Assembly (NCBI GenBank): GCA_003136415.1 | Contig: PLEI01000059.1 | Coordinates: forward strand, 1 to 39,969 | DNA: 39,969 nt | From: Acidimicrobiaceae bacterium | Lineage (GTDB): Bacteria > Actinomycetota > Acidimicrobiia > Acidimicrobiales > RAAP-2 | Direction: 5' to 3' | Part shown: piece by piece, positions 1 through 39,969 of the stretch | Layout of the letters: every line of letters begins with the position of its first letter | Numbering within the stretch: position 1 is the stretch's first letter | Notes under the pieces: model-generated | Database searches by the model: none | What the model saw: the letters and a program-made list of their open reading frames with translations, nothing else | Told to the model about the DNA's origin: nothing | Made by a program: the position numbers and the translations under genes

Positions 1-2
1 AG

Positions 3-128
3 ATGCTCATGTGGCACATCGTGCTGTTGCCGCTCGCCGCGGTCGTCTTGACCGCGCTACACGTGGTCATGGTGCGCATCAAGGGCGTCGTTCCCCCATT
101 TGAGGACAAGGCGGAGGTGTCGGCATGA
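3..128 (+). CDS. Cytochrome b (b6-like) subunit, 3' end only
   Basis: This is the last 41 codons of a gene that begins before the window. The reading frame is open from the first bases and ends at a TGA that overlaps the next start codon as ATGA. The visible peptide is one hydrophobic helix with a histidine, then the short tail VRIKGVVPPF. That pattern is typical of the end of the haem-carrying N-terminal cytochrome b polypeptide in bc-type complexes whose b subunit is split. The protein would sit in the cytoplasmic membrane and pass electrons from menaquinol. The overlap with the following gene implies translational coupling. The family call rests on a short segment. Confidence 0.6.
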   Translation: MLMWHIVLLPLAAVVLTALHVVMVRIKGVVPPFEDKAEVSA

Positions 129-1075
129 CGAAGAAGGCCTTTCGACCCGACGTCGACGCCCCCGAGTGGAGGGGCGCGTACGTCCCCTACGACATCATCA
201 AGGAGGGGGCCATCGCCGTTCTGGTGGTGACTATCCTCACCGTCGCCCTGGCGATCGTGTTCAGCTCGCCCGATGAGAAGGCGATCACCATCAAATCGTG
301 GTCGAACGCTGACCCCATTGACTTCGCCCAGACCGCCTTCAGCGAATTCACCGGCACCTCGGGTGTCGCGGGGTACGGTGCGCCCTACAACCACGGCGGT
401 CCCGCCCAGGGTTGGGGATTCCTATCTCCCCAGAAGTGGGTCGGCGTACGCATCAACGTCAATACGGTGAACGACTTCGTCCTCAACCCGCTGGAGGCCC
501 AACCGGCCGAGTCAACGCTGACGACGGCGCTCAACCAGTGGAAGTCGGCGTCGAGTGCGACCCAGACCGCTTGGACGACGGCCTACGGCACCGCCTCGAC
601 GAAGATGACGTTCTCCAGCGATCTGATCCAGGTTCCCACCAACTCGGCGGGGCCCGTACCGGTCTTGATTGACGACCTCACCATGATGGCCCGCTCCGGC
701 GCGCTGGACCAGGCCCTGGTGACCCAGAACGGCTTCTACACGACCAACTACACGAAACCGCTGTTGTTCCTCTCGGACGGCAACTACCTCGCCAACCTGG
801 GTGCCGCACAACACCTCGGCGGCGACCAGTGGGGCATGATGAACGAGACGGGCCAGTACCCGGGACAGGCGTGGCTGTGGCTGTACACCTTCTGGTACCA
901 GATCCCGCCCTACAACTCGAGTGCCAGCGGTGACTTCTTGGTCTGGGGCACGATGATGATCCTCACGGCTCTGCTCATCTTGGTGCCATTCATTCCGGGA
1001 TTGCGATCCATTCCGCGCCGACTCAAGATATATCGCATCATCTGGCGCGAGCACTACGCCGAGCAGGAGAGCTAA
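125..1075 (+). CDS. Cytochrome bc complex, cytochrome b C-terminal-type subunit
   Basis: The 316-residue protein has a cytoplasmic N-terminus, a membrane helix at about residues 30-48 and a long extracytoplasmic stretch of about 220 residues. A second helix follows at about 272-290, then a basic tail with PGLRSIPRRLKIYRIIWR. This tail and the GQAWLWLYTFWYQIPPYN segment resemble the subunit IV-like partner of split cytochrome b in Gram-positive bc complexes. Its start overlaps the stop of the preceding cytochrome b gene by four bases, so both are made from one mRNA. Subunit IV proteins usually have three helices and a small outside portion. The large external domain is unusual, and its role is not visible from sequence. 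The complex would reduce a c-type cytochrome during respiration. Confidence 0.65.
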   Translation: MTKKAFRPDVDAPEWRGAYVPYDIIKEGAIAVLVVTILTVALAIVFSSPDEKAITIKSWSNADPIDFAQTAFSEFTGTSGVAGYGAPYNHGGPAQGWGFLSPQKWVGVRINVNTVNDFVLNPLEAQPAESTLTTALNQWKSASSATQTAWTTAYGTASTKMTFSSDLIQVPTNSAGPVPVLIDDLTMMARSGALDQALVTQNGFYTTNYTKPLLFLSDGNYLANLGAAQHLGGDQWGMMNETGQYPGQAWLWLYTFWYQIPPYNSSASGDFLVWGTMMILTALLILVPFIPGLRSIPRRLKIYRIIWREHYAEQES

Positions 1076-2535
1076 CCCCGCACAGCCGCTCGCCAGGTAG
1101 GAGTGGACACGACGACGTGTCGCTGGACCACAGCTACTAACTGGCGAGCGGCCTCGAGGAGTACCCACTCGCTGTGGGGGCGACCCACCAGGGTCAGTCC
1201 CACCGGCAATCCCTCCACCAAGCCCATGGGCACGGTGAGAATCGGCCAGCCGGCCACCGCCGCCGCCATAATCGACGGCGACACGAACTTGGCATTGTCG
1301 CCGTTGACGAGGTCGCTCTTCCACGCGGGTCCGTAGGCCGGCGAGAGAACGACGTCGTAACCCTCGAGCACCGGCAGCAAACACTGCTCGACCGCCCAGC
1401 GGATGTTGCGCTCACGAGACTCTCGATAGGCGTCAGTGTCGCAGCCGCCGCTCGCCAGCGCCCGCAGAAGAAACTCGTGCCCGAAGTAGCGCTGCTCAAC
1501 GTCCCAGTGCGCGTCTTCAAAGGCCACGACGTCGGCCAGGGACGCGACACCTGCGCCGGGGCGGGTGCGCAGATACGAATCCATGTCGTCAAGCAGCTCA
1601 CACAGCATCACGGTGAGCTCGTCGTCGTAGTCAACCGGACCGGGCAGGCCGGCCGTGCGCTCCCCCACGCTGAGACCACTCTCGCGCGCGCGCGTCATCA
1701 CCTCGTCGAAGAGCACGTCGGTGCCGCGGTGGCCACTGCGCCAATTGCGCGCTTGCACCAGGCGCGGCGCGGAAGGGACGTCGCCGGGTGGCGTCCCCGA
1801 CAGGGCGGCGTACAAGAGAGCGAGGTCGTCCACGCTGTGCGCCATCGGGCCCGGACTGTCCTGGGAGTGGCTGATGGGCACCACGCCGTCACGCGACACG
1901 TTGCCCACGGTGGGCTTGAGACCCATCACGCCGTTCAGCGACGCGGGGCACGTGATCGAGCCGTCGGTTTCGGTGCCGACGGCCAAGGGCGCCAGACCGG
2001 CGGCGAGCGCCGCGCCCGAACCCGACGACGAGCCCCCCGACGAACGATCGAGCGCCCACGGATTGCCCACGAGGCCGCCACTGGCCGAGAAGCCACTGGT
2101 CGAATAGGGCGAGCGGATATTGGCCCACTGGCTCAGGTTCGTGCTGCCGAGAATGATCGCGCCAGCCTCACGCAGGCGGGTGACCAACTCGGCGTCGCGC
2201 GTCGGTCGTCCCTCGAGCGACGTCGAACCCGCGCCACCGGGCAAACCCACGGCCTCGATGTTGTCCTTGATAAGAACGGGTAGTCCGTGCAGCGTGCCGA
2301 GAATCTCGCCGCGCGCACGCTGATTGTCGCGCTCCTCCGCCACGTCGACCGCCGTGTCGCTCAGCGCGGCCACCGAGTGCAGGGCTACGTCGCCCGCGAC
2401 GTCGACGGCGCCAATTCGTGCGAGCAAGACATCGACGATCTGGCGTGAGGTGACCTCGCCCTGATCAAGACGGCGCAGCAACTCGACGGCGCCGGCGTAG
2501 GCCACGTCAACGCTCGAAGGATGTGGGTCGTTCAT
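1072..2535 (-). CDS. Amidase (amidase signature family)
   Basis: This 487-residue protein belongs to the amidase signature family, which hydrolyses amide bonds with a Ser-cisSer-Lys triad. The lysine lies in GLPVLIKDN, and the serine-rich core reads GGSSSGSGAALAAG, followed by GTETDGSITCPA. These are the three diagnostic blocks, and the length is normal for the family. I start it at the ATG at 2535 because the upstream in-frame extension is basic, of low complexity, and overlaps the preceding gene. It begins seven bases after the stop of the peptidase E-like gene on the same strand, so the two probably form an operon that processes peptides or amides. The substrate cannot be read from sequence. 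The 3' ends of this gene and the cytochrome gene overlap by four bases. Confidence 0.88.
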   Translation of the reverse strand: MNDPHPSSVDVAYAGAVELLRRLDQGEVTSRQIVDVLLARIGAVDVAGDVALHSVAALSDTAVDVAEERDNQRARGEILGTLHGLPVLIKDNIEAVGLPGGAGSTSLEGRPTRDAELVTRLREAGAIILGSTNLSQWANIRSPYSTSGFSASGGLVGNPWALDRSSGGSSSGSGAALAAGLAPLAVGTETDGSITCPASLNGVMGLKPTVGNVSRDGVVPISHSQDSPGPMAHSVDDLALLYAALSGTPPGDVPSAPRLVQARNWRSGHRGTDVLFDEVMTRARESGLSVGERTAGLPGPVDYDDELTVMLCELLDDMDSYLRTRPGAGVASLADVVAFEDAHWDVEQRYFGHEFLLRALASGGCDTDAYRESRERNIRWAVEQCLLPVLEGYDVVLSPAYGPAWKSDLVNGDNAKFVSPSIMAAAVAGWPILTVPMGLVEGLPVGLTLVGRPHSEWVLLEAARQLVAVVQRHVVVSTPTWRAAVRG

Positions 2536-2542
2536 GGGCCCC

Positions 2543-3277
2543 CTACGCGCTGGCGCCCGAGACGGGCGTGTGCAGGGTCTCACCGACCCGGAATTCCTGG
2601 CGCTCCGCGCCGCGCAGGATCCACGCGGAACTCGATCCTTGGACGATCCACTCCTCGGGACCACCGACGATGGCGGTCTCTTCGTCCACGCCGACTACGG
2701 TCACCTTGTCGTCACGTCCCACGAGAAAACGCGTCGCGACATCGGGCATGCGCTTGACGAAGGCGTCAAAGTGAGGTATCACGCGCAGGTGCGCGAGCAA
2801 CCCGAGTCCTGGCGTACCCCCCTCGCGCGGATGCCGGATGGTGGGGACCCACGCGGCCATCACCATGGCGCCCGCGCTGCAACCCGCGAGAGCCGCGCCG
2901 GCGCGCCACTGTGTCTCGATCGCCGTCCAAAGCGCACTGTCACGCAACGTCTCGGCCAGGAAGTTCGGGTTGCCGCCCGAGAGGTAGATCAACCCGGCGC
3001 CGTCGAGCATCTTCACGATGTCTGGATTGTTGGCGTCCTCGCGAGTGGCCACGGGGACTATCACCGGCGTGACGCCGATGCGCTGCGCCTGTTCGATACC
3101 CAGTCGATGCCAGCGCTCGAGAGTCGCCGGTCCGTCGGGCACGGCCGCCGTGGCGATCTGGACGTAGCGCGGCGCACGACCGGCAATCAGCCGCGCCTCG
3201 ATATCAGCCATCACCGGGAGGTACTCCCCGGAGCCCACCAGGGCAATCGGACCCGCCTGGTCAGAGTTCACGTCCAT
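2543..3277 (-). CDS. Peptidase S51-like (dipeptidase E / cyanophycinase fold) protein
   Basis: The 244-residue protein has the marks of the class I glutamine amidotransferase-like fold used by peptidase E and cyanophycinase. It has LVGSGEY near the N-terminus, LSGGNP at about residues 98-103, and the nucleophile elbow GCSAGAM with the probable catalytic serine at about residue 134. A histidine in RVIPHFDAF could complete the site. Members cleave Asp-containing dipeptides or beta-aspartyl links. It lies directly upstream of an amidase on the same strand with a seven-base gap, suggesting shared use in peptide or amide breakdown. The specific substrate is unknown. Confidence 0.78.
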   Translation of the reverse strand: MDVNSDQAGPIALVGSGEYLPVMADIEARLIAGRAPRYVQIATAAVPDGPATLERWHRLGIEQAQRIGVTPVIVPVATREDANNPDIVKMLDGAGLIYLSGGNPNFLAETLRDSALWTAIETQWRAGAALAGCSAGAMVMAAWVPTIRHPREGGTPGLGLLAHLRVIPHFDAFVKRMPDVATRFLVGRDDKVTVVGVDEETAIVGGPEEWIVQGSSSAWILRGAERQEFRVGETLHTPVSGASA

Positions 3278-3370
3278 CGCCCGCCTTCATTCCGGTGACA
3301 ATTATCACTCTCGCTACGGTAACGGCTCGGGTGACCACTCGACACCAAGGAGTCGGTACGATGTCCAACG

Positions 3371-3676
3371 ATGGGACTCGCGACCTACAACAGCTGCTCC
3401 TTCAACGAAAAGCGCGCCGTCTTGCGCGCCTTTTGGTCGGGCCGGGAGGATGAGTCGGAGAAAATCAATCTGGCCGCCCGCGAGTACGGCCCCTACGCCC
3501 TCGGGCTCGTGACGATCATCACCTTTGAACTCATCGTCATCGCCGTCCTACTGGTGGCCCGCGCCAACGGGTGGGCCTGGACCGCGACGGCGGCGACGGT
3601 GCTCGCCCTCTGGAGTCTGTGGTGGACAGTGGCCTGTCGACGCCGGATCAACGCCACCCGCTCCGCCATTCAATAG
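3371..3676 (+). CDS. Small two-helix membrane protein of unknown function
   Basis: The 101-residue protein has a soluble charged N-terminus of about 40 residues, then two membrane helices at about 46-66 and 69-89, and a short basic tail. I do not recognise the family. Third codon positions are strongly GC-rich from the first codon, which supports this frame. A good AAGGAG lies at 3348-3353, but it is placed for an ATG at 3361 in another frame that closes after 30 codons. A TACGAT at 3357-3362 sits at the right distance for a leaderless transcript starting at the ATG used here. It is divergent from the peptidase-amidase operon. Confidence 0.6.
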   Translation: MGLATYNSCSFNEKRAVLRAFWSGREDESEKINLAAREYGPYALGLVTIITFELIVIAVLLVARANGWAWTATAATVLALWSLWWTVACRRRINATRSAIQ

Positions 3677-3725
3677 TCACCATCCCGCGACGACCATTCA
3701 CGTGGTGACGTTGCTCGCGCACGAT

Positions 3726-4187
3726 TTAGATCGCCGGGAACTGAAACTTTGCCGGAATCTCTTTTTGGAACGCGAATGCGTCGATGCTCGGCCCCTTCTC
3801 GCGAAAGAGAATCAGTCGCTCTTGAGCGTCGAGGACACTCGGCATACGCGTCGCGGGGACCCACCAGCAGACCACCATGGGTTCGGTGGCGACGGCAAAC
3901 CACTCTCGACGCTGACGCAATGCGTCTCGATGTCGTTCGTTGCGATACACGAAATCGAACAGACTCGCGGCGTCGGCCCAAACCGACATGTTGACGATGA
4001 GGGTGTCGTCATCGAAGATTCGTTGCTTAATCGCCCCGGGACCGTCGCCATAGGTCAGTCGCCACACGAATCCGGGCGCCTTGTCCGCCTGATCATTAAC
4101 GTCGTCGATGCGCGCCACGAAACTGGCCATCGCGGGCGAATCAATGGGGGCCATCACTTTGGCGATATTCAACTGAGCCAGCAGCAC
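3726..4187 (-). CDS. DUF3291 domain-containing protein
   Basis: The 153-residue protein matches the DUF3291 pattern. It opens with LLAQLNIAK, then APIDSPAMASFVARID, then APGFVWRL, and later has a tryptophan-rich segment around VVCWWVPA. Members are small soluble alpha/beta-barrel-like proteins related to antibiotic biosynthesis monooxygenase folds, with no settled function. Its GTG start follows a TAACAT box by five bases, which would fit a leaderless mRNA. There is no obvious partner: a small membrane protein gene faces it from the left, and tRNA-Ala lies upstream. Confidence 0.8.
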   Translation of the reverse strand: MLLAQLNIAKVMAPIDSPAMASFVARIDDVNDQADKAPGFVWRLTYGDGPGAIKQRIFDDDTLIVNMSVWADAASLFDFVYRNERHRDALRQRREWFAVATEPMVVCWWVPATRMPSVLDAQERLILFREKGPSIDAFAFQKEIPAKFQFPAI

Positions 4188-4268
4188 GCCTCATGTTACA
4201 AAGACTCGCGCCCGTCGAACTCTATGACCCGCGACCCCACTTGAGCACTCCGCTAGAGCTCCACGTAG

Positions 4269-4341
4269 TGGAGACGATGGGGATCGAACCCACGACCTCA
4301 GGCTTGCAAAGCCCGCGCTCTACCAACTGAGCTACATCCCC
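4269..4341 (-). tRNA. tRNA-Ala (anticodon TGC)
   Basis: Read on the minus strand, this gives a complete 73-base cloverleaf: acceptor GGGGATG paired with CGTCTCC, a D-arm TAGCTCAGTTGGTAGAGC, an anticodon loop CTTTGCA with anticodon TGC, and a T-arm with GGTTCGATCC. The third acceptor pair is G-U, which is the main identity element of alanine tRNAs. The discriminator is A, and CCA is not encoded. Confidence 0.96.
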
Positions 4342-4365
4342 GACGACAGTCGATTGTACTCGTCC

Positions 4366-5208
4366 TCACGATGACACCTCCCCGTTCGCGCCAGCGCGCC
4401 GCCGTGCGCGAATGCGCTGGCGATCGACCCGCAACAGCTGGCGCTCCACGTCCGCCCAGTGCAGCGGCGATTCTTCCACCGCGACGCCGGCCTCGTCGGC
4501 GCGCGAAAAGATGGTGAAGGCGACGGCCCACATGGGAACGTAACTACCGAGTTTGGCCACGAAGCCGGCCAACTGCTGGTCGAGGAGCGGCGTCATGTGC
4601 AGTAGTGACTGCTGATGGTGCAGTGCGGGATAGAGCGAATGACGAGCAAAGATCCACACGAACGACAGGCTCGTCACCACCAAGGAGGCCACGAAGATGA
4701 ATCCCGCACGACCCACCGGCGAGAGTCGCTTCGCGCCGGGCATCACGGCGAGCGCCGGGATCCACAACACGAGTCCGCACACCAGGACGGCCAGCAGCGT
4801 CAGGGCTCGCACCCAGCTTGAATGCGCACCCTCATCCACCACCGGCGTCGACAGCGTCAACGTTCCCACCACCGTGACGAAGGCCATCGAGATCCCGGGA
4901 TGCGCCAGTCGGCGCGTCACCGCATCGATCGGTGCCGAGCGAGTCAGGGCGACCAGGCGCGTCGTCGACGTGCTGGCAACGAAGAGCGGCGCCACGAGCA
5001 GCATGATAATCAGGCGCTGCAGCGTCGCCACGCTGAGCGACACCGTTGCCGCCAGGTCGCCGACGGGCCACAGAGTCACGAGCGCCAGAACGAACCAGCC
5101 CGCCAGGGCGCGCAACCGATACCGGCGTTCGTCCAGCGCCCGCACGTGCAGCGTGCCCAACACCACCACGGCTCCCAGTACCACCGGATGCAGGTGGAAG
5201 GGGGGCAC
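4366..5208 (-). CDS. ctaG: Cytochrome c oxidase assembly protein, CtaG (caa3-type) family
   Basis: This 280-residue polytopic membrane protein has about seven hydrophobic segments. It shows features of the caa3-oxidase CtaG family: HLHPVVLGAVVVLG at the start, LWPVGDLA in the second loop, HPGISMAFV in the middle, HQQSLLHMTPLLDQQLAGF with histidines before a late helix, and a soluble basic C-terminus. Members help deliver copper or assemble cytochrome oxidase, which fits the bc-complex gene at the start of the window. It starts five bases after the stop of the DUF2252 gene, on the same strand, and is the last gene of a three-gene unit. The C-terminal 40 residues are charged and probably cytoplasmic. 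Confidence 0.8.
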   Translation of the reverse strand: MPPFHLHPVVLGAVVVLGTLHVRALDERRYRLRALAGWFVLALVTLWPVGDLAATVSLSVATLQRLIIMLLVAPLFVASTSTTRLVALTRSAPIDAVTRRLAHPGISMAFVTVVGTLTLSTPVVDEGAHSSWVRALTLLAVLVCGLVLWIPALAVMPGAKRLSPVGRAGFIFVASLVVTSLSFVWIFARHSLYPALHHQQSLLHMTPLLDQQLAGFVAKLGSYVPMWAVAFTIFSRADEAGVAVEESPLHWADVERQLLRVDRQRIRARRRAGANGEVSS

Positions 5209-5213
5209 CGTGA

Positions 5214-6593
5214 CTAGCCCTCGGTGCTGATTCGCCCCTGGACGACGGCATCGTGCAAGGCCGCGTAGTCGCGGGCGTTGCGCTCGCGGTACGCCTGGGC
5301 GAAGTCCGAGATGGCCTCGTCAAAACGCGGACCGCCCCCGATGTATCCCGCAATCTGGGCCGAGGTGCCCGAGCGGGCGTGGGCTCGCGCCAGCGTCCAC
5401 GCACAAATGCGCCCGTAGGCCTCGAGCAGTGCGTCGTCGAGGCGCTCGACGTCAACACTCGCGCGGTGGTCGTAGAGTTGACGGACGTAAAAGCTCCGCG
5501 TCCGAGCGTCGACGTCGACGTTGCCCCACCCGAGGAACGCGTCGGGTGTCACCTGCATCACCCGCTGTCCGTGGACCACGCGGGCGGCCGATTCCTCGGT
5601 CGCGTCGCGCTCGCGGGCTCTCGCTATGACGGAGCGGTGGGCTTCCTTGATCTGCAAGAAGAAGGTGTCGCGGTGGTCGCGTCCACACAGCAGGACCGCG
5701 AAGCACTCGGTGCCCACCGAACCCACTCCCACGACGTGGCGAGCCACGTCGACCGGGGTGAATTGGCTCAAGAGAAGTTGCCGGTCCGAAGCCAGTGTCG
5801 AGTCGTAGTTGGCGACGACCCCCAGGATTGTGTCGGCACTCAGTCCCGTCTCGTCAATTCCTTCGAGGTGCGTGAAGTGCGGGGCCTCATCAACGATGAG
5901 CGGATTCTCGCCCCCGGTGACGAATCGCTGATACGCGCTTTGGTCATCCGTGCCGCGCAGGTGATGCAACACGTCCTCGATGCGCCGGCGCGTGACGTCA
6001 GTGAAGGCGCCGCGCAAGTCCTGCATGAGCGACGACGTGGTCAGCGACGAATACCAGACGTCGAGCCGGGTCTCTTCGGCGAAGCGACGGATTGCCACGC
6101 GATATTCACGCGCCACGATACGCGACAATTTCTCCTGGGCGCCGTGACGAAGTCCCATCGAGTCGCCCGCGATGACCAGCGAGGTGACGAGTCGCTTCAC
6201 GTCCCACTCGAAGGGCCCTTGGTCGGTCTCGTCGAAATCGGTCAAGTCAAAGACCAGTCGCCGCTCGGGTGACGCGAACACTCCGAAATTCGAGAGATGC
6301 GCGTCGCCGCAGATTTGCACCGTCAACGGGGCTGCGGGCCCGCGGGCCAGGTCCTCGGACATGATCAGTGCCGAACCGCGCAGGAAGGACAGCGGACTCT
6401 CGAGCATGCGCCGCCAACGCAGCGCGGCGAGGGACGGCACCCGGTCTTCGAGTTGACTTTGCAGACGCTCCACCACGTCGTATCCGTCGGGGCGATCAGC
6501 GAGAACCCCCAGCGAACCGCGCGACGTCAGAAATCGTCCGCCACGGCCCTCGAGTCGTCGTTGGGCCACCGTGGTCTTAAGGGCCTTCTTCAC
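5214..6593 (-). CDS. DUF2252 domain-containing protein
   Basis: The 459-residue protein is a clear DUF2252 member. It has RWRRMLESPLSFLRGSA, then VQICGDAHLSNFGVFASPE, then DLTDFDETDQGPFEWDVKRL, and ends with RNARDYAALHDAV. The GDAHLSNFG and DFDE blocks resemble the catalytic loop and metal-binding motif of aminoglycoside phosphotransferase or kinase-like folds, so a phosphotransfer role is possible but unproven. Its start overlaps the stop of the upstream membrane-protein gene as ATGA, and the next gene (CtaG) begins five bases after its stop. The three are probably co-transcribed. The length is normal for the family. Confidence 0.88.
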   Translation of the reverse strand: MKKALKTTVAQRRLEGRGGRFLTSRGSLGVLADRPDGYDVVERLQSQLEDRVPSLAALRWRRMLESPLSFLRGSALIMSEDLARGPAAPLTVQICGDAHLSNFGVFASPERRLVFDLTDFDETDQGPFEWDVKRLVTSLVIAGDSMGLRHGAQEKLSRIVAREYRVAIRRFAEETRLDVWYSSLTTSSLMQDLRGAFTDVTRRRIEDVLHHLRGTDDQSAYQRFVTGGENPLIVDEAPHFTHLEGIDETGLSADTILGVVANYDSTLASDRQLLLSQFTPVDVARHVVGVGSVGTECFAVLLCGRDHRDTFFLQIKEAHRSVIARARERDATEESAARVVHGQRVMQVTPDAFLGWGNVDVDARTRSFYVRQLYDHRASVDVERLDDALLEAYGRICAWTLARAHARSGTSAQIAGYIGGGPRFDEAISDFAQAYRERNARDYAALHDAVVQGRISTEG

Positions 6594-7201
6594 GCCAGCG
6601 ACTCCTTTTGTAATGTGCGTTGGGCCAGACGGGGTCCGACGCGCGTCAGAATCAACACACTCAAGATGCTGTCAGTCAACATGATGACGCCAGGGAAAAG
6701 GGCCCCCGCCGTGGTGAAATTCTTCAGTGTCAAGAGCGTAATGCCCGTATTCACTGCTCCCATGACAAAAACTCGCGGAGTTTCCGACTCCGGAGAGCTC
6801 CAGGACTTTCGATAAGTCGGCAACGCGGCAATGAAATCAGCCGCCACGAAGGACACCAGGGCGATGGTCGGCTCATTGACGACTGCCCAAAAGACCAGTC
6901 CCGCCAACGACACGACGCCACAGGAGATATCGACGGCGTCGATGCGCCAGACGGCGTGAGGATTCTTGAACGACGCGAGGAGAACCACGAGGGGTATGAG
7001 GCCCAGAGCGAGCGTCATAATCGACGCGAGTCCCACGTGCTGCTGGATCTCGACGATAAAGGCCAGAATGCCTTCGAGCGCCCAGAGACCCCAGGTCACC
7101 CGGTGCGGTGAAGTGGTTCCCCGTAGCGTGTCACGGATGTACGAGGCCGAGCCGAAAACCGACAGAGCGGCGGCGAGGAAGACGAAGCGGGGGTCCAGCA
7201 C
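6590..7201 (-). CDS. Integral membrane protein, PQ-loop-like, unknown function
   Basis: This 203-residue protein has about six or seven hydrophobic helices. The segment TSPHRVTWGLWALEGILAF recalls the helix-turn of PQ-loop or SWEET-type transport proteins. A second such block appears around TYRKSWSSPESETPRVFVMG, so the protein may be a two-repeat arrangement. The resemblance is weak and I do not assign a substrate. It begins with GTG at 7201, and its stop overlaps the DUF2252 start by four bases, making it the first gene of the unit membrane protein - DUF2252 - CtaG. Confidence 0.6.
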   Translation of the reverse strand: MLDPRFVFLAAALSVFGSASYIRDTLRGTTSPHRVTWGLWALEGILAFIVEIQQHVGLASIMTLALGLIPLVVLLASFKNPHAVWRIDAVDISCGVVSLAGLVFWAVVNEPTIALVSFVAADFIAALPTYRKSWSSPESETPRVFVMGAVNTGITLLTLKNFTTAGALFPGVIMLTDSILSVLILTRVGPRLAQRTLQKESLA

Positions 7202-7300
7202 CCATCCAGTCTGCCCGTTTCTGGCACTGTTGCCTCAGAATTGCACGTCAGAATGCCAGGGAGAGGGTCCGTTGGCGATGTTGTAGATTAGTTACCCCTA

Positions 7301-7377
7301 GGGGCTATAGCTCAGTCGGTTAGAGCGCGTCACTGATAATGACGAGGTCGTAAGTTCGATTCTTACTAGCCCCACCA
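7301..7377 (+). tRNA. tRNA-Ile (anticodon GAT), island attachment site
   Basis: This is a complete cloverleaf: acceptor GGGGCTA paired with TAGCCCC, D-arm TAGCTCAGTCGGTTAGAGC, anticodon loop CTGATAA with GAT, T-arm GTAAG-TTCGATT-CTTAC, discriminator A and an encoded CCA. An Xis-like gene and a tyrosine recombinase follow directly on the same strand, which is the classic arrangement of an element integrated at a tRNA 3' end. Bases 7350-7377 align with a tRNA-like fragment at 35771-35798, the proposed other end of the island. Confidence 0.96.
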
Positions 7378-7385
7378 ATAATCCC

Positions 7386-7405
7386 CCTCGAAATAATGCT
7401 CGAGG
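7386..7405 (+). terminator. Hairpin after tRNA-Ile
   Basis: CCTCGA (7386-7391) and TCGAGG (7400-7405) form a perfect six-base stem around an eight-base loop, nine bases after the tRNA CCA. There is no T-run. It may end or process the tRNA transcript, or be part of the attachment site. Confidence 0.35.
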
Positions 7406-7466
7406 AACCTGCGCCCAGGTTTTTGCTGAGATTCCTCTCATGGTGCTGCCTACGCAAGATGGTCCA

Positions 7467-7496
7467 TTTCGCCACCCAAAGCACCAATTTCGCCAC
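7467..7496 (+). repeat. Paired integrase arm-type site candidate, left end
   Basis: TTTCGCCAC occurs at 7467-7475 and again at 7488-7496, in the same orientation and 21 bp start to start, about 90 bp inside the tRNA end of the island. The same motif pair with the same 21 bp spacing occurs at 35658-35687, about 100 bp inside the right end, and weaker second halves occur in the dispersed repeats. Twenty-one bp is two helical turns, as expected for a protein binding one DNA face. The assignment to the integrase is an inference. Confidence 0.5.
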
Positions 7497-7731
7497 TGAG
7501 GTGCGCACCGTGCGGATCGCGCGCACCGCAATCTGGTCCCTCCGGGCCCCAGGAAATCACGGCCTGGCCGCCGATGAAGTCCGTAAAGCGACAAATGCCT
7601 ACGCAACGTACCGCCGCACCTGGTCACCAACATCGTGGATAACCCACTATCAGGATCGTCGACTGCGCAGACCCCACCTTCGCGTCACTGATCACAGTGC
7701 TAGATGCAATCAACACCGCGAAGGAGATGCA

Positions 7732-8202
7732 ATGCCAGTAGCTGCTGTGGACACCATAACCAGCCGTCGGAACAAATTGTCCGAGGGCCAAGCGGAATTT
7801 CCTCCGAAGACCGTTTCGGTGGCGGAGGCCGCCCGGCTGTGCCGCTGCAGTGACGACACCATCAGGCGGCGACTACACAAGAACAAACTCAGTGGCGCTT
7901 TCCAGGACGGTATCGGTACTGGTGCCCCGTGGCGTGTACCAGTGCCTGCTCTCATCGAGGCCGGGCTCTGCGACCGAAGTGTGCTCAACGAACTCGACGA
8001 ACACCTCAATCCGAATGTTGTCAGGCTCAACACCGAGCTACTCGAGCTGCGCGCGGAACTCATCACCGAGCGGATGTACCGTCAATCCGCCGAGCGCATG
8101 TACGCGGAGGTCTTCGGCGAAGTCCAGTACCTGCGAAAGACGCTGGGCCTAGTACTGGCCATGAGTTCAAGCGCCTCCAAAGACGAGAGCGGAAGCAGTT
8201 GA
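7732..8202 (+). CDS. Xis-like helix-turn-helix protein
   Basis: The 156-residue protein has a MerR/excisionase-type HTH at about residues 23-78: TVSVAEAARLCRCSDDTIRR followed by a wing and VPVPALIEAGL. After it comes a charged helical stretch rich in Glu, Arg and Leu (about 95-140), likely a coiled coil. The start is set by AAGGAG at 7721-7726, five bases before the ATG. Its TGA overlaps the ATG of the integrase gene by one base, so the two are translationally coupled. A role as recombination directionality factor or regulator of the integrase fits this position. The HTH resembles the module inserted in the integrase itself at residues 158-212, suggesting shared ancestry. Confidence 0.7.
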   Translation: MPVAAVDTITSRRNKLSEGQAEFPPKTVSVAEAARLCRCSDDTIRRRLHKNKLSGAFQDGIGTGAPWRVPVPALIEAGLCDRSVLNELDEHLNPNVVRLNTELLELRAELITERMYRQSAERMYAEVFGEVQYLRKTLGLVLAMSSSASKDESGSS

Positions 8203-10535
8203 TGGCGGGTCGACCACTGAGCGCCGAGCCCAAAGACAACAAGGACGGGACAGCGTCCATCCGGGTACCGGTGGCCAACGGGTCGCTGGAACGTAGGACG
8301 TTGCAATTTCCCAACCGGGAGCAGGCGGAGCGCTACCAATCGGCATTGCTGGCTGTTTGGGGAACTGAACAATCTCTCCCCGACGCAGAGCACTTCCAAT
8401 CGGTGCGCCAACGTAACGTCACGCCGATGCCGGACGCTTTCGCCGCCGTGGCAATGGCGTGGTTGAGGAAGTTCTACCCCGATGACTACGAGAACCCCGA
8501 AACCGCAGACGCGGTCGCTCACAAGGTCACCGCCCACCTGATACCGTTCTTCGCACCCCGAGTCGACCACATCTCTGAGATCACCTACAGCGACTGCGAA
8601 GACTTTGTCAACTACAAAGCCGGCCAGCGCAGCCAATCGGCGTCGTCGGGAGCGTTCGTTGCCGAAGCTCGTGACTATACGTTGGCCGACGCTGCCGAGT
8701 GGTCAAGTCGCAGTAAGTCCGCACTACGCAAAGCGTGGCTGGATAAGAGACTGCCCAACGCCTACCTTGACAAATCGTCCGGTAGACAGGGCATCGTCAA
8801 AGTTCCGGTCGGTGACCTCATCAAAGCCGGCTTCACTCCCGGCGCTAAGGCCGCCGAGGTGCCCTGCGGGTACTCACGCAGAAACGTCGGCGAGATGCTC
8901 TCGACGCTTCGTCGCATTTTCGCCTTTGCGAGGGCCAAGGGCCTGATGAGCCAAGATCCTTCTGAGGGCATCAGGGCGAGGAGCCCCGTAAAGGGCGCGC
9001 GCTCCATCCGGTCAAAATCAAAGAAACGACTGTACCTCTTCGACTTGGCGCTCTCCAAGCGCATTGCCCAGCACTTGAACATCCAGCACCAGGTGGCTTA
9101 CTGGCTAATGCGTGGCGTAGGGCTTCGAATCTCCGAGGCCTACGGAATCGACCTCCACGACATCTACCGTGACGAGGGATACATGATCATTCGCGTCTGG
9201 CAACAGGGAGGAAAGAAGTTCAAGGTCCGCGACGATGACGGCAACACAGTCAAGGTTGAGAAGAAGAAGAAGACCAAGACCAAGTCTTCAACGAGGACCA
9301 TCCCAATCCCCAAGCCGGTTGCCGAGTTGATAGAGCTCTACATCGCCGCCTTCCATGAAGAGTCGAACCCCAACACGCCACTCCTGAAGCCGAAGCGTGG
9401 CCTGGGCCAGGCAGCGTTTCGAGCAGCTCTCAAAACCGCCAATCAGCTGGAGCAACACGGCGAAGCCGAGGTGGGCTTCAATGCGACTCCTCACGTGCAA
9501 CGCGCCTTCTTCACCACTGACCTTGACGAATGTCCCCGAAGGGCCAGGTCAAACTACCTGGGCCACCTCGTCCAAGACCATGAAGGCGGAGCCGTCATTA
9601 CCGAGACCGTCTACACGCTCCGTCGCAACGGCGTGCGACAACTGCTGGTTATCGCCGATGCCATGGGGGCCCTAATCGAGAACGAAATTGGAACGCTTCT
9701 CGACCCAGCCCTGGCACACCAGCTGATCCCGACTCGACTCACGCGCAGCGTAGATGAGCGGGACCACGCCCTCGAAGTGCTGGACTCGGCGGGGCTCATT
9801 CGAATCGTCGATATCGACGGTGAGAGCATTCTTGATGTCCCCGAGGCTGCTGAAATGTTGGCCATCAGTGACCGCCAGGTTCGGAGACTCGTCAGCAAAG
9901 GCGTCCTGGACCGTCGCAGGTTTCCCGGTGCTGGAATGACGGCCAACTCGGGCGTCACCTTGTCCTCAGTCGATGCTCACCTCTGCGCCCACCAAGATCT
10001 AACGTCGCGTCGCGATCTCCTGGCCGAGTTCGGACTCAGCTACCGCGAACTCGACATTCTCATTTCGAAGCTGAATATCAAGCCCGTCGAATCCACCACG
10101 CTCGGCCATCGTTACGCCTGGGCAGAGGTCGAGCGTCTCCGCCAGTACTTCAAAGACCGTGCCGCCCTCTCGAGGCGTGCAGTCTCCATTGCCGACACGA
10201 GCAGCGAAATTGGTTGTACCCGGCGCACGGTGGACCGCTTCATCAGCCTCGGTCAACTACGAATCGACGCGACGGCTACCGAGAACCTGGGCCTGACGAT
10301 GATCACCCGCAAGTCCTTGGACGACCTCATCCAGAAACGATCGAAGCGGGCGACTCTCCCTCAGGTCCGTCCCGCCGGCTCCATCCCCATCCTCGAGGCC
10401 CAGCAGCGCGCCGGACTCACCAGGGTCCAGGTGCTCGAGCTAAAGACCCACGGCGTCATCGTGCACCGCACACCCGACTACCAGTTCCACGTTGATGAGG
10501 CCTCGCTAGAGGAATACCTGAAAGGAAGAACATGA
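8202..10535 (+). CDS. int: Tyrosine recombinase (integrase) with multiple extra HTH modules
   Basis: This 777-residue site-specific recombinase is about twice the usual length. The catalytic set is complete: Arg309 in GLRISEA, Lys359 before the SSTRTIPIP strand, His431 and Arg434 in TPHVQRAFF, His455 in LGHL and the nucleophile Tyr471 in TVYTLRR. An HTH-like module (158-212, YTLADAAEWSSRS to VPVGDLIKAGF) sits in the core-binding region. After the tyrosine there are about 300 more residues with four HTH-like units near 544-595, 600-648, 660-710 and 727-772. The ATG at 8202 overlaps the preceding stop; the in-frame extension upstream is cysteine- and arginine-rich shadow of the HTH gene. The gene lies next to tRNA-Ile and very probably integrated the island there. 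Confidence 0.88.
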   Translation: MAGRPLSAEPKDNKDGTASIRVPVANGSLERRTLQFPNREQAERYQSALLAVWGTEQSLPDAEHFQSVRQRNVTPMPDAFAAVAMAWLRKFYPDDYENPETADAVAHKVTAHLIPFFAPRVDHISEITYSDCEDFVNYKAGQRSQSASSGAFVAEARDYTLADAAEWSSRSKSALRKAWLDKRLPNAYLDKSSGRQGIVKVPVGDLIKAGFTPGAKAAEVPCGYSRRNVGEMLSTLRRIFAFARAKGLMSQDPSEGIRARSPVKGARSIRSKSKKRLYLFDLALSKRIAQHLNIQHQVAYWLMRGVGLRISEAYGIDLHDIYRDEGYMIIRVWQQGGKKFKVRDDDGNTVKVEKKKKTKTKSSTRTIPIPKPVAELIELYIAAFHEESNPNTPLLKPKRGLGQAAFRAALKTANQLEQHGEAEVGFNATPHVQRAFFTTDLDECPRRARSNYLGHLVQDHEGGAVITETVYTLRRNGVRQLLVIADAMGALIENEIGTLLDPALAHQLIPTRLTRSVDERDHALEVLDSAGLIRIVDIDGESILDVPEAAEMLAISDRQVRRLVSKGVLDRRRFPGAGMTANSGVTLSSVDAHLCAHQDLTSRRDLLAEFGLSYRELDILISKLNIKPVESTTLGHRYAWAEVERLRQYFKDRAALSRRAVSIADTSSEIGCTRRTVDRFISLGQLRIDATATENLGLTMITRKSLDDLIQKRSKRATLPQVRPAGSIPILEAQQRAGLTRVQVLELKTHGVIVHRTPDYQFHVDEASLEEYLKGRT

Positions 10536-10852
10536 GTGTCCCCCTGCCGCCCGACGAACATCAACTGGTCGAGCAACTTTTAGACCGATTCAGTGACCTC
10601 AAAATGGCTCGAAACTGGTTGCCCAAAAGTCACGAGGATGTGGCATTGGACCCCGCGCTTGCCTACAACGCCATCGTCGAGTGCCTCAAGGCCTTACGCG
10701 CACTTGACGACTGTGCCTTGGAGTTAAACGCCATGCGCGCTGTCAATTCACCCTCCAAGGCCCTCATCGAAATAGTCATAGCAATTGGTAGTAATGCTCA
10801 GCAGGAAATTGAAACCGCGGACGAGGTCCGCTTCCCCTTTTTCGACGAGTAA
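10532..10852 (+). CDS. Small protein of unknown function, coupled to integrase
   Basis: The 106-residue acidic protein starts at an ATG overlapping the integrase stop (ATGA), so it is translated from the same mRNA. It is predicted mostly helical (LVEQLLDRFSDLKMARNWL, YNAIVECLKALRALDD) with no signal peptide, membrane helix or recognisable motif. I do not recognise the family. The coupling suggests a helper or regulator of recombination, but this is context only. Confidence 0.6.
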   Translation: MSVPLPPDEHQLVEQLLDRFSDLKMARNWLPKSHEDVALDPALAYNAIVECLKALRALDDCALELNAMRAVNSPSKALIEIVIAIGSNAQQEIETADEVRFPFFDE

Positions 10853-10998
10853 TTCCAATCAACCTAAGCTCACTGGCAATCTCTCGTTTCACTGGTGGAT
10901 GGCAACGAGCAAACGGAGATCCGCACTGAACGCAGTGTGCGAGATGCCCAGAAATGAGTGCGAACGAAACGTACTGCCGCACCGTCTTTGTTATATAT

Positions 10999-11013
10999 TA
11001 TAATAACACTGTG
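10999..11013 (+). promoter_or_regulatory. Leaderless promoter for the XRE gene
   Basis: A perfect TATAAT lies at 10999-11004 and the GTG start codon at 11011, exactly seven bases after the last T, where transcription is expected to begin. No Shine-Dalgarno precedes the GTG. The surrounding TTATATATTATAAT is AT-rich in otherwise GC-rich DNA. This supports GTG 11011 as the start over the longer in-frame ATG at 10954. Confidence 0.55.
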
Positions 11014-11523
11014 AACCAAGCAGCTGAGCTAGTGCGAAAGATGCGCCTCAACAGCGGACAGCCGCTGCGTGAGTTGGCTCGTCGCGCGAAGACCTCGGCG
11101 CCGGCTCTCGTTGACTACGAGGCCGGGCGCCACGAGCCGCGTCTCTCCACACTGCAGCGCTTGGCTGAGGCTTCGGGCTGTGACCTCATTGTCGAGTTGC
11201 GGCCGCGGCTGACTCCTCCAGAACTTCGGACCCTAGCTATGCACGAGGCAGTAGTTCAGAAGCTTCACGAGGATCCCGAGTTGGTGTTGCGTAAGGCCCG
11301 CGCACAACTTCTGGTCATGCGCAACGCGGACAGTGAGAATCGTGCGTCGGTATACCTGAGAACGTGGTCACGCTTGCTAGAGGGACCGATTGACGAGCTC
11401 ACCGCCGTCATGGTGTCAACAGACCAGCCAGCTCGAGATCTGCGACAGAGCAGCCCCTTCGGGGGCGTGCTCAGCGACAAGGAGCGCCTCGACGTTATTC
11501 GTCGGGCGGTAGTCCACCCGTGA
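11011..11523 (+). CDS. XRE-family HTH protein, probable antitoxin
   Basis: The 170-residue protein has an XRE helix-turn-helix at about residues 3-58 (LRELARRAKTSAPALVDYEAG, then RLSTLQRLAEASGCDL). A helical C-terminal half follows with WSRLLEGPIDELTAVMV and a SPFGGVLSDKERLDVIRRA ending. This domain order is known to me from antitoxins that pair with DUF6036-type nucleotidyltransferase-like toxins. The stop overlaps a GTG in the usual toxin position, but that downstream gene is broken. The TATAAT seven bases before the GTG suggests a leaderless and probably autoregulated message. It is likely an orphan antitoxin or a regulator left after loss of its toxin. Confidence 0.68.
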   Translation: MNQAAELVRKMRLNSGQPLRELARRAKTSAPALVDYEAGRHEPRLSTLQRLAEASGCDLIVELRPRLTPPELRTLAMHEAVVQKLHEDPELVLRKARAQLLVMRNADSENRASVYLRTWSRLLEGPIDELTAVMVSTDQPARDLRQSSPFGGVLSDKERLDVIRRAVVHP

Positions 11524-11739
11524 ACCGCGAGCAGCTCGAACACGTCATAAGGGCATCAGGAGATGTGCTTCAAAGAAGACGTGGTGATCATCGTGAAGGC
11601 GCACTCGTGCCGATTGTCTCTTGAAGAATACGCGCGTGCCAGGAACGAGATCCTCACACTCCAGCGTTCGGCACCATCGATTGCCGGATGGTACGTAAAG
11701 TCCTACGACTCGACGCTCCAGTGGAGCGTCGAGAGATGA
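11520..11739 (+). pseudogene. Broken DUF6036/nucleotidyltransferase-like toxin remnant
   Basis: From the GTG overlapping the XRE stop, one frame reads VNREQLEHVIRASGDVL and then closes at 11622-11624. VNREQLEHVIRA matches the usual opening of the DUF6036-type toxin that follows this class of antitoxin. The expected next block (a VVI strand) appears in another frame as KEDVVII (open from 11563 to 11739), so a frameshift near 11575 is likely. The remainder is not like the family, and the whole is far shorter than the usual 150-200 residues or more. A perfect 12-base inverted repeat lies at 11709-11733. The identification rests on short matches. Confidence 0.45.
11709..11733 (+). terminator. Perfect 12-bp inverted repeat at the end of the toxin remnant
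   Basis: CTCGACGCTCCA (11709-11720) and TGGAGCGTCGAG (11722-11733) form a perfect stem around one G, just before a stop codon at 11737. No T-run follows. It may be a terminator or an operator-like palindrome. The following 260 bases to hsdM show no gene. Confidence 0.4.
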
Positions 11740-11997
11740 ACGAACTCCTGGTTGCGAGTAGACGGCCACTCGCTAGTACGGGCGGCAGGAGAGCAGGCAT
11801 GGTCGGTGCTCGATAGTCCAATAAGGGAGAGTTGGAGCCAACTAGCCGCCGGAATTGCGTAGTGTGCCCGTACACGGTGCAGATATGAGTAGTGCACGCC
11901 TACTCTTGAGCCAAAGCAGTGCGCTATCGAGCCTCAACGACACCGTATCGCTGACAACATCATCTTGGACACACGACAATTCAAAGGGATCTAGCAA

Positions 11998-14460
11998 ATG
12001 GCCGTCAAGAAATCTGATCTCTACAGCACCTTGTGGGATGGCGCCAACAAGCTAAGGGGCGGCATGGACGCCTCGCAGTACAAGGATTACGTCTTAGTCC
12101 TCCTCTTCATGAAGTACGTTTCCGACCGCGCGTCGATGCCCGGATCGCTAGCCGAGGTGCCGCAAGACGCAAGTTTCCGCGCTCTGGTCCAGCTGAAGGG
12201 CCGTACGAATATCGGCGAAGAAGTCAACAAGGTCATTGGCCGACTGGCGGCCGCGAATCACCTTCAGGGTGTCATCGATGTCGCCGACTTCGACGACGAG
12301 TCGAAACTCGGGAGGGGCCAGGACAAGGTCGATCGCCTCTCGAACCTGATTGGCATCTTCCAGAACCCTGCGCTCGACTTCTCAGGCAATCGTGCCGATG
12401 GTGACGATTTGCTCGGCGACGCCTACGAGTTCCTCATGCGGAAGTTCGCGACTGAATCAGGTAAGAGCAAAGGGCAGTTCTATACGCCCGCCGAAGTATC
12501 GCGGATCATGGCGAGCGTGATTGGCGTCGACAAAGCTACCAACCAAACACAATCCATCCATGACCCAACATGTGGGTCAGGTGCTCTTCTCCTCAAGGCA
12601 CACGACGCCGCGAAGAGCGCCACGGGTCTCGATCTCGCCATTTACGGACAAGAGATGGATCAAGCCACGGCCGGTCTCGCTCAGATGAACATGTGGCTTC
12701 ACAACGTCGTGACTGCTGAGATCAAGAACGACAACACTCTTTCGCGGCCGCAATTCAAGAATACTTCCGGAGCGGGCCTAAAGACCTTCGACTTCGTTGT
12801 AGCTAATCCCCCGTTCTCGACAAAAGACTGGAGTTTGGGCCTAACACCAAGTGCTGATCCGTATGGTCGATTCGATCTTGGAGTGCCTCCGGCGAAGAAC
12901 GGTGACTACGCCTTCCTGCTTCACGTTCTTGCGTGCCTAAAGAGCACCGGCAAGGGCGCCATCATTCTTCCCCACGGCGTACTCTTTCGAGGAAATTCCG
13001 AAGGTTCGATCCGTCGCGAGATCATCAAGCGCCACTACATCAAAGGGATCATTGGATTACCAGCGAATCTCTTCTACGGAACAGGTATCCCGGCGTGCAT
13101 CATCGTGCTTGACAAGCAAGGGGCGGCTCTCCGAGAAGCAATCTTCATGATCGACGCATCCAGAGGCTTTGAGAAGGACGGCGCAAAGAACCGACTCCGG
13201 GAACGAGACGTTCATCGGATTGTCGATGTCTTCTCCAACCAGATTGAGATACCGGGTTATTCTCGCCTAGTTCCGATCTCAGAGATTGCCGAGCCTCAGA
13301 ACGACTACAACTTAAATCTCCCGTCCTACATTGATTCGTCTGGCCCTGAGGATGTCCAGGATCTAGGAGCACACCTCCGTGGTGGAATTCCGAATTCCGA
13401 CCTCGATGGACTATCTGAATTCTGGTCCGAGTTCGAGAATCTCCGCTTGGACCTCTTTGAAGACGCGCAGCAGCCTGGGTATTCATTGACACGCGTGAGA
13501 ATCGAATCTGTGTATCAGACCGTGTTGAATTCTCCGGATTTCTTGAGTCTTAAGTCGACCGTCTTGCAGGGCTTGGCTCACTGGATTGAGGTGACTGGTC
13601 CGAGTCTCCGAAATCTTAATACTGAGACCAGGCCGAAGGTCCTCTCTGCGGGAATTGCCGAGGCCCTTCTCCAGCAGTTTGCCGACACTCCACTTGTCGA
13701 TCCCTATGCCGTCTACCAGGGCTTTATGTCCTTTTGGAACCATACAATGTCAGACGACATTTATTTGGTTGCTGACATTGGATGGCTAGCCGCGGCGCTA
13801 CCATCTCTTCTCGCTGCTGGTTCAAAGGAGCGCGTCGACTTCACCGTTGCACAGGACAAGTTCAAATCCGAACTGATTCCATCGGCGCTCCTGATCGATC
13901 GATATTTCGCTGACGAAGCTTCATCCAACATGAAGTTGTCGCGCTCGCTAGCTGCAGTCTCTGCCGAAATTGAGGAGCTGCTCGAAGAACACGGACAGGA
14001 GGACGGAGTGCTAAGCGAACTAATTGTCGACGGATCTCGACCGTCCAAGGCAGACGTTACTCGCCGGATCAGAGCATTGGGGGATCTTGAAGATCCAGAT
14101 GATGAGGACGCCAGAGAGGTCGGCGTTCTTGCACAGTTGGCGGAACTACTTGTTACCGAATCTGATACTAAGACAGCGCTTCGAATCGCGAACAATGAGC
14201 TCAACGCGAAGCTAGCCGCGAAGTACGGAGAACTAGCAATTGACGAGATCAAAGATATCGTAGTGAGCGACAAGTGGATTCCGGCAGTCGTCGTAGCTGT
14301 TGAAGCAGAGATAACCCGCGTGGCAAGAGCGGTAAGCGACCGTGTTCACGAACTCTCCACCCGATATGAAACACCCCTGCCTGAACTCATGGCTCAATCT
14401 TCGGCGCTCGACCTCAGCGTTGAACAGTGTCTGACAAAGATGGTGGGGCCATGGCGCTAA
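11998..14460 (+). CDS. hsdM: Type I restriction-modification system, methyltransferase subunit
   Basis: This 820-residue N6-adenine methyltransferase transfers a methyl group from S-adenosylmethionine to adenine in the target chosen by HsdS. The N-terminal helical domain (DLYSTLWDGANKLRGGMDAS) is followed by GQFYTP at 159-164, the SAM-binding loop DPTCGSGALL at 189-198 and the catalytic NPPF at 270-273. The family is commonly 500-550 residues. Here about 270 more residues follow, acidic and helical (EIEELLEEHGQEDG, LRIANNELNAKLAAKYGEL), probably a coiled-coil extension for assembly. The ATG has AAAGGGA in front of it at a good distance. It heads a five-gene run: hsdM, hsdS, hsdR, metallopeptidase, GIY-YIG. 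Confidence 0.93.
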   Translation: MAVKKSDLYSTLWDGANKLRGGMDASQYKDYVLVLLFMKYVSDRASMPGSLAEVPQDASFRALVQLKGRTNIGEEVNKVIGRLAAANHLQGVIDVADFDDESKLGRGQDKVDRLSNLIGIFQNPALDFSGNRADGDDLLGDAYEFLMRKFATESGKSKGQFYTPAEVSRIMASVIGVDKATNQTQSIHDPTCGSGALLLKAHDAAKSATGLDLAIYGQEMDQATAGLAQMNMWLHNVVTAEIKNDNTLSRPQFKNTSGAGLKTFDFVVANPPFSTKDWSLGLTPSADPYGRFDLGVPPAKNGDYAFLLHVLACLKSTGKGAIILPHGVLFRGNSEGSIRREIIKRHYIKGIIGLPANLFYGTGIPACIIVLDKQGAALREAIFMIDASRGFEKDGAKNRLRERDVHRIVDVFSNQIEIPGYSRLVPISEIAEPQNDYNLNLPSYIDSSGPEDVQDLGAHLRGGIPNSDLDGLSEFWSEFENLRLDLFEDAQQPGYSLTRVRIESVYQTVLNSPDFLSLKSTVLQGLAHWIEVTGPSLRNLNTETRPKVLSAGIAEALLQQFADTPLVDPYAVYQGFMSFWNHTMSDDIYLVADIGWLAAALPSLLAAGSKERVDFTVAQDKFKSELIPSALLIDRYFADEASSNMKLSRSLAAVSAEIEELLEEHGQEDGVLSELIVDGSRPSKADVTRRIRALGDLEDPDDEDAREVGVLAQLAELLVTESDTKTALRIANNELNAKLAAKYGELAIDEIKDIVVSDKWIPAVVVAVEAEITRVARAVSDRVHELSTRYETPLPELMAQSSALDLSVEQCLTKMVGPWR

Positions 14461-15674
14461 CAACGCTTATCAGAAGCAAAGAGCGCCATCTCCCGGAAGG
14501 TTGGGCAATGCGATCTTTAGGTTCGTGCCTCGCAGAGCAACCAAGGTACGGGATTGGGGCTTCCGCGGTGCCGGACAATCCGTCCTTGCCTCGATACATT
14601 CGAATAACTGACATAAGTGAACAGGGCAAGCTGACAGGCGCGCTGCCGGTTTCGGTGGACGAACCCAATTCATCCGATTACGCCTTAGAGGATCAGGATA
14701 TGTTGCTTGCGCGCACTGGTGCGAGCGTGGGCAAGTCCCACCTCTTTCGAACAAGAGCTGGTGACCGAGAGTCGGTCTTCGCTGGATATCTCATCAGGAT
14801 TCGTTGCGACCACACTCTCCTTCTACCGACGTTCCTCTCGGCTTTCTTAACCTCGAAGGAATACTGGGACTGGGTGCGGCGCGTGTCTGTCAGGACTGGA
14901 CAACCAGGCATAAGCGCAAGTCAATATGCGTCATTGCAGGTGCCTGTTCCCCCCATCCCAGTACAGCGGGAAATATCTGAATCCATAGATGCGGTGGACT
15001 CATTGATCGACTCGTTGGACTCGCTAATCATTAAGAAACGGCAGATACTACGTGGTGTTCTCCACCAGTTGATGTCCGGCGCGCGACGTCTTCCTGGTTG
15101 GAGTCAAGGTTGGAGCGAGGTCGAGGTCGGGCAGTTATGTTCTCCTCGCAAGAACCGTATCTATCCAGGCATCCCGTCGGCTGCACAATTCTGCGTTGAG
15201 CTTGAGCACATCGAAGGCAAGACCGGCCAGTTAATCGGGGCAACAACCGCAGGCGCAGGGCTCTCCATGAAGACCGAGTTCCACTCAGGTGACGTCTTGT
15301 TCGGAAAACTACGTGCGTACCTGCAGAAGTTCTGGCTAGCTGATAGAAGTGGCGCTTGCTCCACAGAGATATGGGCTCTGGCGCCACAATCAGATCTCAT
15401 CGACTCGCGGTACCTTAGGCAACTCGTAAGCACTCACCGGTTCATTCAAGCGGCAAGCACGGCCTACGGTACTCATATGCCACGGTCAGAATGGAATACG
15501 GTCGCACGACTTCGCTTTCAAATTCCAACGATTCCAGAACAAGAAGCAATCGCTGAAATACTCTCTGGAATGGACAGCGATATTGCAGTTCTTGTGTTGA
15601 GACGCAACAAACTGACCCTAGTGAAACAAGCGATGACGCAGGAATTACTTTCCGGGAGGACTCTACTGCCATGA
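14451..15674 (+). CDS. hsdS: Type I restriction-modification system, specificity subunit
   Basis: The protein has two target-recognition domains separated by helical spacers, as usual for HsdS. The first, about residues 10-170, has LPEGWAMRSLGSC and ends with VPPIPVQREI before the conserved helix SIDAVDSLIDSLDSLIIKKRQIL. The second, about 210-375, runs from LPGWSQGWSEVEVGQL to IPTIPEQEAIAEIL, with a final helix ending TQELLSGR. Each half binds one part of a bipartite DNA target. I use the ATG at 14451, overlapping the hsdM stop by ten bases. A GTG in frame at 14427 is possible, but neither has a strong ribosome site. The stop overlaps hsdR as ATGA. Confidence 0.9.
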   Translation: MALTTLIRSKERHLPEGWAMRSLGSCLAEQPRYGIGASAVPDNPSLPRYIRITDISEQGKLTGALPVSVDEPNSSDYALEDQDMLLARTGASVGKSHLFRTRAGDRESVFAGYLIRIRCDHTLLLPTFLSAFLTSKEYWDWVRRVSVRTGQPGISASQYASLQVPVPPIPVQREISESIDAVDSLIDSLDSLIIKKRQILRGVLHQLMSGARRLPGWSQGWSEVEVGQLCSPRKNRIYPGIPSAAQFCVELEHIEGKTGQLIGATTAGAGLSMKTEFHSGDVLFGKLRAYLQKFWLADRSGACSTEIWALAPQSDLIDSRYLRQLVSTHRFIQAASTAYGTHMPRSEWNTVARLRFQIPTIPEQEAIAEILSGMDSDIAVLVLRRNKLTLVKQAMTQELLSGRTLLP

Positions 15675-18600
15675 CCGACATCAATGAGATTGAGCGCAGG
15701 GCTCAGAATCGTGTGGTCTCCCTCATACGCGACGAGTTGCATTACGAGTACGGAGGCAACGTCCAGGACCGAGCAAACACCAACATCGATGAGTCGCGAC
15801 TTCGTGCATTCCTTCAAGACCCTATACGCCAAGCTTGTTCCGACGCTCTCGTGGCCAAAGTTCTGCACAAGCTCCATCAGGTAGCGAACGACAAGACCAA
15901 GACGCTCTACGACCGCAATCGCAGCGTCTACGACCTGTTGAAGTACGGAGTCAACGTCTTGCCCGAAGTAGGCGAACAGACCGTGACGATCAAGCTCATC
16001 GACTGGGCTAATCCACTTCAAAACGACTTCATGGTGGCCGAAGAAGTCACCGTGGTCGGACCGAGAGCGGTGAAAAGGCCCGACGTTGTTCTTTACGTCA
16101 ACGGAATCGCATTGTCGGTGCTCGAGTTGAAGCGTTCCACGGTCAGTGTCTCCGAGGGGATCCGACAGAACTTAGATAACCAGCGGCCTGAGTTCATTGA
16201 GCACTTCTTTTCCACGATCCAGTGGGTCATGGCCGGCAATGACAGTCAGGGACTTCGCTACGGGACCATCGAGACTCCTGAGAAGTACTACTTGACGTGG
16301 CGGGAAGACGGTGACGAGGAGAGCATCCTTGACCGCGCAATCCTTCAAGTCTGTGAGAAGACGCGTCTGCTTGAATTCATCCACGACTTCATCGTGTTCG
16401 ATGCTGGTATCAAGAAAGTCTGCCGCCACAATCAGTACTTCGGAGTCCGCGCGTCTGAGACCGCGGTAGCCAACCGCGCAGGAGGCATCATCTGGCACAC
16501 TCAAGGCTCCGGCAAGAGCCTCACTATGGTCTGGCTGGCGCAATGGATTCGCGAGCACATCGCCGACTCTCGCGTGCTGATAGTGACCGACCGCAAGGAA
16601 CTTGACGAGCAAATCGAGGGCGTTTTTCAAGGAGTCGGTGCGGAGATCTACCGCACCACGAGCGGTACGGACCTCATCGAAAGCCTTAACACTTCGAACC
16701 CGTGGTTGCTTTGCTCGCTGATCCACAAGTTCGCAAACCGCCGCTCCGATGACAATGTTGATGAACCCGGCTACATACGAGAGCTTCGCGCAGCGCTGCC
16801 GGAAAATTTCACCCCTAAGGGTGACATCTTCGTCTTCATTGATGAGTGCCACCGTTCGCAGTCCAATCTTCTTCACAAGGCCATGAAGGAAATCCTGCCC
16901 GAGGCCGTCTTCATAGGTTTCACCGGTACTCCCCTCTTGAAGAAGGACAAAGCGAAGAGCATCGAGATCTTTGGCCCTTACATTCATACCTACAAGTTCG
17001 ACGAAGCCGTGCGTGACGGAGTCATCGTCGACCTGCGTTACGAGGCGCGAGACATCGATCAGCACATATCAGACCCCGAAGCTATTGACAGATGGTTTGC
17101 TGCCAAGACGAAGGGCCTTAACGACATCGCTAAAGCGCAGCTCAAGAAGCGATGGGGGACCATGCAAGAGGTTCTCTCAAGCAACTCCAGACTCTCTCGA
17201 ATCGTGAGCGACGTCGTTGTCGATATGAATACTCGTGAGCGGCTTGCCAGTGGGCGCGGAAACGCAATCCTCGTGACGGCGAGTATTCGTGACGCATGCG
17301 AGATCTTCGAGCAGTTCCAAAAGACTGAACTCAAGGGCCACTGTGGAATCATCACGTCCTACGCACCGAGCATCTCTGACCTTAAAGGCGAGACCACCGG
17401 CGAAGGTGAGACAGTAACTGAGAAGCAGTACAACGTCTATCGACAGATGCTCGCGGACTGGTTCAAGATCTCCTCCGACGAGGCGATGGGCAAAGTGGAG
17501 ACCTACGAGATTGAGGCCAAGGCTCGTTTCATCAAGGAACCAGGTCAATTGAAACTTCTCGTCGTCGTTGACAAGCTGCTCACGGGCTTCGACGCACCAC
17601 CTGCCACATATCTTTACATCGACAAGCACATGCAGGACCATGGACTCTTCCAGGCAATCTGTCGAGTGAATCGATTGGACGGCGACGACAAGGACTACGG
17701 CTACATCGTCGACTACAAGGACTTGTTCCGCAGTCTCGAGGGTGCAGTCCTCAGTTATACGGGCGAGGCCTTCAGCGGTCTTGACGCCGAAGATGTTGCG
17801 GGCCTTCTCAAGGATCGTGTCGCTGCTGCGCGGGCCGAACTTGACGACACTCGTGAAGCGGTGCGTTCACTGGTCGAACCCGTGACTTTGCCTCGGAGCC
17901 AAGCAGAGTACAGGCACTACTTCTGCACAACCGCGGAGGGTGACGCGAGCCAACTCCAGTCCAACGAGCCCAAGCGTCTTGCCTTCTACAAGGCCGTTGG
18001 CGCTTTCCTACGAGCCTTCGCAAACGTAGCAAACGATTACACAGCCGCAGGGTATTCGGACGCAGAGATTGACACGCTTCGAACAGAAATCGACCTCTTC
18101 GAAGCGGCCCGCACCTACATCCGGTTGGCGAGCGGCGACTTCATCGACCTCAAACTCTACGAACCGGCAATGCGCTTTCTCATGGACTCGTATATCGACG
18201 CTGACGCGAGTCGCAAGATCTCGACATTTGACGACATGTCATTTGTCGATCTCTTGGTCGAGAGGGGCCCGGCCGCCGTCGACTTGCTTCCTGAGCCGCT
18301 CCGTTCACCGGAAGCAGTAGCGGAGACCATCGCCAACAACGTCCGCAGACTCATCATCGATGAGCACCCTATCAACCCGAAGTACTACGACCTCATGTCG
18401 GACCTCCTCGACGCACTGATCGAACAACGACGCCTTCACAGCATCGACTACCAGCGATATCTTGAGGAGATCTCCAATCTCGCCAAGATGGTAAAGGATC
18501 CTTCCTCAAGCGGCTCGTATCCCTCGACTATCGACTCGCGCGGTCGTCAGGCAATCTTCGACTTCGTGGGAAGAGGCGAACAACTAGCGCTACGAGTGGA

Positions 18601-18751
18601 TGGCGCAGTTCGATCGTCGCTCCAAGATGGTTGGCGGGACAACCCCTTCAAAATCAAACTGGTTCGCCAGGGTATTGCATCTGTAATCACCGACAACGAA
18701 GTCGAGGTTGAGGAGATACTCGAGCTGGTAAAGGCCCATGGAGAGTACTGA
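15671..18751 (+). CDS. hsdR: Type I restriction-modification system, endonuclease/translocase subunit
   Basis: This 1026-residue motor-nuclease translocates DNA with ATP and cuts far from the unmethylated site when complexed with HsdM and HsdS. The PD-(D/E)xK nuclease lies near the N-terminus: Asp138 in RPDVVLYV, then Glu152 and Lys154 in LELKRS. The SF2 helicase follows, with Walker A HTQGSGKS at 276-283, DECH at 391-394 and FTGTPL shortly after. Helicase domain 2 includes DKLLTGFDAPPATYLYID and FQAICRVNRLDG. The C-terminal 300 residues are helical and probably contact HsdM. All catalytic residues are present, so the enzyme looks intact. It starts at the ATGA overlap with hsdS and overlaps the next gene by 14 bases. 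Confidence 0.95.
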   Translation: MTDINEIERRAQNRVVSLIRDELHYEYGGNVQDRANTNIDESRLRAFLQDPIRQACSDALVAKVLHKLHQVANDKTKTLYDRNRSVYDLLKYGVNVLPEVGEQTVTIKLIDWANPLQNDFMVAEEVTVVGPRAVKRPDVVLYVNGIALSVLELKRSTVSVSEGIRQNLDNQRPEFIEHFFSTIQWVMAGNDSQGLRYGTIETPEKYYLTWREDGDEESILDRAILQVCEKTRLLEFIHDFIVFDAGIKKVCRHNQYFGVRASETAVANRAGGIIWHTQGSGKSLTMVWLAQWIREHIADSRVLIVTDRKELDEQIEGVFQGVGAEIYRTTSGTDLIESLNTSNPWLLCSLIHKFANRRSDDNVDEPGYIRELRAALPENFTPKGDIFVFIDECHRSQSNLLHKAMKEILPEAVFIGFTGTPLLKKDKAKSIEIFGPYIHTYKFDEAVRDGVIVDLRYEARDIDQHISDPEAIDRWFAAKTKGLNDIAKAQLKKRWGTMQEVLSSNSRLSRIVSDVVVDMNTRERLASGRGNAILVTASIRDACEIFEQFQKTELKGHCGIITSYAPSISDLKGETTGEGETVTEKQYNVYRQMLADWFKISSDEAMGKVETYEIEAKARFIKEPGQLKLLVVVDKLLTGFDAPPATYLYIDKHMQDHGLFQAICRVNRLDGDDKDYGYIVDYKDLFRSLEGAVLSYTGEAFSGLDAEDVAGLLKDRVAAARAELDDTREAVRSLVEPVTLPRSQAEYRHYFCTTAEGDASQLQSNEPKRLAFYKAVGAFLRAFANVANDYTAAGYSDAEIDTLRTEIDLFEAARTYIRLASGDFIDLKLYEPAMRFLMDSYIDADASRKISTFDDMSFVDLLVERGPAAVDLLPEPLRSPEAVAETIANNVRRLIIDEHPINPKYYDLMSDLLDALIEQRRLHSIDYQRYLEEISNLAKMVKDPSSSGSYPSTIDSRGRQAIFDFVGRGEQLALRVDGAVRSSLQDGWRDNPFKIKLVRQGIASVITDNEVEVEEILELVKAHGEY

Positions 18752-19469
18752 GCGCTCGCACCTCGACGTCGGTGGTCTCGTAGTTGAGGTCGTCCGGAAG
18801 GACGTGAAGAACCTTCACCTTGGCGTATACCCACCCTCCGGACGCGTGCGAGTGGCCGCGCCAATCGCTGTTTCGGATGAAGCCGTGCGGCTGGCCGTCA
18901 TAGGGAAACTCCCCTGGATTCGTCGGCAACAAGAAACTTTCAAGCGGCAGCCGCGTCAATCTGCTCGCGAGGCTACGACCGGTGAGAGCCACTATGTTTT
19001 CGGCCAGCGACGACGACTTCGTGTTGTCGCAGACGCCAGTCGGGCCCACGTAGTACAAGCGACTAAAACTCGCCTCGAGATTCATGTACCGCCCGGATCT
19101 ACTCCGGAGTCCCGCGTTGCCGTGCTTGATCGCTGGCAACGACAACTCCTACGAGAAGCAATTGAGCCCCTTTTCGAACAGTGGCAGAAGACCTTAGGGG
19201 TGTCTCCGTCCTCAGTGGGTATCAAGCGAATGAAAACTAAATGGGGTAGTTGCAACGTTGCTTCCGGCAGTGTCTGGATTAACTCTGAACTCGCCAAGAA
19301 GCCAATCGATTGTGTCGAGTACATCGTCGTGCACGAGTTAGTACACCTCTTAGTCCCCACCCACGGAGAGCGGTTTATAGATCTGATGGATCAACACATG
19401 CCCGGCTGGAGGAATCGACGCGATCAGCTCAACTCCATGCCCCTGTCTCATGAGAACTGGAGTTACTAA
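18738..19469 (+). CDS. YgjP-like (DUF45) zinc metallopeptidase
   Basis: The 243-residue protein belongs to the YgjP/DUF45 metallopeptidase family. It has the diagnostic MKTKWGSC block at 165-172, WINSELAKKP at 180-189 and the zinc site HELVHLLVPTHGERF with His199, Glu200, His203 and His209. The N-terminal half is a beta-rich region typical of the family. Genes of this family are often found just downstream of hsdR in type I restriction loci, and here the start overlaps hsdR by 14 bases. The target protein is unknown; turnover of restriction subunits is a reasonable guess without direct evidence. Confidence 0.88.
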   Translation: MESTERSHLDVGGLVVEVVRKDVKNLHLGVYPPSGRVRVAAPIAVSDEAVRLAVIGKLPWIRRQQETFKRQPRQSAREATTGESHYVFGQRRRLRVVADASRAHVVQATKTRLEIHVPPGSTPESRVAVLDRWQRQLLREAIEPLFEQWQKTLGVSPSSVGIKRMKTKWGSCNVASGSVWINSELAKKPIDCVEYIVVHELVHLLVPTHGERFIDLMDQHMPGWRNRRDQLNSMPLSHENWSY

Positions 19470-20330
19470 ATGTCTACAGACACACTACCGCTGACTGCAC
19501 TGGTACCCGAGGCACGCGGGGGTCTGATTGAGATCTACGACCAACACGCCGCTCTCAAACTCACAGTCGTCGAACGAGAGGGTGCACGTCTCGTCGACGA
19601 AGAGTGGGACGTACCGGGGACCTACATCTTGCTAGACCGTCCAGACGAGGATGGCGTCTGGGGTGCCTACGTTGGCAAGGCGCCTAGCGGAGTCCGTAAT
19701 CGTCTCGGAGCACATATACGCAACAAGGACCACTGGTACCGCGCGGTGCTGATTAGACGCGATACGACTCACGGCTTCAACTCCGCACAGGTCGGATGGC
19801 TCGAGGGACGAATGTACGACCTTTTGGCGGCAGCTGAGAACGCGGTGCTTCACAACGGAAACCGTCCAAGCGACGAGACACTTCCCGCTTATGACCGCCA
19901 GATGTTGGAACTCGCCATTCTCCCCGTCACTCGAGTCCTACGACTGCTTGCTCACGACCCGGCGAGCGCGGACGACGTTGCAGAGATCGGCGGCTCTGCT
20001 CCGAAGAGACCCAGGACTAGCCGCTTCTACGGCATAGGGCTCGAGGAGATCATCCGAGCTGGCCTTCTTGCTGCTGGGACGAAGCTCGTATCGGTGAATG
20101 GCTCATGGCCCGCCAGCGCTGTGGTATCGAAAAACGAGCGAATTGAATACCAGGGTAAGGAATACTCGAGCCCATCGACCGCTGCTGGTGTAGTCCGCGG
20201 TGGTGCAGCCAACGGTTGGGACTTCTGGGCCGTAGAGACTGATACCGGCCGAGTTACTCTAGCGACACTTCGCCAGCGCTTCTTAGACGCCACCAACAGC
20301 CCTACGCCTAGCGACGTTGAGAGGGCGTAA
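19470..20330 (+). CDS. GIY-YIG nuclease-like protein with DUF4357/RAMA-type C-terminal domain
   Basis: The 286-residue protein begins directly after the metallopeptidase stop. The N-terminal half (about 48-130) fits a GIY-YIG fold: GTYILL, then AYVGKA, VRNRLGAHI, and a candidate catalytic glutamate at 112 in GWLEGRMYDLL. The C-terminal part (about 195-275) has GTKLVSVNGSWPASAVV, GKEYSSPSTAAGVV and NGWDFWAV. This matches the DUF4357 or RAMA-type domain found with restriction systems and thought to read modified DNA. Together they suggest a nuclease accessory to the type I system, perhaps acting on modified invaders. It closes the restriction operon, and its stop lies inside a hairpin. Confidence 0.78.
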   Translation: MSTDTLPLTALVPEARGGLIEIYDQHAALKLTVVEREGARLVDEEWDVPGTYILLDRPDEDGVWGAYVGKAPSGVRNRLGAHIRNKDHWYRAVLIRRDTTHGFNSAQVGWLEGRMYDLLAAAENAVLHNGNRPSDETLPAYDRQMLELAILPVTRVLRLLAHDPASADDVAEIGGSAPKRPRTSRFYGIGLEEIIRAGLLAAGTKLVSVNGSWPASAVVSKNERIEYQGKEYSSPSTAAGVVRGGAANGWDFWAVETDTGRVTLATLRQRFLDATNSPTPSDVERA

Positions 20331-20349
20331 CACCGATACGGGTGTTACG
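20326..20349 (+). terminator. Hairpin overlapping the stop of the restriction operon
   Basis: CGTAACACC (20326-20334) and GGTGTTACG (20341-20349) form a perfect nine-base stem around GATACG. The TAA stop codon of the GIY-YIG gene lies within the left arm. No T-run follows, so it may act as a stem-only terminator between convergent genes. Confidence 0.5.
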
Positions 20350-20527
20350 GCTTACCCCGTTAGTTGACTCGATGAAATTGACGTTCGTGATGTCGCAGTG
20401 CGCAGGTCGGACAACTATTCCAGGGAAGTCTCTCAAAGTAGGGCACTGATGTACGACACACCCGGCAGATGGGTCAGATGATGACACTGACGTACTTGAC
20501 ACACCTCGGGTCGATCCAAGTGATAGG

Positions 20528-21259
20528 TCAAGGGCTGAAACCAAAGTTGCACAGGCCCCCGAGTGTGGTGGGCTCGTAGTACGTGGCAGGAGGCCAGGTG
20601 ACGTCGTGCGAACGCACGGGCCAGATGGTGAGACGGTCCGAACCGTCACGGGGCTCGATAATGAGCCTCGGCTGGACCGGGAAGACGGTGAGGGCCACGT
20701 ACTCACGGAGAATGACTGCAAGAAATACCGACTCGACGTGGTCGATGGCTGACGTGAACCAGTCACGCGAGACAATCTCACGACGGAGATGGAGATGCGT
20801 GGCATCACTGACGTATCGGGCCAACTGAATGGGTTGATCGGGAATGGGCTGTCGGTGGTCGAAAAACCACTTGTAGACGGCGTTGGGGACGAGGCGGCTG
20901 CTCCCACTCAGCGACTCGTAGACCAGTCCAATCTTCGTCGCCCACGTGGCGACTTTCAATTGCTCTTCCGGGTTGAGAATTGTCTTAACTCCTCGCACCA
21001 TCGGTGCGATTATTGGCGCTATATCGTTGTCCATCTCCTGCATCCAACCGCCGTTGCATGCCTCGCAATACGCACGGCGTTCGTAAGTGACGCGGTCGCT
21101 CTCATGGGTCGGACGCCGATGAACCCCACTTTCATCGACGGTCCAGTGGTCGAAAGTGACGCGCGTTCCTGGTCCAAGCAAGTCACCGATTGGCTTGGAG
21201 AGCGTGTGCTCAACCGTCACGTCTGCCGAAGGGTTTTGACAGAACAGACACGGGCTCAT
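20528..21259 (-). CDS. HNH-like zinc-finger protein of unknown function
   Basis: The 243-residue protein has an N-terminal treble-clef pattern: Cys4 and Cys7 in CLFC, Glu17-His18 in TVEHTLSK, and Cys65, Cys68 and Asn69 in YCEACNGGWM. This is the layout of HNH-type nucleases and their relatives, but the classical third histidine is not evident, so nuclease activity is uncertain. The remainder is alpha/beta with no known motif. It lies 55 bases downstream of the trypsin-like protease on the same strand, so the two may be co-transcribed. It converges with the restriction operon. Given the surroundings it could be part of a defence pair. Confidence 0.6.
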   Translation of the reverse strand: MSPCLFCQNPSADVTVEHTLSKPIGDLLGPGTRVTFDHWTVDESGVHRRPTHESDRVTYERRAYCEACNGGWMQEMDNDIAPIIAPMVRGVKTILNPEEQLKVATWATKIGLVYESLSGSSRLVPNAVYKWFFDHRQPIPDQPIQLARYVSDATHLHLRREIVSRDWFTSAIDHVESVFLAVILREYVALTVFPVQPRLIIEPRDGSDRLTIWPVRSHDVTWPPATYYEPTTLGGLCNFGFSP

Positions 21260-21314
21260 GCCGAATCGTAACCCTCAAGCGAGCACCGGCCACAAGACGT
21301 GGGGGCTACTCCGG

Positions 21315-22214
21315 TTAAATGGAGATGCCAAACCTCGTTATAGCTTCCTCCAAAGCTTCGGCAATCTTCCACGCCGGGACAACCGTCATCATCCCAGCGT
21401 TCATGCGCGTGGTGCGCGGCACTCCAGGTACGGCCATTGCAGGTTCCCATCCAGCACGAGGCTCGCCACTCGAATCGACCTTCGCGGACATGTGGCCGCA
21501 GTCAATCCCGAGGAATCGCCACAGCATGTTATCTTCAAGACCAACGGGAATATCCAGATCGCCGCTGGTCGACTGCGGATGGAAGAGGTAGACAGCGGAG
21601 CCACTGTATCCCGGAAGAGAACGCGACTCTACCAAGAAGCATTCTTGCCGTGATGGCCGGACGGCATCTGTGAACTCGATGGTGACGGGCCCAGCCGAAG
21701 CCAGATTCCCGAACCGCACTGTGGGCGTCTGCGACAGCACTCCCTCTTCAGCAAGGAAACGGCCGACTAATAGCGTGTCATCCCCCGCGCCGACTAGTTC
21801 CCCCCAGTAGTAGGGCTGCTCGGGAATCACGGTGTGCACCATTGGTCGCGGGGTGAGATCGTCAGGAACAACGAATCTCTCGATGGGTATGTACGAGTAG
21901 GGACAGTTGCCTGACTCACTAACTACCCTGAAGGGTGCCACCGCCACATCTGGGTCAAAGTCGGGGTGCTTGACCCACTCGGGTTCCTCAATCTCTACTG
22001 TGCCGTCTCGAGTCACCACGCGCACAACCGGTGCTCCGAGACTCGCTACATGGTCACAAGTCACGAAGTAGAGCGTGATATTCGGTGACGCATGACTCCC
22101 GCGCCGACCGACCAAGAAGCCGCTTCCGCCGACGGCATCTCCCTTTTCGGCAGCCTCACGCGTCGTGTAAAGGTAGATCGTCGCTTGGAGTAGTACCTCA
22201 GACACCCTCGGCAT
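21315..22214 (-). CDS. Trypsin-like serine protease, cytoplasmic
   Basis: The 299-residue protein shows a chymotrypsin-fold triad: His55 in YFVTCDHVA, Asp89 in DFDPDVAVAPF and Ser204 in LPGYSGSAV. A GSGFLVG strand at 30-36 precedes the histidine as usual. There is no signal peptide, so it appears to act inside the cell, unlike most trypsin-like enzymes. I chose the ATG at 22214 because GGGAG sits six bases before it; the longer in-frame extension to 22286 has no ribosome site. It is the first gene of a likely two-gene unit with the HNH-like gene. Intracellular trypsin-like proteases do occur in phage-defence loci, which fits this neighbourhood. Confidence 0.75.
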   Translation of the reverse strand: MPRVSEVLLQATIYLYTTREAAEKGDAVGGSGFLVGRRGSHASPNITLYFVTCDHVASLGAPVVRVVTRDGTVEIEEPEWVKHPDFDPDVAVAPFRVVSESGNCPYSYIPIERFVVPDDLTPRPMVHTVIPEQPYYWGELVGAGDDTLLVGRFLAEEGVLSQTPTVRFGNLASAGPVTIEFTDAVRPSRQECFLVESRSLPGYSGSAVYLFHPQSTSGDLDIPVGLEDNMLWRFLGIDCGHMSAKVDSSGEPRAGWEPAMAVPGVPRTTRMNAGMMTVVPAWKIAEALEEAITRFGISI

Positions 22215-22393
22215 GTCACGCTCCCACACTCGGACTCGGGCACCATTCGGAGCGGTCCGTGCCGAAAGATGGTAGCCGCGCACCAAGCCCCCCAGAGACA
22301 GTTGTGCACAAGTGATTCAGTTTTCTATTCAGGGCGCAGATGTCACATGCGTGTTGGACACTGTAAGTGTCCACGTTGAAAAGGAAGAACGAA

Positions 22394-22654
22394 ATGGAAT
22401 TTCAAGCGGCGGTAATCGAGGAACAGAGGCAGACGTTCGGCATCGTCATTGTCAAGCCGTCCGTCTTGAATTCGCCGAGCGATCGGGAGGAGATGGTGGT
22501 CTTCGGAGTGCGAGCCTTCGGGGCGATGCCCATCGTCCTCATGGCGCAGGACTCGAGGGGGGTCCCAACCTATTTTGGACGAGACGATATCGTTCGATTC
22601 CTTGCGAATGTCTTCATCGACCAGATTCCGTGGAAGAAGTACACGATTACTTAG
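22394..22654 (+). CDS. Small protein of unknown function
   Basis: The 86-residue protein starts at an ATG with AAGGA seven bases upstream. The GTG nine codons earlier is in frame but less likely. It has an alternating hydrophobic pattern (FGIVIVKPSV, EEMVVFGVRAFG, MPIVLMAQDS) suggesting a small beta-rich fold, then a helix FLANVFIDQIPW. I do not recognise the family. It is divergent from the protease gene and converges with the Panacea-type toxin-antitoxin pair. Confidence 0.55.
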   Translation: MEFQAAVIEEQRQTFGIVIVKPSVLNSPSDREEMVVFGVRAFGAMPIVLMAQDSRGVPTYFGRDDIVRFLANVFIDQIPWKKYTIT

Positions 22655-22693
22655 TTGTTTCGTCCAGGCCCGAGAGCATGCTTCACCGCACTG

Positions 22694-22725
22694 AGTACGT
22701 AGGTACCCTTCTCGAACTACGTACT
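22694..22725. terminator. Bidirectional hairpin between convergent genes
   Basis: AGTACGTAG (22694-22702) and CTACGTACT (22717-22725) form a perfect nine-base stem with a 14-base loop. It lies 40 bases after the stop of the small plus-strand gene, and its right arm overlaps the TAG of the minus-strand candidate toxin. It is well placed as a two-way terminator. Confidence 0.5.
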
Positions 22726-23191
22726 AAGTGTGCCTGAGTGTGCTCGGGCACACCTGATGCTTGGGATCCCACCATAGAAGGTAGAAGATGTTCTCCTGGC
22801 GTATTCCCCAGAGTCGCTCGCGCCCACTAAGCCGAAAGCGAAAGAGAGTGTCGTAGTCCTCGAGATTGATTGCGGTAAGTCGATCACGAGCGTCCTTGAC
22901 GAGCTTGGGAACCTCGACATCGTGTTGGCTGGCGGAATCCTCTGACAGGACTTGCGCCCATGTCTTCTGCTCCCAGTGACCCAACTTTTGGAGGATCTCC
23001 CGGTACTTCTCCTTCTTGACGTTGGACCATCCCCAGGAGCCGCCGACATCCATCCAACCGGTGCGCCACGCCAAGAAGCTTGTATTGTGGCCGACTTCGG
23101 GCGCCCGGCGCGGGCGCTTCTCGGTCGGCTTCGGCGCGTTGGCACGAGCCACGAGAGGTTGCTTCGACCCTCGGGCACCATTCCGAGACAC
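22724..23191 (-). CDS. Candidate toxin partner of a Panacea-domain antitoxin
   Basis: The 155-residue protein is encoded six bases after the stop of a DUF4065 (Panacea) antitoxin gene on the same strand, the arrangement of PanAT toxin-antitoxin pairs. It is basic at the N-terminus (KPTEKRPRRAPEVG), then has WGWSNVKKEKYREILQKLGHWEQKTW, and ends with a conserved-looking block FRFRLSGRERLWGIRQENIFYLLWWDPKHQV. I have seen such a WGIR...LLWWDP ending in unannotated proteins but know no assigned activity. The start is a GTG without a clear ribosome site, so it may be translated by coupling to the antitoxin. Its mode of toxicity cannot be stated. Confidence 0.6.
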   Translation of the reverse strand: MSRNGARGSKQPLVARANAPKPTEKRPRRAPEVGHNTSFLAWRTGWMDVGGSWGWSNVKKEKYREILQKLGHWEQKTWAQVLSEDSASQHDVEVPKLVKDARDRLTAINLEDYDTLFRFRLSGRERLWGIRQENIFYLLWWDPKHQVCPSTLRHT

Positions 23192-23197
23192 GACGCG

Positions 23198-23656
23198 TTA
23201 GAAGGGCTCGACGTCGATCGCGTCGGCACCAAGCGATCCGTAGTATTCCTCCATTGAGGCAATCGATATGGGAGTTCTAGAGATCGCGGAAGGATCCAGG
23301 CCTGCTCGGGCGTTCTTCCACGGGTCCTCAGAGTGAGTGAGGTCGCTCAACTGCTGAGCAGTCAGGTGACCGTATGTGCGAACGATGGCGTCAATCGTCT
23401 CCTTCTCGTTGTTGACGAGAGAGGCAGAGTGGCCGGCCGGCCAACTCGAGATCTCGAAACGCCCGCGGTGCTGCTCATAGAGTTCTGGGCAGACAGGTCC
23501 GTTGCGCCATGCCTGAATTTCGGAGTTAAAGAGCACCTCACCGTCCCAGACCGCGTGCCACGCTTGCGAGTAGTAGGCCAACTTCTGGAACTTCATGGCT
23601 GTCATGGGTCCCGCCTTCTCAACGATGTAGGCGGCGACGTCATTCAAACTGGCCAT
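23198..23656 (-). CDS. Panacea (DUF4065, SocA-like) antitoxin
   Basis: The 152-residue protein is a typical Panacea-domain member: VAAYIVEKAGPMTAMKFQKLAYYSQAW, then FNSEIQAWRNGPVCPELYEQHRG, and a C-terminal helix pair with YGHLTAQQLSDLTHSEDPW. Panacea proteins neutralise many unrelated toxins encoded next to them. The ATG at 23656 has GGGGGAG five bases upstream, which decides it over the longer extension to 23719. The downstream neighbour six bases away is the candidate toxin. Upstream, a short palindrome TGTG-A-CACA near 23693-23705 could be an autoregulatory site. A typical PanAT operon is the most economical reading. Confidence 0.85.
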   Translation of the reverse strand: MASLNDVAAYIVEKAGPMTAMKFQKLAYYSQAWHAVWDGEVLFNSEIQAWRNGPVCPELYEQHRGRFEISSWPAGHSASLVNNEKETIDAIVRTYGHLTAQQLSDLTHSEDPWKNARAGLDPSAISRTPISIASMEEYYGSLGADAIDVEPF

Positions 23657-23887
23657 GAACACTCCCCCTTCGCTAGAACAACTATACGAGGACTGTGTCA
23701 CACTATTGGCGCGGCGCAAGCGTTTATTGGCACGCTAGTGCTGGAATCCCCAGGATTGCTTAGAAATCTCGAGTTAGAAAATGCCCGACTTTTTGTTAGG
23801 AGTCGTCTGCCTCACCATCCAGACCCCAGTGGCAACCTGCTCTGGACTTACGTGCATACCCCTCTAGCCTTGCTCCCCGATACACCT

Positions 23888-24450
23888 GAATTCAAAAATG
23901 GGGTTCAACGACAGGGGCGACATACTGCTGCGAACCGTGTCGTTACCGCAACTCGCTCGTAAAATACAAGTGGACTAGGACCCAAAATGCGTCGAATTGA
24001 TAGTCATCACAGCCATGAGTAATACTCAGGGCTGTGATGACTATCAGTCAGGCCAGCACACAGGAACGAACCACTTCCATTTCACCTATGAAGCCCGCAT
24101 TTCGCCACTTGCCGCACACTGTGACCCAGAATCCCGCGTACGCGCCCGCCGCACCGACCGCTCTCTCCGGCGACTGCAGAGCTCTCTCATCACCTGGCTC
24201 GCACCGCGTTAGCAATCAAGCGCTCGAGTCGTGAAGTCTCCAAAGTTGGCGCCTCCCCAGTGATCTCATCACAGCAAGGTTCGGCGTTTAGTGGAGATTC
24301 TGGTTGATAAAGACCAATTGGGATCCAAATCGACCGATTTAGTTGGCGAGGACTTCGCGAATGCCAGAACCGCGGTCGACCCTTCGGCAAACACTGAAGG
24401 ACTTCACGAGGTGCGGTAATTACGTGCGGGTTCATGTCGGGCCCGGTAAT
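23888..24450 (+). repeat. Dispersed right-end module, copy 1 (with hairpin)
   Basis: This non-coding stretch is the first of three copies of a module. Bases 23888-23968 match 35257-35335 closely (starting GAATTCA). The segment starting ACCCAAAATGCGTCGAATTG near 23980, its hairpin and the following 80 bases match both other copies. Downstream the similarity to copy 3 weakens but returns at TCGACCCTTC-GCAAAC (24376-24392) and GCGGGTTC (24426-24433), in the same order and spacing as near the proposed attR. Small open frames inside the copies are not conserved as proteins. The copy separates the toxin-antitoxin genes from the secreted protein gene and looks like an eroded right end of an earlier element. 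The rest of 23657-24504 shows no gene. Confidence 0.65.
23999..24045 (+). other. Long conserved hairpin in repeat copy 1
   Basis: The arms 23999-24014 and 24030-24045 are perfectly complementary over 16 bases (CATCACAGCC against GGCTGTGATG in the core). Inside an A/G mismatch, TGAGT and ACTCA pair again around AAT. The same structure recurs in the other two copies (29083-29122 and 35369-35410) with a few unpaired positions. No T-run follows. It could be an origin, a regulatory RNA structure or a recombination accessory site. Confidence 0.6.
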
Positions 24451-24504
24451 CCAAAATTGTTGAATGCAAGTTTGTCATTCGGCGAGAACAGATTCCCATC
24501 GTTT

Positions 24505-25203
24505 TCACCACCCGCTGGAGGGCGGAAAATTCCAAATTGCTGTTGTCACCAATTGCCCGTTAATCATGGTCTGACTTATCGCACGGAATTCATAATTAAT
24601 TCCGTTGTGAATGGCGGGTACGACCCAGTCGATTGTTCCTGGCACAGCAGGGTCAGGTTGACTGGTGTAGGCAACGGCCTGCCAATTGCTACTACCCTGC
24701 TCTGCCCATTGGAGTCCTGTCAAACCAGACACCTGACTGACTTCGGGAAGAATCCAATTGCCCAAATTTAAGAACGGCCTCCATGGCATGGTACCCACGG
24801 TTGGCGGCGGAGGACCCAAGTTTGCAACCGTCGTGGTAGTCGTGGTTGTCGTGGTGGTGTTAATGGTCTTTCCAGCCTGAGTAACCTTCCAGCGATGGAC
24901 AGTTGCGGTCTTACCGCGCACGGTCAGTGTGATCTCGTACGGCTTCGCCTTAGTCGATGCGTTCTCCGTGAACCTGGCCAAGCGAACGACATGGCCGGTC
25001 TTGCACTTCACGGTCTTTGTGAATCCCGCAATCTTCGGACTTGACGACCAACCACATGTCTTGGCATTCCTCACCGAGACGGCGAAAGTGACTGAGCCAC
25101 CTGAAGCTCTAACTGTCTTCGTGGCAGCGCCCGCCTGTGTGGCGATGAGGCCGCCTAGACAAAGCGCAGCAGTCGTGACACTGACGACAATCCTGCGCTT
25201 CAT
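24505..25203 (-). CDS. Secreted protein with Thr-rich linker, unknown function
   Basis: The 232-residue protein has a clear signal peptide (MKRRIVVSVTTAALCLGGLIATQAGA cut before ATKT). A beta-rich domain at about 28-108 with two cysteines (CGWSSSP, VKCKTG) follows. Then comes a run of ten threonines at about 115-124 with a proline stretch, and a second domain of about 90 residues ending WNFPPSSGW. The layout resembles exported adhesion or Ig-like proteins of actinobacteria. I do not assign a family. The second domain has features of a fibronectin-like fold (LQWAEQGSSNWQAVAYTS). The gene is less GC-rich than the flanks. It lies just inside repeat copy 1 and may be cargo of the island. Confidence 0.65.
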   Translation of the reverse strand: MKRRIVVSVTTAALCLGGLIATQAGAATKTVRASGGSVTFAVSVRNAKTCGWSSSPKIAGFTKTVKCKTGHVVRLARFTENASTKAKPYEITLTVRGKTATVHRWKVTQAGKTINTTTTTTTTTTVANLGPPPPTVGTMPWRPFLNLGNWILPEVSQVSGLTGLQWAEQGSSNWQAVAYTSQPDPAVPGTIDWVVPAIHNGINYEFRAISQTMINGQLVTTAIWNFPPSSGW

Positions 25204-25335
25204 TGAAACCTCCTAGAACTGTTTTCATCATGACCAACCGTTGAGTCAGAAGATGGAGTGGGCATACGGATCTCGTTTCAATTATTCCATCTTTGAATCC
25301 TCCACTCGGATAATGTGCAAGTCGGCCCCCCGGAG

Positions 25336-26214
25336 TCACTCCAGTGGACCCAACCCTGCAATCTCATCAATCGTCTCGTCTTGCATCTCGCGTGCCCGTT
25401 CTCGTGCCCATCGAATCGCGCCCCGTCGATCCCATCCTTCGCGAGTCACATCTCCACTCCGGTATGCGGAAACGATGTGTTTACTATCTCTGCCAATTGC
25501 GAGGCCAATCCAACAGTTTTCGGCACTATTTCCGCTCAACAACGTTCGACTATTTAGAATGCTTGACCAATTCTCGGTCACAAGCAACTCGATTCCATTC
25601 CGTAAGAAGCGCCCACGTCTAATTTTGACTCCTGCTGGTGGTTGGAACTCGATGTCAATCAAGATCTTTCGGTAGCCGTCTCTCAGAATGAGTCTATGAC
25701 CGACGAGTTCGACGTCGTAAACCAATGCGGAGAACGTAAGTTCATTATCGACGATGGTAAGAACTTCGCGTCCACCTTCATCTGCAATGTGCAGAGTTAG
25801 CATGTAGTGGTTATCTTCGAGTCGGGCACTCAGCAATCCCGTCCCGTCTATTCGTACTGGCTGAACGATGCCGTAACTTGACAACAGTCCTGTAAAGGTA
25901 TTCGTCCCGACATCGAATTCGTACCTCTCACCTGAGAACCAAAGCGAATACGGCGTTGACTCTCCGCTTCGAAGATTCAGAGGGGATTCGCTAAATTCCT
26001 CTACTAAGTGACCAGGTAATAATCCATTCGTCTTTTCGTGATGATGTCGCTTGCACAGCAATACGATCCTGTCCTCTTCGTGCTGCTTTGTATTGGCCCA
26101 TCCGTCGATATGTTCATACTCATATATGGGCAGTCCACATACCACACAACCGAAACCACATCTCTGCCTAATGCTTCGTTTCATTCCACTTGGAATTGGT
26201 GGTCGCTTATCCAC
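25336..26214 (-). CDS. HNH endonuclease domain protein
   Basis: The 292-residue protein has an N-terminal HNH finger: Cys23 and Cys26 in CVVC, His35 in YEYEHIDGW, Cys54 in LLCKRHHHE, and a His at 57-59 completing the site. The remaining 220 residues are beta-rich (LTIVDNELTFSALVYDVELVG, LILRDGYRKILIDIEF) and end in an acidic helix. I do not recognise this C-terminal part. The GTG start has GGAGGG seven bases before it. HNH proteins of this size on islands are often restriction-like nucleases, but no partner methylase is adjacent. Base composition is lower in GC than the flanks, a sign of transfer. Confidence 0.7.
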   Translation of the reverse strand: MDKRPPIPSGMKRSIRQRCGFGCVVCGLPIYEYEHIDGWANTKQHEEDRIVLLCKRHHHEKTNGLLPGHLVEEFSESPLNLRSGESTPYSLWFSGERYEFDVGTNTFTGLLSSYGIVQPVRIDGTGLLSARLEDNHYMLTLHIADEGGREVLTIVDNELTFSALVYDVELVGHRLILRDGYRKILIDIEFQPPAGVKIRRGRFLRNGIELLVTENWSSILNSRTLLSGNSAENCWIGLAIGRDSKHIVSAYRSGDVTREGWDRRGAIRWARERAREMQDETIDEIAGLGPLE

Positions 26215-26429
26215 GTATGCCGCCCTCCGACTAACAGGCTCCCCTCGCGCTAGTGCGCCAACGGGTCAAAAATGCGTAAGCCAGCGACGATCACTCTAGC
26301 CACCCGAAGCCTGGAGGCGCGGTTTCCCGCGTCACCATGTATCGCCGCTGTGACGCTTTCCCGCGTGCCAAGAGTTGATACGCCAGTCTTAGATTGGGCA
26401 CGTCGGCCCTTCGACGCAAATGTGAACTG

Positions 26430-26972
26430 TCAGTTCTCGTTGGATCGTTGAACTCGTTCGACATACGTCTGGATTGCTTTTAGATACGTGGACTCGGAGA
26501 TTCTCCAACTTTGCGGACCCCGTACGTGACTCGAATCCGCTGGTCCATCCGATTGCATCTCTTCAAGAAGACTATTTGTAAACCCGCGTCCGGCAAGATT
26601 GGGGTTTCCCTCAATAGCGCGCTGCCACAGTTCGCGCGCTCGATCGCTTGGCTCGAAGGTCATGTCAGTGTTTTGTAGCAAGCCTCCTGGCACTAATCGA
26701 GATATTGCCCAGCACAGTTCATCGCGATCAATGAACACTGACGGATTACTCGTGCGTCGAGTGGCTCCGAGAATACTTGGGAGATCCACGTCCAGTCCGT
26801 TTCCAGCTAAGAGCGCTGAAGAGAGTACCCACGCATCCCTCCAGTACCATTCAGGTACAACGTTCATTTCGGAATTATCCTCACCCGGGCCCTGGGTGCG
26901 TCCGTAGGCGAACCAGGCGGCGTACGTCTTCTTGCCGTAGTCACGCTTCGCCAGTTCGCCCTCGACCAACAC
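26430..26972 (-). CDS. Protein of unknown function, divergent to HEPN-like gene
   Basis: From the GTG at 26972 the protein is 180 residues: LVEGELAKRDYGKKTYAAWFAYGRTQG, then a tryptophan-rich helix PEWYWRDAWVLSSALLAG, and a C-terminal helix ESTYLKAIQTYVERVQ. The frame is open up to 27107, but that longer form would overlap the start of the oppositely oriented gene at 27021. I prefer the shorter one, although no convincing ribosome site is visible. I do not recognise the family. Its head-to-head position with a HEPN-like gene suggests a possible paired function, which is inference only. Confidence 0.5.
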   Translation of the reverse strand: MLVEGELAKRDYGKKTYAAWFAYGRTQGPGEDNSEMNVVPEWYWRDAWVLSSALLAGNGLDVDLPSILGATRRTSNPSVFIDRDELCWAISRLVPGGLLQNTDMTFEPSDRARELWQRAIEGNPNLAGRGFTNSLLEEMQSDGPADSSHVRGPQSWRISESTYLKAIQTYVERVQRSNEN

Positions 26973-27020
26973 GAGTGGGACAGGGTTGAATACCCTCCCC
27001 AATGGTGGGATGCTCGAAGG

Positions 27021-27548
27021 ATGAACGACGCAGTGAACGAACTGGAAGACGGAGGTGAGTCCGAGAACAATGCCGACGACGAAATTCGTCTGATGCGCCG
27101 CTACCACCTCGGCGCTATCGCTGAGGAGTCCGCTGGGCTGGAATCCCTACTGCGGGGGGTGTTCGCTTCGCTACTTGGCTCTCCGCGGGCCACTGTCGTT
27201 GCCGCCGGGCAAAATATGACCTGGCTAACGATTAATGCGCTGGCAATCATCGATACCAACGATGAGGTTCGAGGCCCGTCACTTGGCGATCCCGAAAAGG
27301 TGGCACGCTTCCGTGCGGCGATCAAGCAATGCGGTGACCTTTACAAGAGAAGAAACCAGCTGATCCACGGGGCCTGGTTCGACGGCGACGCAGCGTTGAC
27401 TCAACTGAGGAGCAAGTGGCGCCAACCTCAGGCGTTCGCGGTTGAGGTGCAGGTCGGAGAGATCGAGGGACTGGCGGAGGAGTTCAACAAGGCCAGCGGA
27501 GAACTGATGGCGGCAATCTTTGAGGTAAAGGGCATCCTGGCGGAATGA
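27021..27548 (+). CDS. HEPN-like protein, possible RNase
   Basis: The 175-residue, mainly helical protein carries RRNQLIHGAW at 110-119, giving the RX4H pattern (Arg111-Asn112, His116) typical of HEPN ribonucleases found in toxin-antitoxin and phage-defence systems. Helices before it (EESAGLESLLRGVFASLLG, ARFRAAIKQCGDLYKRR) and after it (IEGLAEEFNKASGELMAAIFEV) fit the HEPN bundle. The start codon is uncertain because the upstream region overlaps the 5' extension of the divergent gene. A non-catalytic relative that only keeps the fold is possible. The next 420 bases contain no gene. Confidence 0.55.
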   Translation: MNDAVNELEDGGESENNADDEIRLMRRYHLGAIAEESAGLESLLRGVFASLLGSPRATVVAAGQNMTWLTINALAIIDTNDEVRGPSLGDPEKVARFRAAIKQCGDLYKRRNQLIHGAWFDGDAALTQLRSKWRQPQAFAVEVQVGEIEGLAEEFNKASGELMAAIFEVKGILAE

Positions 27549-27975
27549 CATCAGGTGTCCTCTGCGATTCCACGGCAGAACGCCTGGCACGCCTCCCGGG
27601 GCCGATGGACGCCGAATCCAGCGGAGTCGGACCACCAGCTACCTCACCTCTGCCGTGCTCACCCGAACGTAACCGACGCGTTGGCCGGGCATTCTCGTTC
27701 CTCCGTGAATGTGTCACTTTAGGGTTTAGACCTTCGCCTAGAAGTGTCACAAAATACTGATATCGACCCTACTGTGACAGGCCGACAACTCGTCGTGTTA
27801 CGTCACGTTGGGGTATACCCCATTGAGACAATTCTCAGTCGCCGCTGGTCAATGTCACCACAAGAGCATGACGAAATCACGAATACCGAGTGCCGACGAT
27901 CGGCGCATCCGTCCGGGTGGCAACCGTGCTCCGGCCGCAAGCAACGGTTAAGTTCGCGCAACCCCAGTAATCCGG
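27549..27975. other. Intergenic stretch with an imperfect hairpin
   Basis: No convincing coding region is visible. GTGTCACTTTAGG (27711-27723) and CCTAGAAGTGTCAC (27737-27750) form an imperfect stem with one mismatch and one bulge. The two GTGTCAC words also read as a direct repeat. It may be the remnant of a mobile-element end; I found no matching second end. Confidence 0.35.
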
Positions 27976-28951
27976 TTAAGCGAGGACTCCGTGGAGCCAG
28001 CCGAGGATCGTTGCAAGGACCTCGGGGTCGAGATGAGTGCCGTCCTCGTTGTAGCCGTTGCCAGGTGTCGTCATCACCTCGGCAGTGGAGCGCATCTCCC
28101 CTTGAAAACGTGGTTGGCGTGCGCCGGATAGGCGAAGGTGATTTTGTCCTTCCCGGCAGCGGCGCGTTGAAGCGGGGTGCCGTCGAGAGTGACGTCGACC
28201 TGGAGATCCTTTCGGCCGATGAGTATGAGTGTGGGGATTTCCACCTCGGGAAGGAAGTCGGCGGCGTCCTCGGACCATAGTTCGCGGGCCAGCGGGAGGT
28301 TGCCCGGTGACTCGAAACTGGCGAGCACCATCTTCACGCTGTCGGAGAGTCGCGGATCCGGGTTCATGGGCTCTCCGGCCTCATAGCGTGCGGCCGCGGC
28401 CTTCACCTCGGACATGAACTCGGCGCCGCCGGGGACCTGCGCCGCCTGCAGTGCGAGTTGGGACAGCAGGACCTCGCCGACGGGCCGTCCGGGAGGCGCG
28501 GCGAGCACGATGCCAGCGAAAGGCACCTCCTGCTGGTTGGTTGCGTAATGGAGCACGTGGAGCGTACCCTCGCTGTTGCCGAGCCCGGCGATGCGTGCAG
28601 CGTCGATGCCGTCGTGACCGGCCAGGACGGCGACGGCCGCCACGAGCTCGTCGAGGTGTGATCGCATGCTCCACTTGCCGAAGAGGACGCGGGCACTTTC
28701 GACCAGTCAGGGCCGGAGGCCCGCTTGTCGTAGCGGAGCGACGCGATGCCGGCGTCCGCAAACGCCTCGGCGAAGAGTCTGGCACTGCCGTTAGTGCCGG
28801 GGAGCAGGGTTGAGCACCAGTCACGGTCGGTGGGCCCGCTTCCAGCGACCAAGACGACGGCCGGGAATGGACCCTTACCGGCTGGGAGCGTCAGCGTTCC
28901 ACGCATAGTGATGCCATCCAGCGACCAGCTGACTTCGACAGAATGTGTCAT
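27976..28951 (-). pseudogene. Alpha/beta hydrolase broken by two frameshifts
   Basis: Three frames on the minus strand together give one alpha/beta hydrolase of about 320 residues. Frame one starts at the ATG at 28951 (MTHSVEVSWSLDGITMRGTL, VLVAGSGPTDRDW, LRYDKRASGPDW). Near 28700 the sequence continues in a second frame with MRSHLDELVAAVAVL, the nucleophile elbow GLGNSEG and LILIGRKD. Near 28105 it moves to a third frame with EMRSTAEVMTTPGNGYNEDG and LATILGWLHGVLA. The blocks are collinear with dienelactone-hydrolase-like enzymes of this length. Both shifts look like single-base changes, so either the gene has decayed or the assembly has two errors here. Confidence 0.75.
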
Positions 28952-29058
28952 GCAACTCACCATAGGTTCATCTCTCCTCAATCAAAAGTAGGTGTTGAGA
29001 TGTAACGCCCCTGCGCAATTACGCTTAACTTTCACACCATCTATCTCACCTTGCTGCC

Positions 29059-29305
29059 GAACCCAAAATGCGTCGAATTGAAGTTCATCACCGCCATGAG
29101 CAATACTCAGGGCTGTGATGACCATCAGTCAGACCAGCACACAGGAACGAACCACTTCCATTGCACCTATGAAGCCCGCATTTCGCCACTTAGCGCACAC
29201 CAATCGCCAAAGTCGTGCCTACGCGGGCCTTGCGCGCACCGTCTCAGACCAGGGTCATCACCGCGTCGGCGAAACCACCGCCGCGTGTTTCGCTCCGACA
29301 GGTGG
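29059..29305 (+). repeat. Dispersed right-end module, copy 2
   Basis: Bases 29059-29305 are nearly identical to 35348-35593, starting GAACCCAAAATGCG and ending AGGTGG. They include the hairpin and the pair of TCGCCA words at 29183 and 29204 (21 bp apart). This copy lacks the upstream 80-base part present in copies 1 and 3, and the matching downstream part is also missing, so it is truncated on both sides. It separates the hydrolase pseudogene from the GntR-ABC operon. The remainder of 28952-29399 has no gene. Confidence 0.7.
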
Positions 29306-29399
29306 GAAGGGATTCCTCCCACCCGGACATTCGCTTAGCGATGAGAGCAACTGAGCAACTGGTACGTGGAGAATCACCGTGAGCGGCGAAGTGAAAGAC

Positions 29400-30449
29400 C
29401 TACGCGCGGGTGCGACGTACCCACCACCAGCCACCCCACCAGAGCAATGCGCTCGCCCCGAGCACCAGGGCGCCTTCACGGTCCTGCAGTGTCCAGAACT
29501 CGCTCTCGGGGATGTAGACCTCGATGAGTTCGAGCCCGAGCTTCGTCTTGCAGCCATTGGAGATCTCAACGCTCTGTCGAGGGCTTGCGTTCTGCAGCTG
29601 CGTCTTGCCCAAGACCACCTTGGCCAGTGCCGTCGTGCAGGTATTTATCTCCGCGTAGTAGGAATTGCTGGCGGACGCTGAGGGGATACCCGGCTGTCCG
29701 ATCTGACGGTATCCGCCGTAGTAGTAGTCGGTCTCCGGGGAGATGATGGGGAGTTGCTCCAATTGGCCGTGGGCGACCTTATTGACGATGATCGACGTCC
29801 GGGTGGCGACGATGTCGGTACGCCAGTCTTTATTGACGACGTAGTTGGCGCCGTAGCCCGCGAGTAGACCGACCACCACCAACCACCCCGGGTGGCGTAC
29901 GAACAGACCGAGGATCAACGTCAACGACGTCGCCAACATGGCGTAGGCGACAAGAATCCAACCATCCGCCAAGAAGACCTGCGAATCGAAACGAGTCTGG
30001 TAGTGGACTGCTCCCTCCCACCACGACATCGTGACCGCCACCGGTATGATCAACACCGCGGTGCCGAGCAGCGCCACCGCCGACGACTCGCTCCACCATC
30101 GCCGACGAGAACGCGACTGGGTCCAGGCCCAGCGCACGGTGCCACGGTCGAACTCTGCGGCGACCGTTGCGGCGCCGATCACGGAGGCGATGACCAGCGT
30201 CACCACGATGACCACCAGCAAGTAGTTGCCCTGGCCACCTTGGAGGCTGAAGTACTGCTGGGAGACCCGATTGCAGAACGTGCTGTTCGCGGTGCTCCAT
30301 CCTCCGCCGTGGCACGGTGCACCGTAATACTGGCGGGCGAGGTGTTGTGCGGTGCGGCCTGTCCACACGGCGATTGCGATGATGATCGCGACGGCGAGCG
30401 CACCGCCGACGAGGATTGAGCGCAGCCGACGCCAGGCGATCCACATCAT
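29400..30449 (-). CDS. ABC transporter permease of a GntR-regulated operon
   Basis: The 349-residue membrane protein has six hydrophobic helices, with a large extracytoplasmic stretch between the fifth and sixth (about 235-315) containing two cysteines. It resembles ABC-2-type permeases of the YtrA-linked kind: IAWRRLRSILVGGALAVAI at the start and AAEFDRGTVRWAWTQSRSRRRWW after the second helix. The ATG at 30449 overlaps the stop of the ATPase gene as ATGA. With the ATPase it should form a full exporter of unknown substrate; such operons often respond to cell-envelope antibiotics. It is the last gene of the GntR - ATPase - permease operon. Confidence 0.78.
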   Translation of the reverse strand: MMWIAWRRLRSILVGGALAVAIIIAIAVWTGRTAQHLARQYYGAPCHGGGWSTANSTFCNRVSQQYFSLQGGQGNYLLVVIVVTLVIASVIGAATVAAEFDRGTVRWAWTQSRSRRRWWSESSAVALLGTAVLIIPVAVTMSWWEGAVHYQTRFDSQVFLADGWILVAYAMLATSLTLILGLFVRHPGWLVVVGLLAGYGANYVVNKDWRTDIVATRTSIIVNKVAHGQLEQLPIISPETDYYYGGYRQIGQPGIPSASASNSYYAEINTCTTALAKVVLGKTQLQNASPRQSVEISNGCKTKLGLELIEVYIPESEFWTLQDREGALVLGASALLWWGGWWWVRRTRA

Positions 30450-31324
30450 GACTGTGCATCTACCGTCGCACCGCGGCGCATGTAGGCCAACACGATCTCG
30501 TCGAGCGTCGGCTCCTCGAGTTCCCATTGCTCGTCGGTCACCGGGAGTTCCAGGCGCAGAAGCACCATCCCGTCACGGGTGCCGCGGCGATCCTCAATGA
30601 CGACTGCACCGTCGGGCCACTTCTCGTCGGCCATCGTCGCACGCAAGAGTCGATGGCTCTGAAGGATGAAATCGAGATCGTCGGCGACCACTACGCGACC
30701 GTGGGCGACGACGACCAGGTAGTCGCAGATGGCGACCACGTCGTCGAGGGCGTGGGTCGACAGAACCACGGTGACGTCACCTTCGCTGACCTGTTGCATC
30801 AGCAGTTGCAGCAGGTCCTGGCGCGCGGCCGGGTCCAGGGCGGCGGCCGGTTCGTCGAGAATCAATAACTCCGGCTCGGTGGCGAGACAAAGCGTCAGGG
30901 CGACCTGCGCGTTCTGCCCCCCGGACAAGTGACGAACGCGTTGATCGAGACCGATCCCCAACTGGGCCAAGTAGTCCTTAGCGAGACTCTCATTCCAGTG
31001 TTGGTTGGTGCGAGCGGCGGCGGTGAGCATCTCACCGACTCGAAAACCCCGATAAAGCGGCCGGTCCTGATCGAGGTACCCCACTCTCGACAATTGCGAA
31101 GCGACGTCCAGCGGCCCCGTGTGACCCAAGACCGACACCTCACCCGACGAGGGGGCAGTCAGTCCCGCCATGATGCGCAACATCGTCGACTTGCCCGCCC
31201 CGTTGGAGCCGACGAGTGCGACGACGCGTCCCTGGGGAATCATCAGGGTGCACTCGCGTAGCGCGGTCCTACGCCGATACACCTTGGTCACGTCATGCAG
31301 TTCGACCACCGCGTGCGAGGTCAT
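30446..31324 (-). CDS. ABC transporter ATP-binding protein
   Basis: The 292-residue ATPase has Walker A GSNGAGKST at 39-47, a Q-loop region DQDRPLY, the signature LSGGQ, Walker B LLILDEPAAALD and the switch histidine in STHALDD. A C-terminal extension of about 80 residues follows, as in drug-export type ATPases. I use the ATG at 31324, which overlaps the GntR stop as ATGA; the longer in-frame start would run into the regulator. Together with the downstream permease it forms an exporter whose expression is set by the GntR repressor encoded first in the operon. Confidence 0.92.
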   Translation of the reverse strand: MTSHAVVELHDVTKVYRRRTALRECTLMIPQGRVVALVGSNGAGKSTMLRIMAGLTAPSSGEVSVLGHTGPLDVASQLSRVGYLDQDRPLYRGFRVGEMLTAAARTNQHWNESLAKDYLAQLGIGLDQRVRHLSGGQNAQVALTLCLATEPELLILDEPAAALDPAARQDLLQLLMQQVSEGDVTVVLSTHALDDVVAICDYLVVVAHGRVVVADDLDFILQSHRLLRATMADEKWPDGAVVIEDRRGTRDGMVLLRLELPVTDEQWELEEPTLDEIVLAYMRRGATVDAQS

Positions 31325-31716
31325 CGACTCGCCTCGCGAGCCGCGATTGCGTCGCGCCACATCGCCTGCAGCGTCGCGTCGGAGATCCCGCGGTCGCGAG
31401 CGTCACGGATCCAGCGCTGCAGGCCCGCGCGAAGCTCACTCAATGAGTCCCCCGCCGTCACGTGCTCGCATACGAAGGTTCCGAGTCCCGACCGCCCTTC
31501 TACCAGGCCCAGGTGCTCGAGCTCTCGATAGGCCCGATGCACGGTGTTGGGATTGATAGTGACCTGCCCGACAACGTCTCGGACTGACGGAAGTTGATCG
31601 CCCCCGCGCAGCCGACCACTCTCGACCGCGCGCAAGACTTGTTCGACGAGTTGGCGATACGGTGCGATGCCACTTCGTAGGTCCAGTCGAAAGTGAATCG
31701 TAGGTTCAATTGTCAT
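31321..31716 (-). CDS. GntR-family regulator, YtrA type
   Basis: The 131-residue protein has the GntR winged HTH (YRQLVEQVLRAVESGRLRGG, LPSVRDVVGQVTINPNTVHR, YRELEHLGLVEGRSGLGTFV) and a short helical C-terminus, the layout of the YtrA subfamily that controls ABC exporters. It heads the operon and overlaps the ATPase start. The start codon lies eight bases after a TACACT box, so the message is probably leaderless. That box is half of a palindrome (31724-31739), so the protein probably represses its own operon until a ligand binds. Confidence 0.88.
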   Translation of the reverse strand: MTIEPTIHFRLDLRSGIAPYRQLVEQVLRAVESGRLRGGDQLPSVRDVVGQVTINPNTVHRAYRELEHLGLVEGRSGLGTFVCEHVTAGDSLSELRAGLQRWIRDARDRGISDATLQAMWRDAIAAREASR

Positions 31717-31723
31717 GTGTCAT

Positions 31724-31739
31724 AGTGTACTAATACACT
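31724..31739 (-). promoter_or_regulatory. GntR operator overlapping the -10 box
   Basis: AGTGTA-CTAA-TACACT is a perfect 6-4-6 palindrome immediately upstream of the GntR start. Read on the minus strand, the TACACT half at 31729-31724 fits a -10 box placed for transcription from the start codon. Overlap of operator and promoter implies autorepression. Confidence 0.6.
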
Positions 31740-31740
31740 C

Positions 31741-32055
31741 GTGCCCGTCGCAACCCGTCCTCTCGCGTTTACGGGCTGTGTGGCCCCCCAAAAACTGGTC
31801 CACTTCGCATGTCAGTGAACCGTCAAAGTGAATTTGCCGCATACATGCAGAAGGTTCCCGTGAAGAAGGCCCTCAGCGAGCTCCCCTAGCCGGGTGTTAT
31901 GCAGCACGTCCCACTTTTGGATCCGTGATGTCCCGATTACGCTTGCCAAGTCTCACTGGTGTGCTGATTACCGCATTGAACCGCACTTGCTGTAGGTACA
32001 ACGCACCACAGTTATGAGTTGTGCACCAAATCGTTAGTAAGTCGTTGAAATCTAC
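31741..32055. other. Intergenic stretch, possible insertion-sequence end
   Basis: No coding region is visible. TGTGGCCCCCCAAAAACTGG at 31778-31797, followed by TCCACTTCG, resembles terminal sequences of IS3-family elements, which often read TG-x-CCCCC-AAA-CTGG. No transposase fragment or matching inverted end was found nearby, so this is at most a relic. Confidence 0.25.
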
Positions 32056-32811
32056 TTATCCAGGCGATCCGATTTTGGTGCTCAGGAATGGATCTTGGTC
32101 TTCACCTCTGAAATAGTCCACTCGGTGAACTCGGCTTGAGTAGGTCGTCCAGCCACCAGAGTCTGTGTGAAGTTTCTCAATGATGACCCGAACCTTGGCC
32201 ACCACTTCATCCTCCCCGGCGGCGTCGGTGTAAGCCACTTCAACTACGTACTCTCCAGTTTGGGGATACCCGCCGTCGGGCGTCTTCTGAAAGCCGATCG
32301 ATTCGGGCGTAGCGCCCGACCAATTGGCCGACGAATGACGGACTGTTCCCGACATAACGAACTCATCACCGGACGGCACAATCGGCGTCTCTGTAAAGAC
32401 GTTGCTGTACTGATTGATGGTGTTGCTGTCGTTTAGATGCCCATAACCGCAGATCCAACTGTCGGCGGACTTGATGAGCGCGAGTCCCGGTCCGACGTTC
32501 TTTAGCCTCGCTTCCACGAAAACCGAGTTCACAGTGTCTCTCGGGATCGAGCGAATTTCAACCGCGCTAAGGTCGTTTGGGACAATCCACGGACGGGTTG
32601 ATGAGGTCACCGCCTTCTCAGCGGCAGCGGCTTGGCGGCGTCCAGTTTCAATCTCTGCGGCGGCGTCCACCGCTAAGTCCTTCGTCTTCTTCGCCATCCA
32701 CAACGTGGCCCCTGCCACGGCAAACGACGCGATGATTCCTAGGACTGCCAGCCGCACACCAAGCGAATCCGTCTTGAGAACGAACGTTGCCGCGAAGAGA
32801 CGCGTTTGCAT
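32056..32811 (-). CDS. Membrane-anchored protein of unknown function
   Basis: From the ATG at 32811 the protein is 251 residues. A membrane helix at about 20-38 (RLAVLGIIASFAVAGATLW) is followed by a helical stretch AKKTKDLAVDAAAEIETGRRQAAAAEKA, then a beta-rich domain of about 180 residues with VEARLKNVGPGLALI and YVVEVAYTDAAGEDEVVAKV. The domain looks like an immunoglobulin-type fold seen in many unnamed membrane-bound proteins. I do not recognise the family. The longer in-frame start at 32949 adds a proline-rich segment without a ribosome site. Confidence 0.55.
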   Translation of the reverse strand: MQTRLFAATFVLKTDSLGVRLAVLGIIASFAVAGATLWMAKKTKDLAVDAAAEIETGRRQAAAAEKAVTSSTRPWIVPNDLSAVEIRSIPRDTVNSVFVEARLKNVGPGLALIKSADSWICGYGHLNDSNTINQYSNVFTETPIVPSGDEFVMSGTVRHSSANWSGATPESIGFQKTPDGGYPQTGEYVVEVAYTDAAGEDEVVAKVRVIIEKLHTDSGGWTTYSSRVHRVDYFRGEDQDPFLSTKIGSPG

Positions 32812-33011
32812 AATGGTGAACCTACTCACCGACGGTGATACACGAACGCACACAGATAAATCTCCCGATTGCGGTGACGGCCCCGGCACGGTGGACACGA
32901 CCACCCAGATGGGGCCCGACGGCCATAGTGGGCCCGTCGGAGTCGGCACGATAAAGGTGACCGAGGTGATCGACCGCTAGGTGATCGTGAAGGCGGCAAG
33001 GTTGCCCGGCG

Positions 33012-34226
33012 TTACCTACCCGCGGCGTAGAGGGAGGCGATCTGCGTGGTGGTGAGGACAGTGGGGAAGACGGCGACTTGCGAAATGTCACCTGGGAACC
33101 ATCTCCCGGCGTTGTCACCTCTGGCACCGATTACAACCATCGACCCATTAGGGACATTCAACGAATTTGCGATTCCGCCCGACTGGGTAGCGCCACCATT
33201 TGCACTAATAGTCAGGACTTTTGTAGCCGCCGTATAAGTGACGGCCACCATCGACCAGCCCGAAGCCGGTATTACTGTGGCAGGAGTGCCGTAGTCACCA
33301 TAAACACTTGCTGAAACAACTGGTGATCCTGAGTTCCAGTTGTCCCATAGTTCAAGTTGTCCGTCGAGACCGGCAGGTCCCGTCGAAAACCACATGTTGT
33401 TACCCATATTGCTTGGATTGATCCACCCTACGACCGTAGAATCATGATTTTGAAATGGGGCTAAGGAACCAGACGCAGTGCTAGTGATACTACTCCCCGC
33501 GCTTCCATCGAACAGCGCCGCCGTGTCTGACGGTGTGCCAGTGATCGGTCCGGTCTGGCCTAACGTGACTCCGCCGTTGACCGTGCCGGTGTAGCCGTTG
33601 CCCGAGGAGTCGACCGCGGTCGTGGAGCCGGAGGCGTCGCTCAACTTCCACCAGGCGGCGGGCGAGAGTGACGACACGAGCTGGTCGTAAGAAGCAACGT
33701 ACGCTGGCGTGCTCTGGCCCGGGCCGGCGAGGGCCAGCGACCCATTGCAGTTGGTACCGAGGCTGGTGGTGTATCTCCACGATTGGGTGGTGTTGCCGGT
33801 GGTGAGGTCCATCGTGCAGTCGCCGTTCTGGGTCTGCATCGCGTAGCCGACCTGGGTCAACGAGTCGGCGTTGTCGTAGGAGACGGTGCCGTAGCTGGTG
33901 GAAGACACGGGAGACGCGGTAGTAGAGGCGACACCGGTCATCGCGCCGACGCCGACCAGCGTCACCTCAGCGAGTCCGGCCGTGATGTTGGCGCTACTCG
34001 GCATAGCCGTTGGTGGTGCACCGGTGGACGTGGTGATCGAACGCACGTCGTTCGCGGCGGCCGTGAGCGACGTGGCGTCACGCTGGACCGACGCGGCCGC
34101 GATTTCGTGCGCGAAGGTCGGGATCGCGATGGTGGCCAGCACGGCCAAGATGACGATGGCGATAATGAGCTCGAGGAGGGTGAAGCCCCGGCGGCGTGTA
34201 CTGGTAGAGGTGGGTCTGGCGGACAT
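33012..34226 (-). CDS. Type IV prepilin-like protein with LamG-type C-terminal domain
   Basis: The 404-residue protein has a classical prepilin start: a short basic leader, cleavage site RRG14-F15TLLE with the glutamate at position five of the mature protein, and a 20-residue hydrophobic helix IIAIVILAVLATIAIPTF. A pilin-like region with a CNG cysteine pair follows to about residue 180. A concanavalin/LamG-type domain then runs from about 183 (YDQLVSSLSPAAWWKLSDASG, DSSGNGYTGTVNGG, AALFDGS) to the end (WFPGDISQVAVFPTVLTTTQIASLYAAGR). Such fusions may carry a sugar- or surface-binding head on a pilus tip. No pilus assembly genes are nearby, so it would rely on machinery elsewhere. Confidence 0.82.
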   Translation of the reverse strand: MSARPTSTSTRRRGFTLLELIIAIVILAVLATIAIPTFAHEIAAASVQRDATSLTAAANDVRSITTSTGAPPTAMPSSANITAGLAEVTLVGVGAMTGVASTTASPVSSTSYGTVSYDNADSLTQVGYAMQTQNGDCTMDLTTGNTTQSWRYTTSLGTNCNGSLALAGPGQSTPAYVASYDQLVSSLSPAAWWKLSDASGSTTAVDSSGNGYTGTVNGGVTLGQTGPITGTPSDTAALFDGSAGSSITSTASGSLAPFQNHDSTVVGWINPSNMGNNMWFSTGPAGLDGQLELWDNWNSGSPVVSASVYGDYGTPATVIPASGWSMVAVTYTAATKVLTISANGGATQSGGIANSLNVPNGSMVVIGARGDNAGRWFPGDISQVAVFPTVLTTTQIASLYAAGR

Positions 34227-34674
34227 GGTGGCAATGGTGTAGAGGCGAGGATGGCGCGCACGCAGGTGTCGGCGTTTGTCGAGTGGGGGTCGTTATTGTG
34301 ACAATTGTCACAACGAATGAGTGGACGGTGGCAGTGGGCTTGACTACTTACACGATTGGGCAAGGAGCATTGGACCGGAGAACTTGGCTGATGCGAGGAT
34401 CCCAGAGAATCAGAAGACCACCCCGCATACTCGAAGCCCCCAACGATTTCACTTACGTGACGGGGTTGACGGATGTTAGTTAGAACCACAGACTAACGAC
34501 TTGATGCACAACTCAACTTCGGACGTGCGCTCCCGGTCGGCGGCCTGCCTGCCTATGAGTTCCTCTGGCGGTAGGTGAGGACTGCGGCCCACGCCCCTTT
34601 CGCTTAGCGGTGTGAAAAAGTTGCTGCGTTGAGTGGCGCCCGCTTTCTCTCGACTTCGCGTGACCGTTGCGCCG
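34227..34674. other. Intergenic stretch without recognisable gene
   Basis: No frame here has convincing coding character. A weak six-base stem (GTTAGT 34475-34480, ACTAAC 34492-34497) is the only structure noticed. It probably contains the promoter of the prepilin gene. Confidence 0.3.
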
Positions 34675-35175
34675 CTAGGCCCACTCGAATACGCCCCGGA
34701 ACTTCTCGGTGCGTAGGTGCATGTCTGAACGCACCAGGTCGGCCACAGGTTGCGGCAACGACTGCAGTTGCCATGCACGCTCAGCATCCAGGTCGTCCGG
34801 TGAGGCGGAGGCCACGGCCCGTAGTGCGTAGAAGGCAGCACCCAGCTCATGGTCGGCCATGTGGGCCGTAGCTGCGGCGTGACCGCACGCGCGTGCAGCT
34901 AGGGCCGCTGACCCTTGCACCTCCCGGGCCGCCGCATGTGCGGCAACCGCAGCGGCCCGCGCTTGTGCCATGGAACATTGACCGGTGGCCCACGCCCGGG
35001 CAGCTGCCACAGCATCAGCGGGCCTGGAATCGCCCGGGCGCTCAGCCTCGAACATCGGCAAGACCCGTTCGGCGCAGTCAGCCGCCCACGCCGCCAGCAG
35101 GCGGTGGTCAGTGGGGGCCAACGACCCTCCACGGCGAACAGCGACCAAGCGTGGGTCACGAGACGAGCGAGCCAT
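34675..35175 (-). CDS. Imm-5-like putative immunity protein
   Basis: The 166-residue protein matches the putative immunity (Imm-5-like) family. It begins RDPRLVAVRRGGSLAPTDHRLLAAWAADCAERVL, then GDSRPADAVAAARAWATGQ, and continues with alanine-rich helices AARAAAVAAHAAAREV and HAAATAHMADHELGAAFYALRAV. Members are all-helical and are listed as immunity proteins of polymorphic toxin systems, although they also occur alone. No toxin is adjacent here. It lies just before repeat copy 3, near the proposed right end of the island. Confidence 0.75.
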   Translation of the reverse strand: MARSSRDPRLVAVRRGGSLAPTDHRLLAAWAADCAERVLPMFEAERPGDSRPADAVAAARAWATGQCSMAQARAAAVAAHAAAREVQGSAALAARACGHAAATAHMADHELGAAFYALRAVASASPDDLDAERAWQLQSLPQPVADLVRSDMHLRTEKFRGVFEWA

Positions 35176-35657
35176 GCCAACTACTGTGCCACGGGGCCCG
35201 TACTACGCCAGTACAGCGCACCTCCCGCCAGTCAAGGGCGCGAGTCCTTACCGGGCGAATTCAGAAATGGCGTTCAACGACAGGGGCGACATACTGCTGC
35301 GAACCGTGTCGTTACCGCAACTCGCTCGTAAAAGGCCAATGGAGTAGAACCCAAAATGCGTCGAATTGAAGTTCATCACCGCCATGAGTAATACTCAGGG
35401 CTGTGATGACCATCAGTCAGACCAGCACCCAGGAACGAACCACTTCCATTGCACCTATGAAGCGCGCATTTCGCCACTTGCCGCACACCAATCGCCAAAG
35501 TCGTGCCTACGCGGCCCTTGCGCACACTGTCTCAGACCAGGGCCATCGCCGCGTGCGCGAAATCACCGCCGCGTGTTTCGCTCTTGCAGGTGGCACCACA
35601 AGTGCGCTTGGGCGCCTACGCAGCGGTCACAGGAATTTCTCGACGCGATCCAAGACC

Positions 35658-35687
35658 TTTCGCCACTCACCTAACCTATTTCGCCAA
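35658..35687 (+). repeat. Paired integrase arm-type site candidate, right end
   Basis: TTTCGCCAC at 35658-35666 and TTTCGCCAA at 35679-35687 repeat the pair found at 7467-7496, in the same orientation and with the same 21 bp spacing. They lie about 100 bp inside the proposed attR, mirroring the distance on the left side. Confidence 0.5.
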
Positions 35688-35770
35688 TTGACACTCACCA
35701 CAGCCTCGTTCGACCCTTCCGCAAACCCTCTGCAGGAGTACCGTGAGCAGGAACAACGGAAACTGCTTCC

Positions 35771-35798
35771 GCGGGTTCGCAACCTGCTAGCCCCACCA
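35771..35798 (+). other. Candidate attR: tRNA T-arm and acceptor-like fragment
   Basis: GCGGG-TTCGCAA-CCTGC is a T-arm-like stem-loop followed by TAGCCCCACCA. Aligned without gaps to bases 7350-7377 of tRNA-Ile, 20 of 28 positions agree. The last 12 (CTAGCCCCACCA) are identical, and the T-stem differences are compensated on both strands. This is what the displaced 3' end of the original tRNA should look like after integration. A short identical core and a similar GCCCCACCACG word at 39735 keep the call tentative. Confidence 0.45.
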
Positions 35799-35997
35799 CG
35801 AGGGTTTCCCATAATTGGCGGAAATCTTTCCGATAAATGATTCGATAAATCGGGCGTCCGGCCACACACTCTCGGTGGGGTTACGGCGTCTCCAGCAACC
35901 AGTGGGATAGTTGGGGTGGTCGGCCGCGCAACAGCTTCATCACCTTAACGAGCAACCGGGGCTCTTCATTGATGGAATTGCCGCAATAGGTGACTTG

Positions 35998-37317
35998 TCA
36001 CGGGACTAGACGAACCTTGCCAACGTACGACCAGGTCAACCCGTTGGTGGAGTGAAGCACGCCGCCATACGGGCTGGCCTCGAAGACAGCGTTACCAACG
36101 GTATCGAAGCCTTGCGAAGTCCACTGAGGAGCGAGCAGACGCCCCTCGTCGCGGTAGTGCCAAGTCTGACCACCATTGGCGCTGGTGACGATGACACCGG
36201 TGATGTCGGAGAACCACACGACCGAACCCGACGTGTTGGATCCCACTATTGCGGGAACGCTGTCGCGCAGACCATTGGTATTAAGGCCTTGGATGTGTCC
36301 TTGGGCGAGCAGGTGCCATGCCTGCCCTCCGTTGGTGGTGCGGTAGATGTAGTCGTTACCCTGTTCCATACCACCGTCGAGGGAGCAGAACAGGTACCAC
36401 GTGGAAGACGTCACGGCGCGCGCGCGAATCTGACCTTGGCCCCAACAAGGTGTAGCAATCGTGCTCCACGTCTGCCCACCGTTCGTCGTCTGGACGAGGA
36501 CCTCTGGTGTATCGCCGCCTTGGCTGGCCAGTCCGCTCATCGGCCCGTACTGGGCTAGCAATTGCGTGCTGATGACCTTGAGGTTGAGAGCACCATCGAT
36601 CTTCTTGAGAGAGAGTAGGACAGTTGTGTCAGTGGGGATCACCGCGGCGTTCGACGGTGATGAAGCACCGGCTCGGAACGCACTCAAGGTGGTAGGGCAC
36701 AGCGAGGTGTTCCCTTTGTCCGAAGGAAGACAGACCTGGGCCGTCACCCACACCGTCGAACCCGACGATGTCAACGTGAGCGGTTGGCCAGTGATGTGGG
36801 CGGCGCGCCAACGATGGCCACCGTCCGTGGTGACGAAAAGTGAGTGGGACTGCTGAGTCCCCGCCACGTAACCCACCGTCGGCGAGACGAACGTCACCAT
36901 CGGACCCCAGAGCACGGTTGGCAGGGGTGCGACCACCCTCCACGACGAGCCGGCGTTGCTCGTGAAGGTGATGAAGCTGTTGCGCGGCCGACCACTCCAA
37001 CTATCCCACTGGGTGCTGGAGACGCCATAACCACTATGCGGGGTCAGCATCGACAACCCCATCACGGTCGACGACGACAGAGTCTCGCCGTCGGCCACGG
37101 GAATGAGCGGGGGGAGTTTGGGTGCAGTGGTTTGCTTGGCGACAGGAGGGGTGCGGTACACCGACTGCGTAGTGGTGGCGACACCTCCGGCTATGACGGC
37201 GATGACTACCGTTGCAATGACGAGGCGTCGGAGTCTCGTGCGACGTCGCGCCTCGGGAATCAGGACCGAGATGTCCTCGGGTTGAGCGGCTGCCTTAGGT
37301 TCGTCCAAGAGTGTCAT
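35998..37317 (-). CDS. Membrane-anchored YCF48/BNR-type beta-propeller protein
   Basis: The 439-residue protein has a cytoplasmic N-terminus with a basic block (LIPEARRRTRLRR at 19-31), one membrane helix at about 32-50 and a large outside region with at least five propeller repeats. Their strand ends read TSNAGSSW, TTDGGHRW, TTNGGQTW, TTNGGQAW and SANGGQTW. This repeat is typical of YCF48/BNR propellers, here probably a sensor or binding head outside the membrane. It starts 12 bases after the GntR stop and forms an operon with it. The divergent gene at 37728 encodes a shorter protein with the same N-terminal block and helix, so the two are related. Confidence 0.75.
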   Translation of the reverse strand: MTLLDEPKAAAQPEDISVLIPEARRRTRLRRLVIATVVIAVIAGGVATTTQSVYRTPPVAKQTTAPKLPPLIPVADGETLSSSTVMGLSMLTPHSGYGVSSTQWDSWSGRPRNSFITFTSNAGSSWRVVAPLPTVLWGPMVTFVSPTVGYVAGTQQSHSLFVTTDGGHRWRAAHITGQPLTLTSSGSTVWVTAQVCLPSDKGNTSLCPTTLSAFRAGASSPSNAAVIPTDTTVLLSLKKIDGALNLKVISTQLLAQYGPMSGLASQGGDTPEVLVQTTNGGQTWSTIATPCWGQGQIRARAVTSSTWYLFCSLDGGMEQGNDYIYRTTNGGQAWHLLAQGHIQGLNTNGLRDSVPAIVGSNTSGSVVWFSDITGVIVTSANGGQTWHYRDEGRLLAPQWTSQGFDTVGNAVFEASPYGGVLHSTNGLTWSYVGKVRLVP

Positions 37318-37329
37318 GATCGCCCTCCG

Positions 37330-37677
37330 TTACTGGACCGACAGGATCATGGATGCGAGTTCGTCCTTGCGGTATCCCTGCTCGCGCGCGAGTAAGACGA
37401 GTTCGTTGATCTTGGTCAGAAGTGCACTGCGCGCGGGAGTTCCGACCACCCGGATGCCACGGCCTCTCGTGAAATCAAGGACGCCCTCGTCTCGCAGTAT
37501 GTGTAGCGCCCGAATAACGGTGTTCTTGTTCACTTCCAGGACGGCGGCAAGGTCAACCGCAGGCGGGAGGCGTTCGCCTTCAGCCGCTTCACCATCTGCA
37601 ATCGCACGCCGGATCTCTGCGGCAACTTGGTGGTGCAGAGACACCGGTTCATTCCTGTTGACTTGGGAGAATTTCAT
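37330..37677 (-). CDS. GntR-family regulator, YtrA type
   Basis: The 115-residue protein has the GntR winged helix (LHHQVAAEIRRAIADGE, LPPAVDLAAVLEVNKNTVIR, ALHILRDEGVLDFTRGRGIRVV) and a short helical end. I use the ATG at 37677; the longer form to 37746 would cross the operator and the divergent start. The ATG lies at the edge of a perfect 7-5-7 palindrome (37679-37697), so the protein should repress its own operon and the divergent gene at once. Unlike usual YtrA regulators its partner is not an ABC transporter but a membrane-anchored propeller. Confidence 0.85.
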   Translation of the reverse strand: MKFSQVNRNEPVSLHHQVAAEIRRAIADGEAAEGERLPPAVDLAAVLEVNKNTVIRALHILRDEGVLDFTRGRGIRVVGTPARSALLTKINELVLLAREQGYRKDELASMILSVQ

Positions 37678-37678
37678 A

Positions 37679-37697
37679 GTACTATCTCGAATAGTAC
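37679..37697. promoter_or_regulatory. Shared GntR operator and divergent promoters
   Basis: GTACTAT-CTCGA-ATAGTAC is a perfect palindrome between the GntR gene and the divergent gene. TACTAT is a plausible -10 box on the plus strand (37680-37685) and, through the symmetry, also on the minus strand (37696-37691). One bound repressor could close both promoters. Confidence 0.6.
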
Positions 37698-37727
37698 CAT
37701 CATCTGACCGTGTGGCAAGGAGTACTG

Positions 37728-38513
37728 ATGACGATTGTTCGCTCACGAGAGGTCGTGGAAACGACCGTCCCCGGCGATATTGAAGTACTGATCAAAGAGG
37801 CCAGACGTCGGACTCGCCAGCGCCGGTTCGTCGTGGTGCTGGTCATCATCGTGGTGATCGTAGGGCTGGGTCTCGCTTATTACGGGAGTCGGCGGATCAC
37901 TGATTTGGGTGCAACCGCTCATCACGATCCGGGCACGAAAGCCCTCGCCGCAACGCCTCAAAATGTAGTCCCGTCGCCCTACCCCGCCACGTTGCAGATG
38001 ACACCAGGACTCTCGCAGTCATCAGATAGCCCCCAGACTCTTCATTGGGGAACTCGCCTCAGTACGGCACAGGCTCGTTGGGTCACACTTTCTTCATTCG
38101 GGTCGACGTATCGCTGGGGGGTGTGGCGCCCCAACGGATTGCCACAGACGTTCCCAGTGCGCAGCACCGACGGTGGCGCGACATGGACGGCTGCCGGACC
38201 GCAACTCGCCTCCGACTGGGCTGGTGGGTCGCTCTTTTACGTCTCGCGGGTGCTCGCCGAGAGTCCGTCGGCGGTCGTTATGGTCAGCAACTCGATTATC
38301 GACGTGACGACCGACTCCGGCCACCACTGGTTTCAGTACCTCTACTCAGCAGACTCGTGGAACATGACGCGGCACAATTTCGCGGGCGGCCGTATTGGAC
38401 TTCGCATCGGGCCCGCCTCGTTTGCGTATATTCCGCCGAAGAACAGCTTTGCCTTGTACGAACTCAATGTGGCTCAACACCAATGGCATCGGGTCAGCGA
38501 GTCTCTGGGTTAG
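37728..38513 (+). CDS. Membrane-anchored extracytoplasmic protein, relative of the divergent propeller
   Basis: From the ATG at 37728, preceded by AAGGAG at 37718-37723, the protein is 261 residues. It has the same N-terminal layout as the neighbour at 35998-37317: DIEVLIKEARRRTRQRR at 18-34, then a membrane helix VVVLVIIVVIVGLGLAYYG. The outside region of about 200 residues has STDGGATW and TTDSGHHW, two propeller-type repeat ends, but is too short for a full propeller. The two genes probably arose by duplication and are controlled by the shared GntR operator. Confidence 0.68.
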   Translation: MTIVRSREVVETTVPGDIEVLIKEARRRTRQRRFVVVLVIIVVIVGLGLAYYGSRRITDLGATAHHDPGTKALAATPQNVVPSPYPATLQMTPGLSQSSDSPQTLHWGTRLSTAQARWVTLSSFGSTYRWGVWRPNGLPQTFPVRSTDGGATWTAAGPQLASDWAGGSLFYVSRVLAESPSAVVMVSNSIIDVTTDSGHHWFQYLYSADSWNMTRHNFAGGRIGLRIGPASFAYIPPKNSFALYELNVAQHQWHRVSESLG

Positions 38514-38884
38514 CTCAATTAGTCAGGCAATTTGCGATGCGGGTTTTGGTTCGACGTGAACCCTCACTCCAACACGGCGCCTAGTTGGGATATATTCGCT
38601 GAACTTGTACACGTCTGGTCACCATTGATTGTGGTGACAGATTCGGTGTTCATCAGTGCTGAGCCAGCCAGGGGCGCTGGTGAGAAAAGGCGCAATTCGT
38701 GGTGAGCGTAACGAAAAGGTCTGGCTTTAGACCCTGTTTCGGCCTTTCCTGATGTCACCAAAGGTCTTTAATCACCGAGCCTTCCGTATTTATGGGAAAC
38801 CCTCACCACGAGGGATTTGGACAAATAACCCAAATCCGTTCGGGTAAACATTCGGACAAAAGTCAGACTCGGCTAGGAGACTCC
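38514..38884. other. Intergenic stretch without recognisable gene
   Basis: No coding frame is convincing. CACCACGAGGG at 38803-38813 also occurs at 35794-35804, and GGGAAACCCTC just before it is the reverse complement of the sequence after the 35794 copy. These may be short intergenic repeats of this genome. Confidence 0.3.
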
Positions 38885-39016
38885 ATGGCAGCCGACTGCA
38901 GCCGCTACCGTTTCGTCGATTTAGGGAAGAACGGCTTGGTCAAGGTCGGCGATTCAACGAAACTCGTGGCGCAAACGCGTCCGAACGGACACAAGCCAGA
39001 CCAGAACCCTGGGTGA
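38885..39016 (+). CDS. Small hypothetical protein
   Basis: An ATG at 38885 with AGGAG seven bases upstream opens a 43-residue frame (MAADCSRYRFVDLGKNGL, then VKVGDSTKLVAQTRPNGHKPDQ). The ribosome site and GC-rich third positions support it, but the length is short and no family is recognised. It ends two bases before the convergent membrane-protein stop. Confidence 0.4.
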   Translation: MAADCSRYRFVDLGKNGLVKVGDSTKLVAQTRPNGHKPDQNPG

Positions 39017-39017
39017 G

Positions 39018-39473
39018 TCAAACGAGTGTGGTCGCCTGTTTGCGATGCAGCTGAGGTCGAATTCGGACTAGGTAGTAGATCGGGAGTAGCAAGACCGAAA
39101 CGTCACCAACAAAGAACAAGATGATCATCGATACGACCCACCTACCTTTGGACCTGCCAAGTGATGTGAAGGCGGACTTCGGAGTTCGGGATGCGTCAAT
39201 GATCGTCCAAGCGGGCAACAAGATAAAAATGGGGAGCAACACTATCGGGGCGACGGTGGCCAAGATTCGTCCGCGCGCCACGATGACGTGATGCCCAAGG
39301 AACTGAATCCACACGGTCGAATTGCCCGTCGGATGTGGTGCTATCAAGAGGCCGAGGGTGGCGATGACAACGACGCCGAGCACAACAAGGATAAACCGCC
39401 AGACGGTGGCCGCTTGGTTCTTTTTGCCAACTTCCGTGTTCACATCATTGCCGGCGGACTGCGTCTCGATCAT
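39018..39473 (-). CDS. Small membrane protein of unknown function
   Basis: The 151-residue protein has three hydrophobic helices: about 24-44 (VWRFILVVLGVVVIATLGLLI), 69-90 (ILATVAPIVLLPIFILLPAW) and 112-135 (VVSMIILFFVGDVSVLLLPIYYLV). A basic tail RIRPQLHRKQ follows. The ATG has GGAGG seven bases upstream. Loops contain charged and polar residues (IDASRTPKSAFTSLGRSKGR). I do not recognise the family. Confidence 0.6.
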   Translation of the reverse strand: MIETQSAGNDVNTEVGKKNQAATVWRFILVVLGVVVIATLGLLIAPHPTGNSTVWIQFLGHHVIVARGRILATVAPIVLLPIFILLPAWTIIDASRTPKSAFTSLGRSKGRWVVSMIILFFVGDVSVLLLPIYYLVRIRPQLHRKQATTLV

Positions 39474-39969
39474 CGCGATACCTCCAGTGATCCCAACTGT
39501 ACAAACAGATTCACCTATCTAAATGTCCCTACAAGGCACCTTAAGGCCACCACATCAACTCAAAACTCCACCGAACTTAGAGCTTCGAAACTAGTCAGGC
39601 ATCCCTCATGGCGCTGGTGGCAAGGAGGCCGATTCTTGGTGAGCAAGGTCAAATGAGCTGGTGAAGCCTCGGAATCGGTCCTCAAATCGCCTCCGAAAGA
39701 CCTTTGATCTACTGGTCTTTCCATTTGTCCGAATGCCCCACCACGTGACAATGAGAATTATCCGTTCTGCGCAGCGGCGAAAATCGATGCCGGCCCCTCT
39801 CGAAATAGTTGGCTCAGTAGTGCCCACGAAGGCGCGTATCTTCAGCTCGTCTCCACCAGTGGGGCAGGCGACGAAACTAACGGAATTAGATGTCGTGGAA
39901 CGGAGTGTGGCAGGAACTCGCCTCTCCTAGATTCTGCGGTATGGACAATCTCAATGACAGCCGGTGGCG
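39474..39969. other. Window end: no convincing gene, one hairpin
   Basis: GAAAGACC (39695-39702) and GGTCTTTC (39714-39721) form a perfect eight-base stem with an 11-base loop. Overlapping frames on both strands exist but none has a ribosome site or recognisable sequence. An ATG at 39942 opens a frame that runs off the end and could be the start of the next gene. Confidence 0.35.

Follow-up and report, generated by a model that had tools for sequence, protein, structure and literature searches.

The window analysed here, a stretch of 39,969 nucleotides on whose forward strand the tRNA gene, the genes and the paired arm sites of the element described below lie, encodes at 8202-10535 a tyrosine recombinase of 777 aa in which sequence, Pfam and AlphaFold indicate one inserted and four C-terminal helix-turn-helix (HTH) or winged HTH (wHTH) units. 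This ORF is the integrase of a genomic island located at a tRNA 3' end. Excisionases and related DNA-binding proteins usually assist recombinases as independent proteins, whereas modules of this predicted fold are here fused in series to the recombinase.

The integrase starts at the ATG at 8202, a position backed by the overlap with the preceding gene and by an M-x-RPL-like beginning that its relatives conserve. At residues 10-52 (8229-8357), AlphaFold predicts an arm-binding-like N-terminal fold, with strands at 11-12 (just two residues), 18-23 and 31-36 and a helix at 39-52, which corresponds to the three strands and one helix of arm-binding-domain integrases. The catalytic domain (residues 281-475, 9042-9626), delimited by alignment and model, contains R309, K359, H431, R434, H455 and Y471. 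The Pfam Phage_integrase profile scores 26.7 bits on this protein, slightly below its cut-off of 27.1, the phrog_1 integrase matches it with an E-value of 7e-23, and the top Foldseek matches of the catalytic fold are Cre, Tn1549 Int, XerA and lambda Int. The stop codon is overlapped by a 106-aa ORF from the ORF list (10532-10852) that has no Pfam match. The window integrase has no match in plasmid or phage collections; among its relatives, L054 lacks a match in the plasmid collection and L051 in the phage collection.

AlphaFold2 was applied to the full integrase using a 44-row alignment (mean pLDDT 82.3, pTM 0.55) and predicted units of the strand-helix-helix-...-strand-helix type at residues 158-208 within the core-binding domain (the insert, 8673-8825), 541-597 (C1, 9822-9992), 600-659 (C2, 9999-10178), 660-717 (C3, 10179-10352) and 727-775 (C4, 10380-10526). 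The four C-terminal units recur in a separate model of residues 478-777 by themselves (pLDDT 82.6), and since both models show them as separate units, a single unrelated domain was rejected for this part of the protein; the placement of the domains relative to each other is unreliable in these models (pTM 0.50-0.55). The earlier note, made from the sequence alone, had described this 777-aa frame with a full R-K-H-R-H-Y set ending near residue 471, and both coordinates and residues are verified. It had also placed HTH-like units at 158-212, 544-595, 600-648, 660-710 and 727-772, and had proposed structure prediction of residues 480-777 and 150-215: the one inserted and four C-terminal units are retained with slightly different limits, and HTH folds are predicted in both regions. 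Its description of every unit as HTH plus wing holds for the insert, C1 and C2, where a two-strand wing is modelled, but not for C3 and C4, which have one strand only in its place. Likewise, the comparison of each unit with profiles that it had suggested gave a clear answer for C1, the only unit above a curated cut-off (Pfam HTH_17, 33.9 bits versus 27), whereas the insert, C2, C3 and C4 reached no curated sequence cut-off among the Pfam and TIGR profiles, C3 being narrowly under that of HTH_28 (24.5 versus 25).

Structural comparison associates C1 with Pukovnik Xis (Z 9.1, rmsd 1.6 over 53 residues), BldC (Z 8.0) and the GIsul2 excisionase (Z 6.7), and a profile of the C-terminal array matches BldC (E 5e-6) and Pukovnik Xis (E 0.002). 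C2 is identified from the models and structural comparison, C3 from these and from the Pfam comparison, and C4 from the models, its best match among those listed being the TniQ HTH (Z 6.5). Taken together, the models support HTH folds of the Xis/MerR kind for the modules, firmly for C1; the predicted HTH fold of the insert, C2 and C4 rests on models and profile comparison. A chimera of human UFL1 and DDRGK1, first by E-value in the Foldseek search with the C-terminal model, was rejected as a generic match (TM-scores 0.13-0.15). The mean charge in the family is +3.9 for the insert and +2.5 for C3, and slightly acidic for C1 (-0.3) and C2 (-0.95); the recognition helix of C4 is near neutral (+0.24). 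Because of these values for C1, C2 and the C4 helix, some of the units may not bind DNA.

Sequence comparison indicates that this architecture is inherited and common to the relatives of the integrase. The loci of these relatives were found with a single peptide pattern taken from the catalytic region. Forty-three of their 58 reading frames were aligned with the window integrase (alignment A2); 14 short or broken frames (L030, L039, L045, L052, L053, L056, L059, L060, L065, L069 and both pieces of L071 and of L073) were excluded, as was L058, a near-copy of L057. The search for integrases of the same architecture that the earlier note had called for was thus successful, since C1-C3 are present in all 43 long relatives. 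With the window included, the six R-K-H-R-H-Y positions and C1-C3 are conserved in 44/44 rows, the insert in 30/44 and C4 in 34/44, these rows having been picked for length, a choice that favours intact genes. Rows L034, L041 and L044 begin inside the gene; L025 and L031 stop after C3, possibly cut by a frameshift. The long rows with the catalytic set and C1-C3 come from several families. In a genome-by-genome scan that covered Actinomycetota, with at most five candidates scored per genome, the C-terminal array was found at an E-value of 1e-10 in at least five of the 396 genomes of the phylum, including the window's own. In viral contigs, 23 stretches fitted a pattern and none was confirmed.

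Compared with lambda Int, IntTn916 and the pSAM2-type integrases, the window integrase shares the catalytic set, the core-binding domain, the N-terminal fold, the tRNA 3'-end target and an adjacent excisionase-like gene, but differs by the wHTH within its core-binding domain and the four units beyond the catalytic tyrosine. In the portion of PMC8138268 consulted, none of the descriptions of tyrosine-integrase subgroups includes an inserted wHTH together with post-tyrosine units, and among the open-licence papers listed by full-text search, no title or opening abstract describes an HTH array at the C-terminus of a tyrosine recombinase, which is weak as evidence of absence. C1 shares fold and sequence profile with the HTH_17-Xis-BldC group of excisionases (Pukovnik Xis, GIsul2 Xis, RdfS). 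According to the part of PMC11963761 consulted, each of these three is a small protein in its own right that forms oligomers on DNA, whereas the window units are fused serially to the recombinase. Abnormally long recombinases akin to Tn554 TnpB are also found in Actinobacteria; going by the excerpt of PMC3414803, they are of similar length (611-828 aa), but their long extension is at the N-terminus and in most cases another recombinase lies beside them. Assignment of the window integrase to this group was rejected, given the position of Y471 in its 777 residues, an extension that is mainly C-terminal and the absence of a second recombinase among its nine neighbouring ORFs.

The integrated element (7366-35798, about 28.4 kb core to core) was delimited by its att repeats and arms. 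Its target is a tRNA-Ile(GAT) gene detected by ARAGORN (7301-7377), which is matched in 72/80 genomes of the genus and whose last 12 nt (7366-7377) form the attL core. The attR core, CTAGCCCCACCA (35787-35798), is identical to this tRNA 3' end over 12/12 nt, so that the direct repeat expected of a tRNA-site island is found at both ends; at attR, the stretch that resembles a T-arm departs from the tRNA. Among 30 loci of relatives, the upstream flank of the window was matched in 24, the downstream flank (C71, 48.2-51.3 kb) in seven and both in four; none of these 30 loci shows the element's own site unoccupied, and other DNA lies to the right of attR, where the flanking gene (35998-37317) adjoins no tRNA in ten loci of relatives. 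A same-strand tRNA lies upstream of the integrase in 20/56 loci, as well as in the window, the second copy in the same genome and G233, and the tRNAs at which related integrases lie are those for Ile, Arg, Thr, Ala, Met, Val and Tyr. A 12-nt tRNA-end repeat is likewise found in two Nocardioides elements (N. currus, +46,587; Nocardioides sp. zg-1230, +34,859). A search for att repeats in eight elements returned 12 nt for L054 and L058, an 11-nt candidate for L070 and several 10-nt words for L064 that are not distinguishable from chance; nothing was found at the tRNA end of L048 and G233, nor within 13.9 and 16.4 kb in L057 and L062. In the loci of the L036-type clade no tRNA was found, and the six scanned contained no Rfam family.

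Immediately upstream of the integrase, an ORF at 7732-8202 encodes a protein of 156 aa, identified by its profiles as a wHTH with a conserved coiled-coil-like tail and considered a candidate excisionase or directionality factor; its match to the excisionase-type TIGR01764 (E 4e-4, 20.6 bits) is under the cut-off of 28.8. The proposal of the earlier note that the extra modules replace a separate excision factor is unsupported, since the stop of this small gene overlaps the integrase start (TGATG) and such a gene lies upstream of the integrase in 39/57 loci (15 that contributed to the search profile and 24 that did not; the match in L059 is weak). Of the 18 loci without it, eight have less than 200 bp upstream, three are integrase fragments and seven also lack the N-terminal domain of the integrase. 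On sequence profiles, the inserted module is the closest paralogue of the HTH of this small protein: their hhalign comparison (E 5e-19) is the best among 15 unit pairs, with a mean score of 54.5 compared with 31.0 for the next unit. A recent capture of the upstream HTH by each integrase was rejected, as the insert scores on average 39.3 (7 pairs) with the small protein of its own element versus 54.1 with those of others and is thus no closer to its own partner; the relation between insert and small protein is older.

Another claim of the earlier note, that sites repeated at 21-bp spacing accompany the integrase, was borne out by a repeat search, which located the arm-type direct repeat ATTTCGCCAC twice in the left arm (7466-7475 and, 21 bp later, 7487-7496), and pairs are similarly placed in several related elements. 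Word searches of the arms further located GCCTACGCA in the left arm at 7448-7456, with a second at 7597, and in the right arm at 35614-35622. The right arm also contains two copies of the 8-nt TTTCGCCA (35658-35665 and 35679-35686), the same word as in the left-arm pair and again 21 bp apart, a pair that is weak over 12 nt in the lag test. The word ATTTCGCC occurs in addition at three inner positions of the element (24099, 29180 and 35468). A clear left-arm pair at this spacing was found in six to seven of 19 elements, 72-98 bp 3' of the tRNA. Over these elements, from which L050 (near-copy of L051) and L057 and L058 (near-copies of L054) were excluded, lag 21 is the highest of 48 lags (8.58 versus 7.21 in shuffles), and none of 300 shuffles is as high at any lag; in control segments upstream of tRNAs lag 21 is second of 48 (7.94 versus 8.06 for the top lag, n = 16). 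An earlier lag count used 20 segments, with L050 and L057 included and G233 excluded. Right-arm pairs are weak in all four elements examined (the window, L054, L058 and L070), lag 21 being outside their four best lags. The 21-bp pair persists in L051 and L063, whose integrases have neither insert nor C4, and the insert and C4 alone therefore cannot be what reads these pairs.

In lambda-type systems, it is separate wHTH proteins, assembled on the arms, that determine the direction of recombination. We give an even chance to a reading of the models in which the C-terminal units, joined covalently, would make up a short Xis/BldC-like array and lie next to one another along the attachment-arm DNA, each accounting for roughly one turn of the helix or a low multiple of that. 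Such an array could bend or tether the arms and thereby help to fold them, bringing the catalytic domains together at the tRNA core. The protein encoded by the small upstream gene would act as a regulated directionality factor, joining or displacing the array to favour excision. Arm binding by the units is a step that we infer from their fold. In favour of this reading, the part of PMC11963761 consulted describes head-to-tail filaments as the form in which BldC and wHTHs of the RdfS/Xis type bind, with successive BldC molecules one turn of DNA apart. A bolder version is possible though doubtful, in which the integrase would carry a pre-polymerised excisionase filament, the number of units would fix how long the nucleoprotein arm is, and the joining of one extra wHTH subunit, encoded by the small gene, would decide directionality.

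The near-neutral or acidic average of C1, C2 and the C4 recognition helix also agrees with a C-terminal array that would bind little or no DNA and would instead be a protein-protein module, holding the integrase tetramer together or docking the small protein, whose conserved coiled-coil-like tail would fit such a role, as would the origin of the best listed match of C4, a TniQ HTH in complex with Cascade. The canonical HTH_17 nature of C1, with Xis and BldC as best matches, and the basic charge of C3 in the family argue against this oligomerisation role, which we regard as unlikely. The location of the 21-bp pairs between the tRNA and the small gene would suit operators through which the array might repress or time the small gene and the integrase, and the inner occurrences of ATTTCGCC point the same way, as does the action of RdfS and BldC-type wHTHs on transcription too, reported in the portion of PMC11963761 used here. 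The same words are however present in the far right arm of the window, beside attR, where no integrase promoter is needed, and this regulatory role has in our view a small probability.

Core specificity in tyrosine integrases is normally set by the core-binding and catalytic domains, which makes it improbable that the array recognises the host sequence flanking the tRNA gene and selects the tRNA, even if related integrases do occupy different tRNAs while their C-terminal units diverge. That the extension is nearly functionless or the element decayed might be suspected from the origin of the sequence in a MAG and from the attR stretch unlike the tRNA; we consider this very improbable in view of the open frame, the catalytic set and the presence of C1-C3 in every long row across several families, even with rows chosen in a way that favours intact genes. 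In the preferred reading of an arm-folding array, the modules are fused in series, countable and variable in number, from three to five, and their removal could test the role of each one in arm folding or directionality.

Together with its relatives, the island represents a group of elements from Acidimicrobiales and Nocardioides that target tRNA genes; their cargo includes restriction-modification and, by gene content, mercury resistance. With actinomycete integrative and conjugative elements (AICEs) the window element shares tRNA 3'-end integration, a tyrosine integrase and a putative directionality gene; it was nevertheless not assigned to them, as no FtsK-like tra gene or rep gene is present in the 24 element ORFs scanned (all those of at least 250 aa except one antisense to hsdR). 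The excerpted AICE survey lists none in Acidimicrobidae (PMC3218068). One clade of related islands probably consists of conjugative elements, its member L036 carrying a VirB4/TraG-like gene. Record titles among the 53 loci include a Bifidobacterium breve MAG (L046, L049), an Acidobacteria bacterium (L067) and an uncultured bacterium (L060). In the window element, Pfam and PADLOC identify as cargo a type I restriction-modification system (hsdM, hsdS and hsdR, 11998-18751) and a RAMA-domain protein that matches the PADLOC candidate PDC-S14 (19470-20330).

Uninterrupted translation of the reading frame at 8202-10535 (forward strand) yields a tyrosine recombinase of 777 aa, matched by a PHROGs integrase profile (E 7e-23) and by the Pfam families HTH_17 (residues 544-570, passing its cut-off) and Phage_integrase (26.7 against a cut-off of 27.1, marginally below). 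The window corresponds to bases 1-39969 of contig C71 (56,524 bp), from a genome of 2.64 Mb in 116 contigs. A single scan of genome contigs gave 53 loci of related integrases, their sources being mainly named as MAGs, from Acidimicrobiales or other actinobacteria, and as isolates of Nocardioides. In the genome search, 36 of 100 genomes had some match, the majority restricted to the catalytic region, and near-full-length matches came from L002-L005 and L007. A second multi-HTH integrase is present in the window's own genome (contig C78, matched part 23203-24915, reverse strand, read as L077), and a tRNA-Met gene of the same orientation precedes it.

AlphaFold2 models based on an alignment of 44 long rows (the window integrase and 43 relatives) predict an arm-binding-like domain of three strands and a helix at residues 11-52, core-binding helices at 80-139 and 226-245 split by a winged HTH (wHTH) at 158-208, and a catalytic domain reaching Y471, followed by a helix at 475-495, a helix-rich link and four HTH/wHTH units (C1, 541-597; C2, 600-659; C3, 660-717; C4, 727-775). 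A separate model of residues 478-777 gave the same four units. The earlier note correctly described a tyrosine recombinase with one inserted and about four C-terminal HTH modules. This architecture is real and has been inherited: C1, C2 and C3 are filled in all 44 rows, compared with 30 rows for the insert and 34 for C4. On a catalytic-domain tree that is shaky in places and has several long branches, the four insert/C4 states require 9 changes versus 16.9 in shuffles, indicating that the optional modules follow descent yet come and go. The window integrase is a variant of the arm-binding tyrosine integrases and not a separate kind. No description of this architecture was found in a literature search restricted to open-licence full texts.

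The modules were compared with solved structures using VIA-align 2 on Foldseek's top chains, where Z scores below 8 may reflect a common arrangement. For this reason only C1 (model residues 64-122) can firmly be called Xis/BldC-like in its predicted structure, with Z 9.1 to the Xis of mycobacteriophage Pukovnik (rmsd 1.6 over 53), 8.0 to BldC and 6.7 to the GIsul2 excisionase. C2 gave Z of about 6 to 6.6 with MerR-type domains, IF2 and RacA (the RacA match covering C2-C3), C3 6.9 and 6.2 with two proteins from phage packaging entries (6hn7 and 7lxs), and C4 6.5 with the C-terminal HTH of TniQ. In a profile search of solved structures BldC ranked first (E 5e-6), followed by a repeat protein labelled CAP REPEAT (8vd6) through summed weak stretches.

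The interval separating the tRNA from the integrase contains a small forward-strand ORF of 156 aa, which has its ATG at 7732, preceded by GAAGGAG, and ends in a stop codon that overlaps the start of the integrase; its product consists of a wHTH and a coiled-coil-like tail. This partner gene was detected within 1.5 kb upstream of the integrase at 39 of the 57 loci. Of these 39, 15 had served to build the search profile and one (L059) is a weak match (E 2e-4); the junction is TGATG in 24 of the 39. Among the 18 loci without a match, eight have less than 200 bp of upstream sequence, three are integrase fragments (L052, L056, L073) and the other seven (L037, L046, L047, L049, L060, L066, L071) also lack the integrase N-terminal domain. 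This joint absence fits one report that Xis accompanies only recombinases with an arm-binding domain (PMC8138268). The retention of the partner gene contradicts the proposal that the extra modules replace a separate excision factor. Moreover, the inserted wHTH is nearest to the wHTH of the partner protein and not to C1-C4 (hhalign E 5e-19 versus 2e-9 or worse, pairwise scores likewise); both being kept, the insert is not a substitute for the separate protein. From these sequence relationships, the core-binding domain would hold a paralogue of the integrase's own directionality factor, a role that is probable for the partner.

BldC- and Xis-type wHTHs are reported to form head-to-tail filaments on DNA, with BldC molecules one DNA turn apart (PMC11963761), and the lambda excision complex is described as containing three molecules of Xis, which bend the P arm and contact Int (PMC4880445). 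By analogy, we infer that a chain of Xis/BldC-like units joined to the recombinase may act in this way in cis. Some units are near-neutral in charge and may have a protein-contact role.

The earlier note also proposed that the modules may read 21-bp-spaced sites, which remains plausible. In 19 elements, the 260 bp after the tRNA were compared with themselves at lags from 13 to 60, the score being the best match over 12 nt, and lag 21 topped all lags (8.58 versus 7.21 in shuffles, sd 0.23), none of 300 shuffles being as high at any lag. Seven elements score at least 9 of 12 at lag 21; six of these pairs begin at +72 to +98 and four at +86/+87 (window, L021, L007, L063) despite different tRNAs, and a clear pair is absent in the other 12. 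As lag 21 is second of 48 in a control upstream of the tRNAs (7.94, top 8.06; n=16), the clustering of positions carries more weight here than the lag score. A repeat of 170-260 nt, present in three direct copies (23888-24147, 28969-29228 and 35257-35516, spaced 5.1 and 6.3 kb), is confined, within this genome, to this contig; each copy contains the arm-site word GCATTTCGCCAC and two also contain GTGCCTACGCGG, and they may be relics of former right ends, or operators.

The last 12 nt of the tRNA-Ile are repeated at 35787-35798, uniquely on the contig and preceded by a T-arm-like stretch. The right arm bears TTTCGCCA at 35658 and 35679, 21 bp apart, as at 7467 and 7488, a right-arm pair that is weak when compared over 12 nt, and GCCTACGCA at 35614, as at 7448. 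Two Nocardioides elements independently support this 12-nt tRNA-end rule, the end of tRNA-Met being repeated 46,587 bp downstream in N. currus and 34,859 bp downstream in Nocardioides sp. zg-1230, with right ends alike on both sides; a clear tRNA-end repeat was absent in six other elements tested. A same-strand tRNA lies ahead of the integrase in 20 of 56 scanned loci, as well as in the window, the C78 copy and genome G233; these tRNAs are Ile, Arg, Thr, Ala, Met, Val and Tyr, and in 20 measured cases 138 to 981 bp separate the tRNA from the integrase (186 bp at L047). The other 36 loci, many of them short contigs, have no such tRNA. In Nocardioides silvaticus (L055:9193-9235), just the last ~43 nt of a tRNA-Met precede the integrase operon, perhaps a displaced end left by another element.

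The cargo of the window element includes a type I restriction-modification system (11998-18751), a YgjP-like metallopeptidase (18738-19469) and a PDC-S14 candidate (19470-20330); the 24 ORFs of this element that were scanned include none for transfer or replication. The zg-1230 element encodes an alkylmercury lyase, a MerR regulator, a pyridine nucleotide-disulphide oxidoreductase, a P-type ATPase and a cation efflux protein, and by its predicted content is a mercury and metal resistance island. The clade of L036 has no upstream tRNA, though several members have 5-10 kb of upstream sequence, and no Rfam match in six loci scanned. L036, L042, L032, L023 and L027 have similar reading frames upstream of the integrase, over a distance of up to about 9 kb. 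Because L036 encodes in this shared region, about 6.4 kb ahead of the integrase, a TraG/TraC (VirB4-like) ATPase, these genes suggest putative conjugative elements in Acidimicrobiales.

Within the genus, 72 of 80 genomes have a match to the tRNA-Ile. Among 30 tRNA-Ile loci, part of the flank upstream in the window (about 5.8-7.2 kb) is kept in 24, a downstream flank matching C71 at 48.2-51.3 kb in seven, and both in four (L096, L099, L107, L116); in L097, L098 and L100, which have no upstream match, C71 resumes at 48.2 kb, 26-121 nt from the tRNA. This resumption implies about 41-43 kb of extra DNA at the window's tRNA-Ile. To the right of 35798, CGAGGGTTTCC resembles post-tRNA sequence elsewhere (10 of the 30 loci begin CGAGG or CGGGG), a likeness that supports 35798 as the putative element end and suggests another element beyond it. 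This second, accreted element probably extends from 35.8 kb (35799-39969 and beyond) to about 48.1 kb of C71, with the chromosomal flank near 48.2 kb. A 97-nt inverted repeat, 89% alike, occupies 35879-35975, just right of attR, and 36936-37032, inside a 439-aa gene (35998-37317, reverse strand); it gave no sign of a diversity-generating template, since its mismatches are not A-specific. In G027, a genome of the same genus, 7.1 kb separates a full tRNA-Ile (C77:17158-17234) from a stretch of 56 nt that copies its 3' part (24312-24367, 95% alike); the two may delimit a small element of a different type at the shared hot spot.
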